A DNA stretch of 64,000 nucleotides from Rhizobium sp. NZLR1. Its GTDB lineage: Bacteria; Pseudomonadota; Alphaproteobacteria; Rhizobiales; Rhizobiaceae. Shown here piece after piece: positions 1 through 64,000 of the stretch (positions are counted from its first letter, which is position 1; every line of letters begins with the position of its first letter). The translations under genes were made by a program, and so were the position numbers. A model generated the notes under the pieces. The model saw only the letters and a program-made list of their open reading frames with translations. It made no database searches and was not told where the DNA came from. The stretch spans positions 4,400,001 through 4,464,000 of the forward strand of contig NZ_CP071632.1 in the NCBI RefSeq assembly GCF_017357385.1. Reading direction: 5' to 3'.

Positions 1-1282
1 TGCCCGCGCCATTGCTGGCGGCCCGGTTTCACGCGCCACCTACGAGGCCTTCAAGGGCGAATTCCTCGAGCGGCTGAAGCCGATGCTGCCGCTCGACGGT
101 CTCTACCTCGCCATGCATGGCGCCATGTATGTCGAGGGCATGGAGGATGCCGAAGGTGACTGGATTTGTGCGGCCCGCGCGCTCGTCGGCGAGGCCTGCA
201 CGGTGTCGGCAAGCTACGACCTGCATGGCAACGTCACCCAGCGCATCATCGATGCGCTCGATATTTATTCAACCTATCGCACTGCGCCGCATATCGATGT
301 CGAGGAGACGATGCGCCGCTCGGTCTCCATGCTGGTGAAGAGCCTGAAATCAGGTGTGCGGCCGGTTGTTCTCTGGGCGCCGGTCCCGGTCGTGCTGCCC
401 GGCGAGCGCACCAGCACCGTCGATGAGCCGGCGAAAAGCCTCTATGAGATGCTGCCCGAAATCGATGCGATTGATGGTGTCTGGGATGCATCACTGATGG
501 TTGGTTATGTCTGGGCCGACGAACCGCGCGCCACGGCCGCCGCCATCATCACCGGCACCGACCGCGCGGTAATGGAGCGCGAGGCCAGACGTCTCGCCAA
601 GGCCTATTGGGATGCGCGCGAAGACTTTGTCTTCGGCTGCGAGACCGGCTCGTTGGAGGAATGCGTCGCGAGAGCCATTGCAAGCCCGACAATCCCCGTC
701 GTGCTCGCCGAATCCGGCGACAACCCGACCGGCGGCGGCGTCGGGGACCGAGCCGACGTGCTGGCCGAGTTGATCGGTAGGGGTGCTGCCGGCGTCGTCT
801 TCGCCGGCATCACCGACAAGGCGGCAACCGAGACCTGCTATGCCGCAGGCGTGGGCGCCAAACTGGACCTCAGCGTTGGCGCCTCACTCGACAGCGAGGG
901 CAGCAAGCCGGTCAATGCTCGTTTCATCGTCAAGTTCCTGCATGGAACCGCCGAACCCGCCGACCGCCAGGCGGTGGTTTCGATCGATGGCATCGATCTC
1001 GTACTGTCCGCCAAACGCCGGCCCTATCACAACATAGCCGATTTCACCCGGCTCGGCCTCGATCCGCACAAGGCGAGGATCATTGTCGTCAAATCGGGTT
1101 ATCTCTCTCCCGAGCTGGCGCCGATTGCAAATCCCAGCCTGATGGCGCTCTCGACCGGTGTCGTCGATCAGTTCGTCGAGCGCCTGCCACGGCTGCGCAA
1201 GCAGCATCCAACCTATCCCTTCGACAAGGATTTTGCCTTCGAGCCGCAGGTCTTCCTGTCGGCGCGTTCGGCGGGGACTTGA
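1..1282 (+). CDS. M81 family metallopeptidase (MlrC-like), 5' end outside window
   Basis: The reading frame is open from base 2, so the gene starts upstream of the window; the ATG at 83 is internal. The product resembles the M81/MlrC family, named after microcystinase C, a zinc-type peptidase of mostly unknown substrate. Family-like segments are LAMHGAM near the visible start, YDLHGN about 40 residues later, a glycine-rich SGDNPTGGG stretch in the middle, and a C-terminal KSGYLSPELAPIA. Genes of this family often sit beside peptide or opine transporters, but its upstream neighbours are not visible here. Family assignment is good; the substrate is unknown. Confidence 0.85.
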   Translation, partial: ARAIAGGPVSRATYEAFKGEFLERLKPMLPLDGLYLAMHGAMYVEGMEDAEGDWICAARALVGEACTVSASYDLHGNVTQRIIDALDIYSTYRTAPHIDVEETMRRSVSMLVKSLKSGVRPVVLWAPVPVVLPGERTSTVDEPAKSLYEMLPEIDAIDGVWDASLMVGYVWADEPRATAAAIITGTDRAVMEREARRLAKAYWDAREDFVFGCETGSLEECVARAIASPTIPVVLAESGDNPTGGGVGDRADVLAELIGRGAAGVVFAGITDKAATETCYAAGVGAKLDLSVGASLDSEGSKPVNARFIVKFLHGTAEPADRQAVVSIDGIDLVLSAKRRPYHNIADFTRLGLDPHKARIIVVKSGYLSPELAPIANPSLMALSTGVVDQFVERLPRLRKQHPTYPFDKDFAFEPQVFLSARSAGT

Positions 1283-1649
1283 GACGACCGATCGGCGAGA
1301 GGCGTGTTTCATCTTCACTGCCTCGCGGCGCGATGCCAAGGGGTAGATGCGCGCAGTAGAGACTACGACGCCTCATACCAGCCTATACGATTGAGCGACT
1401 GTCACCCGTTCCGCGGAAGATCGGAGGAACCGAATATCGCCGAAAACAACGGCTGCGGACCGGCGCGTAACCGCTGCTTTTGCTGCACCGCTTATATGAC
1501 TTCTACTAGATATTATTTCACCGATAATTATTAACGACCACTTCTGCCCATTTGTGTTCTCTTATCCCTGCGAATCAAAAAGGTTTGATTTGCCGGGGGA
1601 CGGCCGTCATGTTCAAGCATGGGGCGATGCAACAGTTGGGTAGGAGCCT
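1283..1649. other. Intergenic region, 367 bp, with a small palindrome
   Basis: No convincing gene is seen. The stretch turns AT-rich from about 1495. An 18-base palindrome with arms AATCAAA and TTTGATT lies at 1573-1590, about 60 bases before the start codon of the next gene. It could be an operator or a leader hairpin. A 76-codon frame at 1304-1534 has no recognisable features. Confidence 0.5.
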
Positions 1650-2984
1650 ATGCTGCAACGGATTGAAGATATTGATGCAGCGCTTGTCGACAGGCTGCAG
1701 CATTCGGCATTCAAGTACTTCCTGAAATATTCCAATCCCGAAAATGGCCTGGTGGCCGATACCTCGATCGGCGGCGTGCCGGCAAGTATCGCAGCCGTCG
1801 GCTTTGCCCTTTCCTCCTATCCCGTCGGTGTCGAGCGTTGCTGGATCAGCCGCGCGGAAGCAGCCGAACGCACGGTCAATACGCTGCGGTTTTTCGCCGG
1901 CGCGCGTCAGGGCGAGGAACGCCACGCCACCGGCCACCGCGGCTTCTTCTACCACTTTCTGCATATGGATACCGGCCACCGCGCCTGGAACAGCGAGCTG
2001 TCGACCATCGATACGGCGCTGCTGGTCGCCGGCATCCTGACATCAGCGCAGTATTTCATCCGCGAAGACGACGAGACGGAAACGGAAATCCGTGAGCTCG
2101 CGACCTTCATCTACGAGCGCGTCGATTGGCGCTGGGCGTTGAACAAGGGCGACACCATTGCCATGGGTTGGAAGCCCTCTTCCGGCTTCCTGCGTTGGCG
2201 CTATCACGGCTTCGACGAGGCGATCATCCTTTACGCACTGGCGCTCGCATCGCCGACGCACCCCATCCCGCAATCTTGCTACGACGCCTTTACGTCAAGC
2301 TATTCCTGGATGCTGCACGGCGAACAGTCCTATCTCTATGCCGGGCCGCTGTTCATCCACCTGTTCTCTCATGCCTGGATCGATTTCCGCGGCATTCAGG
2401 ACAAGCCGATGGCGGAGCGGAACTGGGATTATTTCCGCAACACGCAGGCGGTCATCAACGTCCAGCGTGATTATGCCGAGCGCAATCCCGGCCAGTTCGT
2501 CGGCTATAACAAGAATATCTGGGGTTTCTCCGCCTGCGACGGCCCGCCGCCGACGCGGCGCATGCGCGGCGGCCGCCAGCCGAAGGTTCTGGGTTATGCC
2601 GCCCGCGGAGCCCCGCTCGGCCCGGATGACGGCACGATCGCACCCTGGGCAGCCCTTGCCTGCCTGCCCTATGACCGGCAGGCGGCTTTGGATGGCACCA
2701 AGGCACTTTTGACCAGCTATCCGAACCTGCTCTTGGAAGGCGGCTTTCCCGGCGGCTTCAACCCGACGGTCAAGACCACGCGGCCGGAAGGCTGGGTCGA
2801 CGACCGCACCGTCGGCATTGATCAGGGTCTTCTCGTCATGACCGTCGAGAACGAGCGCTCCGACTTCATCTGGAAGCTGATGAGGCAATCGCCGGCCATC
2901 CGGCTCGGGCTCGAGCGCGCCGGCTTTACCGGCGGCTGGCTTGAAGGCATCGAGCCGCAAGAAGTGGTGCGCAAGTTCGGCTAA
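1650..2984 (+). CDS. Glucoamylase-like family protein (PF10091 type, GH144-related)
   Basis: A 444-residue protein whose C-terminal two thirds match the glucoamylase-like domain also found in beta-1,2-glucanases (GH144) and in the middle of cyclic beta-1,2-glucan synthases. Visible signatures are SHAWIDFRGIQDKP (about residue 237), WDYFRNTQAVINVQR, NIWGFSACDGP, DGTIAPWAA and VGIDQGLLVM. No signal peptide is visible, so it probably acts in the cytoplasm. An AGGAG ribosome site lies 3 bases before the ATG. It stands alone between an M81 gene and a convergent iron transporter operon. Action on beta-1,2-glucan is inferred from family links; the substrate is not shown by the sequence. Confidence 0.8.
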   Translation: MLQRIEDIDAALVDRLQHSAFKYFLKYSNPENGLVADTSIGGVPASIAAVGFALSSYPVGVERCWISRAEAAERTVNTLRFFAGARQGEERHATGHRGFFYHFLHMDTGHRAWNSELSTIDTALLVAGILTSAQYFIREDDETETEIRELATFIYERVDWRWALNKGDTIAMGWKPSSGFLRWRYHGFDEAIILYALALASPTHPIPQSCYDAFTSSYSWMLHGEQSYLYAGPLFIHLFSHAWIDFRGIQDKPMAERNWDYFRNTQAVINVQRDYAERNPGQFVGYNKNIWGFSACDGPPPTRRMRGGRQPKVLGYAARGAPLGPDDGTIAPWAALACLPYDRQAALDGTKALLTSYPNLLLEGGFPGGFNPTVKTTRPEGWVDDRTVGIDQGLLVMTVENERSDFIWKLMRQSPAIRLGLERAGFTGGWLEGIEPQEVVRKFG

Positions 2985-3041
2985 AGCAATTACAGGAAAA
3001 GTGCGAAGCGGTTTTCCGTCCGGAATTGCGTTAAAACAAGA
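2985..3041. repeat. Rhizobial intergenic palindromic element, type A copy 1
   Basis: Begins immediately after the stop codon at 2984. Outer arms GCAATT (2986-2991) and AATTGC (3024-3029) flank a conserved core with GCGGTTTT. A very similar copy lies at 12845-12900, also directly after a stop codon. It may fold in RNA as a 3' end structure. Confidence 0.7.
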
Positions 3042-3085
3042 AGTTATGGGGGTTCTGAGCGTCCTCGGACGCGCGACGCTTTCAC

Positions 3086-4123
3086 TCAGCTCTCGAAAAC
3101 ATGCGCCTTGCCGGCGATATCGAGGCGAACGAGATCGCCTCGCGCCGGCAGCGCGACGCTCGAGGTCTTGATCAGGATCGGCGGCAGGGCAACACCGTCG
3201 AGCGAAACGGCAACGGTGCAGACCGCGCCGCCGAACTCCACCTCGACGACACGTCCGCCATGGTTGCGATCGCTTTCATCGGCAACGACGCGGATCTGCT
3301 CCGGCCGCAGCATGATCTCCGCTTTGCCCTGACGACTGCCTTCGACGGCGACGCGGCCAAGCGCGCAGTCGGCCAGACCGTTCCGAATGATCGCGGGAAG
3401 CAGCACGGCATCGCCGAGGAACAGTGCTGTCTCACGATCCCTGGGATGCAGATACAATGATTGCGGCGACCCGGCCTGAACCAGCCGTCCTTCTCTGAGC
3501 ACCGCGACCTGATCGGCAAAGGTCAGCGCCTCTTCCTGATCATGCGTAACCAGAATGGTGGTAATGCCGGCCGCCTTGAGAACGCGCGCAACCGCCTTGC
3601 GCATGTTCTCGCGCAACCCGGTGTCGAGTGCCGAGAAAGGTTCGTCGAGCAGCATCAGCCGCGGCTTGCGGCCGAGCGCGCGGGCAAGCGCCACGCGCTG
3701 CTGTTGGCCGCCGGAAAGCTGATGCGGGCGCCGCACCAGCATGCCGCGGTCGAGCTCGACCATATCGAGCAGCTCGACGATACGCTTCTCACGGTCGGCC
3801 GCACCCCGCTCGAAGCCGAAGCCGATATTTTCGGCGACGCTTAAGTGCGGAAACAGCGCGCCGTCCTGCGAAACGATGCCGATGCCGCGCTTGTGAGCCG
3901 GCACCGTCGCGGGGCCGTCGGCAAGCACCTCGCCATCGAGCGTCACTCTCCCGACGTCGGGCTGCTCGAAGCCGGCAATGATGCGCAGCAGTGTCGTCTT
4001 GCCCGAACCGGACGGGCCAACGACGGCGGTGCGGCTGCCCGCCTGGACATCGAGCGAAATATCCTTCAGCGCCTGCACAGGCCCGTAGCGCTTGCTGATG
4101 TTTTCGATCGTAAGCAGCGTCAT
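3086..4123 (-). CDS. fbpC: Ferric iron ABC transporter ATP-binding protein
   Basis: ATPase subunit of an FbpABC/AfuABC-type importer that moves ferric iron across the inner membrane. Walker A is GPSGSGKTT (about residue 36), the signature is LSGGQQQR, Walker B is [12 protein letters not shown], and the switch histidine is in VTHDQEEA. The last 110 residues look like a TOBE regulatory domain, common in FbpC and PotA ATPases. Length 345 is usual. The start codon overlaps the stop of the permease gene by 4 bp, indicating translational coupling. It is the last gene of the operon read from the iron box near 6980. Iron as substrate rests on the binding protein and operator. Confidence 0.9.
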
Positions 4124-5652
4124 TGGCCGGCAGTCCGTTTCGATTGGGTATAGAGCATCAGCGTGAGCGGCAGCGACAGCACGATCATCATGAAGGCATA
4201 GGGCGCAGCCGAAACATAATCGATCTCGCTGGTCAGCGACCAGAATTTCGTCGCCAGCGTATCGACGCCGTTGGGCGACAGCATCAGGGTCGCCGTCAGT
4301 TCATTGGTAATGCCGAGGGCGGCGAGCGCGACGCTGGCCGCCGCTCCGGGTGCGGCAAGCCGCATGGTGATCTGCCGTACCGCCTGCCCCGGGGTGCGGC
4401 CGAGGCCCATCGCGGCGCGCTCCAGCTCCACCGGTGCCTGGGCGATGCTGGCGCGCAGCCCCACCATGGCGCGGGGCAGGAAAAGCATCACATAGGCGAC
4501 GAGCAGCGTTGCAAAGGTCTGGTAGAGGGGCAGCACGAGACGCACGGTGATCGTCACCAGCGCCAGCGCCACGACGACACCCGGCAGCGAGCCGACATAG
4601 TAATGGCAGGCTTCGAGCACGCGCTGCAAACGGCCGGGCGCACGCACGGAAAGCCAGGCCATCGGTGCTGCGGCAATCGTCGCCAGCACGCCGCCGACAA
4701 TGGCAAGCACGATCGTCTGCAGGAAAGCGCTGCCGACTTCGATGCGCCAGATCTCGGTGCCGCCGAGATAGAGCCAGCGGCCAAGCGTCACCAGCGGCAC
4801 GCCGAGGGTCAGCACCGCCAGGACGACAGGCAGAAAAACGGCCGGCACCACGAACCAGCCGAGCCGGCGGCGATCTGTCGGACGCGGCGAGCCGGAGCCG
4901 ACGCGTGCATACCGTTCGTTGCCGCGCACCAGCACCTCGAAGCCGAGCAGAAAAAGACAGCAGGCGACGAGCACGCCGCCGAGCATGTTGGAGGCGGGAC
5001 TGTTGTAGGAGGACTGGAACTGGTCGACAATCGCCGTCGCGAAAGTGTCGAACCGGATCATCACAAACAGGCCGTACTCCGAAAGCAGATGCAGCCCGAT
5101 CAGCAGCGAGCCGCCGCAAATGGCGAGTCGGAGCTGCGGCAGCACCGCCCGGAAGAAGACCCGCCAGGGATTGAGACCCAGCGAGGCCGCGGCATCCTCG
5201 ATCGCCGGATCGAGACGGCGCAACGCCGCGGCGACCGGCAGGTAGAGAAAGGGATAATAGGCGATCACCGAGACGAAGACACCGCTCTGCAGGCCGTGCA
5301 TGCCGGGGACGAGGCTGACCCAGGCATAGCTGTGTACGAAGGCAGGCACGGCGAGCGGAGCAATCGCAAGCCAGGCGCAGAGCCGCGCGAAAGGAATGTC
5401 GGTCCGCTCGGTCAGCCAGGCAAGCGTCACCGCAAGCGCGATCGATAGTGGAATGGTGAGCGATTCCAGCAGAACCGTGTTGACGAGCAGTTCGCCGACG
5501 CGCGGCCGGAAGACCAGGGCGTTTACCGTTTCCCAGCCGACATCATAGGTGACCCAGCCGATGAAGCCGAGCGGCACCAGGCTGAAGATCGCGACGATGG
5601 TTGCCAGCAGCACCACGGAAGCGTGCGGCATGGGCGCGCGCGGCAAACCCAT
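4120..5652 (-). CDS. fbpB: Ferric iron ABC transporter permease (fused, two-domain)
   Basis: Inner-membrane permease of about 510 residues with two repeats of the binding-protein-dependent transport domain, as in FbpB/SfuB. Hydrophobic segments begin at [19 protein letters not shown] and continue to the C terminus, about twelve in all. EAA-type loops read [15 protein letters not shown] in the first half and [14 protein letters not shown] in the second. The frame is open back to a TTG at 5715, but the first ATG is at 5652, preceded by a G-rich run; another ATG lies at 5631. It overlaps the ATPase gene by 4 bp. A hairpin separates it from the upstream binding protein gene. Confidence 0.88.
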
Positions 5653-5745
5653 CCGCCCCCCAGGCGCGACCGGCGCCGCGTTACCGGATGCGAGCAATCT
5701 GTTGTCCTGCAGCAAGGCCTATGCCTTTACACGCTGAAAAAGGAA

Positions 5746-5772
5746 GGCAACCGCTTTTGAGGAGCGGTTGCC
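5746..5772 (-). terminator. Hairpin between iron binding protein and permease genes
   Basis: Perfect 10-bp arms GGCAACCGCT and AGCGGTTGCC around a 7-base loop. On the minus strand the stem is followed by a T-rich run. It sits in the 130-bp gap inside the operon, so it is better read as a partial terminator or 3' stabiliser giving more binding protein than permease than as a full stop. Confidence 0.6.
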
Positions 5773-5845
5773 GGATTTCGTCATGCCCTAAGGTTTTCTT
5801 GAGCCAAAAGCAATAGTTTTGGCGGAAGTCGCCTGCGCCAGAAGG

Positions 5846-6862
5846 TCAGATCAGGCCGGCGGCCGTCATCAGCTCCACAACCTTCTTGCTGTCGAGCGTC
5901 GAAGCTTCGACTTTCGGCGCGTCGAGATCGGCGAGCGGAGCGAGCTTGTCGTTGGAGGGCGCGTCCTTGCCGACGGCATATTCGTAGGAGTCACCATCCT
6001 TGAGAACCGCCTGGCCGGCCTTGCTGGTGAGGAACTTCAGGAAAGCCTGGGCTTCCTTCATGTGTTGCGTTGACTTCAGGATGCCGCCGCCCGAAACGCT
6101 GACGAAGGCGCCGGGATCCTGGTTCTTGAAGTAGTGCAGGCCGACATTCTTGCTGTTCTCGCCGGTCTTCGCCTGATCGCCGAACCAATAATAGTGATAG
6201 ATGATCGCACCCTCGACTTCGCCTGCATTGACGGCCTTCATGGCGACGCTGTTGCCCTTGTAGGGCGTGGCGTTTTCCTTGAGAGCCTTCAGCCAGTCGG
6301 CGGTCGCCTGCTCACCCTTGAGCTGCAGCAGCGCAGCGACGATGGCCTGGAAATCGGCGCCGGCAGGTGACGCACCCCAGCGACCCTTCCAGGCCGGATC
6401 AGCAAGGTCGAGCATCGACTTCGGCAGCTTGTCTTCGGTGAGCTTCGTCTTGTCATAGGCAAAAACGGTGGTGCGGGCGGCAATGCCGGTCCACATGCCG
6501 TCAGCCGGGCGATATTGATCGGGAACCTGGTCCAGCGTGTCCTTTTCGATGGGGGCAAAGAGGCCCGCGCCATCGACCAGCGTCATCGCCGGCGAATTCT
6601 CGGTCAGGAACACGTCGGCCGGAGAGGCGTCGCCTTCCTGAATGATCTGGTTGGCGAACTGCATGTCGCCGCCCTGCCGCATGGTGACCTTGATGCCGGT
6701 CTCCTTGGTGAAGGCATCGATCCATTCGCGGCCCAGGCTTTCATGCTGGGCATTGTAGACGACGAGACTTTCGTCCTGCGCATTGGCGCTACCGGCGAGC
6801 GCGGTGGCGGCGAGAAGCGAAGCGGCAAGCGCGAGGGAAAAACGGCTAAGAGCAATGTTCAT
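5846..6862 (-). CDS. fbpA: Periplasmic ferric iron-binding protein of ABC transporter
   Basis: Extracellular solute-binding protein of the FbpA/SfuA type, 338 residues. It starts with a clear Sec signal peptide ending near GSANAQD, so it is periplasmic. The mature N terminus SLVVYNAQHESLG is family-typical. The pair of tyrosines in YHYYWFGDQ is where FbpA proteins bind ferric iron. An open frame extends to 6967, but the ATG at 6862 has a GGAGG ribosome site 7 bases upstream and gives a proper signal peptide, so it was chosen. A promoter and TGA-N9-TCA iron operator lie about 115 bp upstream. Confidence 0.92.
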   Translation of the reverse strand: MNIALSRFSLALAASLLAATALAGSANAQDESLVVYNAQHESLGREWIDAFTKETGIKVTMRQGGDMQFANQIIQEGDASPADVFLTENSPAMTLVDGAGLFAPIEKDTLDQVPDQYRPADGMWTGIAARTTVFAYDKTKLTEDKLPKSMLDLADPAWKGRWGASPAGADFQAIVAALLQLKGEQATADWLKALKENATPYKGNSVAMKAVNAGEVEGAIIYHYYWFGDQAKTGENSKNVGLHYFKNQDPGAFVSVSGGGILKSTQHMKEAQAFLKFLTSKAGQAVLKDGDSYEYAVGKDAPSNDKLAPLADLDAPKVEASTLDSKKVVELMTAAGLI

Positions 6863-6974
6863 GATGGCCTCCGTGGCGATGTCACCCGAGGTCTCCACGG
6901 GTGATGAGAGGCGTATATTTTTCCTGACTGAGGATTTCAAGTTTGGCTTGCCCGAAAAAGCCATCACAATATCT

Positions 6975-6989
6975 TGACTAAATGTTTCA
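6975..6989 (-). promoter_or_regulatory. Iron-responsive operator (RirA/IRO-type box) of the iron transporter operon
   Basis: The sequence is TGA, nine bases, TCA, which is the published iron-responsive operator pattern for RirA in rhizobia. It lies just downstream of the putative -10 box, where a bound repressor would block transcription when iron is plentiful. Its place in front of a ferric transporter supports the reading. Confidence 0.75.
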
Positions 6990-6990
6990 T

Positions 6991-7020
6991 GTTATAGTGG
7001 AATAAATCGCGATTGGCCAA
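6991..7020 (-). promoter_or_regulatory. Putative sigma-70 promoter of the iron transporter operon
   Basis: On the minus strand TTGGCC (7015-7020) and TATAAC (6991-6996) are separated by 18 bases. The iron box begins one base after the -10 element. The -35 match is only partial. Confidence 0.5.
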
Positions 7021-7034
7021 AAAGGCGACGCCCC

Positions 7035-7136
7035 TGCATGTCGCCCGGAAGTGTGCAGTGGTTCCGGATAGCGACACACTTCAAAACAAAGAGCTAACGC
7101 GCGTCGCATGAATCAATTGCATGCGACGCGCTTTAG
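7035..7136. repeat. Rhizobial intergenic mosaic palindrome, type B copy 1
   Basis: The first part carries GCATGTCGCCC and a GTGTGCAG core. The second part is a strong hairpin with 12-bp perfect arms, GCGCGTCGCATG (7099-7110) and CATGCGACGCGC (7120-7131). It lies just downstream of the stop codon of amaB, so the hairpin may serve as a 3' end structure. Copies occur at 17590, 31754 and 61051. Confidence 0.75.
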
Positions 7137-7160
7137 GGAATGCCGCCCGTTGCAGCCGGC

Positions 7161-8699
<1,539 letters not shown>

Positions 8700-8764
8700 T
8701 GTCGTGGTTCCAATCTTATTATTCTCAGAAGCGAGTTTCGCTTCCCGGAAGCGTTTACCGGTTC

Positions 8765-10048
8765 TCAAAAGCGGGCATCGGCGAAATGGGCGACTTGAGC
8801 GCCCGCTTCGTACCATAGTTCCTTCAGCGCACGGAGCCTCGGTTCGGTCGGCGACGTCAGCGGCAGCGGCAGGTCGGCTTCGGCAAGCCGGCCGAGGATA
8901 TGCTCTGCCAGCGTCCGGCCGAAGACCGTGCCGGGCGCAATGCCGCGGCCATTGTAACCCGAAAAGCCGACGACATTTGGCGCGAATTTGTGAAAGCGCG
9001 GCAGCGCATTGTCGGTCATGCCGATCTGGCCATACCATTCGCACTCGAATTCGACATCGCCGATAACCGGAAACAGCCGCTTCAGGGCGCGCTTGGCCCA
9101 ACCCTTATGCACGGTGAGCCCGGTATTGCGCAACGCCCCGACACTGCCGAACACCAGACGTCCAGCCTGATCCATCCGGAAGGAGGAGAGGATTTCCTTG
9201 GTATCCCACGCGCCTTCCCGGCCCGCCAGGATCGACTGACGCAGATTGTGGCCGAGCGGCACGGTGGCGAAATTGAAATAGGGCAGATGCACCTGTTCGC
9301 TGCGCACCTGCTCCCACGGTCCGGTGCTGTAGGCGTCCGTCGCGACGATGATCCATTCGGCGCTGACTTCGCCGCTTTCGGTCTTCACCTTCCAGCGGCT
9401 GCCGTGACGCTCCGTTGCAACGACCGGACTGGATGTGTGAATGACGACGCCTGATTTGACGGCGGCATGGGCAAGACCGCGCGCATAGGCCAGCGGTTGC
9501 AGCGTTCCGGCGCGCATGTCGAGCAGCGAACCGGTATAGGCATCGCTGCCGATGCGTCTGGCCGTCTCCGCCGCATCGAGCAGCGTTACGGCGGCGCCGC
9601 GGGCGGACCATTGCGCCGCGCGTTCTTCGATCTCCTTCAGCCCGTCCGCACCGACAGCGCAATGCAGCGTGCCGTTGCGTTCGAGTTCACAGGCAACCCC
9701 GTGCCTGTCGATCAGTTCCATGACCAGCTTTGGCGCATTGCCGAGCAGCTCGAGCAGACGTTCGCCATGCACCGGGCCGAGCACGCCGGGCAGATCGTCG
9801 GGCATCACCCACATGCCGGCATTGATCAGGCCGACATTGCGCCCCGCCCCGCCGAAGCCGATCTCCTTGGCTTCCAGCAGCACCACCTTCGACCCGGCTT
9901 CGGCAAGATGCAGAGCAGACGACAGGCCGGTGTAACCGCCGCCGACGATGACGACATCGGCCGACACCGCGCCTGCAAGCGGCGAGGTGGCCGGTGGTTC
10001 GGCTGCGGTCTTTTCCCAGAGGCCGTGGGAGCGCGGATCATTCAGCAT
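8765..10048 (-). CDS. amaA: FAD-dependent oxidoreductase, probable L-pipecolate oxidase
   Basis: A 427-residue flavoprotein of the DAO family. The FAD-binding GxGxxG motif is VVIVGGGYTGLSSALHLA near residue 32, followed by the acidic strand end VVLLEAKEIG. The C-terminal GFSGYNGRGIAPGT is the second FAD-contacting loop. In Pseudomonas putida, AmaA oxidises L-pipecolate to piperidine-6-carboxylate and is encoded next to AmaB. The same pairing here, with an HglS homologue, supports that role. A generic D-amino-acid or amine oxidase cannot be excluded from sequence alone. Gaps to both neighbours are under 70 bp, so the three genes likely form one transcript. Confidence 0.8.
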   Translation of the reverse strand: MLNDPRSHGLWEKTAAEPPATSPLAGAVSADVVIVGGGYTGLSSALHLAEAGSKVVLLEAKEIGFGGAGRNVGLINAGMWVMPDDLPGVLGPVHGERLLELLGNAPKLVMELIDRHGVACELERNGTLHCAVGADGLKEIEERAAQWSARGAAVTLLDAAETARRIGSDAYTGSLLDMRAGTLQPLAYARGLAHAAVKSGVVIHTSSPVVATERHGSRWKVKTESGEVSAEWIIVATDAYSTGPWEQVRSEQVHLPYFNFATVPLGHNLRQSILAGREGAWDTKEILSSFRMDQAGRLVFGSVGALRNTGLTVHKGWAKRALKRLFPVIGDVEFECEWYGQIGMTDNALPRFHKFAPNVVGFSGYNGRGIAPGTVFGRTLAEHILGRLAEADLPLPLTSPTEPRLRALKELWYEAGAQVAHFADARF

Positions 10049-10115
10049 GGCTCAGTCCGATCGGAGCGAAATCGCGGTACTCTAACGCATATGATGAAGG
10101 GTTGAAGCCACCATT

Positions 10116-11528
10116 TTACGCGACGGTCTTCAGTTGCAGGCCCGCAAGACCGAGCGCCTCCATCGCCGCATCCAGCGATGCCGTCTGGCGTTCGGCATAA
10201 AGCGCCAGCTCGTCCTGGACGGTCCCGCCAAGTGCTGCCTCGAAGGCGTCGCGGTTCGAGCGGGTCGCATAATTCTGCTGCTGGTCGGCGCCGAGGTTCG
10301 ACTGAAAGATGCCGGCTGCGCTGACCGGCAGGAAGTCTTCATAGACGATCGGGGCGAAGGCGAGGTAACCGTTGGTGATCAACGCTTCCGGATCGTCGGG
10401 CAGCGTGCCGCGGACGGCGGCGGCAATGCCAGCAGGTGTGGCGGAATAACGGAAGAAGGCCAGACCCTGCCTGCGCAGCTCTTCCCAGCTGTCCGGCAGC
10501 GCCTTGAAACGCTCGGCAAGTTCGCTGTCGTAGGCGCCGGCCTTGGCGCCGCCGGCGACGACCTGGACCTCGCCGCGAACCGAGGCGAGCAGCCGGTCGT
10601 AGAGCGCTCGGCCCTTGGCCGTCAGCGCCACACCGCGCTGTTCGATCTCGCCGAAGCGGGCAGTATGCGTACCCCGGATCGCACCGTCGTCATCGGAAAA
10701 GCCGATCCTTTCCTCCAGCGCCTTGAAACTCGTCTGCCGCAAGAGGATATCGCAATGACGGCGCGGTGGTCCTTCGATGACGGCCTTCGGCGTGATGCCG
10801 CGTTCCGGCATGCGGGCCTGGACTGCGTCGATATCCAGCGTGCGCGGCGTCAGGTGGTTGATATGCGGCCCCTTGAAGCTGACGACGTCGGCGATCAACC
10901 GGTGCGCATCGTGCAGGCGCTTGTAAGTCTTGGCGCTGATTGTCGCCTCACCGTGCCAGCGGAAGGTTTCGAGCGCCTCGGCGACGAATTCCACTGCTTC
11001 CGGCCCGGTCAGGCCGCCGTCCCGCTCATGACGCTCGATCAGCGCGATGGCGCGCGGCGTATAGATGCGCCGTGCCGCCAGAATGGCCGCCGCTTCGCCG
11101 CGCAGCCCCTCGTCTTCGATCAGCTCCAGCCGTAACAGCGAGGTAAAGACGCGGAATGGATTAACGTTGAGCGCAGCCTCGTCGACCGGCCGGAAGCTGG
11201 TGGAATGAACAGGCACGCCGGCAACCGAAAGATCGTAATAGCCGACGGCCTGCATTCCCATGACCGCAAACAGCCGTCGAATGGTGAAAAGTTCTTCTGC
11301 CGTGCCGAGCCGGATGGCGCCGTGGCGCTCGACATCGATGCGCTCCAGTTCGCCGGCGCGGGCCAGTCGCTCCCGCAGTTCGGGGTCGTTTTCGAGGCAG
11401 CCGGCATTCACATCCGCCACCAGTTCGATCAGCGTGCCGTATTGCGGCACCTCTGCCCGGTACATCTGCGACATCGCCTCGGTAAAGAGCGAACGGATAC
11501 GGTCTGTGGAAACGAAGGCTTTCGGCAT
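10116..11528 (-). CDS. hglS: 2-oxoadipate dioxygenase/decarboxylase (DUF1338, HglS/YdcJ-like)
   Basis: A 470-residue VOC-fold protein of the DUF1338 family. P. putida HglS turns 2-oxoadipate into D-2-hydroxyglutarate in D-lysine breakdown using Fe(II). His69 and Arg73 (HGAIR), His225 (HINH) and Glu294 (FGEIE) fall where, from memory, the metal ligands and substrate arginine of HglS lie. The frame is open to 11618, but the ATG at 11528 starting MPKAF fits the family. With amaA and amaB it would carry pipecolate through aminoadipate to D-2-hydroxyglutarate, with an aminotransferase encoded elsewhere. It is the first gene of the operon and divergent from a LysR regulator. Confidence 0.85.
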   Translation of the reverse strand: MPKAFVSTDRIRSLFTEAMSQMYRAEVPQYGTLIELVADVNAGCLENDPELRERLARAGELERIDVERHGAIRLGTAEELFTIRRLFAVMGMQAVGYYDLSVAGVPVHSTSFRPVDEAALNVNPFRVFTSLLRLELIEDEGLRGEAAAILAARRIYTPRAIALIERHERDGGLTGPEAVEFVAEALETFRWHGEATISAKTYKRLHDAHRLIADVVSFKGPHINHLTPRTLDIDAVQARMPERGITPKAVIEGPPRRHCDILLRQTSFKALEERIGFSDDDGAIRGTHTARFGEIEQRGVALTAKGRALYDRLLASVRGEVQVVAGGAKAGAYDSELAERFKALPDSWEELRRQGLAFFRYSATPAGIAAAVRGTLPDDPEALITNGYLAFAPIVYEDFLPVSAAGIFQSNLGADQQQNYATRSNRDAFEAALGGTVQDELALYAERQTASLDAAMEALGLAGLQLKTVA

Positions 11529-11542
11529 CGGGGACTCAGGCT

Positions 11543-11632
11543 CATTCCGCTTTTGCAGGATGAACCTCTTTACAAGCGTAACAAACCCAGAAATATCGAC
11601 ATTTTGGAAATAGCTCATTCTGAAGCGGAATG
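11543..11632. promoter_or_regulatory. Inverted repeat across the hglS-lysR divergent region
   Basis: CATTCCGCTT (11543-11552) and AAGCGGAATG (11623-11632) are perfect inverted copies at the two edges of the 101-bp divergent gap. A related CTCATTC lies at 11614-11620. This is a plausible binding-site layout for the LysR protein encoded next door. The right half-site overlaps the lysR start codon. Confidence 0.45.
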
Positions 11633-12538
11633 ATCATGTTTGCTTCAAGACGATTTTTGCCATCGATTTCGCATCTCGCCGCCTTTGAGGCGGTCGCCCG
11701 CACCGGCAGCGTGACGGCAGCCGCGCGCGAACTCGATCTGACCCAGAGCGCCGTCAGCCGTCAGGTGAGCGCGCTGGAGCAGCAGCTTGGCGTCGAACTC
11801 TTCCGGCGCGAACGCCAGACCATGCGGCTGACGCTTGCCGGTGACAGTTATGCCCGTGAAATCCGCGAGGCGCTGCGGCGCATATCCAGCGCCTCGCTGA
11901 ACCTGCGCGCAAATCCGTATGGCGGCACGCTCAATCTTGCCATCCTGCCGACCTTCGGCACGCGCTGGCTGGCGCCGCGCCTGGGGCGTTTCCTCGCCGC
12001 CAATCCCGGCGTCACCATCAATCTGGTGACCCGGCTTTCGCCCTTCGATTTCCGCCTCGATTCGATCGACGCCGCCATCCATTTCGGCCACCCGCACTGG
12101 CCGGGCGCCGAACTGGCTTTTCTGATGTCGGAGCGCACGGTGCCGGCCTGCAGCCCTGAGTTTCTGAAGCGCTACGCAATCTCCGGACCACAGGATCTGC
12201 TTTCGGTTCCGCTGCTGCACCTGACGACGCGGCCCGATGCCTGGGAGCAATGGTTCGCCGGCAACGGCGTTTCCTTCGAAAGCGTGCACGGCATGCTCTT
12301 CGACCAGTTCGCCACCGCCGCCCAAGCGGCGATCGCCGGCCTCGGCATCGCCCTCCTGCCGACATTTCTGATGCAAGAGGAGATCAGCCGCGGCGATCTC
12401 GTCGCCGCTGTCGACCGTGAAATGGAAAGCCGCGAACGCTATTATCTCGCCTTTCCGCCCGAGCGGGCCGACTATGCGCCGCTTGCCGCTTTTCGCGATT
12501 GGATCGTCTCGGAAGCGGCCGCCGATCCGGCCGCGTGA
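11630..12538 (+). CDS. LysR family transcriptional regulator (GcvA-like)
   Basis: A 302-residue LysR-type regulator. The N-terminal winged helix reads LAAFEAVARTGSVTAAARELDLTQSAVSRQ with the usual helix-turn-helix around residues 20-45. The rest is a type 2 periplasmic-binding fold for a small effector; GTRWLAPRL and AIHFG are typical of the GcvA-like branch. A second ATG at 11636 has the better spaced GCGGA ribosome site and could be the true start. It is divergent from hglS-amaA-amaB and most likely controls them in response to a lysine catabolite. That effector is inferred from position only. Confidence 0.85.
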   Translation: MIMFASRRFLPSISHLAAFEAVARTGSVTAAARELDLTQSAVSRQVSALEQQLGVELFRRERQTMRLTLAGDSYAREIREALRRISSASLNLRANPYGGTLNLAILPTFGTRWLAPRLGRFLAANPGVTINLVTRLSPFDFRLDSIDAAIHFGHPHWPGAELAFLMSERTVPACSPEFLKRYAISGPQDLLSVPLLHLTTRPDAWEQWFAGNGVSFESVHGMLFDQFATAAQAAIAGLGIALLPTFLMQEEISRGDLVAAVDREMESRERYYLAFPPERADYAPLAAFRDWIVSEAAADPAA

Positions 12539-12607
12539 CGAACGGCTTGCATCGGCATGGCGCTTTCGACCATTATGCCACCAACCAACCCTTTGCAGGA
12601 AATCCCC

Positions 12608-12844
12608 ATGAAGCCGATCTTCGTCCAGCTCCAATGCGCCCCCGGCAAGACCTATGAGGTCGCCGATGCCATCTACCAGACCGAACTGGTCTCGGAGCTC
12701 TATTCCACCAGCGGCGACTACGACCTGCTGCTGAAGGTCTACATCGAAGAAGGCCAGGATATCGGCAAGTTCATCAACGACAACATCGCCAATATTCCCG
12801 GCATCGTCCGCTCGCTGACGACCTTGACTTTCAAGGCCTTCTGA
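12608..12844 (+). CDS. Stand-alone Lrp/AsnC ligand-binding (RAM) domain protein
   Basis: A 78-residue protein made only of the effector-binding and oligomerising domain of Lrp/AsnC regulators, with no DNA-binding part. Typical features are IFVQLQCAPGK at the start, the GDYDLLLKVYIE strand in the middle, and the IPGIVRSLTTLTFKAF end. An AGGA ribosome site lies 9 bases upstream. It follows the LysR gene by 69 bp. Such small proteins may bind amino acids or form mixed oligomers with full Lrp proteins; its placement next to amino-acid catabolism fits but does not prove this. Confidence 0.85.
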   Translation: MKPIFVQLQCAPGKTYEVADAIYQTELVSELYSTSGDYDLLLKVYIEEGQDIGKFINDNIANIPGIVRSLTTLTFKAF

Positions 12845-12900
12845 AGCAATTCCAACAAAAGTGTGCTGCGGTTTTACGTCCGGAATTGCGTAAAAACAAA
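12845..12900. repeat. Rhizobial intergenic palindromic element, type A copy 2
   Basis: Begins at the base after the stop codon of the RAM-domain gene. It shares most of its 56 bases with the copy at 2985-3041, including the AGCAATT start, the GCGGTTTT core and the GGAATTGC end. Confidence 0.7.
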
Positions 12901-13054
12901 GATGCTCTGAATCAATCAGACGCGGTTAACCTTTTTCGCGAAGAATCGCCTTTCGGGACGCCGCTTAAACCGCGGCTTAACGCCGGAGAGATCTGGTCGT
13001 TGCTATAAGAGTCCCGCCTCAACTCGGGGCAACGTGCGCAGCTATAGGTGGAAA

Positions 13055-14233
13055 ATGGCGATCGTCGAGGCAGATAGGGTGCGCGAGAAGGCGCAGCCGG
13101 AAACGGCGCCGCTGATCGTCCATGTCGTGCGCCAGTTCCTGCCCAACCGCGGCGGCCTGGAAGACGTGGTCGCCAATCTCGCCCGCCAGACTGTCCGGCG
13201 CGGTTATCGCGTCCGCGTGGTCACGCTCGATTCATTGTTCACCGCGCCTGAGGACAAACTGCAGCCGCGCGAAAACATCGACGGCATCGAGGTGGTGCGC
13301 ATTCCCTGGTCCGGCAGCAGCCGTTATCCGCTGGCGCCTAAGGTTTTCCGTCATCTCGCCGATGCCGATCTCGTGCATGTCCATGCCATCGACTTTTTCT
13401 TCGACGCGCTCGCCTGGGGCCGGCTGCTGCATCGTAAGCCGATGATCGTCACCACCCATGGCGGCTTCTTCCACACGCGAAAATACGCGGCGATCAAGAA
13501 GATCTGGTTCCGGACGTTGACCCGCGCCTCGGCACTGGCCTATCGCAGGGTCGTCTGCTGCAGCGCGTCCGACCTCAAGCAGTTTTCGGAAATCGTGCCC
13601 GACAGCCTGCTGATCGAAAACGGCGCCGATATCGGCAAGTTCGCCGACACCGCTTCGCGCCGGGCAAAGCGCCGCATCGTCACCATCGGCCGGTTCTCGG
13701 TGAACAAGCGGCTGGACCATCTCCTCGATGCGATGGTCATGCTGACGACCCGTGATGCGGAATGGCATCTCGATATCGTCGGCGCCGAATCCGACCTGAA
13801 CCGGGCGGATGTCGAAGCCGCGATCGAAAGCCGTAACCTTTCCGGCCTGGCCACCCTGCACGTCTCACCCGACAACGGCGCCATCCGACGGATCATCACG
13901 GATGCCTCGCTCTTTGCCTCCGCCTCTGAATATGAAGGTTTCGGTCTGGTGGCGCTGGAGGCGATGAGCGCCGGCCTGCTGCCGGTGCTGAACGCCAACG
14001 ATGCCTTCGCGACACTTGCCGGCCGGCATCCTGCTATCATGCTTGCCGATTTCACCGATCCTGGGGCCGCCGCCACCGCAATCGAAGCGGCCTATGAAGG
14101 TCTTTCGCGCCAACCTGAGACCATTCGCGCTGGGCTTCTCGACGCTACGCGCCGCTATTCCTGGGATATCGTCGCCGGACGCTATATCGATCTCTACAGA
14201 TCGTTGGATATCGTCGCCGTCGAAAACATCTGA
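13055..14233 (+). CDS. Glycosyltransferase family 4
   Basis: A 392-residue GT4 (GT-B fold) enzyme that would transfer a sugar from a nucleotide donor to a lipid-linked or sugar acceptor in the cytoplasm. The N-terminal acceptor domain begins VRQFLPNRGGLEDVV, with the GG loop of GT4 enzymes. The C-terminal donor domain contains TIGRFSVNKRLDHLL and the catalytic SASEYEGFGLVALEAM (E-x7-E). A GTG at 13034 opens the frame, but the ATG at 13055 has an AGGTGG ribosome site 3-4 bases upstream. It is convergent with the flippase-hydrolase gene, 21 bp away, and is probably part of the same polysaccharide pathway. Donor and acceptor are unknown. Confidence 0.85.
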   Translation: MAIVEADRVREKAQPETAPLIVHVVRQFLPNRGGLEDVVANLARQTVRRGYRVRVVTLDSLFTAPEDKLQPRENIDGIEVVRIPWSGSSRYPLAPKVFRHLADADLVHVHAIDFFFDALAWGRLLHRKPMIVTTHGGFFHTRKYAAIKKIWFRTLTRASALAYRRVVCCSASDLKQFSEIVPDSLLIENGADIGKFADTASRRAKRRIVTIGRFSVNKRLDHLLDAMVMLTTRDAEWHLDIVGAESDLNRADVEAAIESRNLSGLATLHVSPDNGAIRRIITDASLFASASEYEGFGLVALEAMSAGLLPVLNANDAFATLAGRHPAIMLADFTDPGAAATAIEAAYEGLSRQPETIRAGLLDATRRYSWDIVAGRYIDLYRSLDIVAVENI

Positions 14234-14254
14234 TTCTGCTTGCTGAAATTCCCG

Positions 14255-17200
14255 TCACGCTCTTGCGAGACGAATGATCTCGTCCAGCACGAATTTGCGC
14301 GACTGCGGCGGCGTCAGGTTGTGGTCGGCATCCGGCAGCATCAGCAGCCGGACGTTCGGATAGCGGGAAAGCCTTGCGCCGCGCGGCCCGAAATGGAAAT
14401 AGACATGATCGAGCCCAACATCGCCTTCGCTGTAAATCAGCGTCAGCGGCACCTTGCGTTTGCCGAACAGCGCGAAGGAATGCCTGACCTCGCGGGCGAT
14501 ATGGCGTCGGTCGGGAAGCAGCTCGAGCAGCGGCGCGATCCACGGCGACAACCGGCGGCCGGCGGCGATGACGACATTCTGCAGCGCCGAAACCACATCC
14601 ACCTGGCCGCGCAGCAGCCGCTTCAGCGTATCGAGCCGCGCCAGGCGCTGGCCGTAGTCATCCAGGCTGCGGGGAACGGAGACGACATGCTCTTTGCGCA
14701 CCGGGATCTTCGGATCCCAGTAGTAGACGAAGGGATTGATCGACACGACGGCCTTCAAACGCTCATCGGCGACCCCTGCGCGGAAGGCGAGATAACCGCC
14801 ACTGCATCGGCCGGCGACCATGACCGGACCGGTGACGATGCTTTCGAGCAGATCGAGCGAGGCGACCGCGTCCGCGGTCTGCGTATCGGAGTAAAGCACC
14901 TGTTCCGGTGCATCCGGCCGCGGCGGGCTGTCGCCGACATTAGCGGAATCGAAGCGCAGCGAAACGACGCCTTGCCGCGCGAGCTCGCGGGCCATATCAA
15001 CCGTCGTCCGTCCCCAGCCGGCATGCCGGTCATAGGCCGTCGACAGGAACAGCACGGCATTGCCCTTGATCTCGCCCAGCGGCCGGCTGACGACGCCGAC
15101 CAGGTGATCATGGCTTCCGAAACGCACCGGCATTTCCGTAAAGCCGTCACCTGCAAGCGGCGGGTTCTCGATCGCTGCCGATGAATGGGCTGCGGACGTC
15201 TCCGTCGTCCTTGCCTCCAGCCACGTCGTCAACAGCGCGATGACATCAATCGGCGTCTTGGCAAACAGCGGATTGGTGGCGAGCTCGTCATAGCCCTCGA
15301 AAGCCCTCTGCTCGACATCGGCGCCAAGCGCCCTCAGCGCATCGGCAAAGCCGGTATCCTCGGCCTTCGCAGGACGTTCGAGGATCAGATAGCGCGGGGC
15401 TGCAAGCCCCTGCGGTGAAGCGATGCTGAGCTTGCCGAGCTCGGCAGCGATCTCCTCGGGCATGACCAACCCGGCGATCTGCACCTTTGCCGTCTGGACG
15501 TGCTCCTTGCCGAGGCCGAGATCGGCATCGATAATCCTGGACCACATGTTGAGTTCACGCAGATAGGCCCGGCCGCTCAGCACCGGGGCCAGCATGACCA
15601 GGCTGTCGACACCGTCGATCGAGGAGCCGATGCGCTGGGAAAGTGTTGCCCCAAGGCCCTGGGCGATGAGGATGACGCGGTCGCAGCCGCTCAGCGACTT
15701 CAGCTTGACGGCGGCCGCACGGATCGAATTTTCCCAGGTCTCCAGCCTTGCCGGCAGCGCGCCGAAATCGAGCGCATCGCCGGTGCCGCGATAGTCGAAG
15801 CGCAGGCTCGGTACGCCGATATCGGAAAAATGCTCGGCCGCAACGCGGAAGAATTTGCGGCTGCACATCTCCTCGAAACCCCACGGGCTGACAAAGAGCA
15901 CGGCCGCCGAACGTTTCTTCACTAGAGGATTCTCGGGCATGAACAGCCCGACCGTGCCGTCGAACACGACAGGCAGGGCAGCGCTGCGTCCGGCACCCGC
16001 AGCCGGATCGAGCGAGAATTCGCCGGGCGCGACCTTGGCACGATCGGGATCGCCGGGAAGCCGCGGTGCAATGAAATTGATTGCGTGCCCCACAGGCCGG
16101 CGCAACAGCGACGGCATCTTGTCGAGAATGGAGCGCATGACGTCGACATCCTCGCCCGGCACGGCGCGCAGCACGCGGAGCGCCGCGAAATAGCAGACTG
16201 TACCGGCGACGATTGCAGCGACCAGTCCGACCGGGCCATGGAGGAATTCCAGCACGGAAATCGCCGCGCAAGCGCAGAGCACGGAGGCGAGTGTCACCTT
16301 CGTCAGGCTTGCGTAGAGACCCGAAAGCTGGGATCCGAATCCTGTCTGTCTGATCATCATCACCGACATCGCAACGAAAACGAGGATGCGCACGAGTGCG
16401 GCACCCTCGGCTGCAAGCCTAGGTACGATCAGTAAACAACCCGCTACCATGAGAAGGCCACCTATCACACTGATGTTCAGGCGGGAGCGGGCCCGGTCCA
16501 TCGACAACAGATAGAGGCTGAGGATCTGCATGAAGGTATAGGCGGGCGCGACGAGCGCCAGCAGCGCCACCACCGTGCCGCTGCGGCGGAACGCCTCGCC
16601 GAACACCACAAGCACCAGCTCGCTGGAGATCGCTGCCAGCCCGAGGCTCATCGGCAACACGATATAGGCCATGCTGCGGGTAACGGCTGCGAAGACCTCG
16701 ACCGGCAAGGTCGAATCGTCGCTGTTGTGACGCCGCTCGGAATAATAGGGCAGCAGGCTGCCGGTCATCTGGATCGGCAGTTGAAGGGCGATATTGGCGA
16801 TCGACAGTCCGACGGCGTAGTAGCCGACCATCTCCACCGACCAGAACTGCTGCAGGAAGAGCAGTTCGAGCCGATTGAGGAAGATGGAATCGATGATGAA
16901 CTGGATCGACAGGATAACGGAGGAGGAAGCGAGAGATTTCAGCGAAACCCCGCACCAGTCGCGCCGCGAAAGAAGGATCGGCAGCGTAGCGAAAAACAGC
17001 ACGAGCTGGCCGAGCGCATAACCGACGAGAACACCCTCGACGCCATAGAAAACGGCGCCGACGGCAACACCAGCGAGCTGCACAATCGAGACTGCGACCG
17101 TCAGCCGGAAGAAGGCGCCAAGCTTTTTTTCGCCAATCAGGTAAAATTTGACGAAGGATCCGATCGCCTGGACGAAGAACAGCACGCCGGTAACCAGGGC

Positions 17201-17566
17201 GACGGACGGCGCGGTATCGGCCCAGTGCATCTCCTCGGAGGTCAGGAAAAACAGAGCGTAGAGCGCCAGCAGCACGACGGTCGAGAACATCATGAAGCTG
17301 ACGAGGATGGCGGCAAAACCGCGCCGGCGGCGCGCGTCGTATCCTTCCGCAGAAAGTTGCGGTAGGGTCTTCAACAGCGTGATGCTGGAGCCGAGTTCGG
17401 CGATCGAGGCGCCCGTGACCACCAGCCAGAGCGAGAAGGCGACGATGCCGTTGGCTTCCGGTCCGAGCAGCCGCGCCGTTATGATCGATGAAATGAAGCC
17501 CGTCAGCAAGAGCAACATGCCTGCCGCCGCATTCATCATCGAATTTGCGATAATACCCTTCGACAT
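14255..17566 (-). CDS. Fusion of Wzx/MATE-like flippase and two alpha/beta-hydrolase domains
   Basis: A 1103-residue protein in one open frame. Residues 1-470 form a multi-pass membrane region like oligosaccharide flippases (MOP superfamily; LTGFISSIITARLLGPEANG at the start), with about 12-14 hydrophobic spans. A linker of about 60 residues leads to two hydrolase folds. The first (about 535-790) has DYRGTGD but AQGLGA where the nucleophile elbow should be, with Gly637 in place of Ser, so it is probably inactive. The second (about 810-1100) has GRCSGG with Cys921, Asp1049 in SEGD and His1082 in DADHN, a plausible Cys-Asp-His triad. It resembles hydrolases linked to exopolysaccharide and exosortase loci. 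It is the last gene of the locus, after a 192-bp gap holding a repeat. Confidence 0.8.
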   Translation of the reverse strand: MSKGIIANSMMNAAAGMLLLLTGFISSIITARLLGPEANGIVAFSLWLVVTGASIAELGSSITLLKTLPQLSAEGYDARRRRGFAAILVSFMMFSTVVLLALYALFFLTSEEMHWADTAPSVALVTGVLFFVQAIGSFVKFYLIGEKKLGAFFRLTVAVSIVQLAGVAVGAVFYGVEGVLVGYALGQLVLFFATLPILLSRRDWCGVSLKSLASSSVILSIQFIIDSIFLNRLELLFLQQFWSVEMVGYYAVGLSIANIALQLPIQMTGSLLPYYSERRHNSDDSTLPVEVFAAVTRSMAYIVLPMSLGLAAISSELVLVVFGEAFRRSGTVVALLALVAPAYTFMQILSLYLLSMDRARSRLNISVIGGLLMVAGCLLIVPRLAAEGAALVRILVFVAMSVMMIRQTGFGSQLSGLYASLTKVTLASVLCACAAISVLEFLHGPVGLVAAIVAGTVCYFAALRVLRAVPGEDVDVMRSILDKMPSLLRRPVGHAINFIAPRLPGDPDRAKVAPGEFSLDPAAGAGRSAALPVVFDGTVGLFMPENPLVKKRSAAVLFVSPWGFEEMCSRKFFRVAAEHFSDIGVPSLRFDYRGTGDALDFGALPARLETWENSIRAAAVKLKSLSGCDRVILIAQGLGATLSQRIGSSIDGVDSLVMLAPVLSGRAYLRELNMWSRIIDADLGLGKEHVQTAKVQIAGLVMPEEIAAELGKLSIASPQGLAAPRYLILERPAKAEDTGFADALRALGADVEQRAFEGYDELATNPLFAKTPIDVIALLTTWLEARTTETSAAHSSAAIENPPLAGDGFTEMPVRFGSHDHLVGVVSRPLGEIKGNAVLFLSTAYDRHAGWGRTTVDMARELARQGVVSLRFDSANVGDSPPRPDAPEQVLYSDTQTADAVASLDLLESIVTGPVMVAGRCSGGYLAFRAGVADERLKAVVSINPFVYYWDPKIPVRKEHVVSVPRSLDDYGQRLARLDTLKRLLRGQVDVVSALQNVVIAAGRRLSPWIAPLLELLPDRRHIAREVRHSFALFGKRKVPLTLIYSEGDVGLDHVYFHFGPRGARLSRYPNVRLLMLPDADHNLTPPQSRKFVLDEIIRLARA

Positions 17567-17589
17567 CTGTCCATCCGCCAGGATCGGCC

Positions 17590-17699
17590 TAAAACGCGTC
17601 GCGATCTTTCAGATTCGCGCCTCGCGCTTTGGGCCTTTGTTTTTACACATGCCGTTATCGCAAAACCGCTGCATACCTTTGCGCGACATGCTCTAAAGC
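17590..17699. repeat. Rhizobial intergenic mosaic palindrome, type B (minus orientation)
   Basis: Read on the minus strand it aligns closely with the copy at 61051-61160, including GCATGTCGCGCAAA, GCAGCGGTTTTGCGATAACG and the GCGACGCG end. It fills the gap between the GT4 gene and the downstream flippase-hydrolase gene and may affect read-through there. Confidence 0.75.
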
Positions 17700-17758
17700 C
17701 GGATACCCGCCACCTCTAATGCAAAAATGTTAAAATAAAGCGGAGTGGCGACCTCACC

Positions 17759-19000
17759 TTAGCTTGCCTGCATCGCCGATAGCTTCTGAAGCGCTTTCTC
17801 ATAGCTGTTCTCAGCGAGGTAGCGCAGCAGGAAGGCCCGCGCCTTTTCAGCCTTCTCTCTCGCAAGCTCGGGCGCGCGGAAGATATCCCCGAGGCGCGCG
17901 GCCGCGGCTTCCGGAGAAGGATCTGCCCAGACCGCGCCCTCGAGCCCGGCAAATTCCGGATGGGTATCGACGACCGGAATGAGGGGAGAGTCGACCAGCC
18001 ATGTATTGTCCGGATCGCAGAAATCCGCCGTGCCCGACCAGGCGGTTGAGATAACCGGCGTGCGCTGCATGATCGCCTCGGCAACCGTCAGCCCGAACCC
18101 CTCGGAACGATGCAGCGAAAGATAGGCGTCGGAAGAGCGGATGAGGCCGTTGATCTCGGCGTTCGACAGCCTGTCAGTGACGATTCTGATCCGGGCGTCA
18201 CCCGCGACCGAAGCGACCAGTGCGCGCAGGCCTTTGTCCTTGTTCACATCGCCGCTGGCCTTCATCAACAGGAAAGCGCTTGGGGCCTCGGCGGCGAATA
18301 TCCTGAAGGCTTCGATCACCGCCTGCGGATTTTTCCGGTTGATCGAGGAGCCGGCGCTGAAAATGAAGCTGACGAGAAAGGCGTCCTTCTCGATGCCGAA
18401 CTTCTCCCGCATGCCTTCCGTTGCCGGCGCCGCGGTGACGGGATGCGGAACGACGATAACGGGTGCCTTGGTGAGCGGCGCAATCGCCCGCCGGGTGAAT
18501 TCCGACGGCACGAAGACGGCATTCATATAGTGCATAGCGTTGCGCCACTCGGCCGGTACGACTTCGAGCTCCCAGGCGAAATACCCGATATTGAAGGCGC
18601 GGGTGAAATTCGCAACGCCCTTCTTCAGAATGGCGCGCGGCAGCATCGGCGGATTGAGATGCCAGATACGGCTTCCCGGCGCCTCGATCGAGAGAGGCGA
18701 CGGTGTCCATCCGGCGAAGGACTCTTCGTCGGGATGCGTGCTGACGTCGGAAAGCGAAATCGCCCTTCCCGCCTCCGACAGAGCGCCGGCGCAAAGCCTT
18801 GCCGATTCGCCGACGCCGACAGCCATCGAGAGATAGCCGACGATTTCCACCGGCTTGCGCGGATTGAAGGCAAGCCGCGATCGCGGGATCAGCCGCTGCA
18901 GCACATGGGCACGCAAAAAGCGGTATGTCGTTCTCAAATCGCGGTCTTTCTCAATGGATCGGCATCGTTTTTCGCGAGATTCAGCCCGAGAGGGCGACAC
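17759..19000 (-). CDS. Glycosyltransferase family 4
   Basis: A 413-residue GT4-like enzyme. The start region has IVGYLSMAVGVGESARL, the donor domain FSAGSSINRKNPQAVIEAF, and the catalytic loop HRSEGFGLTVAEAIM (E-x7-E). No ATG is available in frame near the start; a GTG at 19000 with a GGGAAG ribosome site was taken. It overlaps the end of the GH2 gene by 20 bp, so the two are probably translated from one message. It likely builds part of the glycan that the fused flippase exports. The sugar is not predictable. Confidence 0.82.
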   Translation of the reverse strand: MSPSRAESREKRCRSIEKDRDLRTTYRFLRAHVLQRLIPRSRLAFNPRKPVEIVGYLSMAVGVGESARLCAGALSEAGRAISLSDVSTHPDEESFAGWTPSPLSIEAPGSRIWHLNPPMLPRAILKKGVANFTRAFNIGYFAWELEVVPAEWRNAMHYMNAVFVPSEFTRRAIAPLTKAPVIVVPHPVTAAPATEGMREKFGIEKDAFLVSFIFSAGSSINRKNPQAVIEAFRIFAAEAPSAFLLMKASGDVNKDKGLRALVASVAGDARIRIVTDRLSNAEINGLIRSSDAYLSLHRSEGFGLTVAEAIMQRTPVISTAWSGTADFCDPDNTWLVDSPLIPVVDTHPEFAGLEGAVWADPSPEAAAARLGDIFRAPELAREKAEKARAFLLRYLAENSYEKALQKLSAMQAS

Positions 19001-21461
19001 GATGCGAACTTCCCAGACTTCTAATCTCGCCTGCAGGCGCGATATCGCTTTCGGTGCCGGGCAGCGCCGAGAGCGTCACGCGCCGCATCGCACCGGGGGC
19101 GAGGTGGAACCAGTCGTCGTCGGCCCGGTGGCCTTCGACGTCGATATGCACCGATTGCGCCAGCCGGTCGGTCCTCAGATCGACGAACCAGTCGTCGCCG
19201 TCCCTGCCGAGTGATGCTTCGATGCCGGCATCATGCAACGCCTTCCCCCGTCCGCACGGGAAGTGGAAGCTTTCCGCGAGGATGGCGCCATCTGCCAGCG
19301 AACGCAGGCGCGCAACACTCGCATCATGCGACGGCGGCCCGAAACGGAAGGCATAGGTCGTATCGAAAAAGGCGCCGAACAGCGCGGTGCAGGCAATACG
19401 CTCCGTGTCCCTTGCGGCCAGCTTGAAAGCCCTGCTACCGCTGAGCACCTGCTGTTTTCCGTCCCGCAGGCAGATGACTTCGAGTTCCACATCGAGAGCG
19501 GCATCCGTCTCGTTGATGATGTGCACGTCGAGACCGTTGGTTCCCTCGTCGGTGAAAACCACCTGAACCGGCCGGAATGCACGGCGCATCGCATACCAGG
19601 CCGGCTTCGGCTCTCCGGTGGAATCGATCACCCCCCAGCCGGGACCGGGCAGCAGATCCTGCAACGTCCAGACGAGGGCGCCGTTACAGGAGGAGCCCTT
19701 GCGCCGCCATTCGGCAAAGGTCTCTTCGATCACTTCGCCGGTGACGGCGCGGGAGAGATCGAGATAATGCCCCGGATCTTCGCGGCGCAGCTGGGCCGGA
19801 TCGAAGCCGTAGAGAAGCTGCAGATAGAAATCGCGAACATCCTCGAAATCCCAAGATGCGCTGCGGTCGCGTGGCACACGCGCCTTCCAGAGCGGGCTGT
19901 GCACAGCCGGCACATCGAGATGCCGTTGCAGCGTCCTTTGCTGCGGCACATGCGCGAAGGCGAGGCTCTCGGAGGCAAAACGCACGTTGGCGCGACGCGC
20001 GTCGGCAATCGGCAGCATATAGGCGCCGACGCCGTAATAATGGGCAATACCGGCATTGGGCGAAAACGGCATCGCTCCACCATGGGGCGAGTTCGGGACA
20101 TAGGGCACGTCGGGACGCATGCGCGTAGCGATGGCCGGGATGATCTCATCTGTGACCGGCCCGCTCCAGAATTCCATGGGCAGACCCAGCATCGCCGCCT
20201 GCTGGTGGATTTCGCTGCCGCCGCAGAGCACTGCGAGGGAAGGCGACGCCTGGACGCCGTGCAGGAATTCCTCGACCTCGGCATGCACATGGCCGAGAAA
20301 AGCCTTGTCGTTGCGCGGATAGTCGAAATTGGCGAACATGAAATCCTGCCACACCAGCAGGCCGAGCTCGTCGCAGAGCGTAAAGAAATCGGGCGTCTCG
20401 TAGACCATGGTGCCGCCGATGCGGATCATGTTCATGCCGGCGCCAGCGGCAAGCCGCAGGAACGGCTCATAATCCGCCCGCCCGCCCGGCAGACGCGCGA
20501 TATCGGCTGTCGTCCAGACCGCGCCGCGGCAGAAGATGCGTTCGCCGTTGACGGTGAGCGCGAAGTCGTCGCCGTCTTCGCCGTGGTCAACGTCGATCCG
20601 CCGGAAGCCGGTCCTGCCCAGCGGATATTCAACGCCGTCGGAAATCAGCGTCAGCTCGTAGAGGCGCGGAGCGCCATGCGTATGCGGCCACCAGGGCTCG
20701 ATGTCGGAAAGCTTGAGGATAGCCGAGTAATGATTGTCGCCGATCTTCTCGAAGGGCTGCTCCATCCCGCCGCAGTGCAGCAGCATCGCGGGATGCTCGG
20801 CATTGCTATGCAGGGAAACGCTGAGGCGGCCGACGCCGCTTTCCTCCAACACCGCGCGGATGGAGACATTGTCGATCGAGACGGGATTGCGCCGCACCAT
20901 CGAAATCGGCCGCCATGGCCCGACGGCATGGATATCGGGGCACCAACCCGGCATATGACCGAGCAGCGTCGTGCGGAAATTCTTCAGCCCCGCCGGCGTG
21001 ATCATCTGCGGCCGCCAGCGTGCGCGCGGGCCCGGCTCCGACAGCCGGGGGCCGAGCGCCCGGAAGCATAGCGCCAGTTCGTCGCCGCCCGAAAGCGTCA
21101 CCGGAATCTCGTGCGCCGTGAACATGCTCTCGGAAAACAGGATTTCTTGGCCGTTCAGGAAGACATGGCAAAGCGTCGCGAGCCCTGCAAAACGCAGGAT
21201 TGCCTCGCCGGGCTCGGCATCGAAGAGTCGGCAGAGATACCAGGCGTCCCTGGTGTTCAACGGTTCGGGATTTTCCCGATCGAACAGCCCGGCCTTTTCC
21301 AGCGCTGCGGCGACGGTTCCGGGAACGGGCGCTGGGATGAGCCGCGCGGAGAGCGGGATATCGTGCGGCACGGCGCAGGCGCCCGGCTCCGTCAGGATCA
21401 GGTTCCAGCCTTCGGAAATCAGACTTTCCTCGGCACCGATGCTTGCCAAACGCCCCCGCAT
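18981..21461 (-). CDS. Glycoside hydrolase family 2, beta-mannosidase-like, cytoplasmic
   Basis: An 826-residue GH2-type enzyme: an N-terminal galactose-binding-like domain (PVPGTVAAALEKAGLF), an Ig-like domain, a TIM barrel (IRIGGTMVYETPDFFTLCDELGLLVWQDFMFANFDYP) and C-terminal beta domains. The acid/base Glu417 sits in CGGSE, a change from the usual GNNE; the nucleophile Glu498 is in FASESLAF. Both catalytic acids are kept. There is no signal peptide, so it acts inside the cell. The ATG at 21461, 17 bp after the DUF1839 stop and with GGAG upstream, was chosen over 21494. Within a glycan locus it may edit or recycle mannose-like units. Substrate is inferred only from the family. Confidence 0.82.
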   Translation of the reverse strand: MRGRLASIGAEESLISEGWNLILTEPGACAVPHDIPLSARLIPAPVPGTVAAALEKAGLFDRENPEPLNTRDAWYLCRLFDAEPGEAILRFAGLATLCHVFLNGQEILFSESMFTAHEIPVTLSGGDELALCFRALGPRLSEPGPRARWRPQMITPAGLKNFRTTLLGHMPGWCPDIHAVGPWRPISMVRRNPVSIDNVSIRAVLEESGVGRLSVSLHSNAEHPAMLLHCGGMEQPFEKIGDNHYSAILKLSDIEPWWPHTHGAPRLYELTLISDGVEYPLGRTGFRRIDVDHGEDGDDFALTVNGERIFCRGAVWTTADIARLPGGRADYEPFLRLAAGAGMNMIRIGGTMVYETPDFFTLCDELGLLVWQDFMFANFDYPRNDKAFLGHVHAEVEEFLHGVQASPSLAVLCGGSEIHQQAAMLGLPMEFWSGPVTDEIIPAIATRMRPDVPYVPNSPHGGAMPFSPNAGIAHYYGVGAYMLPIADARRANVRFASESLAFAHVPQQRTLQRHLDVPAVHSPLWKARVPRDRSASWDFEDVRDFYLQLLYGFDPAQLRREDPGHYLDLSRAVTGEVIEETFAEWRRKGSSCNGALVWTLQDLLPGPGWGVIDSTGEPKPAWYAMRRAFRPVQVVFTDEGTNGLDVHIINETDAALDVELEVICLRDGKQQVLSGSRAFKLAARDTERIACTALFGAFFDTTYAFRFGPPSHDASVARLRSLADGAILAESFHFPCGRGKALHDAGIEASLGRDGDDWFVDLRTDRLAQSVHIDVEGHRADDDWFHLAPGAMRRVTLSALPGTESDIAPAGEIRSLGSSHRVALSG

Positions 21462-21477
21462 GGTCAGATCTCCGGCC

Positions 21478-22440
21478 TCAGATTCGCCCCGCAAGCGACG
21501 CCATCATGGAATCCCATGCATCGGCAGCCGGATCAAGGGCTGCCTGCAGCGGTTCGAACTTCCGGCGAGCGATGGCACGGGCAAGCTGGAACTGCACGGA
21601 TTTCGCCGTATCCGAAATGCGCCGGGCATGCTCGGCGGCCGCGGCGAATTCATCAGCAGAAAGCCAGACCAGATAATCGGCCGCCAGCTCGAAATTGGCG
21701 CCCACCTGGCGAAGCGTATTGAAGGCATATTTGTGGAAGAAGCCGAACGGCCGCTCCGCCACCGCTTCGACCTGCTGCGGAAAAACGCTTGCAAATGCAC
21801 GGATCGGATTTTCGCTGGGACGCCTGTTGAAATGAACGCCGGCAAGCCGCCGGGCGGTCGCGCGCAGATACTTTTCATCAGCGGGCTTTTCCGGGAACCG
21901 GGCAAATTCCGCATAGGGCAGGAACGGCGGCTCATTCTCCGTCAGCTGCAGCTGGAACAGCCCGTTGAAATCCTCGCCTTCGAGGCGGAAATAGCCGGCA
22001 TTGTGGAAATAATCGACACGCTTGGCGGCAACATCCAGCCGGTTGATGGCCACCGTCGTCTTGCCGTGCTCCAACAGGTAGGCGGTCCCGCGCGTATCCG
22101 GCATGTAGAAGGAATCCATCTCGATCAGGCAGAGACGGCCCCGCGCGATCTGAACTTCGACATGGCGTTCGACGCGGTCGTAAATGGCAAGCTCGGTCGC
22201 GCGAATGCCGTAGAGCGCTTCGAGATCTTCGAGCGGCACCTTGAAGAAGGTGAACTGGTCGCCCTCGAAATCCTGCGTCAGGGTGAAACCGAGCATCGCC
22301 TCGGGCGCAACGCCTGAGGTCGCCAGCACCTCGATCCAGAGATCGACATAGCAATTGGTTTCCGGCCAGGTACGCTCGCCGGAATGCAGCGCGTGCTGAC
22401 GATAGGTCTCCGGGTCGATTCCCGAAAATACCGATGTCAT
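21478..22440 (-). CDS. DUF1839 family protein of amino acid:carrier protein ligase cluster
   Basis: A 320-residue protein of the DUF1839 family, function unknown. It has no signal peptide or membrane span. Notable segments are GERTWPETNCYVDLWIEVL near the start and QDFEGDQFTFFKVP. Genes of this family typically travel with amino acid:[carrier protein] ligases. The ATG at 22440, 8 bp after the ligase stop, is preferred over an upstream start at 22485 that would overlap it. A role in using the aminoacyl-carrier product, for example as a transferase, is a guess from context. Confidence 0.78.
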   Translation of the reverse strand: MTSVFSGIDPETYRQHALHSGERTWPETNCYVDLWIEVLATSGVAPEAMLGFTLTQDFEGDQFTFFKVPLEDLEALYGIRATELAIYDRVERHVEVQIARGRLCLIEMDSFYMPDTRGTAYLLEHGKTTVAINRLDVAAKRVDYFHNAGYFRLEGEDFNGLFQLQLTENEPPFLPYAEFARFPEKPADEKYLRATARRLAGVHFNRRPSENPIRAFASVFPQQVEAVAERPFGFFHKYAFNTLRQVGANFELAADYLVWLSADEFAAAAEHARRISDTAKSVQFQLARAIARRKFEPLQAALDPAADAWDSMMASLAGRI

Positions 22441-22448
22441 CGACCGGC

Positions 22449-23357
22449 TCAACCCCACAGCGCTTTCCGTACGCTGGCCGGCCATTCCTTCACATCGAGC
22501 CCGTGATGATGGAAGAGAGCCAGCGCGATGCGCTCCAGTCCGAAGCCGACGCAGGCGGTGTGGGCGACACTGCCGTCTTCAAGATTGAGACCCCATTTCG
22601 TCCCGAAGGCATCCTGATGGTAGTTGAAGCTCATGCAGGCGGTCGGATTGGCGGTCGAGGTGATCGGGATCAGCAGTTCGAATTTCAGGTTCTGGTCGCG
22701 CTGGTTGTTGGCGAGCATCTTGCCGGCGCGGCCGAAGAACGGATCGTTGGCGATATCGATCGTCACCTCGAGGCCGACGGCCTTCATCATCTCGACACCG
22801 CGATCCATCCAGCGCTGGCGGAAATCGGTAACGTGCTCTTCGGTGCCCATGCAGACATATTCGCGCATGCGAAACAGCTGCTGGCGGGCCGGATCCTTCG
22901 ACGGTTCGTGGCGGAAGCAATAGGATTGCAGGTCGAAGAGGCCGCCCGTCTTCGGCAGGTTGCCGCGCTTGGCGATCGTTGGATAGAGTGGATAACAGGC
23001 GGCCGGCGTCAACACGATGTCGGTCGCCTCCTGCCCCTTGGTCCAGTCCTCGCCGACCTCCATGCATTGCAGCAGACTGACATGATCCAGTTCGCTGCCG
23101 CAGAAGCTGTGCACCGTGCCGGCGAGCTGCGGAAAACTCTTCATGTAGCCGCTCGTCTCGAAGAAGGCGCGGTTCATGCCGGGCGGAAAGCGCATGGCCT
23201 CCGCGCCGTCGGCGCCGCCGAACGTGTCGATTAGGCGCTCGAAGGCAGCGATCACCTCTTCGAACTGGCCGCTGCGGCCATAGAGCCCATCGATGCCGGT
23301 ATCGATCAGCAGCCCGGCTTCGAAAAGCCGGTCCAGAAACGAGGTCTGCATATCCAT
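22449..23357 (-). CDS. Amino acid:[carrier protein] ligase (class II aminoacyl-tRNA synthetase-like)
   Basis: Homologue of the catalytic core of atypical seryl-tRNA synthetase without a tRNA-binding domain. Bradyrhizobium and Agrobacterium members charge glycine or alanine onto the phosphopantetheine of a small carrier protein. Class II motif 2 is FRHEPS with FRMREY, and motif 3 is GFGLERI. Counted from the GTG at 23366, the zinc ligands are Cys124 (PAACYP), Glu169 (MREY) and Cys272 (HTACVG). Their spacing, 45 and 148, equals that of the Cys131/Glu176/Cys279 set I recall for the Bradyrhizobium enzyme. The ATG at 23357 has a GGGGTG ribosome site; the GTG start would overlap the preceding stop. 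It lies between a flavoprotein and DUF1839, with the carrier protein at the operon head. Confidence 0.88.
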
Positions 23358-23362
23358 GACTG

Positions 23363-24544
23363 TCACCCCAGTAGGCTAGTGTCCTGCTTATGGACAAGAA
23401 GCATGCTCGACGTATTGCCGAGGATGCGGTCGTTCGAAATCATCAGCTGTGCGGAGTGCGCGTCGCGCAGATGGCGTCCAAGGCTGAAGGGCGTGCCATT
23501 CTTGTAGCCCATGATGCCGCAGATCAGCATGGCGTGGTTGACGATCTCCAGGATCGTCTCGGACGAGGCGATCTTGACGTTGTTCATCGCCACCGCAAAT
23601 CCCATCGAAGACAGCCGGTCGACATCGACCTTGGCATCCTCATAGGCCTTGAGGCCGGCAACCACATTGGATTTCACCATCTGCAGCAGGTTCGAAACCT
23701 CGGCCAGGCGCAGCGCGCCCGGCGGCTGCGCATCCGGCGCCTTGCGGGCGGCAGCGCGCACGAAAGCCTGGGCGCGGACGACGGCGTCGACCGCGATGCC
23801 GTACCAGACGCCGCTCCACAACAGATGCGAGGAGGCGAGCATGGATTGCGCGGCGATCTCCGCGAAAGGCTTCGGCAGGATCTGATGCGCCGACGCTTGC
23901 CCCTTGAAGAGGAATCCGTCGGAGCAGGTGCCGCGCATGCCGAGCGTATTCCAGACATGCGTTTTCTCGAGCGTGTACTGGTCCTTGAGGAAGGCCGTCA
24001 GCACCTGATCGGAGGAAGCCGCCTGCGCATGGGCACGCGAGGTGATGAGAATGGCGTCGGCATGTGAACCGTAGGAAATGACGGTCGCATCCTTTTCGAG
24101 GCGGCAGGTGTCACCATCGACCTCGACCGCGCAAATGCTGTTGCGAAGGTTTCCGCCGATACCACCTTCGGTGGTGGCCGATGCGATCAGCAACTGATCA
24201 GCGGCAATGCGGCGCATGAAGTCGCGGTGCCATTCGCTGTCGGCACCGTGTTCAACAAGGCTCGACAGCTTGATGTGATGCATGGCGAAGACCATGGCGC
24301 TTGCAGCGCAGGCCTGGCCGAGCATCGAGCACAATTCGGCGATCTCGGTGATCGAGGCGGATTCGCCGCCGAATTGGCGCGGCACCTGGATGCCGAGCAG
24401 CCTTTCGGCCTTCATCGCATCCACGGCTTCGCGCGGAAAGCGGGCTTCGACGTCGACCGCATCGGCGTGTTTCGCCGCGATTTCGACGACGCGGGCCACT
24501 CTTGCGACAAGACCGTCCTGCATGATCTTGACGGGGAAATTCAT
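23363..24544 (-). CDS. Acyl-CoA dehydrogenase-like flavoprotein
   Basis: A 393-residue member of the acyl-CoA dehydrogenase family: a helical N-terminal part ([22 protein letters not shown]), a middle beta domain ([11 protein letters not shown] at the FAD/substrate loop) and a C-terminal helical bundle. It lies between a carrier protein gene (stop overlapping its ATG) and the ligase gene, so the likely substrate is an acyl or aminoacyl group on that carrier rather than a CoA ester. Relatives oxidise prolyl groups on carrier proteins to pyrroles. That oxidation happens here is an inference. Cytoplasmic. Confidence 0.82.
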
Positions 24545-24795
24545 CAGGCGACCTTCCGGCTGTCCCGGATGAGATCGACGGTCCTGGCGATGGCAGAGAT
24601 GCTCGCGAAAGATTTGCGATTCAGGAGATTGTCGGGAAATTCGATGTCGAACGCCTCTTCGATGCCAAGCATCAGCTGCACCGAAGCAAAGGATGTCAGA
24701 CCGGCCGCATAAAGGTCGGCATCGTCGGCGACCTGGTCGATCGACGCAGGAAGTTTGCCGAATTTGGCTACGAGGTCGCGGATTGTCTTATTCAT
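24544..24795 (-). CDS. Acyl/aminoacyl carrier protein
   Basis: An 83-residue carrier protein. The attachment site for 4'-phosphopantetheine is Ser35 in DLYAAGLTSFASVQLML, with D-x-Y/L-x-x-G-L-x-S spacing; the usual DSL is replaced by TSF, as in other ligase-linked carriers. A GGAG ribosome site lies 7 bases before the ATG. It is the first gene of a minus-strand run that continues through the flavoprotein, ligase, DUF1839, GH2 and GT4 genes with overlaps or gaps under 20 bp. It should be the carrier charged by the neighbouring ligase. Confidence 0.88.
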   Translation of the reverse strand: MNKTIRDLVAKFGKLPASIDQVADDADLYAAGLTSFASVQLMLGIEEAFDIEFPDNLLNRKSFASISAIARTVDLIRDSRKVA

Positions 24796-25057
24796 CCCAT
24801 CACTCCAAGATTCTCATGATCCCGAACCGGCGTTCATCGCCTTGTCATGAGCGTTCTTTTAGTGCGGAAAACAGAAAATTCCGCTAATTTATTGGGTTAA
24901 ATATGATTAGCGCTCACAGTTAGAATTTTAGCGACCATTTCCATGCAAGCGGCAATAATAGTTTTATATCAGTCGTTTAAACTCGTTTCGAGCGCGACGG
25001 ACGCCGCAGTTTGGAGCGCAGCGAGTACAGAAATGACACGAAAAGCACCCGTTTGCG
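24796..25057 (-). promoter_or_regulatory. AT-rich leader/promoter region of the carrier-protein operon
   Basis: The 262-bp gap between epmB and the carrier protein gene is clearly more AT-rich than the flanks. It contains an inverted repeat GCGGAA (24864-24869) and TTCCGC (24879-24884), about 70 bp before the start codon. No confident -35/-10 pair could be assigned. It probably holds the promoter of the long operon. Confidence 0.45.
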
Positions 25058-26110
25058 TCAATCCGCGGGCGGATAGGAATGTTCGCCGCCGCGATAATCC
25101 GAGACGGAATAACACCCGTCACCGCTAGCCCGGATGGCGCTTCCACTGACAACGGCCTTGCCGTGACCACCCGGTATATCGAGGATGTAGGCCGGCTGGC
25201 AGAGACCGGAAATCTGCCCTCGCAGCGCGGCGACGATCCTCTGCCCCTCCTCGATCGTCACTCTGAAATGACCGGTGCCGGGCGCCAGATCAGGATGATG
25301 CAGGTAATAGGGTTTGACGCGGATTTCGACGAAGGCCTTCATCAGTGCCGCAAGCACGTCGGGATCGTCGTTGACGCCCTTGAGCAGCACCGACTGGCTG
25401 ACCATGGCGATGCCGGCATCGACGAGGCGGGCGCAGGCAGCACGCGCTTCCGCCGTCAGTTCTCTGACATGGTTGGCATGCAGCGCCACATAGACCGTCT
25501 TGCCGCTCGCCTTCAGCGCGGCGATCATCGCCGCATCGATCTTCCCGGGATCGACAACAGGAACGCGGGTGTGGAATCGCACGATCTTCACATGGGCGAT
25601 CCCGGCAAGTGCCTGCATGATATCATGGAGGCGGCGCGGAGAAAGCACCAGCGGATCGCCACCGGTGAGGATGACCTCCCAGATCTCCTCGTGACCTCTG
25701 ATGTAGTCGAAAGCTGCCTGCATCGCCGCCGCATCGAGCGTGCCGAGGCCCTGCGGCCCGACCATTTCGCGCCGGAAGCAGAAGCGGCAATAAACCGGGC
25801 AGACATGCACGGCCTTGAGCAACACACGATCGGGATAGCGGTGAACGATGCCTTCGACGGGGCTATGGGCATGATCGCCGATCGGATCGGCGCGTTCTTC
25901 TCGGGCGATCGTGAGTTCGGCTATGTCAGGCACGAATTGCCGTGCGATCGGATCATCAGGATCGGTGAGGTCGATGAGCTCGCTGATCACAGGTGTCAGC
26001 GCGATCGCGTAACGCGCCGCAACCTGCTCGAGCGTTGCGCGATCGGCGGGCGCGACCAGCCCTGCCATCACCAGATCGTCGACGCTTTTGAGCGGTTTGA
26101 CGGCATTCAT
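25058..26110 (-). CDS. epmB: EF-P beta-lysylation protein EpmB (lysine 2,3-aminomutase-like)
   Basis: Radical-SAM enzyme of 350 residues that converts (S)-alpha-lysine to (R)-beta-lysine for modification of elongation factor P. The CPVYCRFC motif (C-x3-C-x2-C, about residue 105) binds the 4Fe-4S cluster. GGDPLVLS and KPYYLHHPDLAPGTGHFRV match lysine 2,3-aminomutases. It is shorter than clostridial aminomutases, as EpmB proteins are. The gene overlaps epmA by 4 bp, and efp is divergent just beyond, so the three form a functional set. Confidence 0.9.
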   Translation of the reverse strand: MNAVKPLKSVDDLVMAGLVAPADRATLEQVAARYAIALTPVISELIDLTDPDDPIARQFVPDIAELTIAREERADPIGDHAHSPVEGIVHRYPDRVLLKAVHVCPVYCRFCFRREMVGPQGLGTLDAAAMQAAFDYIRGHEEIWEVILTGGDPLVLSPRRLHDIMQALAGIAHVKIVRFHTRVPVVDPGKIDAAMIAALKASGKTVYVALHANHVRELTAEARAACARLVDAGIAMVSQSVLLKGVNDDPDVLAALMKAFVEIRVKPYYLHHPDLAPGTGHFRVTIEEGQRIVAALRGQISGLCQPAYILDIPGGHGKAVVSGSAIRASGDGCYSVSDYRGGEHSYPPAD

Positions 26111-27168
26111 CTTCCGTACTCCGCAACCGGCGCCCAGAGCACCTGATCGATGCGCGATGCTCCCGTCGCCAGCATCACCAGCCGGTCGAAGCCGAGCGCG
26201 ATGCCGCTTGCCTCACGCATCAGCGAAACTGCGGCAAGGAAGTCCTCGTCAATCGGATAGGTTTCGTCGTAGACACGCGCCTTCTCGGCCATTTCGATCT
26301 CGAACCGCCGGCGCTGTTCGGCAGCATTGGTGAGCTCGCCGAAGCCGTTCGCAAGCTCGACGCCGCAGGCGTAGAGTTCGAACCGCTCGGCAACCCTGGG
26401 ATCGCGTGGCGAGGGACGCGCAAGTGCAGCCTCCGAGATCGGATATTCGTCGAGGATGGTGATGCGGCCGAAGCCGAGATGCGGCTCGATCTTTTCGACC
26501 AGCACCCGGCTGAACAGATCGGCCCAGCCATCGTCATCGGCAACACGCATGCCGGCGCGCTTCATCTCTGCCGCCAGATGATCGCGATCGGTCGACCCGT
26601 CGGCGGCGACCGAGGCGAGAAGATCGATGCCGGCATGACGCTCGAATGCTTCGGCAACGCCAATCCGCTCCGGACCGGCGAAGGGATCGCTTTCGCCACC
26701 GCGATAGGCAAGTTTTTCAGTCTTTACCGTTTCGGCCGCGAGCGCCAGGATCCGCACACAATCCATCATCAGGCTCTCGTAGCTTTCGCCGGCCCGATAC
26801 CATTCAAGCATGGTGAATTCAGGATGGTGCAGCGGCCCGCGCTCGCGATTGCGATAGACATGGGCAAAACACGAGATGCGCTCCTCACCCGCCGCAAGCA
26901 ACTTCTTGCAGGCGAATTCCGGCGAGGTGTGCAGATAGAATGGCGCCTTTTGCCCGTCCGTCGTCAGTGCTTCGGTGGCGAAGGCATGCAGATGCGCCTC
27001 GTTGCCCGGGGAGATCTGCAGCACCGCCGTATCCACCTCGATGAAATCCTCGCGCGCGAAAAACCCGCGCAACGCCGCCTGGATCGCATTGCGCCCGATC
27101 AGGAACGGACGGCGATCGGCGTGTACGGACGGGTTCCACCAGGGGGACACTTTCGCCGAAGAGTTCAT
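26107..27168 (-). CDS. epmA: EF-P lysine ligase EpmA (GenX/PoxA, truncated LysRS)
   Basis: A 353-residue paralogue of the catalytic domain of class II lysyl-tRNA synthetase without the anticodon-binding domain. Motif 2 is seen in [24 protein letters not shown] and motif 3 in [12 protein letters not shown]. It ligates beta-lysine to the conserved lysine of EF-P. It is divergent from efp across about 150 bp and overlaps epmB by 4 bp. Confidence 0.92.
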
Positions 27169-27316
27169 TCCAAGCTTTCTTCGCCGGAGAAGCCGGTATG
27201 GGGATGGCTATTTCCCGGATTTTAGGTTAGTTGCGCCCCCAAAGAAAAATATTTGCGTCTTCGAGGCGTCTCGGCAGTTCTCTACGACGCCGAAAGCCGA
27301 GTTACAAGGAAGTCTT

Positions 27317-27886
27317 ATGGTCAAGGTCATCGCCTCTTCGGTCCGCAAGGGCAACGTTCTCGACGTCGACGGCAAGCTTTACGTCGTTCTCACCGCTCAG
27401 AACTTTCATCCGGGCAAGGGTACGCCGGTCACCCAGGTCGACATGCGCCGCATCGTTGACGGCGTGAAGGTTGCTGAGCGTTGGCGCACCACCGAACAGG
27501 TCGAGCGCGCCTTCGTCGAGGACGTGTCCTTCCAGTACCTCTATCAAGACGGCGAAGGCTTCCACTTCATGAACCCGAGCAACTACGATCAGGTCGTGGT
27601 TGATGTCGACACTATGGGCGATCAGAAGGTCTATCTGCAGGAAGGCATGTCCTGCATCCTCTCGATCTATGAAGGCCTTCCGCTGGCACTCGAGCTGCCT
27701 CGCCACGTCACGCTTGAGATCACCGAGACGGAACCGGTCGTCAAGGGCCAGACGGCATCGTCCTCCTACAAGCCGGCCATCCTGTCGAACGGCGTGCGCG
27801 CCATGGTGCCGCCGCACATCAATGCCGGCACTCGCGTCGTCATCGCGACGGAAGACAATTCCTACGTCGAACGCGCCAAGGACTGA
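27317..27886 (+). CDS. efp: Elongation factor P
   Basis: A 189-residue EF-P that relieves ribosome stalling at polyproline stretches. The modified residue is Lys34 in HPGKGTP, the same number as in E. coli. The three beta-barrel domains are complete and the C-terminal [21 protein letters not shown] is canonical. The open frame extends much further upstream, but the ATG at 27317 has an AAGGA ribosome site 6 bases away and gives the correct length. The beta-lysine enzymes EpmA and EpmB are encoded divergently. Confidence 0.96.
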
Positions 27887-27905
27887 TCCCTGGTTCATTC
27901 CATAC

Positions 27906-27933
27906 AAAAGGCCGGTTCCGACCGGCCTTTTTT
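27906..27933 (+). terminator. Rho-independent terminator after efp
   Basis: Perfect 10-bp stem AAAGGCCGGT/ACCGGCCTTT with a TCCG loop followed by a run of T. The A-run on the left side could let it also serve the convergent SIS-domain gene. Confidence 0.88.
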
Positions 27934-27956
27934 GTGTCCGCCGCCAACAATGCTGA

Positions 27957-28685
27957 TCAGAGATGCGGGTTGCGCGGCCGGTATTTCTGGACAAGCTTCT
28001 GGTTGATCTCGGCTGCACCCGGCATGTTGGCGCTGAGATAAACCGGCGCATCGCCGGATTTCGAAAGCTCGGAGGCGACCTCGGCGAAGATCGCATTGAT
28101 GACCGTCACCCCGACCGCCGTCGAGACCGGCCCGACCCGAAGCCCCGTGCCTTCGAGGTCGAGAACGGCGTCACCCGGTGGCAGCCCATTGTCGAGCACC
28201 ACATCGGCCGCGTCGGCGAGCCGCCGGCGGCCATTGGCGATCGCTGAGGAATAGGCGATCGAAGTGATGGCAATCACCTTTGCGCCGATTTCTCGCGCGT
28301 AGTCGGCGGCTTCGATCGGCGCGGCATTGACGCCCGAATTGGAGGCGATGATGATGACATCGCCCGGCTGCATGCCGTAACGCTCCAACATGGGCCGAAC
28401 CAGGCCCTGCGTGCGTTCATAGACCGAACTGATGACCGCACCCTCATGCAGCATCGCCGAGCCGACGAGCACCGGCACGGTGAAGGCGAGCCCGCCGGCA
28501 CGATAGTGCACCTCTTCCGCCAGCATATGCGAATGGCCAGTGCCGAAGACATAGACGCGCTTGTCGCCGTGGGCAGCATCGAGGATAACCGCCGCCGCCT
28601 GCGCCATCGGCTCGGCAAGCGTCTGCTTCAATTCTTCCAGCCGGCCGATCAGGTTGGAGAAATAGGCATCCGTGATGTCAGTCAT
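27957..28685 (-). CDS. SIS domain sugar-phosphate protein (UPF0309-like)
   Basis: A 242-residue protein with one SIS (sugar isomerase) fold. [21 protein letters not shown] and [21 protein letters not shown] are the phosphosugar-binding strands. Proteins of this type accompany amino-sugar operons and may isomerise or sense a sugar phosphate; the exact reaction is unknown. The ATG at 28685 was chosen over an upstream frame that would overlap nagA. It is the last gene of the GntR-SIS-nagA-SIS group, 16 bp after nagA. Confidence 0.82.
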
Positions 28686-28701
28686 CCCACTTCTCCTTGA
28701 G

Positions 28702-29853
28702 TCAAGCCGCTTCGCCGCTGAGCCAGGTGGCGGTGACCGAGAGCGCATCGGTGAGATGCACGAGATCGGCGCGCGCGCCTGGTGCGAGATGGCCGCGATC
28801 GCCCAGTCTGAGAAAGCGGGCGGGATAAAGCGTTGCCATGCGCAAAGCCTCGGCCAGCGTCAGATCGAGATAGGTGACGCCGTAGCGAATCGTCGAGATC
28901 ATGTCGACGTCGGAACCGGCCAGCGTGCCGTCGGATAGTACCAGCTTCGAGCAGAACCCGCCCCGTTCGCGCCGGACGGCGCGCCCGTTCAGCGTGAACG
29001 AATCCTTCTCCGACCCGACGAGCGACATCGCATCGGTGACGAAAAACAGTCTGCCTTCGCCGCGTTTGGCACGCAGCGCCGTGCGCAAAGCCTTCGGATC
29101 GACATGGTGACCATCGGCAATGACGCCGCACCAGATCGAGGGATGATCGATCGCCGCGCCGACGAGACCGGGGGTACGGTGTCCGAGCTGGCTCATGGCG
29201 TTGAAGAGGTGCGTGACGCCGCGCGCTCCGGCATCGAAACGTTGTTCCGCTGCCTCGCTCGAACAATCGGAATGACCGATACTGACGGTGACGCCGGCTT
29301 CGGCAAGCTCACGCACCTGGGCAACCGTCACCTGCTCGGCAGCCATGGTGACGAGCAGCGTGCCGATCGCCTCGCGTGCCCGGATGAAGGCCTTGACGTC
29401 TCGATCCTCGACCGGCCGCATCAGTTCGGCCAGATGCGCACCCTTGCGCGCAGGCGCCAGATGCGGGCCTTCGAGATGCAAGCCGGCGACGCCACGGTTC
29501 GCCTTCACCGCCTCCTTGGCGGCCTCGATTGCGGCAATGGATGCCTCGGACGTGTCGGTGATCAGCGTCGGCAAGAGCGATGTCGTGCCATAGGGCCGGT
29601 GTCCAGCAGCGATGATCTCCATCGAGGTGACGGAAGGCTCGTCGTTCAGCATCCGCCCGGCGCCGCCATTGACCTGCGCATCGATGAAGCCGGCCGACAG
29701 AACCCCGCCGGCAAGCGTCACCGTCTCGCCGTCCGGCAGATCGTTTCCAGCAGCGATCGCCTCGACGCGGCCGTCGGCAACGATGAGTGCTTTCTCGTCA
29801 TGGAAGCGCTCGCCATCGAAGATGCGGGCGCCGATGAAGATCTTGCGGACCAT
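28702..29853 (-). CDS. nagA: N-acetylglucosamine-6-phosphate deacetylase
   Basis: A 383-residue amidohydrolase-fold enzyme that removes acetate from GlcNAc-6-phosphate. Family motifs are [36 protein letters not shown] and the catalytic Asp in FVTDAMS. The first metal-site motif reads DAQVNG instead of the more common DxHxNG, a change seen in single-metal NagA enzymes. Its start overlaps the stop of the upstream SIS gene by 1 bp. It is probably repressed by the GntR protein at the head of the operon. Confidence 0.92.
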
Positions 29854-30884
29854 CAGACCGTCTCCGTCACCTTGAGCAGGTTCGCCGGCTTGTCGGGATC
29901 GAAGCCCTTGCGGCGCGTCACCGACTCGATCAGCCGGTAATAGACGAGCAGCGACACCAGCGGATCGATAAGGCCATTGCCCGTCGTCGGCACGCGCAGA
30001 TTGACCCCGGAAAGCGGCTGCGTGGAGAAACCGACGGTGGTGGCGCCGAGCTTCTGCAGGCGCTCCAGCGCTTGAACGTTGTTGACGAAGGCCGCATCGT
30101 CGGGCGCAAAGGCGATGATCGGAAAGCCCGGCTGCACCAGGCGCATCGGGCCGTGCATCAGTTCCGCCAGCGAGAAGGCCTCGGCATGCAGGCCGGAGGT
30201 TTCCTTGGCCTTCAGCGCCGCTTCGAGCCCGATTGCAAAGGCCGGGCCGCGGCCGGCCATATAGAGCGAGGTCGCATTGAAAAGCACCTCCTCGGCTGCC
30301 GCCGTGTCGATCCCGGCGGTTGCCGAAAGCGCCTCCGGCAGCCTGCCAAGCGCAGCCTGTAGGTCGGACGCGCCGCCGACCGCAACGGTCACGCCGGCAA
30401 GGGCGGCGACGGAAGCGATAAAGGATTTGGTCGCCGCGACGCTCTTTTCCGCGCCGGCATTAAGCCCGAGAACGATATCGGCTTGCTTGGCAAGCGGACT
30501 GTCGGCGACGTTGACAACGGCAATCGTCGTCGCCCCGCCCCTTTTGGCCGCATCCTGCAATGCGATGATGTCGGGGCTTGCACCCGACTGCGAGACGGTG
30601 AAATGCACACCCCCCTTCAGATGCAGCGCGGCACCGTAGACCGAAGCGATCGACGGGCCGACCGAGGCGACCGGGACGCCGCAGGTGATCTCGAAGAGGT
30701 ATTTGAAGAAGGTGGCGGCATGGTCCGAGGAGCCACGCGCCGCCGTCGTTACCACGCTCGGGCGGGAGGACGAAAACAGCCGGGCGATCTCGGCAAAGGC
30801 CGGCTTTTCCTTTTCGAGAAGCGTGGCCACCACCTCTGGGGATTGGCCGGCTTCCTGCAGCATCAACGACTGGTTCTCATTCAT
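29853..30884 (-). CDS. Double-SIS glucosamine-6-phosphate deaminase-like protein (NagB-II/AgaS type)
   Basis: A 343-residue protein with two SIS domains and no glutaminase domain, resembling the isomerase half of GlmS. Signatures are TTAARGSSDHAATFFKYL, TVSQSGASPDI, GAEKSVAATKSF and the catalytic-end ELMHGPMRLV. In such operons it replaces NagB, turning glucosamine-6-phosphate into fructose-6-phosphate and ammonia after NagA. It overlaps the GntR gene by 4 bp and nagA by 1 bp. The exact amino sugar, glucosamine or galactosamine type, is not settled by sequence. Confidence 0.85.
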   Translation of the reverse strand: MNENQSLMLQEAGQSPEVVATLLEKEKPAFAEIARLFSSSRPSVVTTAARGSSDHAATFFKYLFEITCGVPVASVGPSIASVYGAALHLKGGVHFTVSQSGASPDIIALQDAAKRGGATTIAVVNVADSPLAKQADIVLGLNAGAEKSVAATKSFIASVAALAGVTVAVGGASDLQAALGRLPEALSATAGIDTAAAEEVLFNATSLYMAGRGPAFAIGLEAALKAKETSGLHAEAFSLAELMHGPMRLVQPGFPIIAFAPDDAAFVNNVQALERLQKLGATTVGFSTQPLSGVNLRVPTTGNGLIDPLVSLLVYYRLIESVTRRKGFDPDKPANLLKVTETV

Positions 30885-31654
30885 AGGTCATCTCCGATTC
30901 TCAATTCGGCAACGAAATCATAGGCATCGCCGCGATAGTGCGAGCGGGTGTACTCAACGACGCGCTGGTCTTCCAGGCGCGAGACGCGTTCGATCAGCAG
31001 CGCCGGCGCGCCTGATTTGACGTTCAGGATCGCCGCTGAGGACGGATCGAGCGTAACTGCGGTCAGCCGCTGCAGCGCACGTACGGGCTTGTGACCGTTG
31101 GCCGCCAGCGCATCATAGAGCGACCCCTCGCCGCCGGGATCGCCGCCTAAGAATTTGATCGGCACCACGGCGCGTTCGATCGCAAGCGGCAGGCCGTCGG
31201 CGAGACGCAGCCGGTCAAGCCTCAACACCGGCTCGTCGCCGCCAAGGCCCAGCAGGAAGGATTCTTCCGGCGACGGCGTATTGACCGCCCGCGACAAGAT
31301 CCGCGCGGCTGGCAGACGCCCACGCGAACGCATGTCGGCGGAGAAGGAGGAAAGCCGCCAGAGCGACTGCTCCATACGCTCCACTCTGCTCGATACGAAG
31401 GTACCGCTTCCGTGGCGCGATTCCAGTGCACCTGAAGCCATCAGATCGCGATAGGCGGTGCGCACGGTGACACGGCCGAGCTTCAAGGCCTCGGCAAGGT
31501 CGCGCTCCCCTGGCAGCGCCGTGCCAGGCTTCAGCAGGCCTTCCTGAATAAGGCCGGTCAGCGCCTGCGCCAGCCGCTTATAGAGCGGGCCGGACAACGC
31601 CTCGTCACGCAGGCCGCGGTTGTTCAGTTCCGCTATCAGACTGGTTCTATCCAT
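30881..31654 (-). CDS. GntR family regulator (HutC/NagR subfamily)
   Basis: A 257-residue GntR regulator: an N-terminal winged helix (PLYKRLAQALTGLIQEGLLKPGTALPGERDLAEALKLGRVTVRTA, split here by the usual PGxxLPxER pattern) and a C-terminal UTRA effector domain of the HutC group. Start ATG at 31654. It heads the SIS-nagA-SIS operon, so the effector is probably an amino-sugar phosphate. A strong terminator lies about 65 bp upstream, isolating it from galM. Confidence 0.88.
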   Translation of the reverse strand: MDRTSLIAELNNRGLRDEALSGPLYKRLAQALTGLIQEGLLKPGTALPGERDLAEALKLGRVTVRTAYRDLMASGALESRHGSGTFVSSRVERMEQSLWRLSSFSADMRSRGRLPAARILSRAVNTPSPEESFLLGLGGDEPVLRLDRLRLADGLPLAIERAVVPIKFLGGDPGGEGSLYDALAANGHKPVRALQRLTAVTLDPSSAAILNVKSGAPALLIERVSRLEDQRVVEYTRSHYRGDAYDFVAELRIGDDL

Positions 31655-31717
31655 AAGCACACAATAGAACCTATCTAGAACCAATCCACAAGGCGGAATC
31701 GCACCCGGCCAAGAAAA

Positions 31718-31742
31718 AACCTCCCCGGAGACCGGAGAGGTT
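31718..31742 (-). terminator. Intrinsic terminator between galM and the GntR operon
   Basis: Near-perfect stem AACCTCCCCGG/CCGGAGAGGTT with an AGA loop. On the minus strand it is followed by a run of six T. It would end transcription coming from galM. Confidence 0.82.
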
Positions 31743-31753
31743 CATAGCGCTGA

Positions 31754-31859
31754 TGCATGTCGCCCAGAAGGGCGCAGCGATTCCGGGATAACGACATGCA
31801 TAAAAACAAAGGACTAAAGCGCGTCGCATGAATCAAATTTGATGCGACGCGCTTTAGAA
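31754..31859. repeat. Rhizobial intergenic mosaic palindrome, type B copy 2
   Basis: First half is bounded by GCATGTCG (31755-31762) and CGACATGC (31792-31799). The second half is a hairpin with 14-bp perfect arms, AAAGCGCGTCGCAT (31816-31829) and ATGCGACGCGCTTT (31842-31855). It lies downstream of galM. Confidence 0.78.
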
Positions 31860-31903
31860 TTTGACAACCGTGCGTCCATAGAGCCGTGCGTCTGAAAAAG
31901 ACG

Positions 31904-32926
31904 TCAGCTCTTGGTGAAGATATAGTCCGTCTCCTGGCGCAACACTTCGCCGGGGCGCAGCACCGCATTCGGGAAACCTTGGTGATTGACGGCATCCGGC
32001 CAGACCTGCGTCTCCAGGCAGAAGCCAGCAAACGGGCCGTACTTGCGCCCGCCGATGCCGGGAGCGCCGGTATCCAGTTTGAAACCGGCATAGAACTGCA
32101 CGCCCGGCTCGGTGCTGCGCACTTCCAGCGACACACCGGAATACAGGCTGCGGGCAAGCGCGACGCTGCGCTTGGCGGTGCGCTCGCCGGACAGGCAAAA
32201 ATTATGGTCGTACAAGGCCTGTTCGCTGCCGACGAAACGCTTCATCGGCGCCATCTCGCGGAAATCGAATTCCGTGCCCTCGACGGAACGGATCTCGCCG
32301 GTCGGCACCTGTTTCTCGTCGGTCGGCAGATAGTGGTCGGCAGCGATCATGATGTCGTGGCCAAGCGCATCTTCACGGCCGTCGAGATTGAAATAGGCGT
32401 GCTGGCAGACATTGGCGAGCGTCGGCTGGTCGCTGGTCGATTCATAGATCACCGACAGTTCGCCGTTGCCGTGCACCCAGAAGGTTGCCTGGATGGTGCA
32501 ATTGCCGGGATAGCCGGCGCGGCCATCGGGATCGACAATCTTCAGCACCACCCGGTCGACCTCATGCTCGACGACCGTCCAGTTGCGTTTGGCGATATTG
32601 TCGCTGCCGCCATGCAGATGGGTGACGCCATTTTCGTTCAGCTCGAGCTGGCAGTCCTTGCCGTCGAGCGTGAAGGCGCCGCCACCGACACGGTTGGCGC
32701 AGCGGCCCGGCGTCGCGCCAAAATAGGCCGAATGGAGCGGGTAGCTGTCAAAATCGTCGAAACCGAGCTGCAGTGGGGCCTCATGTCCCTTAAGACGCAG
32801 ATCCTGGATGACCGCGCCCCAGGTGATGATCTTGGCCGTCAGCCCGCCGCCCTTGATCTCGACGCGATAGACGGTCTCGCCTGCCTTCGTCTGCCCGAAA
32901 ACTTCCCGCTCCAACTTATCCGACAT
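31904..32926 (-). CDS. galM: Aldose 1-epimerase (galactose mutarotase)
   Basis: A 340-residue cytoplasmic mutarotase that interconverts alpha and beta anomers of aldoses. Motifs are ATPGRCANRV with the substrate arginine, the catalytic histidines in HLHGG and NVCQHAYFNLDG, and the C-terminal general base in FAGFCLETQVWPDAVNH. The ATG at 32926 was chosen; an upstream TTG at 32950 is less likely. It is a single-gene unit behind metA with a 160-bp gap. Confidence 0.92.
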   Translation of the reverse strand: MSDKLEREVFGQTKAGETVYRVEIKGGGLTAKIITWGAVIQDLRLKGHEAPLQLGFDDFDSYPLHSAYFGATPGRCANRVGGGAFTLDGKDCQLELNENGVTHLHGGSDNIAKRNWTVVEHEVDRVVLKIVDPDGRAGYPGNCTIQATFWVHGNGELSVIYESTSDQPTLANVCQHAYFNLDGREDALGHDIMIAADHYLPTDEKQVPTGEIRSVEGTEFDFREMAPMKRFVGSEQALYDHNFCLSGERTAKRSVALARSLYSGVSLEVRSTEPGVQFYAGFKLDTGAPGIGGRKYGPFAGFCLETQVWPDAVNHQGFPNAVLRPGEVLRQETDYIFTKS

Positions 32927-33088
32927 GATCGACCGTCCATTCTCATTCAAAGTTTTTCAGCGTTGTGCGTCACAAAGACCCACAACGCTTTCGGTTTCAG
33001 GAGCGGAACCTGCCCGCATTTGCTCCAAACCGCAACCGGTCGGATCAGAAGAAACGCCCCGGCATCGGCCGAGGTGCAGTCCGACGCT

Positions 33089-34012
33089 TCAGAGGTCCGT
33101 GCCGATCTCCTCCACATCAAAGGGGGTCGTCTGGTAGATCTCGTTGATCCAGTTGCCGAACAGGAGATGCGCATGGCTGCGCCAGCGGTTCTGCGGCGTC
33201 AGCGCCGGATCATTATGCGGGAAGTAGTTGTGCGGCATCTTGATCGGCACGCCGGCGTTGACGTCGCGGAAATACTCGTCGGAAAGCGACGTGGAATCAT
33301 ATTCGACATGATTGAACATGTAGAGCCGCCGCCCCCTCCTTTCGTGCACGAGGCAGACACCCATCTCGCCTGATTCCATCAGGATCTCCAGGCTTTCGGA
33401 TGGCTCGATATCGGCGCGGCGCACCTCGGTCCAACGCGACACTGGCACCTCGAAATTGTCGGAAAAGCCGTTGAGATAGATGGAGGATGGCTTCAGGTTC
33501 CGGTGGCGGTAGATGCCGAAGGCCTTTTCTTTCAACTCGTATTTCGGAACACCGTGGAAATGATAGATCGCCGCCATCGCGCCCCAGCAGACGTTCATCG
33601 TCGAATGCACGTTCGTTTCCGTCCAGTCGAGAATCTGCTGCATTTCCGGCCAATAGGTGACGTCTTCATAGGGCAAAAGCTCGATCGGCGCCCCGGTGAT
33701 GATGAAACCGTCGAACTTGCGGTGCTTCACTTCCTCCCAGGTCTGGTAGAAGGCGAGCAGATGATCTTCGGACGTGTTCTTCGCCTTGTGGCCGCCGATG
33801 CGGATCAGCGACAGCTCGACCTGCAGTGGCGAGGCGCCGACGAGTCGGGCCATCTGTAGTTCGGTCTTGATCTTGTTCGGCATAAGGTTGAGCAGCCCGA
33901 TCTGCAGCGGTCGGATATCCTGACGGATCGCCAACGTCTCGGTCATCACCCGCACACCCTCTTGAACCAGGGTTTCGAAGGCGGGCAGCGTATCGGGGAT
34001 CTTGATGGGCAT
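33089..34012 (-). CDS. metA: Homoserine O-acyltransferase MetA
   Basis: First enzyme of methionine synthesis, acylating homoserine from succinyl- or acetyl-CoA. About 307 residues. The catalytic Cys is in NVCWGAMA and the His/Glu pair in HVEYDS. The MetA-type fold, not MetX, is clear from the start [13 protein letters not shown] and [10 protein letters not shown]. The first ATG is at 34012; a GTG at 34021 is an alternative. Whether it uses acetyl- or succinyl-CoA depends on an active-site residue that was not assigned here. It is controlled by an upstream SAM-II riboswitch and terminator. Confidence 0.93.
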
Positions 34013-34023
34013 TGCGGTCACTC

Positions 34024-34067
34024 GATCAAAAAAACAAAAAACCGGCGGCGAAAAAAATCGCTACCGG
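34024..34067 (-). terminator. Intrinsic terminator in the metA leader (riboswitch expression platform)
   Basis: On the minus strand a hairpin with arms ACCGGTAGCG and CGCCGCCGGT (34041-34067) is followed by a long T-rich run ending just before metA. It lies between the SAM-II aptamer and the coding start, which suggests control by transcription termination when S-adenosylmethionine is bound. Confidence 0.75.
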
Positions 34068-34076
34068 TCCGCACGC

Positions 34077-34132
34077 GGCCCTTTAGCGACTTTTTTAACG
34101 TGGCTGCAAGCCGGCCGGCCAAATCACCACGG
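34077..34132 (-). ncRNA. SAM-II riboswitch aptamer upstream of metA
   Basis: The minus strand reads CCGTGGTGATTTGGCC at the 5' end, GCTTGCAGCCACG in the middle and GTCGCTAAAGG at the 3' end. These match the SAM-II (metA motif) RNA of alphaproteobacteria: stem P1 is GTGG/CCAC, with a pseudoknot between its loop and the downstream strand. It binds S-adenosylmethionine. A sigma-70 promoter ends 5 bases upstream, so the aptamer begins almost at the transcript start. Confidence 0.92.
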
Positions 34133-34137
34133 AGCTT

Positions 34138-34166
34138 TAATTAGCCCCAGTCGGACCGCGAATCAA
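34138..34166 (-). promoter_or_regulatory. Putative sigma-70 promoter of metA
   Basis: Minus-strand TTGATT (34161-34166), 17-base spacer, TAATTA (34138-34143). The predicted start of transcription falls at the first bases of the SAM-II aptamer, which supports the assignment. Confidence 0.65.
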
Positions 34167-34294
34167 CTGCCGAATGCACGCAGGAGCGATGCATGCAAGC
34201 ATCATCACAGTTTAATGACTGATAGAATCTGTTGATAGACCGGTAACGCCACCATGTTAATAATGGTAAGCATGGGCGATGTTGGAAAAGCGTA

Positions 34295-36157
34295 ATGGCA
34301 GATAAGATCGAGGGGAGGCCGGGCATCCGAAGGCACGATAGGGTGGGGTATGATCTCAGCCTGACGAATCGCCTCGGGGTTATGTTCTCCGCATTCTGGA
34401 ATTCGCAAGTGCGTGGCAAGGTGCTGTTTCTGGCGACCGTGCTGATCCTCGTCATCCTGTTGACGTCCTACGGCCAGGTCATCCTCAATCAGTGGAATGC
34501 TCCCTTCTACGACTCGCTGGAGCGCCGCGATCTCGGTGAATTCTTCCACCAGCTCGAAATCTTCGCGATGATCGCCGGCACGCTGCTGCTGCTCAACGTG
34601 CTGCAGGCATGGCTGAATCAGATGACCGCGCTCTATATGCGCGAGGGCCTATCGCGCGACCTCGTCGATCAGTGGCTGAAGCGCAAGCGGGCACTGCGGC
34701 TTGCTTCGAGCGGTCTGATCGGCGTCAATCCGGACCAGCGCCTGCATGAGGATTCCCGCAACCTCGCCGAAAGCACGACAGGGCTCGTTCTCGGCCTGCT
34801 GCAGTCGACCATTCTTCTGGTGAGCTTCATCGGCGTGCTCTGGGAGCTTTCCAGCGGCTTCATCTTCCACATCAGCGGCCACAGCTTCTCCATTCCCGGC
34901 TACATGGTCTGGGCGGCGATTTTCTACGCCGCCTCCGCCTCGGTGCTGAGCCAGGTCGTCGGCCGCAAACTGGTCAAGCTGAATGCCGACCGCTTCTCGA
35001 AGGAGGCCGAGCTTCGCTTCACGTTGATGCACGCCAACGAGAACATGCCGGCGATCACCGTCGCCCGCGGCGAGGAGAATGAGCGCCGGCGCATCAACAC
35101 CGACATCAGCTCGGTACTGAGAGTCGTCAAGCGGCTCGCCATGGCCAATACCAACCTCACCTGGGTTTCGGCCGGCTACGGCTGGCTGGTGATCGTCATC
35201 CCGATCATCGTCGCCGCCCCCGCCTATTTCTCCGGCGGCCTCACCCTCGGCCAGCTGATGATGTCGGTCGGCGCCTTCAATCAGGTCAACACGGCGCTGC
35301 GCTGGTATGTCGCCAACTTTGGCCCGATCGCCGAATGGCGCGCGACACTGATGCGCGTCACCGATTTCCGCCAGGCGCTGCTCGACATGGAGGAGGAATT
35401 CGCCCAGAAGGACGGCATCGCCTATGAAAACACTGCGCCCGACACGCTGACGTTGAAGGATGTGGTGATCGTTGCCAAGATCGGTGAAGAGATCGACGAA
35501 TGCGGCGGTTTCCGCCTGCGTGAAACCGATGTCGTGATCAAGGCCGGCGAAAAAATCATGATCAACGGCGATCACAGCGTCAACCGCAAGCTACTCTTCC
35601 AGGCGATGGCCGGCCTCTGGCCGTGCGGCAGCGGCACGATGGGCCTGCCGCCGATCGACGACATGCTGTTCGTCCCGCAGATCGCTTATGTTCCCGGCGG
35701 CACGCTGCGCGAGGCGCTGGCCTTTCCCGCAAGTCCTGATGCCTACGAGCGAGCCGCTGTCGAGACGGCCCTCGACAGAGCCGGCCTGCATTCGCTGATC
35801 GCAAGGCTCGATACCCGCGCCCGTTGGGACAAGCTGCTCGACAGCGATGAACAGAAGGCGATCGGCTTTGCCCGTCTGCTTCTTGTGCGCCCGCGCTGGA
35901 TCATCTTCGACGAAGTGCTGGAAGGCATGGAGCCGGAATGGCAGGAGATGATGGCCAAACTGCTGACCTCCATGCCGGAAAGCGGCATGATTTACATCGG
36001 CCGCTCCGAGGCCTATCTCGAGGCGCTCAAGCCGCGCGTACTGCATCTGCAGGCGCTGCCGGCAAGATCTGAGGAACCGCAGCAGCAACAGCAAGTCGCT
36101 CAGACCGGCACCAGCGCCAGTACAGGCGCTGCCGCCATGCCCGCGCCGGCGCTGTAG
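34295..36157 (+). CDS. BacA/SbmA-YddA-like ABC transporter, permease fused to a degenerate ATPase
   Basis: A 620-residue half-size ABC protein. The N-terminal SbmA/BacA-like membrane domain (about residues 40-345) has VILNQWNAPFYDSLERRD near residue 62, typical of the family. The C-terminal ATPase domain is unusual. Where Walker A should be it reads NGDHSVNRK (424-432) without the GKS/T, and the signature region is LDSDEQ instead of LSxGEQ. A Walker B-like WIIFDE is kept. Relatives such as BclA and YddA move peptides or fatty-acid derivatives and matter in symbiosis. The decayed site suggests weak or no ATP hydrolysis. The C terminus is Gln/Ala-rich. It is divergent from metA. Confidence 0.82.
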   Translation: MADKIEGRPGIRRHDRVGYDLSLTNRLGVMFSAFWNSQVRGKVLFLATVLILVILLTSYGQVILNQWNAPFYDSLERRDLGEFFHQLEIFAMIAGTLLLLNVLQAWLNQMTALYMREGLSRDLVDQWLKRKRALRLASSGLIGVNPDQRLHEDSRNLAESTTGLVLGLLQSTILLVSFIGVLWELSSGFIFHISGHSFSIPGYMVWAAIFYAASASVLSQVVGRKLVKLNADRFSKEAELRFTLMHANENMPAITVARGEENERRRINTDISSVLRVVKRLAMANTNLTWVSAGYGWLVIVIPIIVAAPAYFSGGLTLGQLMMSVGAFNQVNTALRWYVANFGPIAEWRATLMRVTDFRQALLDMEEEFAQKDGIAYENTAPDTLTLKDVVIVAKIGEEIDECGGFRLRETDVVIKAGEKIMINGDHSVNRKLLFQAMAGLWPCGSGTMGLPPIDDMLFVPQIAYVPGGTLREALAFPASPDAYERAAVETALDRAGLHSLIARLDTRARWDKLLDSDEQKAIGFARLLLVRPRWIIFDEVLEGMEPEWQEMMAKLLTSMPESGMIYIGRSEAYLEALKPRVLHLQALPARSEEPQQQQQVAQTGTSASTGAAAMPAPAL

Positions 36158-36205
36158 AGCGCCGTGCGTCCGATAGACACTATATCACTTTGAATTTCAC
36201 GCTGG

Positions 36206-36835
36206 TCACATCGGCGGCGTGATGCCATTCAGGCCGACGGCCACCTGGCTGGCCGAGATGCTGCCGTCTGCCGCCTTCTCGCCGGTGACGATGACGCTGG
36301 CGCCGGCCTTCAGATCGTCCTTGGTCGCCCGCGCCAAGGTCACGATCGGCGTGCCGTCGGCAATCGTGATGGTTTTTTCCTTGCTTTGATAGGTCAGCGT
36401 GATCGTGTGGCCGTCGACGGATTTGACGGCATTGCTGACGGTCGCATTGGTCATCTGGCTGTTCGGCTGAGCATCCCAGGGACGGTTGCCCTCGCCGGTC
36501 CCCTTCATCGACGCCGGAAAGATTAATACCTCGATCGCCCCGTCAGGGCCGGCGCCTTTCGGAAGCGAGGCGACCCCGACGAAATCGCCGGGCTTGATAT
36601 CCTCGACCGAGGCTTTTTTGATGCCGCCGACTTTCCAGCCGGCTTTCAGCGTAATTATCGCATCGCTGCCTTCGCGCGTCTTGACGACGAGACTATCGCC
36701 ACTGAGGCTTTCGATGGTGCCACGAACGCGAACGCGGTTGCCATCCCGCGCCTGTGCGGCCTGCAAGAGCGCAATCGCGACAAGACCGCCGCCGGCAAGT
36801 GCTGTGAAAATCTTGGAATAGGCCTTGCGAGACAT
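36206..36835 (-). CDS. Exported protein with two DUF5666-like beta domains
   Basis: A 209-residue protein with an N-terminal signal (MSRKAYSKIFTALAGGGLVAIALLQAAQAR), so periplasmic. Two repeated OB-like modules follow: VRVRGTIESLSGDSLVVKTREG with IKPGDFVGV, and VKSVDGHTITLTYQSKEKTI with LKAGASVIVTGEK. The pattern matches DUF5666 proteins of unknown role. The ATG at 36835 with AAGGA upstream was chosen over an in-frame start at 36856. It stands alone between convergent genes. Confidence 0.78.
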   Translation of the reverse strand: MSRKAYSKIFTALAGGGLVAIALLQAAQARDGNRVRVRGTIESLSGDSLVVKTREGSDAIITLKAGWKVGGIKKASVEDIKPGDFVGVASLPKGAGPDGAIEVLIFPASMKGTGEGNRPWDAQPNSQMTNATVSNAVKSVDGHTITLTYQSKEKTITIADGTPIVTLARATKDDLKAGASVIVTGEKAADGSISASQVAVGLNGITPPM

Positions 36836-36954
36836 ATGACTTTTCCTTGTCGCCATTGCTATCGGCGCTATCCCCAGCTGCCGGGCGACACTCTATGCCG
36901 CGCGTCGATACACTGGCCAATCAAGGAAAGGTGAGACTGCGAGTTTGCGAAGCC

Positions 36955-38775
36955 TCAGCCTTCCAGCTCTTCGCGCAGCATTTCGAGCTCCAGCCACTCC
37001 TCCTCCATTTTCATCAGGCCGGCGCGTAGTTTTTCCATCTCGACGGCAAGCCGGTTGAAAGCTACGGGATCGCGCGTGAAAAGATTGGGATCGGCCATCA
37101 CCTGTTCGCGCTTGGCGATCTCGGCTTCGGCTTTCGCCATGTCCTTCGGCAGATTTTCCAGCGCGAATTTCTGCTTGAAGGAAAGCTTGCCCCTCGAACT
37201 TCCAGCAGAAGACGCTGCCTCCTGGGTCTTCGGCCTCTCCGCCGCCTTCTCGGCCCGCTTGCGCTCCTCGATCGCGCCCTTGCGCTGCGCAAGCATGTCC
37301 GAATAGCCGCCGGCATATTCGATCCAGCGGCCGTCAGGTGCGTCCGCCATGGCAGGTGCGATCGTCGAGGTCACGGTGCGGTCGAGGAAATCGCGGTCAT
37401 GGCTGACGAGAATGACGGTGCCGGGAAAGCCAGCGACGATTTCCTGCAGCAGGTCGAGCGTCTCGATATCGAGATCGTTGGTCGGTTCGTCGAGGATCAA
37501 CAGGTTCGTAGGGCGCGAGAGAATCCGCGCCAGCATCAGCCGGGCGCGCTCGCCGCCGGAAAGGCTTCTGATCGGCGTCCGCGCCTGTTCCGGCTGGAAC
37601 AGGAACTCCTTCATGTAGCCGGTGACATGACGCTGTTCGCCGTTGACGAGCAGGTTTTCGCCGCGCCCATCCGTCAGGTAGTTGGCGAGCGTATCCTCGG
37701 GATCGAGATCCTCGCGTTTCTGGTCGAGTGTGGCGATCTCCAGATTGGTGCCGAGCTTGATCGTGCCGCTATCCGGGGAAAGCTGACCGGTCAACATCTT
37801 CAAGAGCGTCGTCTTGCCGGCACCATTCGGCCCAACCAGACCGATGCAATCGCCGCGGTGCACGCGGATCGAGAAGGGCGTGACGATTGCCCGGTCGCCG
37901 AAGCTTTTGGTGATCTTGTGAGCTTCGATCACCAGCTTGCCGGATTCCTGCGCGTCCGAAGCCGTCGCCTGCACCGAGCCCTGCGGCCCCTTATGGCCGC
38001 GATAATTCGAGCGCATCGTCTGCAACTCGCCGAGGCGGCGCATGTTGCGCTTGCGCCGCGCCGTGACTCCATAACGCAGCCAGTGCTCCTCGCGCTCGAT
38101 CGCCTTGCCGAGTTTATGCTGCTCCAGCTCCTCGGCCTCCAGCACCTGGTCGCGCCAGGCCTCGAAATGCGAAAATCCCCTGTCGAGCCGGCGCGAGGTG
38201 CCGCGGTCGAGCCAGACGGTTGCCGTCGAGACCTTTTCGAGAAAACGTCGGTCGTGCGAGATCAGCACCAGGGCGCTGCGCGTCTTCTGCAACTCGCCTT
38301 CCAGCCATTCGATGGTCGGCAGGTCGAGATGGTTGGTCGGCTCGTCGAGCAGGAGAATATCGGGCTCCGGCGCCAACACGCGGGCAAGGGCGGCCCGACG
38401 CGATTCGCCGCCGGACAGCATGCTCGGATGTTCCTCGCCGGTCAGCCCGAGATGCGACAGCAGATAGGTGACGCGATAAGGGTCGTCGCCCGGCCCGAGA
38501 CCGGCTTCGGCATAGGCATGGACGGTGTTGAAGCCGGCAAAATCCGGCGCCTGTTCGAGATAGCGCACCGTCGAGGAAGGATGACGGAAGACTTCGCCAG
38601 ACTGCGCCTCGACCAGGCCGGCGGCGATCTTCAGCAGCGTCGATTTTCCCGAGCCGTTGCGCCCGACCAAGCAGATTTTGTCCCCGGGCTCGATCTGCAG
38701 GCTAGCACCAGCCAGCAGCGGTGCGCCGCCGAAGCTCAGGAAGATATCGTCGAGTTTCAGAATGGGAGGGGCCAA
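36955..38775 (-). CDS. uup: ABC-F family ATPase (Uup-like)
   Basis: A soluble 606-residue protein with two ABC cassettes and no membrane domain. Walker A motifs are GRNGSGKST and GPNGAGKTT; signatures LSGGESRRAALAR and LSGGERARLMLAR; Walker B LLLDEPTNHLD and LILDEPTNDLD. The Lys/Arg-rich linker with RRKRNMRRLGEL is the ABC-F P-site tip region. The C-terminal 80 residues form a charged coiled coil as in Uup. These proteins bind the ribosomal E site or branched DNA. It is followed 3 bp upstream by the thiamine diphosphokinase gene on the same strand. Confidence 0.9.
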   Translation of the reverse strand: MAPPILKLDDIFLSFGGAPLLAGASLQIEPGDKICLVGRNGSGKSTLLKIAAGLVEAQSGEVFRHPSSTVRYLEQAPDFAGFNTVHAYAEAGLGPGDDPYRVTYLLSHLGLTGEEHPSMLSGGESRRAALARVLAPEPDILLLDEPTNHLDLPTIEWLEGELQKTRSALVLISHDRRFLEKVSTATVWLDRGTSRRLDRGFSHFEAWRDQVLEAEELEQHKLGKAIEREEHWLRYGVTARRKRNMRRLGELQTMRSNYRGHKGPQGSVQATASDAQESGKLVIEAHKITKSFGDRAIVTPFSIRVHRGDCIGLVGPNGAGKTTLLKMLTGQLSPDSGTIKLGTNLEIATLDQKREDLDPEDTLANYLTDGRGENLLVNGEQRHVTGYMKEFLFQPEQARTPIRSLSGGERARLMLARILSRPTNLLILDEPTNDLDIETLDLLQEIVAGFPGTVILVSHDRDFLDRTVTSTIAPAMADAPDGRWIEYAGGYSDMLAQRKGAIEERKRAEKAAERPKTQEAASSAGSSRGKLSFKQKFALENLPKDMAKAEAEIAKREQVMADPNLFTRDPVAFNRLAVEMEKLRAGLMKMEEEWLELEMLREELEG

Positions 38776-38778
38776 AAA

Positions 38779-39429
38779 TCAGACTCCGGAAAGATCATAG
38801 GGCCTGGCGAGCACGATCGCCCGGCCGCTGCGGAGCGAAAAGCGAATCTTGCTTTCTGCAACATTGGAAATGGTGCGCGACGAGCCGAAAGGCAGATGGA
38901 AATCGGCCAGCGGATAACGCGCATTCTCGATGGAAAGCCCGGTCAGCTCGCTGAACCCGAGCACGGAAAACAGGCTCCCCTTGGGAAGATCCAGCTCGAC
39001 CGTCCCGGCAAGCAGCGGCACTGCCTCTTCCTTGCCCGAGGTCAGCAGCACGTCGAAACCCTCCTCCGCCAGACTGACGGCCGACAGCAGATGCTGAAGC
39101 GCGTGGTCCGAGCGTTCGCCGCCAAGAGCACCGGCCAGAATCAGCCGCCGCGCACCCCGCGCGATCGCTTCCGACACGGCGATTTCGCCATCCGTCGCCG
39201 CCTTTGCCGCGGGATAGGGCTGTTTCGGCACATCGGGAAAGGCACCCTCGAGATCATCAGGCGTCGAATCGAAATCGCCGACCCAGAGCTCCGGCTCGAT
39301 ACCGAGTGCCACCGCATGCCGCATGCCGCCATCGGCCGCGATGGAACGGCTGCCGCCGATGGCTTGGCGCAGGCGCTCCGTCAGGCTGAGTTCGCCGCCG
39401 AGGAGAATGGTGAAGGTGGATGGGCTCAT
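38779..39429 (-). CDS. thiN: Thiamine diphosphokinase
   Basis: A 216-residue enzyme that pyrophosphorylates thiamine using ATP. Motifs are AADGGMRHAVALGIEPELWVGDFDS, the ATDGE metal site and GGERSDHALQHL. The ATG at 39429 has AAGG 9 bases upstream; another ATG at 39435 is too close to it. It is in one unit with the ABC-F gene, with a 3-bp gap. Confidence 0.9.
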   Translation of the reverse strand: MSPSTFTILLGGELSLTERLRQAIGGSRSIAADGGMRHAVALGIEPELWVGDFDSTPDDLEGAFPDVPKQPYPAAKAATDGEIAVSEAIARGARRLILAGALGGERSDHALQHLLSAVSLAEEGFDVLLTSGKEEAVPLLAGTVELDLPKGSLFSVLGFSELTGLSIENARYPLADFHLPFGSSRTISNVAESKIRFSLRSGRAIVLARPYDLSGV

Positions 39430-39506
39430 GGGCATTGCCCTTAGCGCAAACCGGGGGTCGAGGGGAAGGGGCGCCGGCGGATCGGCGCCATTTCCCTTCG
39501 AGCGCC

Positions 39507-39560
39507 ACTAGAACAGGATGTCGCCCGAAAACCGCACACACTTTTCGGCATCATGCTCTA
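39507..39560. repeat. Rhizobial intergenic palindrome overlapping a stop codon
   Basis: Arms CTAGAACAGGATG and CATCATGCTCTAG-like ends flank an ACCGCACACACTTTTCGG core, a sequence repeated widely in Rhizobium intergenic DNA. The right end (CTCTAG) provides the TAG stop codon of the MarR gene. Confidence 0.65.
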
Positions 39561-40082
39561 GCCCGGCGTATCCTTGTCGCGCGACCGGAAGACCGCCTCG
39601 TAACCGCCGATGAAACGCTCGAAAAGCATTGCGAAACGAGCGACATCCTGCTCAGGCCAGTCGGAGACGATCTCGGAGATGATCGCGAGTTTCTGCGCGA
39701 CGATCTCGGCCAGCAGATTCTGGCCGACCTCGGTCATGACAACGACAATCCGTCGCGCATCGGCCTGCGAAGCTTCGCGGCGCAGCACGTTCCGCCCGAC
39801 CATGTCGGCCACCACCCGGCTAGCCCGTGACGGATCGATGCGCAGCATCTCCGCGATCATGCCGACGGTGACCTCGCCGGCAGGCTTTGCCCTCCGCACC
39901 GCATCGAGCACGTCGAGATGCGAAAGTTCAAGGCCCGGTGCAGCACTCTGGATCGCCAGCCGGCCGATCAATCGCCGCCCGGTCATCAACCGCATGCGCC
40001 CCATGCTCCGGCCGATGCGAGGCACGTTTTCCTCAACCGGCTCTGGCTCGGTGGAAATGGTCTTGGTCAGCACTTCGTTCAT
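39558..40082 (-). CDS. MarR family transcriptional regulator
   Basis: A 174-residue winged-helix regulator. The DNA-binding part is TVGMIAEMLRIDPSRASRVVADMVGRNVLRREASQADARRIVVVMTEVG, the classic MarR recognition helix and beta wing. It is divergent from a DHA2-type efflux pump and most likely represses it, and itself, until a toxic ligand binds. Its stop codon lies inside a dispersed palindromic repeat, which suggests the original 3' end was replaced by repeat insertion. Confidence 0.88.
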   Translation of the reverse strand: MNEVLTKTISTEPEPVEENVPRIGRSMGRMRLMTGRRLIGRLAIQSAAPGLELSHLDVLDAVRRAKPAGEVTVGMIAEMLRIDPSRASRVVADMVGRNVLRREASQADARRIVVVMTEVGQNLLAEIVAQKLAIISEIVSDWPEQDVARFAMLFERFIGGYEAVFRSRDKDTPG

Positions 40083-40133
40083 GCCGGGACCATAACAGAG
40101 CCGCGGCGGAATTTGAATATGCCGATGTCATTA

Positions 40134-40170
40134 ATGTGCCATTGACAAATACATGCTGTTAGCACATAAA
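40134..40170 (+). promoter_or_regulatory. Promoter and probable MarR operator of the efflux gene
   Basis: TTGACA (40142-40147), 17-base spacer, CATAAA (40165-40170) form a good sigma-70 promoter for the MFS gene. Inverted half-sites ATGTGC (40134-40139) and GCACAT (40162-40167) straddle it, a sensible place for MarR repression. Confidence 0.6.
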
Positions 40171-40197
40171 AATCTACCCAACCCGGAATGATGCTCC

Positions 40198-41736
40198 ATG
40201 GATATGCAACTCGCGCCTGCGCCGCTCGTGACAGATCCTCGTCGCCGGCTCATCCTCTTCTTCTTCCTGATGACGGCCATGTTCATGGCGACACTAGATA
40301 ATCAGATCGTTTCCACGGCGCTGCCAACGATCGTCGGCGAGTTCGGCCATCTGGAGCGCTTCGGCTGGATCGGCTCGGCCTATCTGCTGTCGCTGAGCGC
40401 CGTCATGCCGGTTTATGGCAAGCTTGGCGATCTCTTCGGGCGCAAATACGTGATGATGACGGCGATCATGATCTTCACTGTCGGCTCGGCGGTCTGCGGC
40501 CTTGCGGTCTCCATGAACACGCTGATCGCCGCCCGCGTGCTACAGGGCCTTGGCGGCGGCGGCATCATGGTGTCGATCTTCTCCGTCAATGCCGATCTGT
40601 TCGAGCCGCGCGAGCGGGCCCGCTACCAAAGCTATTCCAGCCTCGTGTTGATGGCGTCAGGTGCGATCGGACCGGTGCTTGGCGGCACGATGAGCGACCT
40701 TTTCGGCTGGCGCTCGATTTTCCTCGTCAACGTGCCGATCGGCTTAATCGCACTTGCCGGCCTTGCCGTGATGCTGCCCTATCGCAAACCGCATCGCCGG
40801 CCCAAGATCGATTATGCCGGTGCGCTGCTTCTCGCCCTGACGACGACCAGCATCGTGCTTGCCACCGACAGCAGCGAACTCTTCGGCGCATTGGTCTCGC
40901 CACAGAGCATCGTCATCATCGCCTTCGGTATCGTTTGCGCCGTCGCCTGGGTGCTCGTCGAACGCCGCGCGCCGGAACCGATCGTTCCCCTACAGCTCTT
41001 TCGCAATTCGACATTCAGCCTGCTCCTGGTGATGTCGATCATGGGCGGCGCCATCGCCATCGGCATGGTCAACTATCTCGCCCTCTTCCTGCAGACCACC
41101 ACCGGCCTTTCGCCCTCTGCCGCCGGCGCGCTCTTCATTCTTCTGACGGGCGGCCTCGTCTGCGGATCGCTGTCCGCAGGCCGCATCATCTCAAAAACGG
41201 GGCGTTACAAGCCCTTTGCCATCGCAAGCCTGACCTGCAGCGCCATCGCCTTTGCGCTGATGTCGCAGATCCACGCGGGAACGCCGATCGCCTTCATCGG
41301 GGCGATCATGATGCTGCATGGCATCGGCATCGGCCTTGCCCAGCAGGTTCCCATCATCGGCGTACAGAATGCAGCGCCGGCCCGCGATGTCGGCGCCGCC
41401 ACCGGTTCGGTGACGCTGTCGCGCATGGGAGGTGCATCGATCGCCATTTCCATCTATGGCGCCATCATCGCCTCTCAGCTCGACAAGGTCGGCGTCTCCA
41501 TTCCCGGTGTTATCGATATCGAGCAGCTGACGCCGAAGATGATGGCCGCCCTTCCCGAAGCAAGCCGCCAGGCTGTCGCCGATGTCTATGCCGCCGCCTT
41601 CTCGCCGCTCTTCATGACCTCCTGTGCTATTGCCCTGATCGGCCTTGTGGCGGCCATCATGCTGAAACCTGTGCAGCTGCCCCGCGCCGGTGAAGCGAAG
41701 ATGCCGCAACCGACGACGGCGAATGCGGCGGAGTAA
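40198..41736 (+). CDS. MFS drug efflux transporter, DHA2 (14-TM, EmrB/QacA) family
   Basis: A 512-residue inner-membrane proton antiporter. It starts with the TM1 signature LDNQIVSTALPTIVGEFG and has the motif A loop GKLGDLFGRKYVM, motif C MASGAIGPVLGGTMSD, and about 14 hydrophobic spans. It is adjacent to and divergent from a MarR regulator, as is usual for drug or aromatic-acid efflux. No membrane-fusion partner lies next to it, so it may work alone across the inner membrane. Confidence 0.9.
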   Translation: MDMQLAPAPLVTDPRRRLILFFFLMTAMFMATLDNQIVSTALPTIVGEFGHLERFGWIGSAYLLSLSAVMPVYGKLGDLFGRKYVMMTAIMIFTVGSAVCGLAVSMNTLIAARVLQGLGGGGIMVSIFSVNADLFEPRERARYQSYSSLVLMASGAIGPVLGGTMSDLFGWRSIFLVNVPIGLIALAGLAVMLPYRKPHRRPKIDYAGALLLALTTTSIVLATDSSELFGALVSPQSIVIIAFGIVCAVAWVLVERRAPEPIVPLQLFRNSTFSLLLVMSIMGGAIAIGMVNYLALFLQTTTGLSPSAAGALFILLTGGLVCGSLSAGRIISKTGRYKPFAIASLTCSAIAFALMSQIHAGTPIAFIGAIMMLHGIGIGLAQQVPIIGVQNAAPARDVGAATGSVTLSRMGGASIAISIYGAIIASQLDKVGVSIPGVIDIEQLTPKMMAALPEASRQAVADVYAAAFSPLFMTSCAIALIGLVAAIMLKPVQLPRAGEAKMPQPTTANAAE

Positions 41737-42124
41737 CCGGATCGACCCCGCAGAATACCTCATCGGGAGGAGTTCCTTCCGCGATGATATTATCGGTGGT
41801 TGCAATTTTCTCGCATCGCTGTCGCTATCGGCTCGGTTACTTCAATCGGCCCGTTCTTTTTCTTCGCCACCGACGAATCTCCGCGTTGTGACGGAACTTT
41901 CGCCATAATTTCATCCGAGCGAAGGGAAGGCCTCACGATCGAGGCTGGCTAAAATGCAACGGCGCCACATTTAAACAGAGTCTCGCTATGCAACCGATGC
42001 ATAAATCAGCTACAGCAAGGACTTGTATCGGCCGATTGTGCAGCGCGAGATCAGGGGTGCGCACCTGTTGAATTCCCCTTGCCACGGTCGGTGCCAATCT
42101 GCGGCAAACCGGCAAGACAGCGAC
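41737..42124. other. Intergenic region, 388 bp
   Basis: No gene was recognised. A weak inverted repeat GCCTC (41930-41934) and GAGGC (41941-41945) is present, and there is no clear terminator after the MFS gene. The M48 reading frame is open back to 42023, but that extension adds no plausible signal sequence. Confidence 0.4.
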
Positions 42125-43669
42125 ATGATGCGGAGAACCAGACTGGACAGCTTGACGACGTGGAAATCGCCCGCGCTTTCCAGTGATGCCATCTCCGCGC
42201 CGCGGCGTTTCGCGCGTCGCCTGATGCTGCTTTCGGCCGTCGCAATGGCGCTGAATGGCTGTCAAACGCTGATCGACCAATCCTACCAGCCGAGCGTCTC
42301 GCCTTCTTCCAATCCGCAGATCGTCGACGAGGTGCAGAAGAACGATCCGCGCGCGGCGATGGGCGCCCGTGAGCATCCACGCATCGTCGCAAGCTACGGC
42401 GGCGAATACAAGGACGCCAAGACCGAGCGCCTCGTCGCCCGCATCGCCGGCGCGCTGACGGCGGTGTCGGAAAATCCGAGCCAATCCTACCGCATTACCA
42501 TCCTGAATTCGCCGGCGATCAACGCGTTTGCGCTGCCCGGCGGTTATCTCTACGTCACCCGCGGCCTGCTTGCCCTTGCCAACGACGCTTCGGAAGTCGC
42601 CGCCGTGCTATCGCACGAGATGGGCCACGTGACGGCGAACCACGGCATCGAGCGGCAGAAGCGCGAGGAGGCTGAGGTCATCGCCAGCCGCGTCGTCGCC
42701 GAGGTTCTCTCCAGCGATATCGCCGGCAAGCAGGCGCTGGCCCGCGGCAAGCTGCGGCTCGCCGCCTTCTCACGCCAGCAGGAACTGCAGGCCGATGTCA
42801 TCGGCGTGCGCATGCTTGGCGAAGCCGGCTACGACCCCTATTCCGCTGCGCGTTTCCTCGATTCCATGGCGGCTTACAGTCGCTTCATGTCGGTCGATCC
42901 CGAAGCCGACCAGAGCCTAGACTTCCTGTCGAGCCATCCGAATTCGGCGCAGCGCATCGAGCTTGCCCGCACCCATGCCCGGGCCTTCGGCCAGGAGGGT
43001 TCGGTCGGGGACAAGGGCCGCGACTATTATCTCGACGGCATCGACGGCCTGCTCTATGGCGACAGCCCTGAGGAAGGCTACGTGCGCGGCCAGACCTTCC
43101 TGCACGGCGGCCTCGGCATCCGCTTCGACGTGCCGCCGGACTTCCACATCGACAACAAGGTCGAAGCCGTAATGGCCACCGGCCCGAACGACATCGCCGT
43201 CCGCTTCGACGGCGTCGCCGACAATCAGAACCAGAGCCTCACCAACTATATCTCCAGCGGCTGGGTGACCGGCCTCGACCCGTCGACCATCCAACCGGTC
43301 ACCATCAACGGAATGGAAGCAGCCACAGCGCGGGCAAGCGCCGACCGCTGGGATTTCGATGTCACCGTGATCCGCAACAATTCGCAGATCTTCCGCTTCC
43401 TCACCGCCGTGCCGAAAGGCAGCGACGCCCTTGAGCCAACGGCCAATGTCCTGCGTGCGAGTTTCCGACGCATGACGCCGGCAGAGGCAGCCTCGCTCAA
43501 GCCGCTGCGCATCCGCGTCGTCACCGTCCGTCTGGGTGAAAACATCTCGACGCTCGCCGCCCGCATGATGGGTACCGACCGCAAGCTCGATCTCTTCAAA
43601 CTCATCAACGCCCTGCCCACGGGTGCAGCCGTTTCACCAGGCGATCGCGTCAAGATCATCGCCGAGTAA
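42125..43669 (+). CDS. M48 family metalloprotease, lipoprotein, with C-terminal LysM-like domain
   Basis: A 514-residue envelope protease. After a long n-region a hydrophobic stretch ends in the lipobox LNGC (near residue 45), so it is probably a lipoprotein. The zinc motif is HEMGH with the glutamate ligand in ELQADVIG, matching BepA/LoiP-like quality-control proteases. The last 50 residues (VVTVRLGENISTLAARMMG to SPGDRVKIIAE) look like a LysM-type domain that could bind peptidoglycan. The start is uncertain: ATGs at 42125 and 42128 lack a strong ribosome site. Confidence 0.85.
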   Translation: MMRRTRLDSLTTWKSPALSSDAISAPRRFARRLMLLSAVAMALNGCQTLIDQSYQPSVSPSSNPQIVDEVQKNDPRAAMGAREHPRIVASYGGEYKDAKTERLVARIAGALTAVSENPSQSYRITILNSPAINAFALPGGYLYVTRGLLALANDASEVAAVLSHEMGHVTANHGIERQKREEAEVIASRVVAEVLSSDIAGKQALARGKLRLAAFSRQQELQADVIGVRMLGEAGYDPYSAARFLDSMAAYSRFMSVDPEADQSLDFLSSHPNSAQRIELARTHARAFGQEGSVGDKGRDYYLDGIDGLLYGDSPEEGYVRGQTFLHGGLGIRFDVPPDFHIDNKVEAVMATGPNDIAVRFDGVADNQNQSLTNYISSGWVTGLDPSTIQPVTINGMEAATARASADRWDFDVTVIRNNSQIFRFLTAVPKGSDALEPTANVLRASFRRMTPAEAASLKPLRIRVVTVRLGENISTLAARMMGTDRKLDLFKLINALPTGAAVSPGDRVKIIAE

Positions 43670-43670
43670 A

Positions 43671-43694
43671 AAAATAGCCCGGCTTGCGCCGGGC
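43671..43694 (-). terminator. Terminator between the M48 and rpoH genes
   Basis: Perfect 7-bp stem GCCCGGC/GCCGGGC with TTGC loop. On the minus strand it is followed by a run of T, so it ends rpoH transcription. The plus-strand side has no T run. Confidence 0.75.
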
Positions 43695-43726
43695 CAGTCT
43701 GTGCTGCTGCAGGGAATAGTTTCGGT

Positions 43727-44590
43727 TCAGGCGTAAGCCGCCATATGCGGATCGGCGCTGACAAGCGCGCTGCGGAGCTTCTCCATCGCCCGGCTTTCGA
43801 TCTGCCGCACACGTTCCTTGGAAATGCCGAGATCGGCGCCGAGTTCTTCGAGCGTGGCACCGTCTTCCGCCAGACGCCGGGCGCTGATGATCTTCATTTC
43901 GCGTTCGTTGAGATGTGTCAGCGCCGAGGCGAGCCAGACGCGGCGCCGCTCTCCGTCGATCATGTTGGAAACCTGCTCGTCCGGTAGGGGATCATCGCTG
44001 ACGAGGAAGTCCATCTTCTCCGCACTCTCGGCATCGCCGGAGACCGAAGGCGCCTGCAGCGAGGCATCATTGCCGGAAAGCCTGGCGTCCATGGTCTGCA
44101 CATCGGAGAGGCTGACGCCGAGCGCCGCGGCGATTTCCTGGTGAATGGATTGCAGAGTCAGCTGCGTGTCACCCTTGGCGAGCTTGGCGCGCAGACGACG
44201 CAGATTGAAGAAAAGCGCCTTCTGTGCCGAACTCGTGCCGCCGCGCACGATCGACCAGTTGCGCAGGATATAATCCTGGATCGAAGCCCTGATCCACCAG
44301 CTCGCATAAGTGGAAAAACGTACGTCGCGTTCCGGCTCGAAGCGAGCGGCAGCCTCCAGAAGGCCGACATAGCCCTCCTGCACGAGATCGCTCATCGGCA
44401 GGCCGAAATTGCGGAACTTACCCGCCATGGATATGACGAGGCGCATATGGGCCATGGCGATCTGGTTGCGCGCGCCGCGATCATCGTGATCCTTCCAACG
44501 AATGGCAAGATCGTGCTCTTCCTGACGGGCGAGATAGGGGGCGGCCATCGCGATTTTGATCATGCGCCGATCTGCAGACATGTTCTTCAT
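43727..44590 (-). CDS. rpoH: RNA polymerase heat-shock-type sigma factor (RpoH2)
   Basis: A 287-residue group 3 sigma factor. Region 2 contains NFGLPMSDLVQEGYVGLLEAAARFEPERDVRFSTYASWWIR (core binding and -10 recognition), and region 4 LGISKERVRQIESRAMEKLR recognises -35. The RpoH box resembles QKALFFNLRR. Rhizobia often carry two RpoH proteins; sequence features and an EcfG-type promoter upstream point to the RpoH2 type, which acts in general and oxidative stress. The leader is about 290 nt long and holds a strong hairpin. Confidence 0.9.
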   Translation of the reverse strand: MKNMSADRRMIKIAMAAPYLARQEEHDLAIRWKDHDDRGARNQIAMAHMRLVISMAGKFRNFGLPMSDLVQEGYVGLLEAAARFEPERDVRFSTYASWWIRASIQDYILRNWSIVRGGTSSAQKALFFNLRRLRAKLAKGDTQLTLQSIHQEIAAALGVSLSDVQTMDARLSGNDASLQAPSVSGDAESAEKMDFLVSDDPLPDEQVSNMIDGERRRVWLASALTHLNEREMKIISARRLAEDGATLEELGADLGISKERVRQIESRAMEKLRSALVSADPHMAAYA

Positions 44591-44688
44591 TTCGATCTCC
44601 TGAAACAGGCCTCTCGCCCTAAATGAACAATAAAACGCACCTTCCGGAACATCGCTGTCCGGACTGAATGGGGTTCTGAATGCATGAA

Positions 44689-44720
44689 GGCCTCGCCCCT
44701 GGACTTTTCAGGGGGAGGCC
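44689..44720 (-). promoter_or_regulatory. Strong hairpin in the rpoH leader
   Basis: Arms GGCCTCGCCCCTG and CAGGGGGAGGCC pair with one mismatch around a GACTTTT loop, about 100 bp before the rpoH start. There is no T run after it on the minus strand, so it is more likely an RNA control element or an old terminator than an active terminator. Confidence 0.5.
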
Positions 44721-44889
44721 CTATTTCTCATCATGTACCGTTAAGACGGCCGGGCCGGACCTGTTTCTTCACGTTGCCGGATGGGCAATATTGAAAAGGC
44801 ATGATCCGCTCCTCATCGAACATTGACGGAATGACAGTTCGCCCGTCGAGGCCCATTGCCCTGCGAGCAGTCCGCAATTACGTGTGTTA

Positions 44890-44914
44890 AACGCGGCAGT
44901 CGAAAAAAAGTTCC
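44890..44914 (-). promoter_or_regulatory. Putative EcfG/RpoE2-type promoter of rpoH
   Basis: Minus strand: GGAAC (44910-44914), 16-base spacer, CGTT (44890-44893), an exact fit to the ECF15 general-stress consensus of alphaproteobacteria. In Sinorhizobium, rpoH2 is known to be under RpoE2. It begins 7 bases after the carD terminator stem, as expected for the next transcription unit. Confidence 0.7.
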
Positions 44915-44945
44915 AAAAAAAACCCGGCGCAAGCCGGGTTTTTTG
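44915..44945 (-). terminator. Bidirectional-looking terminator after carD
   Basis: Perfect 8-bp stem AACCCGGC/GCCGGGTT with GCAA loop, flanked by A run and T run on both sides. It lies 23 bp after the carD stop codon. Confidence 0.88.
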
Positions 44946-44967
44946 ATAGGGGAAAAACAGGGTCGCC

Positions 44968-45540
44968 TTATGCGGCTTCGTCCTGTGAGTCGTCTTCTTC
45001 TATCGCCTTGCCGCGTTTCGGACCCTTGTTGAGATTGGTCTCGACCAGGCGGACGGCTTCAGTTTCCGACATCTTGTTGACGGCGGCGATTTCGCGCGCC
45101 ATGCGGTCGAGCGCAGCCTCATAAAGCTGACGCTCGGAATAGGACTGTTCGGGCTGGTTTTCGGCACGATAGAGATCGCGCACGACTTCAGCGATGGAAA
45201 TCAGGTCGCCGGAATTGATCTTGGCATCATATTCCTGGGCACGGCGCGACCACATGGTGCGCTTGACGCGCGCTTTACCCTGCACGACCTTCAACGCACG
45301 CTCGACGAAATCCGTTTCCGAAAGCTTGCGCATGCCGATGCTCATCGCCTTGGCGACCGGAACCTTCAGCCGCATCTTGTCCTTTTCGAAATCGATAACG
45401 AAAAGTTCGAGCTTCATGCCGGCAACTTCTTGCTCTTCGATAGCGGTGATGGTACCGACGCCGTGAGCGGGGTAGACGATCGATTCACCGGTCTTGAAGC
45501 CATGGCGTGCGATGGAAGGCTTTTTCTGCTGAGTCGTCAT
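44968..45540 (-). CDS. carD: CarD family transcriptional regulator
   Basis: A 190-residue RNA polymerase-binding protein. The N-terminal Tudor-like domain reads GFKTGESIVYPAHGVGTITAIEEQEVAGM, which contacts the polymerase beta subunit; the C-terminal helical domain RVKRTMWSRRAQEYDAKINSGDL binds promoter DNA upstream of the -10 box. It stabilises open complexes, notably at rRNA genes. The ATG at 45540 was chosen; a TTG 9 bases earlier is also open. Confidence 0.92.
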   Translation of the reverse strand: MTTQQKKPSIARHGFKTGESIVYPAHGVGTITAIEEQEVAGMKLELFVIDFEKDKMRLKVPVAKAMSIGMRKLSETDFVERALKVVQGKARVKRTMWSRRAQEYDAKINSGDLISIAEVVRDLYRAENQPEQSYSERQLYEAALDRMAREIAAVNKMSETEAVRLVETNLNKGPKRGKAIEEDDSQDEAA

Positions 45541-45934
45541 TCTATTCAAAAACTCCCTGTTACGCTCCCGGCGGCGGCCGGAGCCGGGTCAGTCAGGCCC
45601 GGGTGAGACGGTAGTATCCGTCGGGTGACTTCACTCTGGTCCCATCGGGCAAAAGCAAAGAACTTCTTGCGCACGATCTTGGGACCCGGCGCTCAAAGCG
45701 TTGATATGTCACGGAAACCGCGTGCGGATTGGTTTTGCTTTCGTGATGGTTTTGGGCATGCGTCATGCCACAAATGGAACAGTAGCCAAAACCTATCATA
45801 AAAATATGAGGAAATCAATAATTTGCTTCGCTTGAGTCATGCGGGCAACACATGTCACCCATATGCCTCCCGCAGCTTTTAAAACGTTTCGCCCCGCGGC
45901 CGCCCGAATCCGGCGACCGAATATGGCCGCCGTC
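45541..45934. other. Intergenic region between carD and fdxA, 394 bp
   Basis: Presumed to hold the carD promoter; the stretch around 45780-45830 is AT-rich. A 68-codon minus-strand frame (45593-45799) begins with a CxxC pair but lacks a ribosome site and family resemblance, so it is not called. Confidence 0.45.
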
Positions 45935-46273
45935 TCAATCGCCGGAACCGGGTTTCTCGGAGAAATATTTCTCGAACTTTCCGGTCTCGCCATCCATGTC
46001 CTTGGCCTCGGGCAATGGGTCCTTCTTGACCGTGATGTTCGGCCAGATGGTGGCATATTCGGTATTGATCTTCAGCCATTTGTCGAGGCCCGGCTCGGTG
46101 TCGGGCTTGATTGCCTCGGCGGGACATTCAGGCTCGCAGACGCCGCAATCGATGCATTCGTCAGGATGGATGACGAGGAAATTCTCGCCCTCGTAGAAGC
46201 AGTCGACAGGGCAGACTTCCACGCAATCGGTGTATTTGCACTTGATGCAATTGTCGGTCACGACATAGGTCAT
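45935..46273 (-). CDS. fdxA: Seven-iron ferredoxin FdxA
   Basis: A 112-residue 3Fe-4S/4Fe-4S ferredoxin, a small electron carrier. Cysteines in [20 protein letters not shown] and [18 protein letters not shown] give the two clusters. The C-terminal extension ending [12 protein letters not shown] is usual for this group. GGAG lies 7 bases before the ATG at 46273; the longer frame to 46375 lacks support. Confidence 0.93.
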
Positions 46274-46466
46274 GAAGAACTCCAGGATTCCATGCGAATG
46301 GGGCCGGGCAACCTGGAACGTCGCGCCTATCCCCGTGCCGGAGGAAAATCGTGGGCAGGCTTGGGAGGCAAGCACGCTTCCGGCAGGTTGTCAGTGACGT
46401 ATCGGCTTTAACGCCGGATTTCAAGGATAAACGACCTGCAAAAGCCGCCGCCGCAGACAGAGTTTT

Positions 46467-46871
46467 CTAATCCTCGTCCGACATCAGCCTGTCGATTGCC
46501 CGTCTTTCCTTTTTGGTCGGACGGCCGGTGCCGGTCGCCCGGATCGCCTGCTCGTAGGGCGTGAGACGTTTTGCCTCATCGGGCGGCGGCGACAGGTCTT
46601 CGTAAAGCAGTCGTGCCTCCTCGTAGGGCCCTCGCCGCTCGCCGGCGAGGCGCACGAGAAGAACGAGATCGCGCCGCTCCAGCGTCATCTCGATACGGTC
46701 GCCCGGCTTGACCATCTGGCTCGGATGCTTGCAGCGCTCGCCGTTGATGCGCACGTGGCCCGATTGGATGTGGCTCTGCGCCAGCGAGCGCGACTTCGCC
46801 ATGCGCGCGAAGAACAGCCACTTATCGATGCGCTGGCGCGAACCGCTTGTCGGCTGGGTCTCCCCGCTCAT
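46467..46871 (-). CDS. S4-domain RNA-binding protein (Hsp15/HslR-like)
   Basis: A 134-residue protein with an N-terminal S4 domain: IDKWLFFARMAKSRSLAQSHIQSGHVRINGERCKHPS, followed by a basic tail (TGTGRPTKKERRAIDRL). Hsp15 proteins bind stalled 50S subunits carrying peptidyl-tRNA. The gene starts 2 bp after the helicase stop, so RNA-related functions appear coupled. Confidence 0.88.
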   Translation of the reverse strand: MSGETQPTSGSRQRIDKWLFFARMAKSRSLAQSHIQSGHVRINGERCKHPSQMVKPGDRIEMTLERRDLVLLVRLAGERRGPYEEARLLYEDLSPPPDEAKRLTPYEQAIRATGTGRPTKKERRAIDRLMSDED

Positions 46872-46873
46872 GA

Positions 46874-49800
46874 CTACTTCTTCATCTGCTCCTTGAGAGC
46901 CGCGAGCTTGGCGAAAGGTGAATCCGGATCGATCGGCTTTTCCTTGCGCGGCGGCTTGGCCTCGAAGCGCAACGGCTGCGAACCGCCGCGATTGTTGTTG
47001 CGATCGTTGCGGTCATTTCGCTCGCCGCGATCCTTGCGGTCCTGCCGGTCGCTGCGCGGCTGGTCGCCCCGTGGTTGGTTGCGATCGCCTCTTGCCTGCT
47101 GCGGCCGGCCGCCATCGCGATTGCCGCCGTCCTTGCCGCGGTTTTGACGATTGTTGTCGCGGCTTTCGCCGCCTTCACCACCGCCCGGCCGGCGATTGCG
47201 GTCGCCGCGCTCCTGGTTCTGACCGCGCTCCTGGCCCTGGCCGCCACGGCGTTCGCCATGCCCGCCGCGCGCCTGGCGCTGATTGTCGTTGCGGCCGCCG
47301 AGGCGCCACAGAAGAACCGGCTTCGGTTCCGCCGGCTCGCCGGCTTCCCCGGAAGCGGATGCCGCTTCCTCGGGAGTCAATACCGCTTCCACAGACGCGG
47401 AAGCCGCATCTGTGGGAACGGAGGCTTCCGCCAGAGCGGACGTCTCGATCGCTTCATCAGGAGCGGGGGTTTCGACCGCTTCTGCCACAGCCGTGTCGAC
47501 GTCAGCCGAAACCGCCTCGGTTGCCGATGGCTCGGCGGCAATCTCGTCCGCTGCCCCGTCGGCGTCGTCGTGATCGGCCTTTTCCGCCTCGTCCGCGGGC
47601 GTTTCGGCGGCGGCAGCCGGTGCCGAAACCGCATCCTGCGTCGCAAGATGTGCCGATGCCTCTTCCGCCTTCACGGCATCGGCGCGATAACCGAGGCCCT
47701 TGAGGATTTCTTCCATGTCTTCGAGCGTCGCACCGAGGATCGACAGCATGGCTGTCGTCGTCGTGAAGCGGCGGCCGTCATAGGCGCCTTCCGGACGGTT
47801 GTTCTGACCCGGCTTCCACTGCAGCAGCGGACGGATGATATCGGCAAGCCGTTCGAGGATGTCGATGCGCACGGCACGCTTGCCGAGGAACCGGAAGCCG
47901 GCAAGCTTGTAGAACATCCGCTCGAAACTCGGATCGGTGACGACGGAGGTACGGCCGGCGGCAAGCACCGGAATGAGATCGCCGTAGCCCGGTTTGTCCA
48001 AACCGTCGTTCTTCAGCGCCCAGAGCAGGGTGATGAGCTCGGCCGGCGCCGGCTTCAGAAGTGCCGGAACGAAAATATGATAAGCCCCGAAACGCACGCC
48101 GTAACGGCGCATGGAGGCTCGCGCCTCCTGGTCGAGTGACTTCACTTCCTCGGTCACGTCGCGGCGGAACAGCACGCCGAGATTCTCCACGAGCTGGAAG
48201 GCCAGCCCCTTGGCAAGACCCTGCAGGTCCTCGGCGCGCGACAGATCATCGAGCGGCTTCAGCACCGTGCTAATATGATGATTGACGAAGCGCTCGATCC
48301 GGGCGGCGACATGATCGCGGGCATTGCCCGTCAACTGCTCGTCGGCCAACAGAATCACGCGCGGACGCATGATGTGATCGCTGCCCGAAAGCCGCGCCAC
48401 CGGGTCGCCGATCCAACGGATCAACCCATCCGAGCCGATCGCCAGGTCGCTGTTGCCCGCGGCATGGATTCGAGCCGCACGGGCCTCGAATTCGAGCGCG
48501 AGCGCTTTCTGCGACGCAGCCTGAACCGCCTTGGCGTCCGGCCCGTCCGTTCCCGTCACCGGCGTGAAACGGAATCCGCTCAATTGCCCTACATGATGTC
48601 CTTCAACGAAGACATCGCCATTCACACTGATTTCAGCTTCCAGCATCGCATTCTCTCTCAGGCGCTTCATGAGCACAGATGTCCTGCGATCAACAAAGCG
48701 TTTCGTCAACCTTTCATGTAACGCGTCGGACAATCGATCTTCGATTTCCCGCGTCTTTTCCTGCCAGTGTGTCGGATCGGCAAGCCAACCCGGCCGATTC
48801 GAAACATAGGTCCAGGTTCTTATCTGCGCGATTCGCGCCGAAAGCGTGTCAATTTCCCCATCTGTCCGATCGGAGCGATGAACCTGCTCCGCGAGAAACT
48901 GCTCGTTCACCGTGCCATAGCGGACGAGATCGGAAAAGAGGGTCGAGATAAGATCGGCATGTTGTGCCGGGGTGATACGCCTATAGTCGGGAAGCGCGCA
49001 AGCCTCCCAGAGTTTTTCGACGCGGGCAGGCCTGTCGGCAAGACCGACGATCTCGGGGTAGCGCGAAAGCTGTTCGAGCGCCTGCTGGTCGACCGCAGGC
49101 AGCGCCCGCGTCAGCCCCGGCACGCGCGGCCCTGCCTCGAGGCTGGCGCGCAGCGATGGAATCGAGGAGAAGTCCATCTCGGTCGTCCGCCACTGCAAAA
49201 CCTTGACGTTGTCGAATTCATGCCCCTCGATGCGCTGCACCAGCTCTTCGTCGAACGGCGAAACCTGTCCGGTGACGCCGAAGGTACCGTCTCGCACGTG
49301 CCGCCCGGCGCGCCCAGCGACCTGACCGAGTTCACCCGGATTGAGATTGCGGAACTGGTAGCCGTCGAATTTCCGGTCCTGGGCGAAGGCAACGTGATCG
49401 ACATCGAGGTTGAGGCCCATGCCGATCGCATCGGTCGCCACCAGATATTCGACATCGCCCGCCTGATAAAGTGCCACCTGCGCGTTGCGGGTGCGCGGGC
49501 TGAGCGCGCCAAGCACGACGGCCGCACCGCCGCGCTGCCGGCGTATGAGCTCGGCGATGGCATAGACCTCGTCGGCCGAGAAGGCAACGATGGCCGAGCG
49601 CTGCGGCAACCGAGTGATTTTCTTCTGCCCGGCGTAAAAAAGATGCGAAAGCCGCGGCCGCTCGACGATATTGATGCCGGGCAGAAGCTGCAGCAGGATC
49701 GGCCGCATCGTCGCCGCGCCGAGCAGCAGCGTTTCCTCACGGCCGCGAAGATGCAGGATGCGGTCGGTGAAGATATGGCCGCGTTCGAGATCGCCGGCGA

Positions 49801-50116
49801 GCTGCACCTCGTCGATCGCGACGAAGGCGGCCTTGGTCTCGCGCGGCATCGCCTCAACGGTGCAGACCGAAAAACGCGCATTGGGCGGCGAAATCTTTTC
49901 CTCGCCGGTAACCAGCGCCACATTCTGGACGCCGACCTTCTCCACCACCCGCGTATAGACCTCGCGCGCCAGCAGCCTGAGCGGCAGGCCGATCACGCCG
50001 CTCCCATGCGCGACCATGCGCTCGATGGCATAATGGGTCTTGCCGGTATTGGTCGGCCCGAGCACCGCGGTCACACCGCGTCCACTCAGAATAGTCGGCT
50101 GCGAAGTCAGAATCAT
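46874..50116 (-). CDS. Suv3-like ATP-dependent RNA helicase with long disordered RG-rich tail
   Basis: A 1080-residue superfamily 2 helicase related to mitochondrial Suv3. The P-loop is GPTNTGKTH (about residue 20), the DEAD-box equivalent IDEVQL, motif III GAAT, and motif VI QVAGRAGR. A Suv3-type C-terminal helical domain follows. From about residue 830 the protein turns into low complexity: an Ala/Glu/Asp-rich acidic part, then a basic tail of RGD, RDG, NRGG and RND repeats, likely to bind RNA. The ATG at 50116 fits the family; the frame opens at 50185. It precedes the S4 protein gene by 2 bp. Probable role: RNA unwinding with ribonucleases or at ribosomes. Confidence 0.88.
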   Translation of the reverse strand: MILTSQPTILSGRGVTAVLGPTNTGKTHYAIERMVAHGSGVIGLPLRLLAREVYTRVVEKVGVQNVALVTGEEKISPPNARFSVCTVEAMPRETKAAFVAIDEVQLAGDLERGHIFTDRILHLRGREETLLLGAATMRPILLQLLPGINIVERPRLSHLFYAGQKKITRLPQRSAIVAFSADEVYAIAELIRRQRGGAAVVLGALSPRTRNAQVALYQAGDVEYLVATDAIGMGLNLDVDHVAFAQDRKFDGYQFRNLNPGELGQVAGRAGRHVRDGTFGVTGQVSPFDEELVQRIEGHEFDNVKVLQWRTTEMDFSSIPSLRASLEAGPRVPGLTRALPAVDQQALEQLSRYPEIVGLADRPARVEKLWEACALPDYRRITPAQHADLISTLFSDLVRYGTVNEQFLAEQVHRSDRTDGEIDTLSARIAQIRTWTYVSNRPGWLADPTHWQEKTREIEDRLSDALHERLTKRFVDRRTSVLMKRLRENAMLEAEISVNGDVFVEGHHVGQLSGFRFTPVTGTDGPDAKAVQAASQKALALEFEARAARIHAAGNSDLAIGSDGLIRWIGDPVARLSGSDHIMRPRVILLADEQLTGNARDHVAARIERFVNHHISTVLKPLDDLSRAEDLQGLAKGLAFQLVENLGVLFRRDVTEEVKSLDQEARASMRRYGVRFGAYHIFVPALLKPAPAELITLLWALKNDGLDKPGYGDLIPVLAAGRTSVVTDPSFERMFYKLAGFRFLGKRAVRIDILERLADIIRPLLQWKPGQNNRPEGAYDGRRFTTTTAMLSILGATLEDMEEILKGLGYRADAVKAEEASAHLATQDAVSAPAAAAETPADEAEKADHDDADGAADEIAAEPSATEAVSADVDTAVAEAVETPAPDEAIETSALAEASVPTDAASASVEAVLTPEEAASASGEAGEPAEPKPVLLWRLGGRNDNQRQARGGHGERRGGQGQERGQNQERGDRNRRPGGGEGGESRDNNRQNRGKDGGNRDGGRPQQARGDRNQPRGDQPRSDRQDRKDRGERNDRNDRNNNRGGSQPLRFEAKPPRKEKPIDPDSPFAKLAALKEQMKK

Positions 50117-50291
50117 GGGTCCATGCAAATGAGGGCGGGCGCCCCCAGGAAAATCTCGGCTTCTCATGGAAGCTAGAGAACACATGGACAGCTGTCACCG
50201 CAAACGCAAGGGCAGATTTCAAATTGCTTCTGGGATTACGACCTTTGCGAGTCTTGCGGAACACCCGAATTTCCGATTCGGAACAGCGTGA

Positions 50292-50343
50292 GAACGAATC
50301 AGCGACGAATCGCTCACTCGCGCTGATTCAGCTTTTGTTCACG
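50292..50343. repeat. Direct repeat unit 1 of 3 (202-207 bp period)
   Basis: Starts with GAACGAATCAGCGACGAATC and ends with TTGTTCAC. Within it GAATCAGCG (50296-50304) and CGCTGATTC (50321-50329) are a perfect inverted repeat. Confidence 0.65.
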
Positions 50344-50493
50344 GCTAAGTATTGATTTTGAATCAGTTTTTCCCACTAGATGCTGAATCGCTGGACTCCC
50401 TCCCCTTTTGTATTTCGCTGTCGTAGAAGACGAGTCTGTCCTGCGACGAACAATCGAAAATTGCGCCCGTAATTAACCTGTCGACCAAAGCCC

Positions 50494-50545
50494 GAACAAA
50501 TCGGCGACGAATCGCCGACTGTATTGGTTTCGCCTTCTGTTCACG
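50494..50545. repeat. Direct repeat unit 2 of 3
   Basis: Starts GAACAAATCGGCGACGAATC and ends CTGTTCACGG, exactly 202 bp after unit 1 at both ends. A CTAGATGCxGA motif also recurs after units 1 and 2, so the repeat is longer than the conserved core. Confidence 0.65.
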
Positions 50546-50700
50546 GCAATATCTGGTGGCCGGATTTCAATCGGCGCGCTAGATGCGGATCGGTAGCGGA
50601 TGTCCCGTTCCGCCTCGTCGTGTTGGCGTTAAGCTTTAGCAAGGCGGATTCAGATGCGGTTAACTCGGGATGGTCAATGGCGGCGCACCGATCAAAAACG

Positions 50701-50752
50701 GAACGAATCGCTGACGAATCGGCGACATCGGGACTTTCTCGCTTTGTTCACC
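50701..50752. repeat. Direct repeat unit 3 of 3
   Basis: Starts GAACGAATCGCTGACGAATC and ends TTTGTTCACC, 207 bp after unit 2 at both ends. It is the copy nearest to the small DUF3309 gene. Confidence 0.65.
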
Positions 50753-50910
50753 GCAACATATTGTATTTAAACGCCTTTTTAACCATACGAGCAAATTTCC
50801 GATAGGCGGAGGTCAGGACGCATGACATTTCCTGGCTTAACCGGGAACAAAAATCGCCAATACGTGTTTCTCGTCCATTCAAATTGCCGATGAAATGAAG
50901 GAAACACACC

Positions 50911-51066
50911 ATGCTTGGCACAATACTTCTTGTTATCCTCATTCTGCTCTTGATCGGAGCCTTGCCGAATTGGGGTTATAGCCGTGGCTGGGGCTATGGA
51001 CCTTCCGGCGGTTTGGGGCTAGTTCTCGTGATTATCATTATTCTTGTACTCATGGGCCGCGTCTAA
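50911..51066 (+). CDS. DUF3309 family small membrane protein
   Basis: A 51-residue protein with two hydrophobic segments (LGTILLVILILLLIGALP and LGLVLVIIIILVLMG) joined by a loop with the family motif NWGYSRGWGYGPSGG. Function unknown; it is common in alphaproteobacteria. An AAGGA ribosome site lies 9 bases before the ATG. It precedes a glycine-zipper lipoprotein gene by 27 bp, and the two may be one stress-related transcript. Confidence 0.85.
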   Translation: MLGTILLVILILLLIGALPNWGYSRGWGYGPSGGLGLVLVIIIILVLMGRV

Positions 51067-51093
51067 AGGCCAACAAACCTGGGGAGTTACGAC

Positions 51094-51348
51094 ATGATGA
51101 AGAAGATTGTTCTTATTGGTGCGCTCGTTGGCGCTCTGGCATCCTGCACAGCGACCGAGCAAGGTACCGCGATCGGCGCCGGCACCGGTGCGGTCATCGG
51201 CGGTGTTGTCACCAACAGCTGGGGTGGTGCTGCGGTCGGCGCCGTTGCCGGCGGTCTGACCGGCGCTCTCATCGGCCACTCGGTCGAACGCCGCGGCTAC
51301 TGCGTCTATCGCGACCGTTACGGCCGCCGCTACGAGGCCCGTTGCTGA
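51094..51348 (+). CDS. Glycine-zipper small lipoprotein (YMGG-like)
   Basis: An 84-residue protein with a signal peptide and lipobox LASC (Cys18), then a glycine-zipper segment AIGAGTGAVIGGVV through AVGAVAGGLTGALIG that should insert in or line a membrane. A Tyr/Arg-rich tail (GYCVYRDRYGRRYEARC) follows. GGGGAG lies 7 bases before the ATG at 51094. Likely outer-membrane associated; related to small osmotic or envelope-stress lipoproteins. Confidence 0.85.
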   Translation: MMKKIVLIGALVGALASCTATEQGTAIGAGTGAVIGGVVTNSWGGAAVGAVAGGLTGALIGHSVERRGYCVYRDRYGRRYEARC

Positions 51349-51373
51349 TCGGCAAAAAGCATATCGGACTCCC

Positions 51374-51400
51374 AACGGGCGCTTCGGCGCCCGTTTTTCT
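51374..51400 (+). terminator. Rho-independent terminator after the glycine-zipper gene
   Basis: Stem ACGGGCGC/GCGCCCGT with a TTCG tetraloop, followed by five T. It ends the DUF3309-lipoprotein unit. Confidence 0.92.
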
Positions 51401-51543
51401 TTGCTGCTCGCGCGGGCATGGGGCATGAAATAAGCAAGAGCGCATCCGACGGGACGCGCTCTTGCTTCAATCCACCGCTGATCTACTCGGAAAGTCACGC
51501 ATGTCGTAATCGCAAACGACAATACAGTTTTGCGAGATGTACT

Positions 51544-52269
51544 TTAGGCGAAGAACTGCCCGCCATTGGCCGTCAGCGTCGAACCTGTGATGAAGCCGGC
51601 ATCGTCGGAGGCGAGGAAGGTGACGCATCGCGCGATCTCTTCCGGCTCGCCGAGACGGCCGACGGGGATCTGCGGGATGATGCGTTCGTTCAGCACCTTT
51701 TCCGGCACGGCAAGCACCATTTCCGTTCCGATATAACCGGGACAGATGGCGTTGACGGTGATGTTCTTGGCCGCGCCTTCCTGGGCCAGCGCCTTGGTGA
51801 AGCCAAGATCGCCCGCCTTGGCTGCCGAATAATTCACCTGACCCATCTGGCCTTTCTGGCCGTTGATCGAGGAGATGTTGACGATCCGGCCGAAGCTGCG
51901 GTCGCGCATGCCGGTCCAGACCTGATGCGTCATGTTGAACAGACCGGTGAGGTTGGTATTGATCACCTCGTGCCATTGCTGCGGCGTCATCTTGTGGAAC
52001 ATCGCGTCACGGGTAATGCCGGCATTGTTGACGAGGATTTCGACCGGCCCGATCTCGCTTTCGATCCTGGCAATCCCCTCGCCGCAAGCGAGGTAATCCG
52101 AAACATCCCATTTGAACACCGGGATGCCGGTAACGTCATGGAAGGCTTTGGCCTTCTCGTCGTTGCCGGCATAATTGGCAGCAACCCTGTATCCGGCATT
52201 TTTCAACGCCATGGATATGGCCGCGCCGATTCCACGCGTACCCCCGGTGACCACAGCCACTCTGCTCAT
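51544..52269 (-). CDS. phbB: Acetoacetyl-CoA reductase
   Basis: A 241-residue short-chain dehydrogenase that reduces acetoacetyl-CoA to (R)-3-hydroxybutyryl-CoA with NADPH for polyhydroxybutyrate. The cofactor motif is TGGTRGIGAAIS, with NNAGITRD, the catalytic Ser in ISSINGQKGQMGQ, and YSAAK. The last residues SGxNGGQFFA-like (LTANGGQFF) are typical of PhaB. The ATG at 52269 is chosen; the frame extends to 52317. It follows phbA by 71 bp. Confidence 0.95.
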   Translation of the reverse strand: MSRVAVVTGGTRGIGAAISMALKNAGYRVAANYAGNDEKAKAFHDVTGIPVFKWDVSDYLACGEGIARIESEIGPVEILVNNAGITRDAMFHKMTPQQWHEVINTNLTGLFNMTHQVWTGMRDRSFGRIVNISSINGQKGQMGQVNYSAAKAGDLGFTKALAQEGAAKNITVNAICPGYIGTEMVLAVPEKVLNERIIPQIPVGRLGEPEEIARCVTFLASDDAGFITGSTLTANGGQFFA

Positions 52270-52340
52270 GTTCCGCTCCCTTTTTGTTTTTGCCCCGCCT
52301 TGTGGCGAGATTTTCAATCAATGACGGATCGTATGCTACT

Positions 52341-53522
52341 TTAAAGCGCTTCGAAGCACATGGCGACGCCCATGCCGCCGCCGATGCAAAGCGTTGCAAG
52401 GCCCTTCTTGGCGCCGCGGCGCTTCATTTCGAACAACAGCGTATTGAGAACGCGCGCGCCGGAAGCGCCGATCGGATGGCCGATGGCGATCGCCCCGCCG
52501 TTGACGTTGACGATCGCAGGATCCCATCCGAGATCCTTGGTGACGGCGCAGGCTTGCGCTGCAAATGCCTCATTGGCCTCGACGAGATCGAGATCGCCGA
52601 CCGACCAGCCGGCCTTTTCGAGCGCCTTGCGGGAAGCCGGGATCGGGCCAGTGCCCATGATCTGCGGATCGACGCCCGCCGTTGCCCAGGAAACGATGCG
52701 GGCGAGCGGCTGGATGCCGCGCCGGACCGCCTCCGCTTCGCTCATCAGCACCGCTGCGGCCGCACCGTCATTGAGGCCGGACGCATTCGCGGCCGTAACG
52801 GTGCCCTCCTTATCGAAGGCCGGGCGCAGCTTGCCCATCGCCTCCAGCGTAGCGCCGTGGCGGATATATTCGTCGGCATCGACCGTAACGTCGCCCTTAC
52901 GCGTCTGGATGATGTAGGGGATGATCTCGTCGGCAAAGCGGCCGGCCTTCTGCGCCGCCTCCGCCTTGTTCTGCGAGGCGACGGCGAACCGATCCTGCTC
53001 GTCGCGCGAAAGCTGCCACTGACGCGCGACATTTTCGGCGGTGATCCCCATGTGGTAGCCATGGAAGGCATCGGTCAGGCCGTCCTTGATCATCGTGTCG
53101 ATCATCTTCGCGTCGCCCATCTTGACGCCGCCGCGCAAATGCATGGCATGCGGCGCCATCGACATGGATTCCTGGCCGCCGGCAACGATGATCTTGGCGT
53201 CGCCGTTGGCGATCTGTTGCATGCCGAGCGCGACGGCGCGCAGACCCGAACCGCAGAGCTGATTGACGCCCCAGGCCGTCGCTTCATTCGGAATTCCGGC
53301 CTTAATCGCCGCCTGGCGAGCCGGGTTCTGGCCCTCCCCGGCAGCGAGAACCTGGCCGAGGATCACCTCATCCACTTCGCCGGCATCGACGCCGGCGCGC
53401 GCGAGCGCACCCTTGATGACGGCCGCCCCGAGCTCATGCGCGGGAACCGTTGCGAAAGCGCCGTTGAACGAGCCGACTGCTGTTCGACCTGCGCTGGCGA
53501 TGACGATGGATGAATTGCTCAT
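52341..53522 (-). CDS. phbA: Acetyl-CoA acetyltransferase (beta-ketothiolase)
   Basis: A 393-residue biosynthetic thiolase condensing two acetyl-CoA. The acyl-accepting Cys is in [11 protein letters not shown] (residue 89), the His in [17 protein letters not shown] and the second Cys in [11 protein letters not shown]. It is the first gene of phbA-phbB and is divergent from phaR over 238 bp, the standard rhizobial arrangement. Confidence 0.95.
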
Positions 53523-53709
53523 GGGGACGCTCCTCGTTTTCGTCTCACTTACATAAGAGGAAACTGGCAAAGCTTGGAGCGCAAGTCAAACGCGAAGACC
53601 GGCTGCGGTCATTTTTCGGCAGAGCCTGCGAAAGCCCGATTCATCTGCTCTGTTAAAGGTTTGCCGCATCGCACAAAGAGATTGTCACCGGCCTTCTTTT
53701 GCGTTTACA

Positions 53710-53741
53710 GTCTGAAGTGGAGGAATATCCATAATTCAGAC
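53710..53741. promoter_or_regulatory. Inverted repeat in the phaR leader
   Basis: GTCTGAA (53710-53716) and TTCAGAC (53735-53741) lie 20-50 bp before the phaR start. It could be an operator, possibly for PhaR autoregulation, or an RNA hairpin covering the region before the CAGGAG ribosome site. Confidence 0.4.
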
Positions 53742-53760
53742 GGGGGTCCAGGAGACTGAT

Positions 53761-54333
53761 ATGGCGAAGCATGAGGGTCAGATCGTAATCAAGAAATACG
53801 CCAATCGCCGGCTATACAATACGGGCACCAGCACTTACGTCACGCTGGAAGACCTGGCGGAGATGGTGAAGAAGGGCGAAGATTTTACCGTCCAGGATGC
53901 AAAAAGCGGAGATGACATCACCCATTCGGTGCTGACCCAGATCATCTTCGAACAGGAATCGAAGACCGGCAACACCTTGCTCCCGATCTCCTTCCTGCGC
54001 CAGCTCATCACCTATTACGGCGACCAGATGCAGATGGTCGTGCCGAGCTTTCTCGAACATTCGATGCGCGCCTTCGCCGAACAGCAGTCTCAGATGCGCG
54101 AGCAGGTGAACCGCGCCTTGGGCGAAACACCTCTCGGCAAGAACCTGCAACTGCCGATGCAGATGGTCGAGGACCAGGTTCGCCGCAACACCGAGCTGTT
54201 TCAGCAGGCCATGCAGATGTTCTCGCCCTTCATGACGCCACCCGCCAAGGAAAGCCGCAAGGCCGAGGCTAAGGATATCGATGAGCTGAAGGAACAGCTC
54301 CGCGCCCTTCAGAACAAGCTCGACAACCTATAA
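53761..54333 (+). CDS. phaR: Polyhydroxyalkanoate synthesis repressor PhaR (AniA)
   Basis: A 190-residue regulator that senses PHB granules and represses phasin and carbon-storage genes. The PHB/PHA accumulation regulator DNA-binding domain is IKKYANRRLYNTGTSTYVTLEDLAEMVKKGEDF; the following PHB-binding part includes LTQIIFEQES and LPISFLRQLI. The C terminus is coiled (ELKEQLRALQNKLDNL). A CAGGAG ribosome site lies 6 bases upstream. In R. etli and S. meliloti the same gene, aniA, affects carbon flow and exopolysaccharide. Confidence 0.95.
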   Translation: MAKHEGQIVIKKYANRRLYNTGTSTYVTLEDLAEMVKKGEDFTVQDAKSGDDITHSVLTQIIFEQESKTGNTLLPISFLRQLITYYGDQMQMVVPSFLEHSMRAFAEQQSQMREQVNRALGETPLGKNLQLPMQMVEDQVRRNTELFQQAMQMFSPFMTPPAKESRKAEAKDIDELKEQLRALQNKLDNL

Positions 54334-54735
54334 GCCGATAGAAACATCTCGCCCGGCGCTCCGGATCGAGACGGCAAAGCCGCCGATCACATCGATCAAA
54401 GCGATCGTCATCAAAATGAAGAATACCTGCGTCGCAGCGTCCCGGACGAGTAGAAACTCGACCAGGAAGGCGATGAAAACCAGCATCGACAGCATGTGGT
54501 TGATAAGGTTGCCAGGCCCGGTTCTGGTTGCCTTCAGGATTTCGAAGAACAGCACGACAAGCGCTATGACGATAATGAGATCGCCGAGCGCCATGCTCCA
54601 TATCGCGCCCGAGATCATCGACAGCACGATGATATCATGCTGCAGGGCCGGAATGCCGCCATCGCCCATCAGGCCCAGCATCGCCAGATTGTAGAGAATA
54701 AACGGGATAATCATCAGAGGCATGGCGGCGATCAT
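54328..54735 (-). CDS. Small four-span membrane protein of unknown function
   Basis: A 135-residue protein with about four hydrophobic spans (MPLMIIPFILYNLAMLGL, LGDLIIVIALVVLFFEIL, MLSMLVFIAFLVEFLLV, VFFILMTIALIDVIGGFAV). No family name was recognised, but the regular spans, clean start and lack of alternatives support a real gene. Its 3' end overlaps the end of phaR by 6 bp, tail to tail. A pair of strong palindromes lies directly upstream of its start. Confidence 0.72.
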   Translation of the reverse strand: MIAAMPLMIIPFILYNLAMLGLMGDGGIPALQHDIIVLSMISGAIWSMALGDLIIVIALVVLFFEILKATRTGPGNLINHMLSMLVFIAFLVEFLLVRDAATQVFFILMTIALIDVIGGFAVSIRSAGRDVSIGL

Positions 54736-54750
54736 CGGCAATCTCCCAGC

Positions 54751-54857
54751 GCAATATGCTTTGCGCAAATCAGATTCGATTTTCGCAAAGCATATTGCGT
54801 CGATTCAAAGTGCTACAGCGTCCTTTGCGCGCCTGAAAAGACGCACGGCGCTGTAGC
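54751..54857. repeat. Two adjacent rhizobial palindromes
   Basis: The first has perfect 15-bp arms: GCAATATGCTTTGCG (54751-54765) and CGCAAAGCATATTGC (54784-54798). The second has 9-bp arms GCTACAGCG (54812-54820) and CGCTGTAGC (54849-54857). A relative of the second lies at 56801-56892. Confidence 0.78.
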
Positions 54858-54930
54858 GGGCTGGAAGAATACTGCCGCAAACCGCTGCCACACTGCAAGT
54901 CATTGCAAATATCATATCGCCGAAAAGCAA

Positions 54931-54953
54931 AAGGCCGGCTTGAGGCCGGCCTT
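54931..54953 (-). terminator. Terminator after rpmF
   Basis: Perfect 9-bp stem AAGGCCGGC/GCCGGCCTT with a 5-base loop, followed on the minus strand by a T-rich run. Confidence 0.82.
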
Positions 54954-54984
54954 GCAACTTCGATCGGACAAGCCGGATCGGAAA

Positions 54985-55170
54985 TTATGCGCTTTCCTTC
55001 GGCGTCAGAACCTGGCGGCCGCGATACATGCCGGTCTTCAGGTCGATATGGTGCGGGCGGCGCAGTTCGCCGGAGTTCTTGTCTTCGACGTAGGTCGGAG
55101 CCTTAAGGGCGTCTGCCGAACGGCGCATACCGCGCTTGGACGGGCTTGTTTTTCTCTTCGGTACAGCCAT
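54985..55170 (-). CDS. rpmF: 50S ribosomal protein L32
   Basis: A 61-residue ribosomal protein with the standard start [22 protein letters not shown]. It lacks the zinc-binding cysteine pairs found in some L32 forms; the centre reads [28 protein letters not shown]. The ATG at 55170 is chosen over an upstream frame to 55194. Confidence 0.96.
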
Positions 55171-55324
55171 TTCTCTTACTCCACTTGCGGGCAAAACATT
55201 CCCACGGCCACACCGGCGGCCGAAACGGACATGTCGCGATTTCGGAATTTCGCGCGCTTATACATGCAAGGGGTGGCCTTGACCAGTCCCCATGCGTATT
55301 TTTTGCGAAGCCGATGATTCCGTA

Positions 55325-55972
55325 TCAGACTTCGTCTTCCGGCACGATCCAAGCCTCGGCGCGGGCTGCCTCTTCCCATTTGCGCCAGGCCGGATGCGCC
55401 TTCATGGTCGCCATATAGGCCAGCGTGTCGTCCCCGCTGACCAGGTCATAGATCTCGAACCGGTTGACGACAGGCGCAAACATCGCATCCGCGGCCCCGA
55501 ACGCGCCGAAGAGAAACGGCCCGCCGGATTGCTGCAACAGATCCCGCCAGATCGTCTCGATGCGGCTGATGTCGGCCTCGACCCCATCCGGCAGCGCGAT
55601 CCTGGCCTTCGGCCGGCGGATATTCATCGGGCAGGCGCCGCGCAGAGCCCGGAAGCTTGAGAGCATTTCCATCGAAACCGAACGGGCGAGCGCCCGCTGG
55701 GCACGATCCGCGGGCAGAAGACCGGCGTCCGGATAAAGCTCGGCGGCATATTCGATGATCGCCAGCGATTCCCAGACCTTCAATGCGCCATGCTGCAGAA
55801 GCGGCACGCGCCCGGTCGGAGAGACCGCCTTGATATTCGGATTGCCGCCCGCGTCGTCGAAAGGGATCAGCACCTCCTCGAAATCGATGCCGACGCCCGT
55901 CAGCGCCATCCAGGGTCGGAACGACCAGGAGGAATAATTCTTGTTGGCGATGTAGAGCGTCGGTCTAGCCAT
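55325..55972 (-). CDS. Glutathione S-transferase family protein
   Basis: A 215-residue protein with an N-terminal thioredoxin-like domain (TLYIANKNYSSWSFRPWMALTGVGIDFEEVLIPF), the cis-Pro loop SPTGRVPLL, the glutathione gamma-glutamyl contact VWESLAIIEYAAE, and an all-helical C-terminal domain. The SSWS stretch gives a likely catalytic Ser. It probably detoxifies or isomerises small electrophiles; the substrate is unknown. It precedes the 2H phosphoesterase by 13 bp on the same strand. Confidence 0.88.
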   Translation of the reverse strand: MARPTLYIANKNYSSWSFRPWMALTGVGIDFEEVLIPFDDAGGNPNIKAVSPTGRVPLLQHGALKVWESLAIIEYAAELYPDAGLLPADRAQRALARSVSMEMLSSFRALRGACPMNIRRPKARIALPDGVEADISRIETIWRDLLQQSGGPFLFGAFGAADAMFAPVVNRFEIYDLVSGDDTLAYMATMKAHPAWRKWEEAARAEAWIVPEDEV

Positions 55973-55985
55973 GGGCCTCTCCCGT

Positions 55986-56708
55986 TCAGGCGTCGAAATC
56001 GAAAATCAGCAATTCGTGGAAATGGTTCATGTCTTCGAACACGCAGAATGCCGGCGGTGCCAGTTCTAAAACAGGGGCCTTGCGGCGGATATCGTCGGCG
56101 ACCTCGTCGAGCATTGCCTGCCAGCGCGGCAAGGCTTCATCCTCCAGCCGTTCGATCGCATAGGCGAAGGTCACGTGGAACTTGTAGTCCTCCTGGTTCG
56201 GCTGGCGGTAGCCCAGAAGATCAGCAAACGCGTTGCGCCAGGCGCGCATGACCTTGCGGTCGTTCTCCGTCACCCCGTCGACGAGCAGGCCCGACGGGCG
56301 AGCTTCGACGATCTCCACCTTGAAGGGCTCGGCCATCGAAAAACCCTCAAGCCTGGCAGCCAGCAGTTCCGTCATGTCGTCTATCGGCGTCTCGAGAGGG
56401 AGATCGCCCGGCCAGCAATCCTGCCGGCGCCTGGTCTCGATGATGCCTTCGAACAGCGTCATGTGAAGGCTGGAGATCGGCGTGAACAGGAACTGTGACG
56501 CTTCGGGCATCGCCAGATATCTCTCACGCGCCTCGATCAACGCCGCCTGCGTCTGCGAGCCCGTGTCGAGATGGCAGACGATGGTATTGCCGGCTTCCGG
56601 CAGAAAACCGCCGACCTTGCGATAGCGGCTGCCGAGGTGCGCAGGCGGGTTCGGATTGCGTGTCTTCGAGTAACAGAGAAGCTCTTGCGAAAGCGTCGTA
56701 ATGGTCAT
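55986..56708 (-). CDS. DUF1868 protein, 2H phosphoesterase superfamily
   Basis: A 240-residue protein with the two HxT motifs of the 2H superfamily: SSLHMTLFEG and YKFHVTFAYAI. Enzymes of this fold open 2',3'-cyclic phosphates in RNA or nucleotides. An ATG at 56708 fits the family start LSQELLCYSKTRNPNPP; a longer frame to 56747 is less likely. It is the upstream partner of the GST gene, with a 13-bp gap. Substrate not known. Confidence 0.82.
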   Translation of the reverse strand: MTITTLSQELLCYSKTRNPNPPAHLGSRYRKVGGFLPEAGNTIVCHLDTGSQTQAALIEARERYLAMPEASQFLFTPISSLHMTLFEGIIETRRRQDCWPGDLPLETPIDDMTELLAARLEGFSMAEPFKVEIVEARPSGLLVDGVTENDRKVMRAWRNAFADLLGYRQPNQEDYKFHVTFAYAIERLEDEALPRWQAMLDEVADDIRRKAPVLELAPPAFCVFEDMNHFHELLIFDFDA

Positions 56709-56800
56709 GGGCGACTCAGGGGCTCCAGTTGGACTGCATTCGCCCATATGGCAGAACCAAGAATGTCAGATGACGTTTGGTCCTTCTCCTGCATAATTCC

Positions 56801-56892
56801 TTAAAGCGTGATCGATTCAAGGACAATCTTATGCAGCAATTCAAGGCTTTAAAGCGCCCTTGTACGCGTCTGAAGGACGCGCGGCGCTGTAA
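56801..56892. repeat. Rhizobial intergenic palindromic element
   Basis: Contains GCGTC (56866-56870) and GACGC (56876-56880) and ends GCGGCGCTGT, like the second palindrome at 54812-54857. It lies between the mtgA stop and the DUF1868 start. Confidence 0.6.
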
Positions 56893-56907
56893 CCATAAGC
56901 TCCGATC

Positions 56908-57681
56908 TCACCTATAGATGCACTTGATGTAATCGGCCGAGCCCTGTGCGCGCCTCTCGATCACGCCGGCAAGCCGACGAAGGCCTCGTCCTGGTTTGCC
57001 GGCATTGCGGTCGATCGGGTTCGGCAATGAAACGGCAAGCAGCGATGCCTGGCGTCGCGTCAGTTTCGACGCCGGCACCTTGAAATGATGCTGGGCCGCA
57101 GCCTCGATGCCGTAAATGCCGGGACCCCATTCGGCGATGTTCAGATAGATTTCCATCAGCCGCCGTTTCGACAGGACGAAATCCGTGGAGACAGCGAGCG
57201 GAAGCTCCATCGCCTTGCGCACGAAGGAGCGGCCGTTCCAGAGAAAGAGGTTCTTAGCCGTCTGCATCGGGATGGTGCTGCCGCCGCGCGTCGCCTGACC
57301 TTTCAGCGTATCCTCGACCAGCATCCGCATTTCCGCCCAGTCGACGCCGCCGTGAAAGCAATATTGCCCGTCCTCTGACATCATCACCGACTGCACCAGA
57401 GCCGGGGCGACGTCATCAAGCGACACCCATTGCCTGTCGTAACCGCGCAGCAGCACGAGATCGCGCAGCATCAACGTCGAGACCGGGTGAATGAACGGCA
57501 GCAGATAGAAAAAGATCAGGGCATAGGGAAGGATCAGCACGATCAGCACGGAAAGAACAATGCGTTTCAATAGACGCCGGTCTCCGAACCATTGCCGACG
57601 AGCCGGCATGTCGACGCTGTCCTCTCTCTCCGGCGCTATATCCAATGTTCCCCAGTCCGATTTCGCCCCTGTCGTTGTCAT
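56908..57681 (-). CDS. mtgA: Monofunctional biosynthetic peptidoglycan transglycosylase
   Basis: A GT51 enzyme of 257 residues anchored by one N-terminal span ([21 protein letters not shown]) with the active domain in the periplasm. The catalytic Glu is in [53 protein letters not shown] and [10 protein letters not shown] are the other GT51 motifs. It polymerises lipid II into glycan strands. The start at 57681 is a choice among in-frame ATGs (another at 57609). Confidence 0.92.
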
Positions 57682-57780
57682 AGCGCCTGTACGGAGCTTA
57701 TGCCAGAGTGCGTGGCAAATCTTGCTGCGCCATCGACAATTCCGTTGCAAGCCCCGGGGCGCTCATGCCAAACAGCGCCC

Positions 57781-58695
57781 ATGGACGCGAACCGGGACAC
57801 TTTCGAAACGAGGCTGAGGAACAACGCCCGCGAGATCGAGGCGTTGCTCGACGCATTGCTGTCACCGAGCCCTCTCTCCGATGAAATCGTCAGACCTGAG
57901 ACGCTGCGCGACGCCATGCATTATGCCGTGTTGAACGGTGGCAAGCGACTGCGCCCATTTCTCGTCGTCGAAAGTGCCGCCCTTCTCGGCGGTGACGCCG
58001 CGGCGGCGCTTCGCGTCGGCGCTGCACTCGAATGCGTTCACTGCTATTCGCTCGTGCATGACGACCTGCCGGCCATGGACGATGATGATCTCCGCCGCGG
58101 CAAACCGACGGTACACAAAAAATTCGACGAAGCCACCGCGATCCTCGCAGGTGACAGCCTGCTGACCTACGCCTTCGACATTATCGCCACGCCGGAAACA
58201 GCCCTTCCCGAAACGAGCAAGGCATCGCTGGTACTGGCTCTTGCTCGCGCCGCCGGTCTCGGCGGCATGGCCGGTGGCCAGGCGCTCGATCTCGCGGCAG
58301 AAAGACAAGCGCCTGACGAGGCCGGCATCATCCGCCTGCAGGCGATGAAAACAGGCGCGCTGATCCGCTTTGCCTGCGAAGCCGGCGCCCTCATCTCGGC
58401 CAGCCCGCCGGAAGATCGCCGCCGCCTGCGCGCCTTCGGCGAAAAGATCGGACTTGCATTCCAACTGGCTGACGACATCCTCGACCTGACCTCGGACACT
58501 GCAACCATGGGCAAGGCGACCGGCAAAGATGCAGCCCGCGGCAAGGGAACGCTTGTAGCGCTACGCGGCATGGAATGGGCCGAAGCCCAACTCCATCAGC
58601 ATGTCCGCGATGCCGAGACACTGCTTGCCCCCTACGGTGCCCGCGCCTCGACCCTCATCGCCACCGCGCATTTCATCGCCGACCGGAAGAGCTGA
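57781..58695 (+). CDS. ispA: Farnesyl diphosphate synthase (polyprenyl synthetase)
   Basis: A 304-residue prenyl synthase. The two aspartate-rich motifs are LVHDDLPAMDDDDLRRG and LADDILDLTSD. Two residues between the aspartates of the first motif and HCYSL before it are typical of bacterial FPP synthases. The ATG at 57781 gives the expected length. ispG lies about 1 kb downstream on the other strand. Confidence 0.9.
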   Translation: MDANRDTFETRLRNNAREIEALLDALLSPSPLSDEIVRPETLRDAMHYAVLNGGKRLRPFLVVESAALLGGDAAAALRVGAALECVHCYSLVHDDLPAMDDDDLRRGKPTVHKKFDEATAILAGDSLLTYAFDIIATPETALPETSKASLVLALARAAGLGGMAGGQALDLAAERQAPDEAGIIRLQAMKTGALIRFACEAGALISASPPEDRRRLRAFGEKIGLAFQLADDILDLTSDTATMGKATGKDAARGKGTLVALRGMEWAEAQLHQHVRDAETLLAPYGARASTLIATAHFIADRKS

Positions 58696-58704
58696 ATCGT
58701 CGGA

Positions 58705-59766
58705 TCACGCCGACAATATTTCCTTGAAAGCCGAAACCAGGCGCGCGCATTCCTCGTCCGTGCCGATGCTGATGCGCAGAAACTCCGAAATACGCGGTTT
58801 GGCGAAATGCCGGACGAGAACACCACGCTCCCGCAGAGCCGCTTGAAGCGCTGCACCCGACTGGCTCTCATGCTTTGCAAAAACGAAATTTGCTTGAGAC
58901 GGCAGCACTTCGAAATCCAGCGCTTCGAGTTCCCGGACGAGACCGTCCCGGCTGGCAATGAGCATCTTTCGGCATGTCTCGAACCACGCCTCGTCCTTGA
59001 TTGCCGCCGTCGCGGCAACCTGCGCCAGGCGATCGAGCGGATAGGAATTGAAGCTGTCCTTGACGCGCTCCAGCGCCTCGATCAGTTCCCGCTGCCCCAG
59101 CGCAAAGCCGACGCGCAGACCCGCAAGCGAGCGCGATTTGGACAAGGTCTGAACGACAAGCAGATTGGGATATTTGCAAATGAGCGGGATAGCGCTGTCA
59201 CCGCCGAAATCGATATAGGCCTCGTCTATCACGACGACCGCATCCGGATGGGCGGCGATAAGCGCCTCTATGTCGGCAAGCGGCAGGCCGATGCCGGTCG
59301 GCGCGTTCGGATTGGCGATGATGATCGCACCGCACGGCCTGTCGTAATCTGCCAGCCGGATCTGAAACCTGTCATCGACAGACACTTCGACCGTCTCGAC
59401 GCCGTATAGCAGGCTATAGGTCGGATAGAAGCTGTAAGTCACATCTGGATAGAGAAGCGGCCGCTCGTGTTTCAACAGCGCCTGAAACGCGTGGGCGAGA
59501 ACCTCGTCGGAACCGTTGCCGACGAAGACTTCTTCCGCCGTCAAACCGTGACCGGCGGCGATCGCTTGGCGCAATTCCGTGGCGGCGGGGTCCGGATAGA
59601 GCCGCAGACGATCGTCCGCAGCTTGCCGGATCGCCTCGAGCGCCGTTGGAGACGGCCCATAGGGATTTTCATTGGTGTTGAGCTTGACCAGTCCGGGAAT
59701 ACGGGGCTGCTCCCCCGCGACGTAGGGCTGCAGCTTGCTGACGATTGGCGACCAGTACCGGCTCAT
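58705..59766 (-). CDS. hisC: Histidinol-phosphate aminotransferase
   Basis: A 353-residue PLP-dependent class I/II aminotransferase. [12 protein letters not shown] marks the start, ANPNAPTG and DEAYIDF the PLP contacts, and the PLP lysine is in [18 protein letters not shown]. It uses imidazole acetol phosphate and possibly aromatic 2-oxo acids. The ATG at 59766 follows ispG by 16 bp, so the two genes are probably co-transcribed. Rhizobia usually carry more than one HisC. Confidence 0.9.
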
Positions 59767-59782
59767 CCGAACTTGCGGTCGC

Positions 59783-61033
59783 TCATTCCGCCGCCGTCCG
59801 CTGACCGAAACGCTTCTCGATATAGTCGACGACAAGCGCCTCGAAATCGGCAGCGATATGGGGGCCACGCAGCGTCAGAGCCTTCCGGCCGTCGATGAAG
59901 ACGGGCGCCGCTGGCGTCTCGCCGGTGCCCGGAAGCGAAATGCCGATATCGGCATGTTTGCTTTCGCCGGGACCGTTGACGATGCAGCCCATGACGGCGA
60001 CGTTCAGCGCCTCGACGCCAGGATATTTCTCGCGCCAGATCGGCATGTTCTTGCGGATGTCGTTCTGGATGTTCTGGGCAAGCTCCTGGAACACCGTCGA
60101 CGTCGTGCGTCCACAGCCGGGACAGGCGGCAACGACAGGAATGAACTGGCGGAAGCCCATGACCTGCAAGATCTCCTGCGCCACCTGGACTTCACGCGTG
60201 CGGTCGCCGTTCGGCTCCGGCGTCAGCGACACGCGGATCGTATCGCCGATGCCGTGCTGCAGTACGAAGCCCATCGCCGCCGACGAGGCGACGATACCCT
60301 TGGTGCCCATGCCGGCTTCGGTCAGACCGAGATGCAAAGCATGATTGGAGCGTTCGGCGAGCATGGAATTGACGGCGATCAGGTCCTGGACCTGGCTGAC
60401 CTTGGCCGACAGGATGATGCGGTTGCGCGGCAGGCCGATCTCTTCGGCAAGGGCTGCCGAAAGCAGTGCCGATTGCACGATCGCCTCGCGGGTCACCTGC
60501 CGGGCCGAAAGCGGCGAACCGGCTTCGGCATTCCTGTCCATCAGCGCCGTCAAGAGATCCTGATCGAGCGAGCCCCAGTTGACGCCGATGCGCACCGGCT
60601 TGTCGTAGCGGATCGCCATCTCGATGATCTCGGCGAATTGCTTGTCCTTCTTGTCCTTGAAGCCGACATTGCCGGGGTTGATGCGGTATTTCGCCAGCGC
60701 CTCGGCACAATCAGGATGATCGGCAAGCAGTTTGTGGCCGATATAATGGAAGTCGCCGATCAACGGCACGTCCATGCCAAGCCGCAACAGCCGCTCGCGG
60801 ATCTTCGGCACGGCGGCCGCACTCTCGTCACGGTCGACGGTGATGCGCACCAGTTCCGAGCCCGCCCGGTGGAGGGCAGCGACCTGGGCAACGGTCGAAT
60901 CGATATCGGCCGTATCGGTGTTCGTCATCGATTGCACGACGACCGGCGCCCCGCCGCCGACGATGATGCCGCCGACATCGACGGCAATAGAAGCGCGGCG
61001 CGGTTTCGGATCAAAATCGGCGGCTGAGGACAT
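59783..61033 (-). CDS. ispG: 4-hydroxy-3-methylbut-2-enyl-diphosphate synthase
   Basis: A 416-residue enzyme of the non-mevalonate isoprenoid pathway. The 4Fe-4S ligands are in ACPGCGR and [10 protein letters not shown]. The TIM-barrel start reads [22 protein letters not shown]. The ATG at 61033 is chosen over a GTG at 61048. A type B repeat lies immediately upstream, so the promoter must be inside or beyond it. Confidence 0.94.
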
Positions 61034-61050
61034 GAAGAGTTTTTGCACCC

Positions 61051-61160
61051 CTAAAGCATGTCGCGCAAAAGTGTGCAGCGGTTTTGCGATAACGACATGC
61101 GTAAAAATAAGAACCTAAAGCGCAAGAAGCGAATCCGAGAGATTGCGACGCGCTTTAGAA
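61051..61160. repeat. Rhizobial intergenic mosaic palindrome, type B copy 3
   Basis: Starts TAAAGCATGTCGCGCAAAAG and ends GCGACGCGCTTTAG. It aligns with 17590-17699 on the opposite strand and shares ends with the copies at 7035 and 31754. Confidence 0.75.
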
Positions 61161-61248
61161 ACAGTGTCTTTCAGGTGGATCATGACCGCTTTCTTGTCAA
61201 CCGCCCCTGATATCACTTTTGTTGGGAGGCGGCTCAGAACAGGATTCA

Positions 61249-61275
61249 GATTTTAGGCCGTCCCGACCTAAAATC
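61249..61275. repeat. Palindrome after the MFS gene
   Basis: Perfect 9-bp arms GATTTTAGG (61249-61257) and CCTAAAATC (61267-61275), a common rhizobial intergenic element. It sits 9 bp after the MFS stop codon and may act as its 3' end structure. Confidence 0.65.
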
Positions 61276-61283
61276 ATTCTGGT

Positions 61284-62477
61284 CTAGTGGCCGCTTCCGG
61301 AGACTCCATCGGCATAATGGGCCAGGTTAGAAAGCAGGAGAACAACAAGGAGCAGCACCGGCAGCGCCATGAAAACGATGGCGAAACCGATATGCTCGGC
61401 GACGAAGCCGATCAAGGACGGCGCAACCAGCATGCCGGAATAGCCCATGGTGGTCACCACAGAGATGCCGATGCCGGGCTTGAGGCCGGGAATGTTGCCC
61501 GCCGCCGAGAAAGCGATCGGCACCATGTTGGAAATGCCGATGCCGCAAAAGGCAAAGCCCAGAATGGCGATCTCGGCGTTGGGTGCCAGGCCTGCAAACA
61601 GCATGCCGACGATGGCAAACAAGGTGCAGATCCGCAGCGTCTTGACGCCGCCCAGGCGGTCGCGCACCAGGTCGCCGGCAAAGCGCATAATCGCCATCGT
61701 CGCCGAAAAGGCTGCGAAACCAAGGCCGGAAAGCGCCACGGATGCATCCATTTCCTGCCGGAGATAGAGCGCACCCCAGTCCAGTACCGCGCCTTCCGGC
61801 ACCATGCTGAACAAGGCCATCAAACCGAGCAGCCACGGCAGCGGCACCATCGGCAGTCTTGTCTTTTCCTTCCTTGTGTCGGGATGCGGCGGATCAGCAA
61901 GGATCATAGGCCAGGAGATAGCCAGGAAGATCGCCGCCAGCACCGTCGCCAGTTCGGCATGACCGAGAATGCCGAGCTTGGAGATCGCGATGCCGCCGAG
62001 GCCTGAGCCGATCAGCCCGCCAAGGCTCCAGAAAGCGTGGCAGGACGACATGATGGAGCGGCGCATGGATTTCTCCACCGACACCGCATTGGCGTTCATC
62101 GCCACATCCATGGCACCGATGAAGCCGCCGAACAGGAAGAGCGAAATTGCCGCGGTGACGACATTTGGCGCCAGCGTCAATGCCAGCAGCAATGGCAGCA
62201 CGCAGACAGCCAGGACCTGAACGACGACACGCGAGCCGTGTTTGGCAATCTGCGCCCCGGCGATCGGCATCATCACCAGCGAGCCGACGCCGAAGACCAG
62301 GATCATCAGCCCAAGTTCGAACTTGGAGAGCGCCAGGCGCTCGGCAAAATCCGGGATCTTCGGCGCCCAGCAGCCGACGACGAAGCCGTTCATCAGAAAA
62401 AGCAGGGAAACCGCCGCCCTGCTTTTGGTAACGAAGCCGCTCCGCGCTCCCGGCGACGCATTCACATGACTATCCAT
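61284..62477 (-). CDS. MFS transporter (fucose permease-like/YbjJ group)
   Basis: A 397-residue 12-span membrane protein. The first span has FLMNGFVVGCWAPKIPDFAERL; the motif HAFWSLGGLIGSGLGG in span 5 is typical of the FucP/YbjJ branch. The gene follows a DeoR-type regulator by 64 bp, so a sugar or sugar-like substrate is likely. The direction of transport is not known. Confidence 0.85.
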   Translation of the reverse strand: MDSHVNASPGARSGFVTKSRAAVSLLFLMNGFVVGCWAPKIPDFAERLALSKFELGLMILVFGVGSLVMMPIAGAQIAKHGSRVVVQVLAVCVLPLLLALTLAPNVVTAAISLFLFGGFIGAMDVAMNANAVSVEKSMRRSIMSSCHAFWSLGGLIGSGLGGIAISKLGILGHAELATVLAAIFLAISWPMILADPPHPDTRKEKTRLPMVPLPWLLGLMALFSMVPEGAVLDWGALYLRQEMDASVALSGLGFAAFSATMAIMRFAGDLVRDRLGGVKTLRICTLFAIVGMLFAGLAPNAEIAILGFAFCGIGISNMVPIAFSAAGNIPGLKPGIGISVVTTMGYSGMLVAPSLIGFVAEHIGFAIVFMALPVLLLVVLLLSNLAHYADGVSGSGH

Positions 62478-62541
62478 TTCTCGGTCTTCCTCATTGCCGG
62501 GCTTATACGCGCCCGGTTTCCCTAAACTCTATGACAACCGC

Positions 62542-63318
62542 CTAGTTCGTTTTCTCGGCGATAACAGTTCTGCATCCGCGCTCGCGATAACCGGCGAGTA
62601 TGGCCGGATCGGCATCGTGCTCGACGACCAGGCAGTCACAATGAGCAACCGGCAGGATGCTGTGCGGGGCAGCCGTGCCGAACTTCTCCGAAGTTGCCGC
62701 CACCAGCACTTTTCTGCTTCTCGACGCCGCATACCGCTTGAACTCGGCATCTTCGAAACCGAACACCGTGATGCCGGCCTCAAGATCGACGCCGCAGGCA
62801 CCAAGAATACAGAGATCGGGCGCAAGCTGTTCCATATCCCGCAAGGCTTTGGCGCCGAGCGAACCGCCCGTCTGCCGGTCCACCATTCCGCCGATAAGGA
62901 TGACGTTGACGGCAGGCTTATCGATCAGCTCGGCGGCAATCGCCGGCGCATTCGTCGCAGCCGTCAGCGCCAGTTCGGCCGGCAATGCGTTGGCAATCGC
63001 CAGATTGGTGCTGCCGGCATCGAAAAACACAGTCGAACCGGCGGCAATCTGCTGTGCCGCAGCGCGCGCCAATGCCTGTTTCCGGTCAGCCGCAAAACCC
63101 ATCCGCTGCGTCAGGTTCCCGTGCGCCGGCGAGACCGGCAGTGCGCCGCCATAGACCCGCTCGCAGAGCCCTGCAGCGGCCATCTCCCGCAGATCGCGGC
63201 GCACCGTATCCTCGGAGACGCCGAATTCGAGGGCAAGTTCCGTCGCCAGGACGCGGCCGTTGATCCGCAGCCTGTCGGAAATCACGCCTTGGCGCTCGCG
63301 CAATAGGAAATCCTGCAT
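62542..63318 (-). CDS. DeoR family transcriptional regulator
   Basis: A 258-residue sugar-phosphate-responsive repressor. The helix-turn-helix is LATELALEFGVSEDTVRRDLREM with the GGA wing (VYGGALP); the effector domain carries VFFDAGSTN, IGGMVDRQTGGSLG and the AASRSRKVLVAATSEKFG loop. It leads the MFS gene and two TGCATAAACAC direct repeats lie upstream, probably its own operator. Confidence 0.9.
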   Translation of the reverse strand: MQDFLLRERQGVISDRLRINGRVLATELALEFGVSEDTVRRDLREMAAAGLCERVYGGALPVSPAHGNLTQRMGFAADRKQALARAAAQQIAAGSTVFFDAGSTNLAIANALPAELALTAATNAPAIAAELIDKPAVNVILIGGMVDRQTGGSLGAKALRDMEQLAPDLCILGACGVDLEAGITVFGFEDAEFKRYAASRSRKVLVAATSEKFGTAAPHSILPVAHCDCLVVEHDADPAILAGYRERGCRTVIAEKTN

Positions 63319-63354
63319 GTTTTTACCGGGTCGAAATCATTGGAACCAGAAACG

Positions 63355-63396
63355 TGCATAAACACTTATGATCATGCGCACAACATGCATAAACAC
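63355..63396 (-). promoter_or_regulatory. Direct-repeat operator upstream of the DeoR gene
   Basis: Identical 11-base units TGCATAAACAC at 63355-63365 and 63386-63396, 31 bp apart (about three helical turns). They start 37 bp before the deoR-type gene. Such spaced direct repeats fit DeoR-family binding. Confidence 0.6.
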
Positions 63397-63619
63397 ACGT
63401 TTCCTGACGGTCTGAAACAAAGCTCTACGACCAGAGTGGAATCCGGACAGCCTGGTTGGCGGATGGAGCCGGTTTCTACAGGATTCACGGTTTAACCGGC
63501 CGCTTGAGAAAAATATTTGCAGTTGCTGCTTTTATTCGCAGTTTTTTACGCTTCCGACGCCCTAATTTTCTGCGAACTATCGCTCATCCGATGACAACCT
63601 CCCAAGGATGGATAAAACA
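63397..63619. other. Intergenic region before the amino-acid binding protein
   Basis: AT-rich from about 63500. No confident promoter or hairpin could be placed. It should contain the promoter of the plus-strand ABC transporter gene. Confidence 0.4.
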
Positions 63620-64000
63620 ATGAACTGGTTGAAAACCGTCGCCGCCGCTGCCCTCATTCATGCTGCTGCCCTCCTGCCTGCCCATGCCGGCGAGAACCTC
63701 GCCGCCATCAAATCGGCCGGCGTCTTCAAGATCGGCACCGAAGGCACTTACGCGCCCTTCACCTTTCATGACGAAAGCGGCAAGCTCGTCGGCTTCGACG
63801 TCGAGATCGGCGAAGCGATCGCTGCCAAACTCGGCGTCAAGGCCGAGTTCGTCGAGGGCAAGTGGGATGGCCTGATCGCCGGCCTCGACGCCAAGCGCTA
63901 CGACACCGTCATCAACCAGGTCGGCATCACCGAAGCCCGCAAACAGAAATATGATTTCTCCGAACCCTATATCGCTTCCAAGGCCGTGCTGATCATCCGC
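63620..64000 (+). CDS. Amino-acid ABC transporter substrate-binding protein, 3' end outside window
   Basis: The first 127 residues of a periplasmic binding protein of family 3. A Sec signal peptide (ending HAGE-like AHAGEN) is followed by SAGVFKIGTEGTYAPFTF, GFDVEIGEAIAAKLGVKAEFV and GLIAGLDAKRYDTVINQVGITEARKQKYDFSEPY, all typical of polar amino-acid or cystine binding proteins. An AAGGA ribosome site is 11 bases upstream of the ATG. The gene runs off the end of the window. Confidence 0.88.
   Translation, partial: MNWLKTVAAAALIHAAALLPAHAGENLAAIKSAGVFKIGTEGTYAPFTFHDESGKLVGFDVEIGEAIAAKLGVKAEFVEGKWDGLIAGLDAKRYDTVINQVGITEARKQKYDFSEPYIASKAVLIIR

Follow-up and report, generated by a model that had tools for sequence, protein, structure and literature searches.

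A conserved gene set in Rhizobium sp. NZLR1 for a predicted carrier-protein-dependent aminoacylation pathway, with DUF1839 as its proposed amide synthase

What the amino acid:[carrier protein] ligases are for has been an open question since 2010. Bll0957 and its relatives were reportedly described by Mocibob in 2010 and 2013, and ligases of this kind are said in citing texts to be specific for glycine or alanine. Their role was still given as unknown in the available part of a 2022 review (PMC9437257), and Atu2571 to Atu2574, Bll0957 and Bll6282 otherwise appear, in the literature searched, in expression listings. The window analysed here, 64,000 nucleotides of Rhizobium sp. NZLR1 (NZ_CP071632.1, positions 4,400,001 to 4,464,000), holds such a ligase gene next to glycosidase and glycosyltransferase genes. 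The initial annotation, whose interpretation is partly supported overall, had proposed that the amino acid, possibly oxidised on the carrier, is passed to a sugar or glycan precursor. The genes concerned are:

24544..24795, minus strand: stand-alone carrier protein, 83 aa (NF005480, 124.7 bits, cut-off 72; PF00550)
23363..24544, minus strand: acyl-CoA-dehydrogenase-fold flavoprotein (PF02771 and PF00441, both above cut-off)
22449..23366, minus strand: amino acid:[carrier protein] ligase, a truncated class II synthetase relative (NF005479, 523.9 bits, cut-off 357)
21478..22485, minus strand: DUF1839 protein, papain-like fold with C-terminal helices (PF08893, 449.6 bits, cut-off 22.5)
18981..21494, minus strand: GH2 protein of the beta-mannosidase group (PF22666 and PF17753)
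17759..19000, minus strand: GT4 glycosyltransferase (PF00534 above cut-off)
16100..17566 (boundary approximate), minus strand: Wzx-type flippase, N-terminal half of a 1103-aa fusion (PF13440, 45.5 bits)
14255..16099 (boundary approximate), minus strand: tandem alpha/beta-hydrolase, C-terminal half of the same fusion (PF12697, 41.2 bits; TIGR03101/TIGR03100-like below cut-off)
13034..14233, plus strand: second GT4, convergent (PF13439/PF00534)

The coordinates and the minus strand of the six genes from carrier protein to GT4 were confirmed. With each frame taken from its first start codon, the five junctions overlap by 1, 4, 37, 17 and 20 bp, the 37 bp between ligase and DUF1839 varying with the DUF1839 start chosen. 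The single-strand run with small overlaps thus stands as first described, and the limit of under 20 bp set for it is nearly right, being passed by the overlaps of 37 and 20 bp. The flippase-hydrolase fusion gene follows the GT4 gene after 192 bp. This adjoining gene (14255-17566) falls outside the span 17759..24795, and its C-terminal half often accompanies the gene set.

The ligase is short (305 aa), without tRNA-binding domain, and its sole domain match, PF00587, is below cut-off (26.4 against 29.3). It matches the structures of Bll0957, ligase 1 (PDB 4h2w and 3mey, E 5.2e-100 and 7.5e-95). The zinc-ligand and class II motifs first noticed in the single sequence recur in the aligned relatives: C124, E169 and C272, which we take to be the zinc ligands after the Bll0957 structures, and the motif Arg residues R166 and R279 are invariant in 83/83 aligned ligases. 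The carrier serine S35, presumed to be the phosphopantetheine site, is likewise invariant (81/81 aligned rows). Ligase and carrier belong to the same families as the Bll0957 system, NF005479 and its partner NF005480.

We surveyed 83 loci with a ligase above the NF005479 cut-off, of which 67 have DUF1839 (class A) and 16 do not (class B). A further 23 ligase matches below the cut-off were left out of the counts; no partner gene was found at the 13 of them that were inspected (class C). Carrier protein, flavoprotein, ligase, DUF1839 and GH2 are found in a single order and strand in all 67 class A loci, which speaks against a neighbourhood by chance. Seeding with DUF1839 gave the same picture: among the best 80 of 520 relatives, which come from Rhizobium, Agrobacterium, Shinella and near genera, the ligase is present in 80/80 loci and all five genes in 78/80, GH2 being absent at one (L240). 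Five distant DUF1839 loci have the ligase in 5/5 and the tandem hydrolase in 4/5, and at one of them (L268) no GH2 is nearby. Protein searches, with about 8000 scored candidates each and inspected by name only, gave at least 7999 ligase relatives and at least 1922 DUF1839 relatives.

The 16 class B loci have ligase and flavoprotein, and neither DUF1839 nor GH2. Their carrier gene lies on the opposite strand in 14 loci, and a carrier match is absent at the other two. In the 13 class B genomes searched whole, DUF1839 was found in none (0/13). The first two steps of the pathway proposed below therefore appear to serve another end too. The ligases are split into two groups, with both DUF1839 and GH2 or without either; that of the window falls in the former, which is the larger. 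Bll0957 and the other Bradyrhizobium ligases are inferred to belong to class B, and Bll0957-type loci would thus differ from the window in lacking both genes.

The pathway idea is not new. In a 2010 note in proof in Biol Direct (PMC2922099), a system with a seryl-tRNA-synthetase paralogue and Atu2574 was predicted from gene neighbourhoods, in which Atu2574 is an amide ligase that forms an amide with a cell-surface amino sugar and the aminoacyl group is oxidised. The gene set given there is that of the window: synthetase paralogue, carrier protein, oxidoreductase, conserved uncharacterised protein, glycosidase and liposaccharide genes. The accessible text of the note in proof gives no transferase fold, locus count, tandem hydrolase or DUF1839-free ligase loci, and papain-like transacylases including BtrH are assigned in that paper to a related methionyl-synthetase-paralogue system (PMC2922099). 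The product had been called undescribed in the initial annotation, and we found none described in the literature searched; the hypothesis itself was already in print.

The new evidence here is that the modelled fold of DUF1839 resembles an enzyme making the same bond type in celesticetin. The alignment for the model contained the window protein and 52 of the 54 kept rows, the two rows of locus L142 being excluded. In one superposition, both the papain-like core and the C-terminal helical domain of the model align with the CcbD/CtaG-type group, and the CcbD-like match covers nearly the whole protein, as far as the C-terminal part that holds the carrier in CcbD. The three structures close to DUF1839 come from natural-product pathways and none is a protease. 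Cys45 (model residue 26), kept in 66/69 rows, is at the N-terminal end of helix 26-37; in the papain-like fold the catalytic Cys sits where the first long helix begins. His161 and Thr143 are conserved as well, and a Cys-Thr/Ser-His triad has been reported for DUF1839 (PMC10318531, in the part available). These matches come from fold comparison alone, as the DUF1839 profile found nothing significant among the sequences of solved structures (best E 1).

CcbD/LmbD and DUF1839 have the fold in common over nearly the full length and a Cys-type triad is reported for both, but identity is 12 percent and the CcbD triad is Cys-His-Glu. CcbD uses a carrier-bound amino acid as donor and an amino sugar as acceptor (PMC12945683), joined as an amide. 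For loading the donor it relies on an adenylation domain (PMC4351081), in contrast to the class II synthetase relative here. BtrH of butirosin biosynthesis, an acyl carrier protein:aminoglycoside acyltransferase, belongs to the papain-like superfamily like DUF1839 (PMC10318531); the two are likened by description only. The BtrH structure was not among the matches in either fold search, which says nothing against the likeness. Likeness of fold is no proof of function, and neither CtaG nor AziU2/U3 is known to use amino sugars, which counts against reading an amino sugar from it. We propose DUF1839 as a carrier-dependent amide synthase (aminoacyl transferase), and its initial listing as a candidate transferase gains support from the model.

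The flavoprotein model (AF2, pLDDT 92.7) has the acyl-CoA dehydrogenase fold. Dehydrogenases and monooxygenases tie in the fold comparison, so that the fold counts for neither. Canonical acyl-CoA dehydrogenases (SCAD and MCAD) have a catalytic Glu near the C-terminus. At this position, placed by the SCAD motif and an ungapped extension of the alignment beyond a conserved Arg-Asp, the flavoprotein has Ile369, invariant in 83/83 rows. It thereby departs from the canonical enzymes and might belong with the ACAD-fold flavin monooxygenases and nitrososynthases. We propose that it acts on the aminoacyl group as an oxidase or monooxygenase.

The GH2 protein matches 5n6u with an E-value of 5e-51. Its catalytic acids, named from the sequence at the outset, are well kept in class A (E428 in 67/67 rows; E509 in 66/67, with one gap), and Ser-Glu replaces the Asn-Glu motif, with S427 in 66/67. 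At the Gly (His/Trp) position of GH2_14, placed by the alignment of the 5n6u search, the 67 rows have Gly (42), Ser (14), Pro (7) or Ala (4). No signal-peptide-like segment was seen by hydropathy. The protein is likened by motifs to GH2_14, as far as that source was available (PMC12243196): both have the SE motif, a small residue against the Trp of beta-mannosidases, the beta-mannosidases as nearest group and no signal peptide seen. Its active site is like that of subfamilies associated with sugars that are C2-modified or substituted. Two SE-motif GH2_14 enzymes have been assayed and are slow beta-galactosidases, which act on a plain C2 hydroxyl; one was weakly active on lacto-N-tetraose and beta-1,6-galactobiose, and neither acted on mannobiose or mannotriose (PMC12243196). 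As both act on beta-galactosides, the SE motif alone is no proof of an amino-sugar substrate.

We searched about 10 kb around each locus with four iterated profiles for polysaccharide assembly (Wzz, sugar transferase, flippase, GT4), whose counts are lower bounds, as other glycosyltransferase families, polymerases and ABC export fall outside them. At least one profile is found in 41/67 class A and 7/16 class B loci (Fisher p 0.26), and at least two kinds in 33/67 against 1/16. Polysaccharide genes were tried as the defining partner and set aside, and GT4 and flippase are not called core, since presence of any one gene is not significant. Relatives of the GT4 at 17759 are found in 3/67 class A loci and in 19 of the best 80 of 520 DUF1839 loci, from Rhizobium or other Rhizobiales isolates; this GT4 is a lineage-specific addition to the core. 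The second GT4 (13034..14233) has relatives nearby in 26/67. The E-x7-E motif of the first GT4 is visible in the translation, as the initial annotation had it. Constant linkage to GH2, GT4 and flippase genes, on which its reading was to be checked, holds for GH2 and not for the GT4 or the flippase. Clusters mostly lacking glycan genes had been named as speaking against that reading; the loci fall in between, with GH2 always and export and glycosyltransferase genes often, not always, present.

The tandem alpha/beta-hydrolase is linked in 44/67 class A and 0/16 class B loci, and in 32 of the 45 class A loci having 9 kb on each side. Its domain 1 lacks a nucleophile at the elbow and domain 2 has a Cys there (G-R-C921-S-G), kept in 46/48 aligned rows with the remaining 2 gapped. 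The two domains match exosortase-A-associated hydrolases 2 and 1 (TIGR03101, TIGR03100) in that order, but score below the curated cut-offs, are fused to each other and, in the window, also to the flippase.

Taken together, the locus probably encodes a pathway that depends on a carrier protein and aminoacylates a glycan or glycoconjugate containing amino sugars. The ligase would adenylate a small amino acid, of which glycine is the probable one, and attach it to the carrier's phosphopantetheine arm, as shown by others for relatives and by homology here. The flavoprotein may then oxidise the aminoacyl group on the carrier, at the nitrogen or alpha position more likely than by alpha,beta-desaturation. 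In the step best supported here, the aminoacyl group would pass to Cys45 of DUF1839 and from there to an amino sugar, whose amine it would join in an amide bond, in the manner of CcbD. The modified saccharide could be trimmed, proof-read or transglycosylated by GH2, a cytoplasmic enzyme whose pocket suits C2-modified sugars; the tandem hydrolase could use its Cys for further acyl transfer or release. Glycosyltransferases and flippase, variable between lineages, would assemble and export the product. A more specific form of this pathway is speculative and in our view rather unlikely: an N-oxidised aminoacyl group (e.g. N-hydroxyglycyl) bound through an amide to C2-amino sugars in a surface glycan, made by a six-part non-ribosomal route with an ACAD-fold monooxygenase, a CcbD-like DUF1839, a transglycosidase GH2 and a Cys-nucleophile tandem hydrolase. 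We know of no such glycan decoration.

The product could instead be a small aminoacyl-sugar metabolite, secreted or kept inside the cell, such as an antibiotic-like or signalling pseudodisaccharide, with no polysaccharide and only incidental glycan neighbours. CcbD and BtrH, the nearest analogues, do belong to small-molecule pathways in the available parts of the sources (PMC10318531, PMC12945683), and 26/67 class A loci have none of the four profiles within about 10 kb. We regard this as possible but unlikely, given the class A excess of loci with two or more assembly kinds, the GH2 in every class A locus and the fusion of the window's hydrolase to a flippase.

An acceptor other than a sugar seems improbable. 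Transglutaminases and proteases are among the papain-like folds (PMC10318531) and synthetase paralogues are known to aminoacylate lipids and proteins (PMC2922099, PMC9437257), so far as these sources were available, and GH2 might then strip a protecting sugar while the aminoacyl group goes onto a protein or lipid, as a tag or as lipid aminoacylation, or onto the carrier system. The natural-product rather than protease neighbours of DUF1839 and the GH2 active site point away from this. Most doubtful is that DUF1839 frees mischarged carrier of its load, as a hydrolase or editing thioesterase, with the tandem hydrolase as the true transferase. The conserved Cys921 and the linkage in 44/67 loci would suit such a transferase, but the hydrolase is less constant than the ligase, also at the distant DUF1839 loci, and the near full-length CcbD-like match up to the carrier-binding region argues against an editing enzyme.

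With DUF1839 placed beside CcbD, the proposed aminoacylation pathway gains an assayable transferase, a donor and an acceptor class. If its product is an aminoacylated glycan on the surface of rhizobia and their relatives, it would be a modification of the cell surface that may have escaped glycan analysis.

On the minus strand and in transcription order, the genes for the carrier protein, the acyl-CoA-dehydrogenase-fold flavoprotein, the ligase, DUF1839, GH2 and GT4 follow each other with successive overlaps of 1, 4, 37, 17 and 20 bp, which confirms the gene cluster described in the initial annotation. The host genome has 6.86 Mb in six contigs. 192 bp past GT4 lies a single 1103-aa frame in which a flippase is joined to two alpha/beta-hydrolase domains, and this fusion is a physical tie of the module to export. 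The window's other 1103-aa frame (46874-50185) matches a Suv3-type helicase, and its identical length is a coincidence. The GH2 and DUF1839 proteins are probably cytoplasmic, because no signal-peptide-like segment was seen in either by a simple hydropathy scan.

Adjoining the module upstream (25058-27886) are EpmA (GenX, above cut-off) and a lysine-2,3-aminomutase-like protein, with elongation factor P on the opposite strand. EpmA and the carrier ligase are two neighbouring synthetase paralogues that serve the aminoacylation of targets other than tRNA. Farther upstream (27957-30884), genes of amino-sugar metabolism encode NagA, a NagB-II-like protein (below cut-off) and a sugar-isomerase-domain protein.

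The ligase model was searched in overlapping draws of 121 family, 398 phylum and 249 order genomes, with 25, 28 and 48 genomes above the cut-off, respectively, and 83 distinct loci in total. Flanks of up to about 10 kb per side were read as contigs allowed, and the own locus was taken from the window. Out of the 83 loci, 67 have DUF1839 beside the ligase (class A), and all 67 also possess the carrier protein, flavoprotein and GH2 in a single order on a single strand. In all 16 class B loci, ligase and flavoprotein share a strand; 14 of them have a carrier gene on the other strand, and no DUF1839 or GH2 was found near the ligase. Moreover, DUF1839 was found nowhere in the 13 of the 16 class B genomes which were searched whole, within a 20-genome search. 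The class B product must differ from the class A product. Several class B loci, for example L118, L120 and L163, have an AMP-binding enzyme or a ~300-aa protein without Pfam match nearby. Distant ligase-like proteins below the cut-off (L105, L164-L175) are often encoded in 400-480-aa open frames, and no partner genes were found near the 13 of 23 such matches read.

Starting from DUF1839, the ligase is nearby in all of the best 80 of at least 520 relatives from named genomes, and all five module genes are nearby in 78 of these 80. The two exceptions are L184, which stops at a contig end, and L240, the Rhizobium mesoamericanum STM3625 module, where GH2 was not found. The 78 include L237 and L239, second module copies in Rhizobium lentis and R. 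altiplani (beside L185 and L197) with a fragmented GH2. As these 80 loci are close relatives of the window, whole classes were drawn too; DUF1839 occurs in 5 of the 385 genomes drawn from the own class and in 3 of the 321 drawn from another, with the centre genome included in both counts. The class draws added five loci, all with flavoprotein, ligase and DUF1839 together, and four each with GH2, the tandem hydrolase and the carrier protein (one contig starts just before the flavoprotein). DUF1839 is thus rare, yet it accompanies this gene set in the loci read, except for one lone copy in the own genome (L003 9715-10767, on the 328-kb contig C4). This second copy, a partial duplication, has 90 percent DNA identity to window 21368-22422; the match stops shortly after the GH2 gene start, and no ligase or carrier gene could be identified within the 19.9 kb examined.

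In two loci from another family of the same phylum (L109 10435-11418 and L116 10401-11378), the DUF1839 of the cluster carries Arg or Gln instead of Cys45, the proposed catalytic residue, and has a Cys at position 144, as if the catalytic Cys had been relocated. Both genomes have a second DUF1839; that of L116 is about 4 kb away and retains Cys45.

The initial annotation proposed that a carrier-bound amino acid is passed to a sugar or glycan precursor, with constant linkage of GH2, GT4 and flippase genes to the ligase and DUF1839 as one test; this interpretation is partly supported. This linkage holds for GH2, which belongs to the module, but not for GT4 and flippase, which are not constant members. 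At least one of four polysaccharide-assembly profiles is nearby in 41/67 class A compared to 7/16 class B loci (p 0.26), and two or more kinds of such genes in 33/67 compared to 1/16. The tandem hydrolase is the better-linked partner, found nearby in 44 class A loci (32 of the 45 with at least 9 kb read on both sides) and in none of class B; out of these 44, it lies within 1.5 kb of GH2 in 33 and shares the strand in 24. At the nucleophile position of its first domain, 45 of the 47 lettered rows have Gly (28) or Arg (17) and two have Ser; that of its second domain is Cys in all 46 lettered rows, two of the 48 rows being gapped.

The nearest group of the GH2 is the beta-mannosidases (5n6u, E 5e-51), and both catalytic acids are retained. 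The Asn preceding the acid/base is replaced by Ser in 66/67 rows. In the available text of a 2025 survey, Ser at this site in a glucosaminidase subfamily is explained as compatible with C2 amination, and GH2_14 is described with an SE motif, Gly where mannosidases have Trp, and the fewest signal peptides (PMC12243196). The SE motif is shared with the module GH2s; their Trp position is occupied by Gly in 42, Ser in 14, Pro in 7 and Ala in 4 of 67 rows. Independently of DUF1839, these residues point to a substrate that is an amino sugar or carries some other substituent. Against this, both GH2_14 enzymes assayed in the survey cleave beta-galactosides (PMC12243196).

The core idea is not new, and the window is another member of a kind predicted in 2010, reportedly by Iyer and colleagues. 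The 2010 text anticipates the aminoacylation reading: a set of synthetase paralogue, carrier, oxidoreductase, Atu2574-type protein and glycosidase would probably join an amino acid to an amino group on a cell-surface sugar, the amide bond being formed by Atu2574, and the redox enzyme is probably a monooxygenase (PMC2922099). The module is present in the Agrobacterium loci L212 and L233. We read Atu2574 as DUF1839, because its number adjoins that of Atu2573, which we take to be the Agrobacterium ligase, and Agrobacterium loci have the set.

As far as literature searches show, the match of the predicted DUF1839 structure, over nearly its full length, to amide synthases of the CcbD type is new, as are the locus counts and the split into two ligase groups. 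The linked Cys-type tandem hydrolase, its flippase fusion and the GH2 SE motif may be new as well; the searches named neither the hydrolase nor the SE motif. On balance, we favour a mechanism in which a probably oxidised amino acid passes from the carrier to an amino sugar as an amide, and the product of the module may be a polymer or a small molecule.
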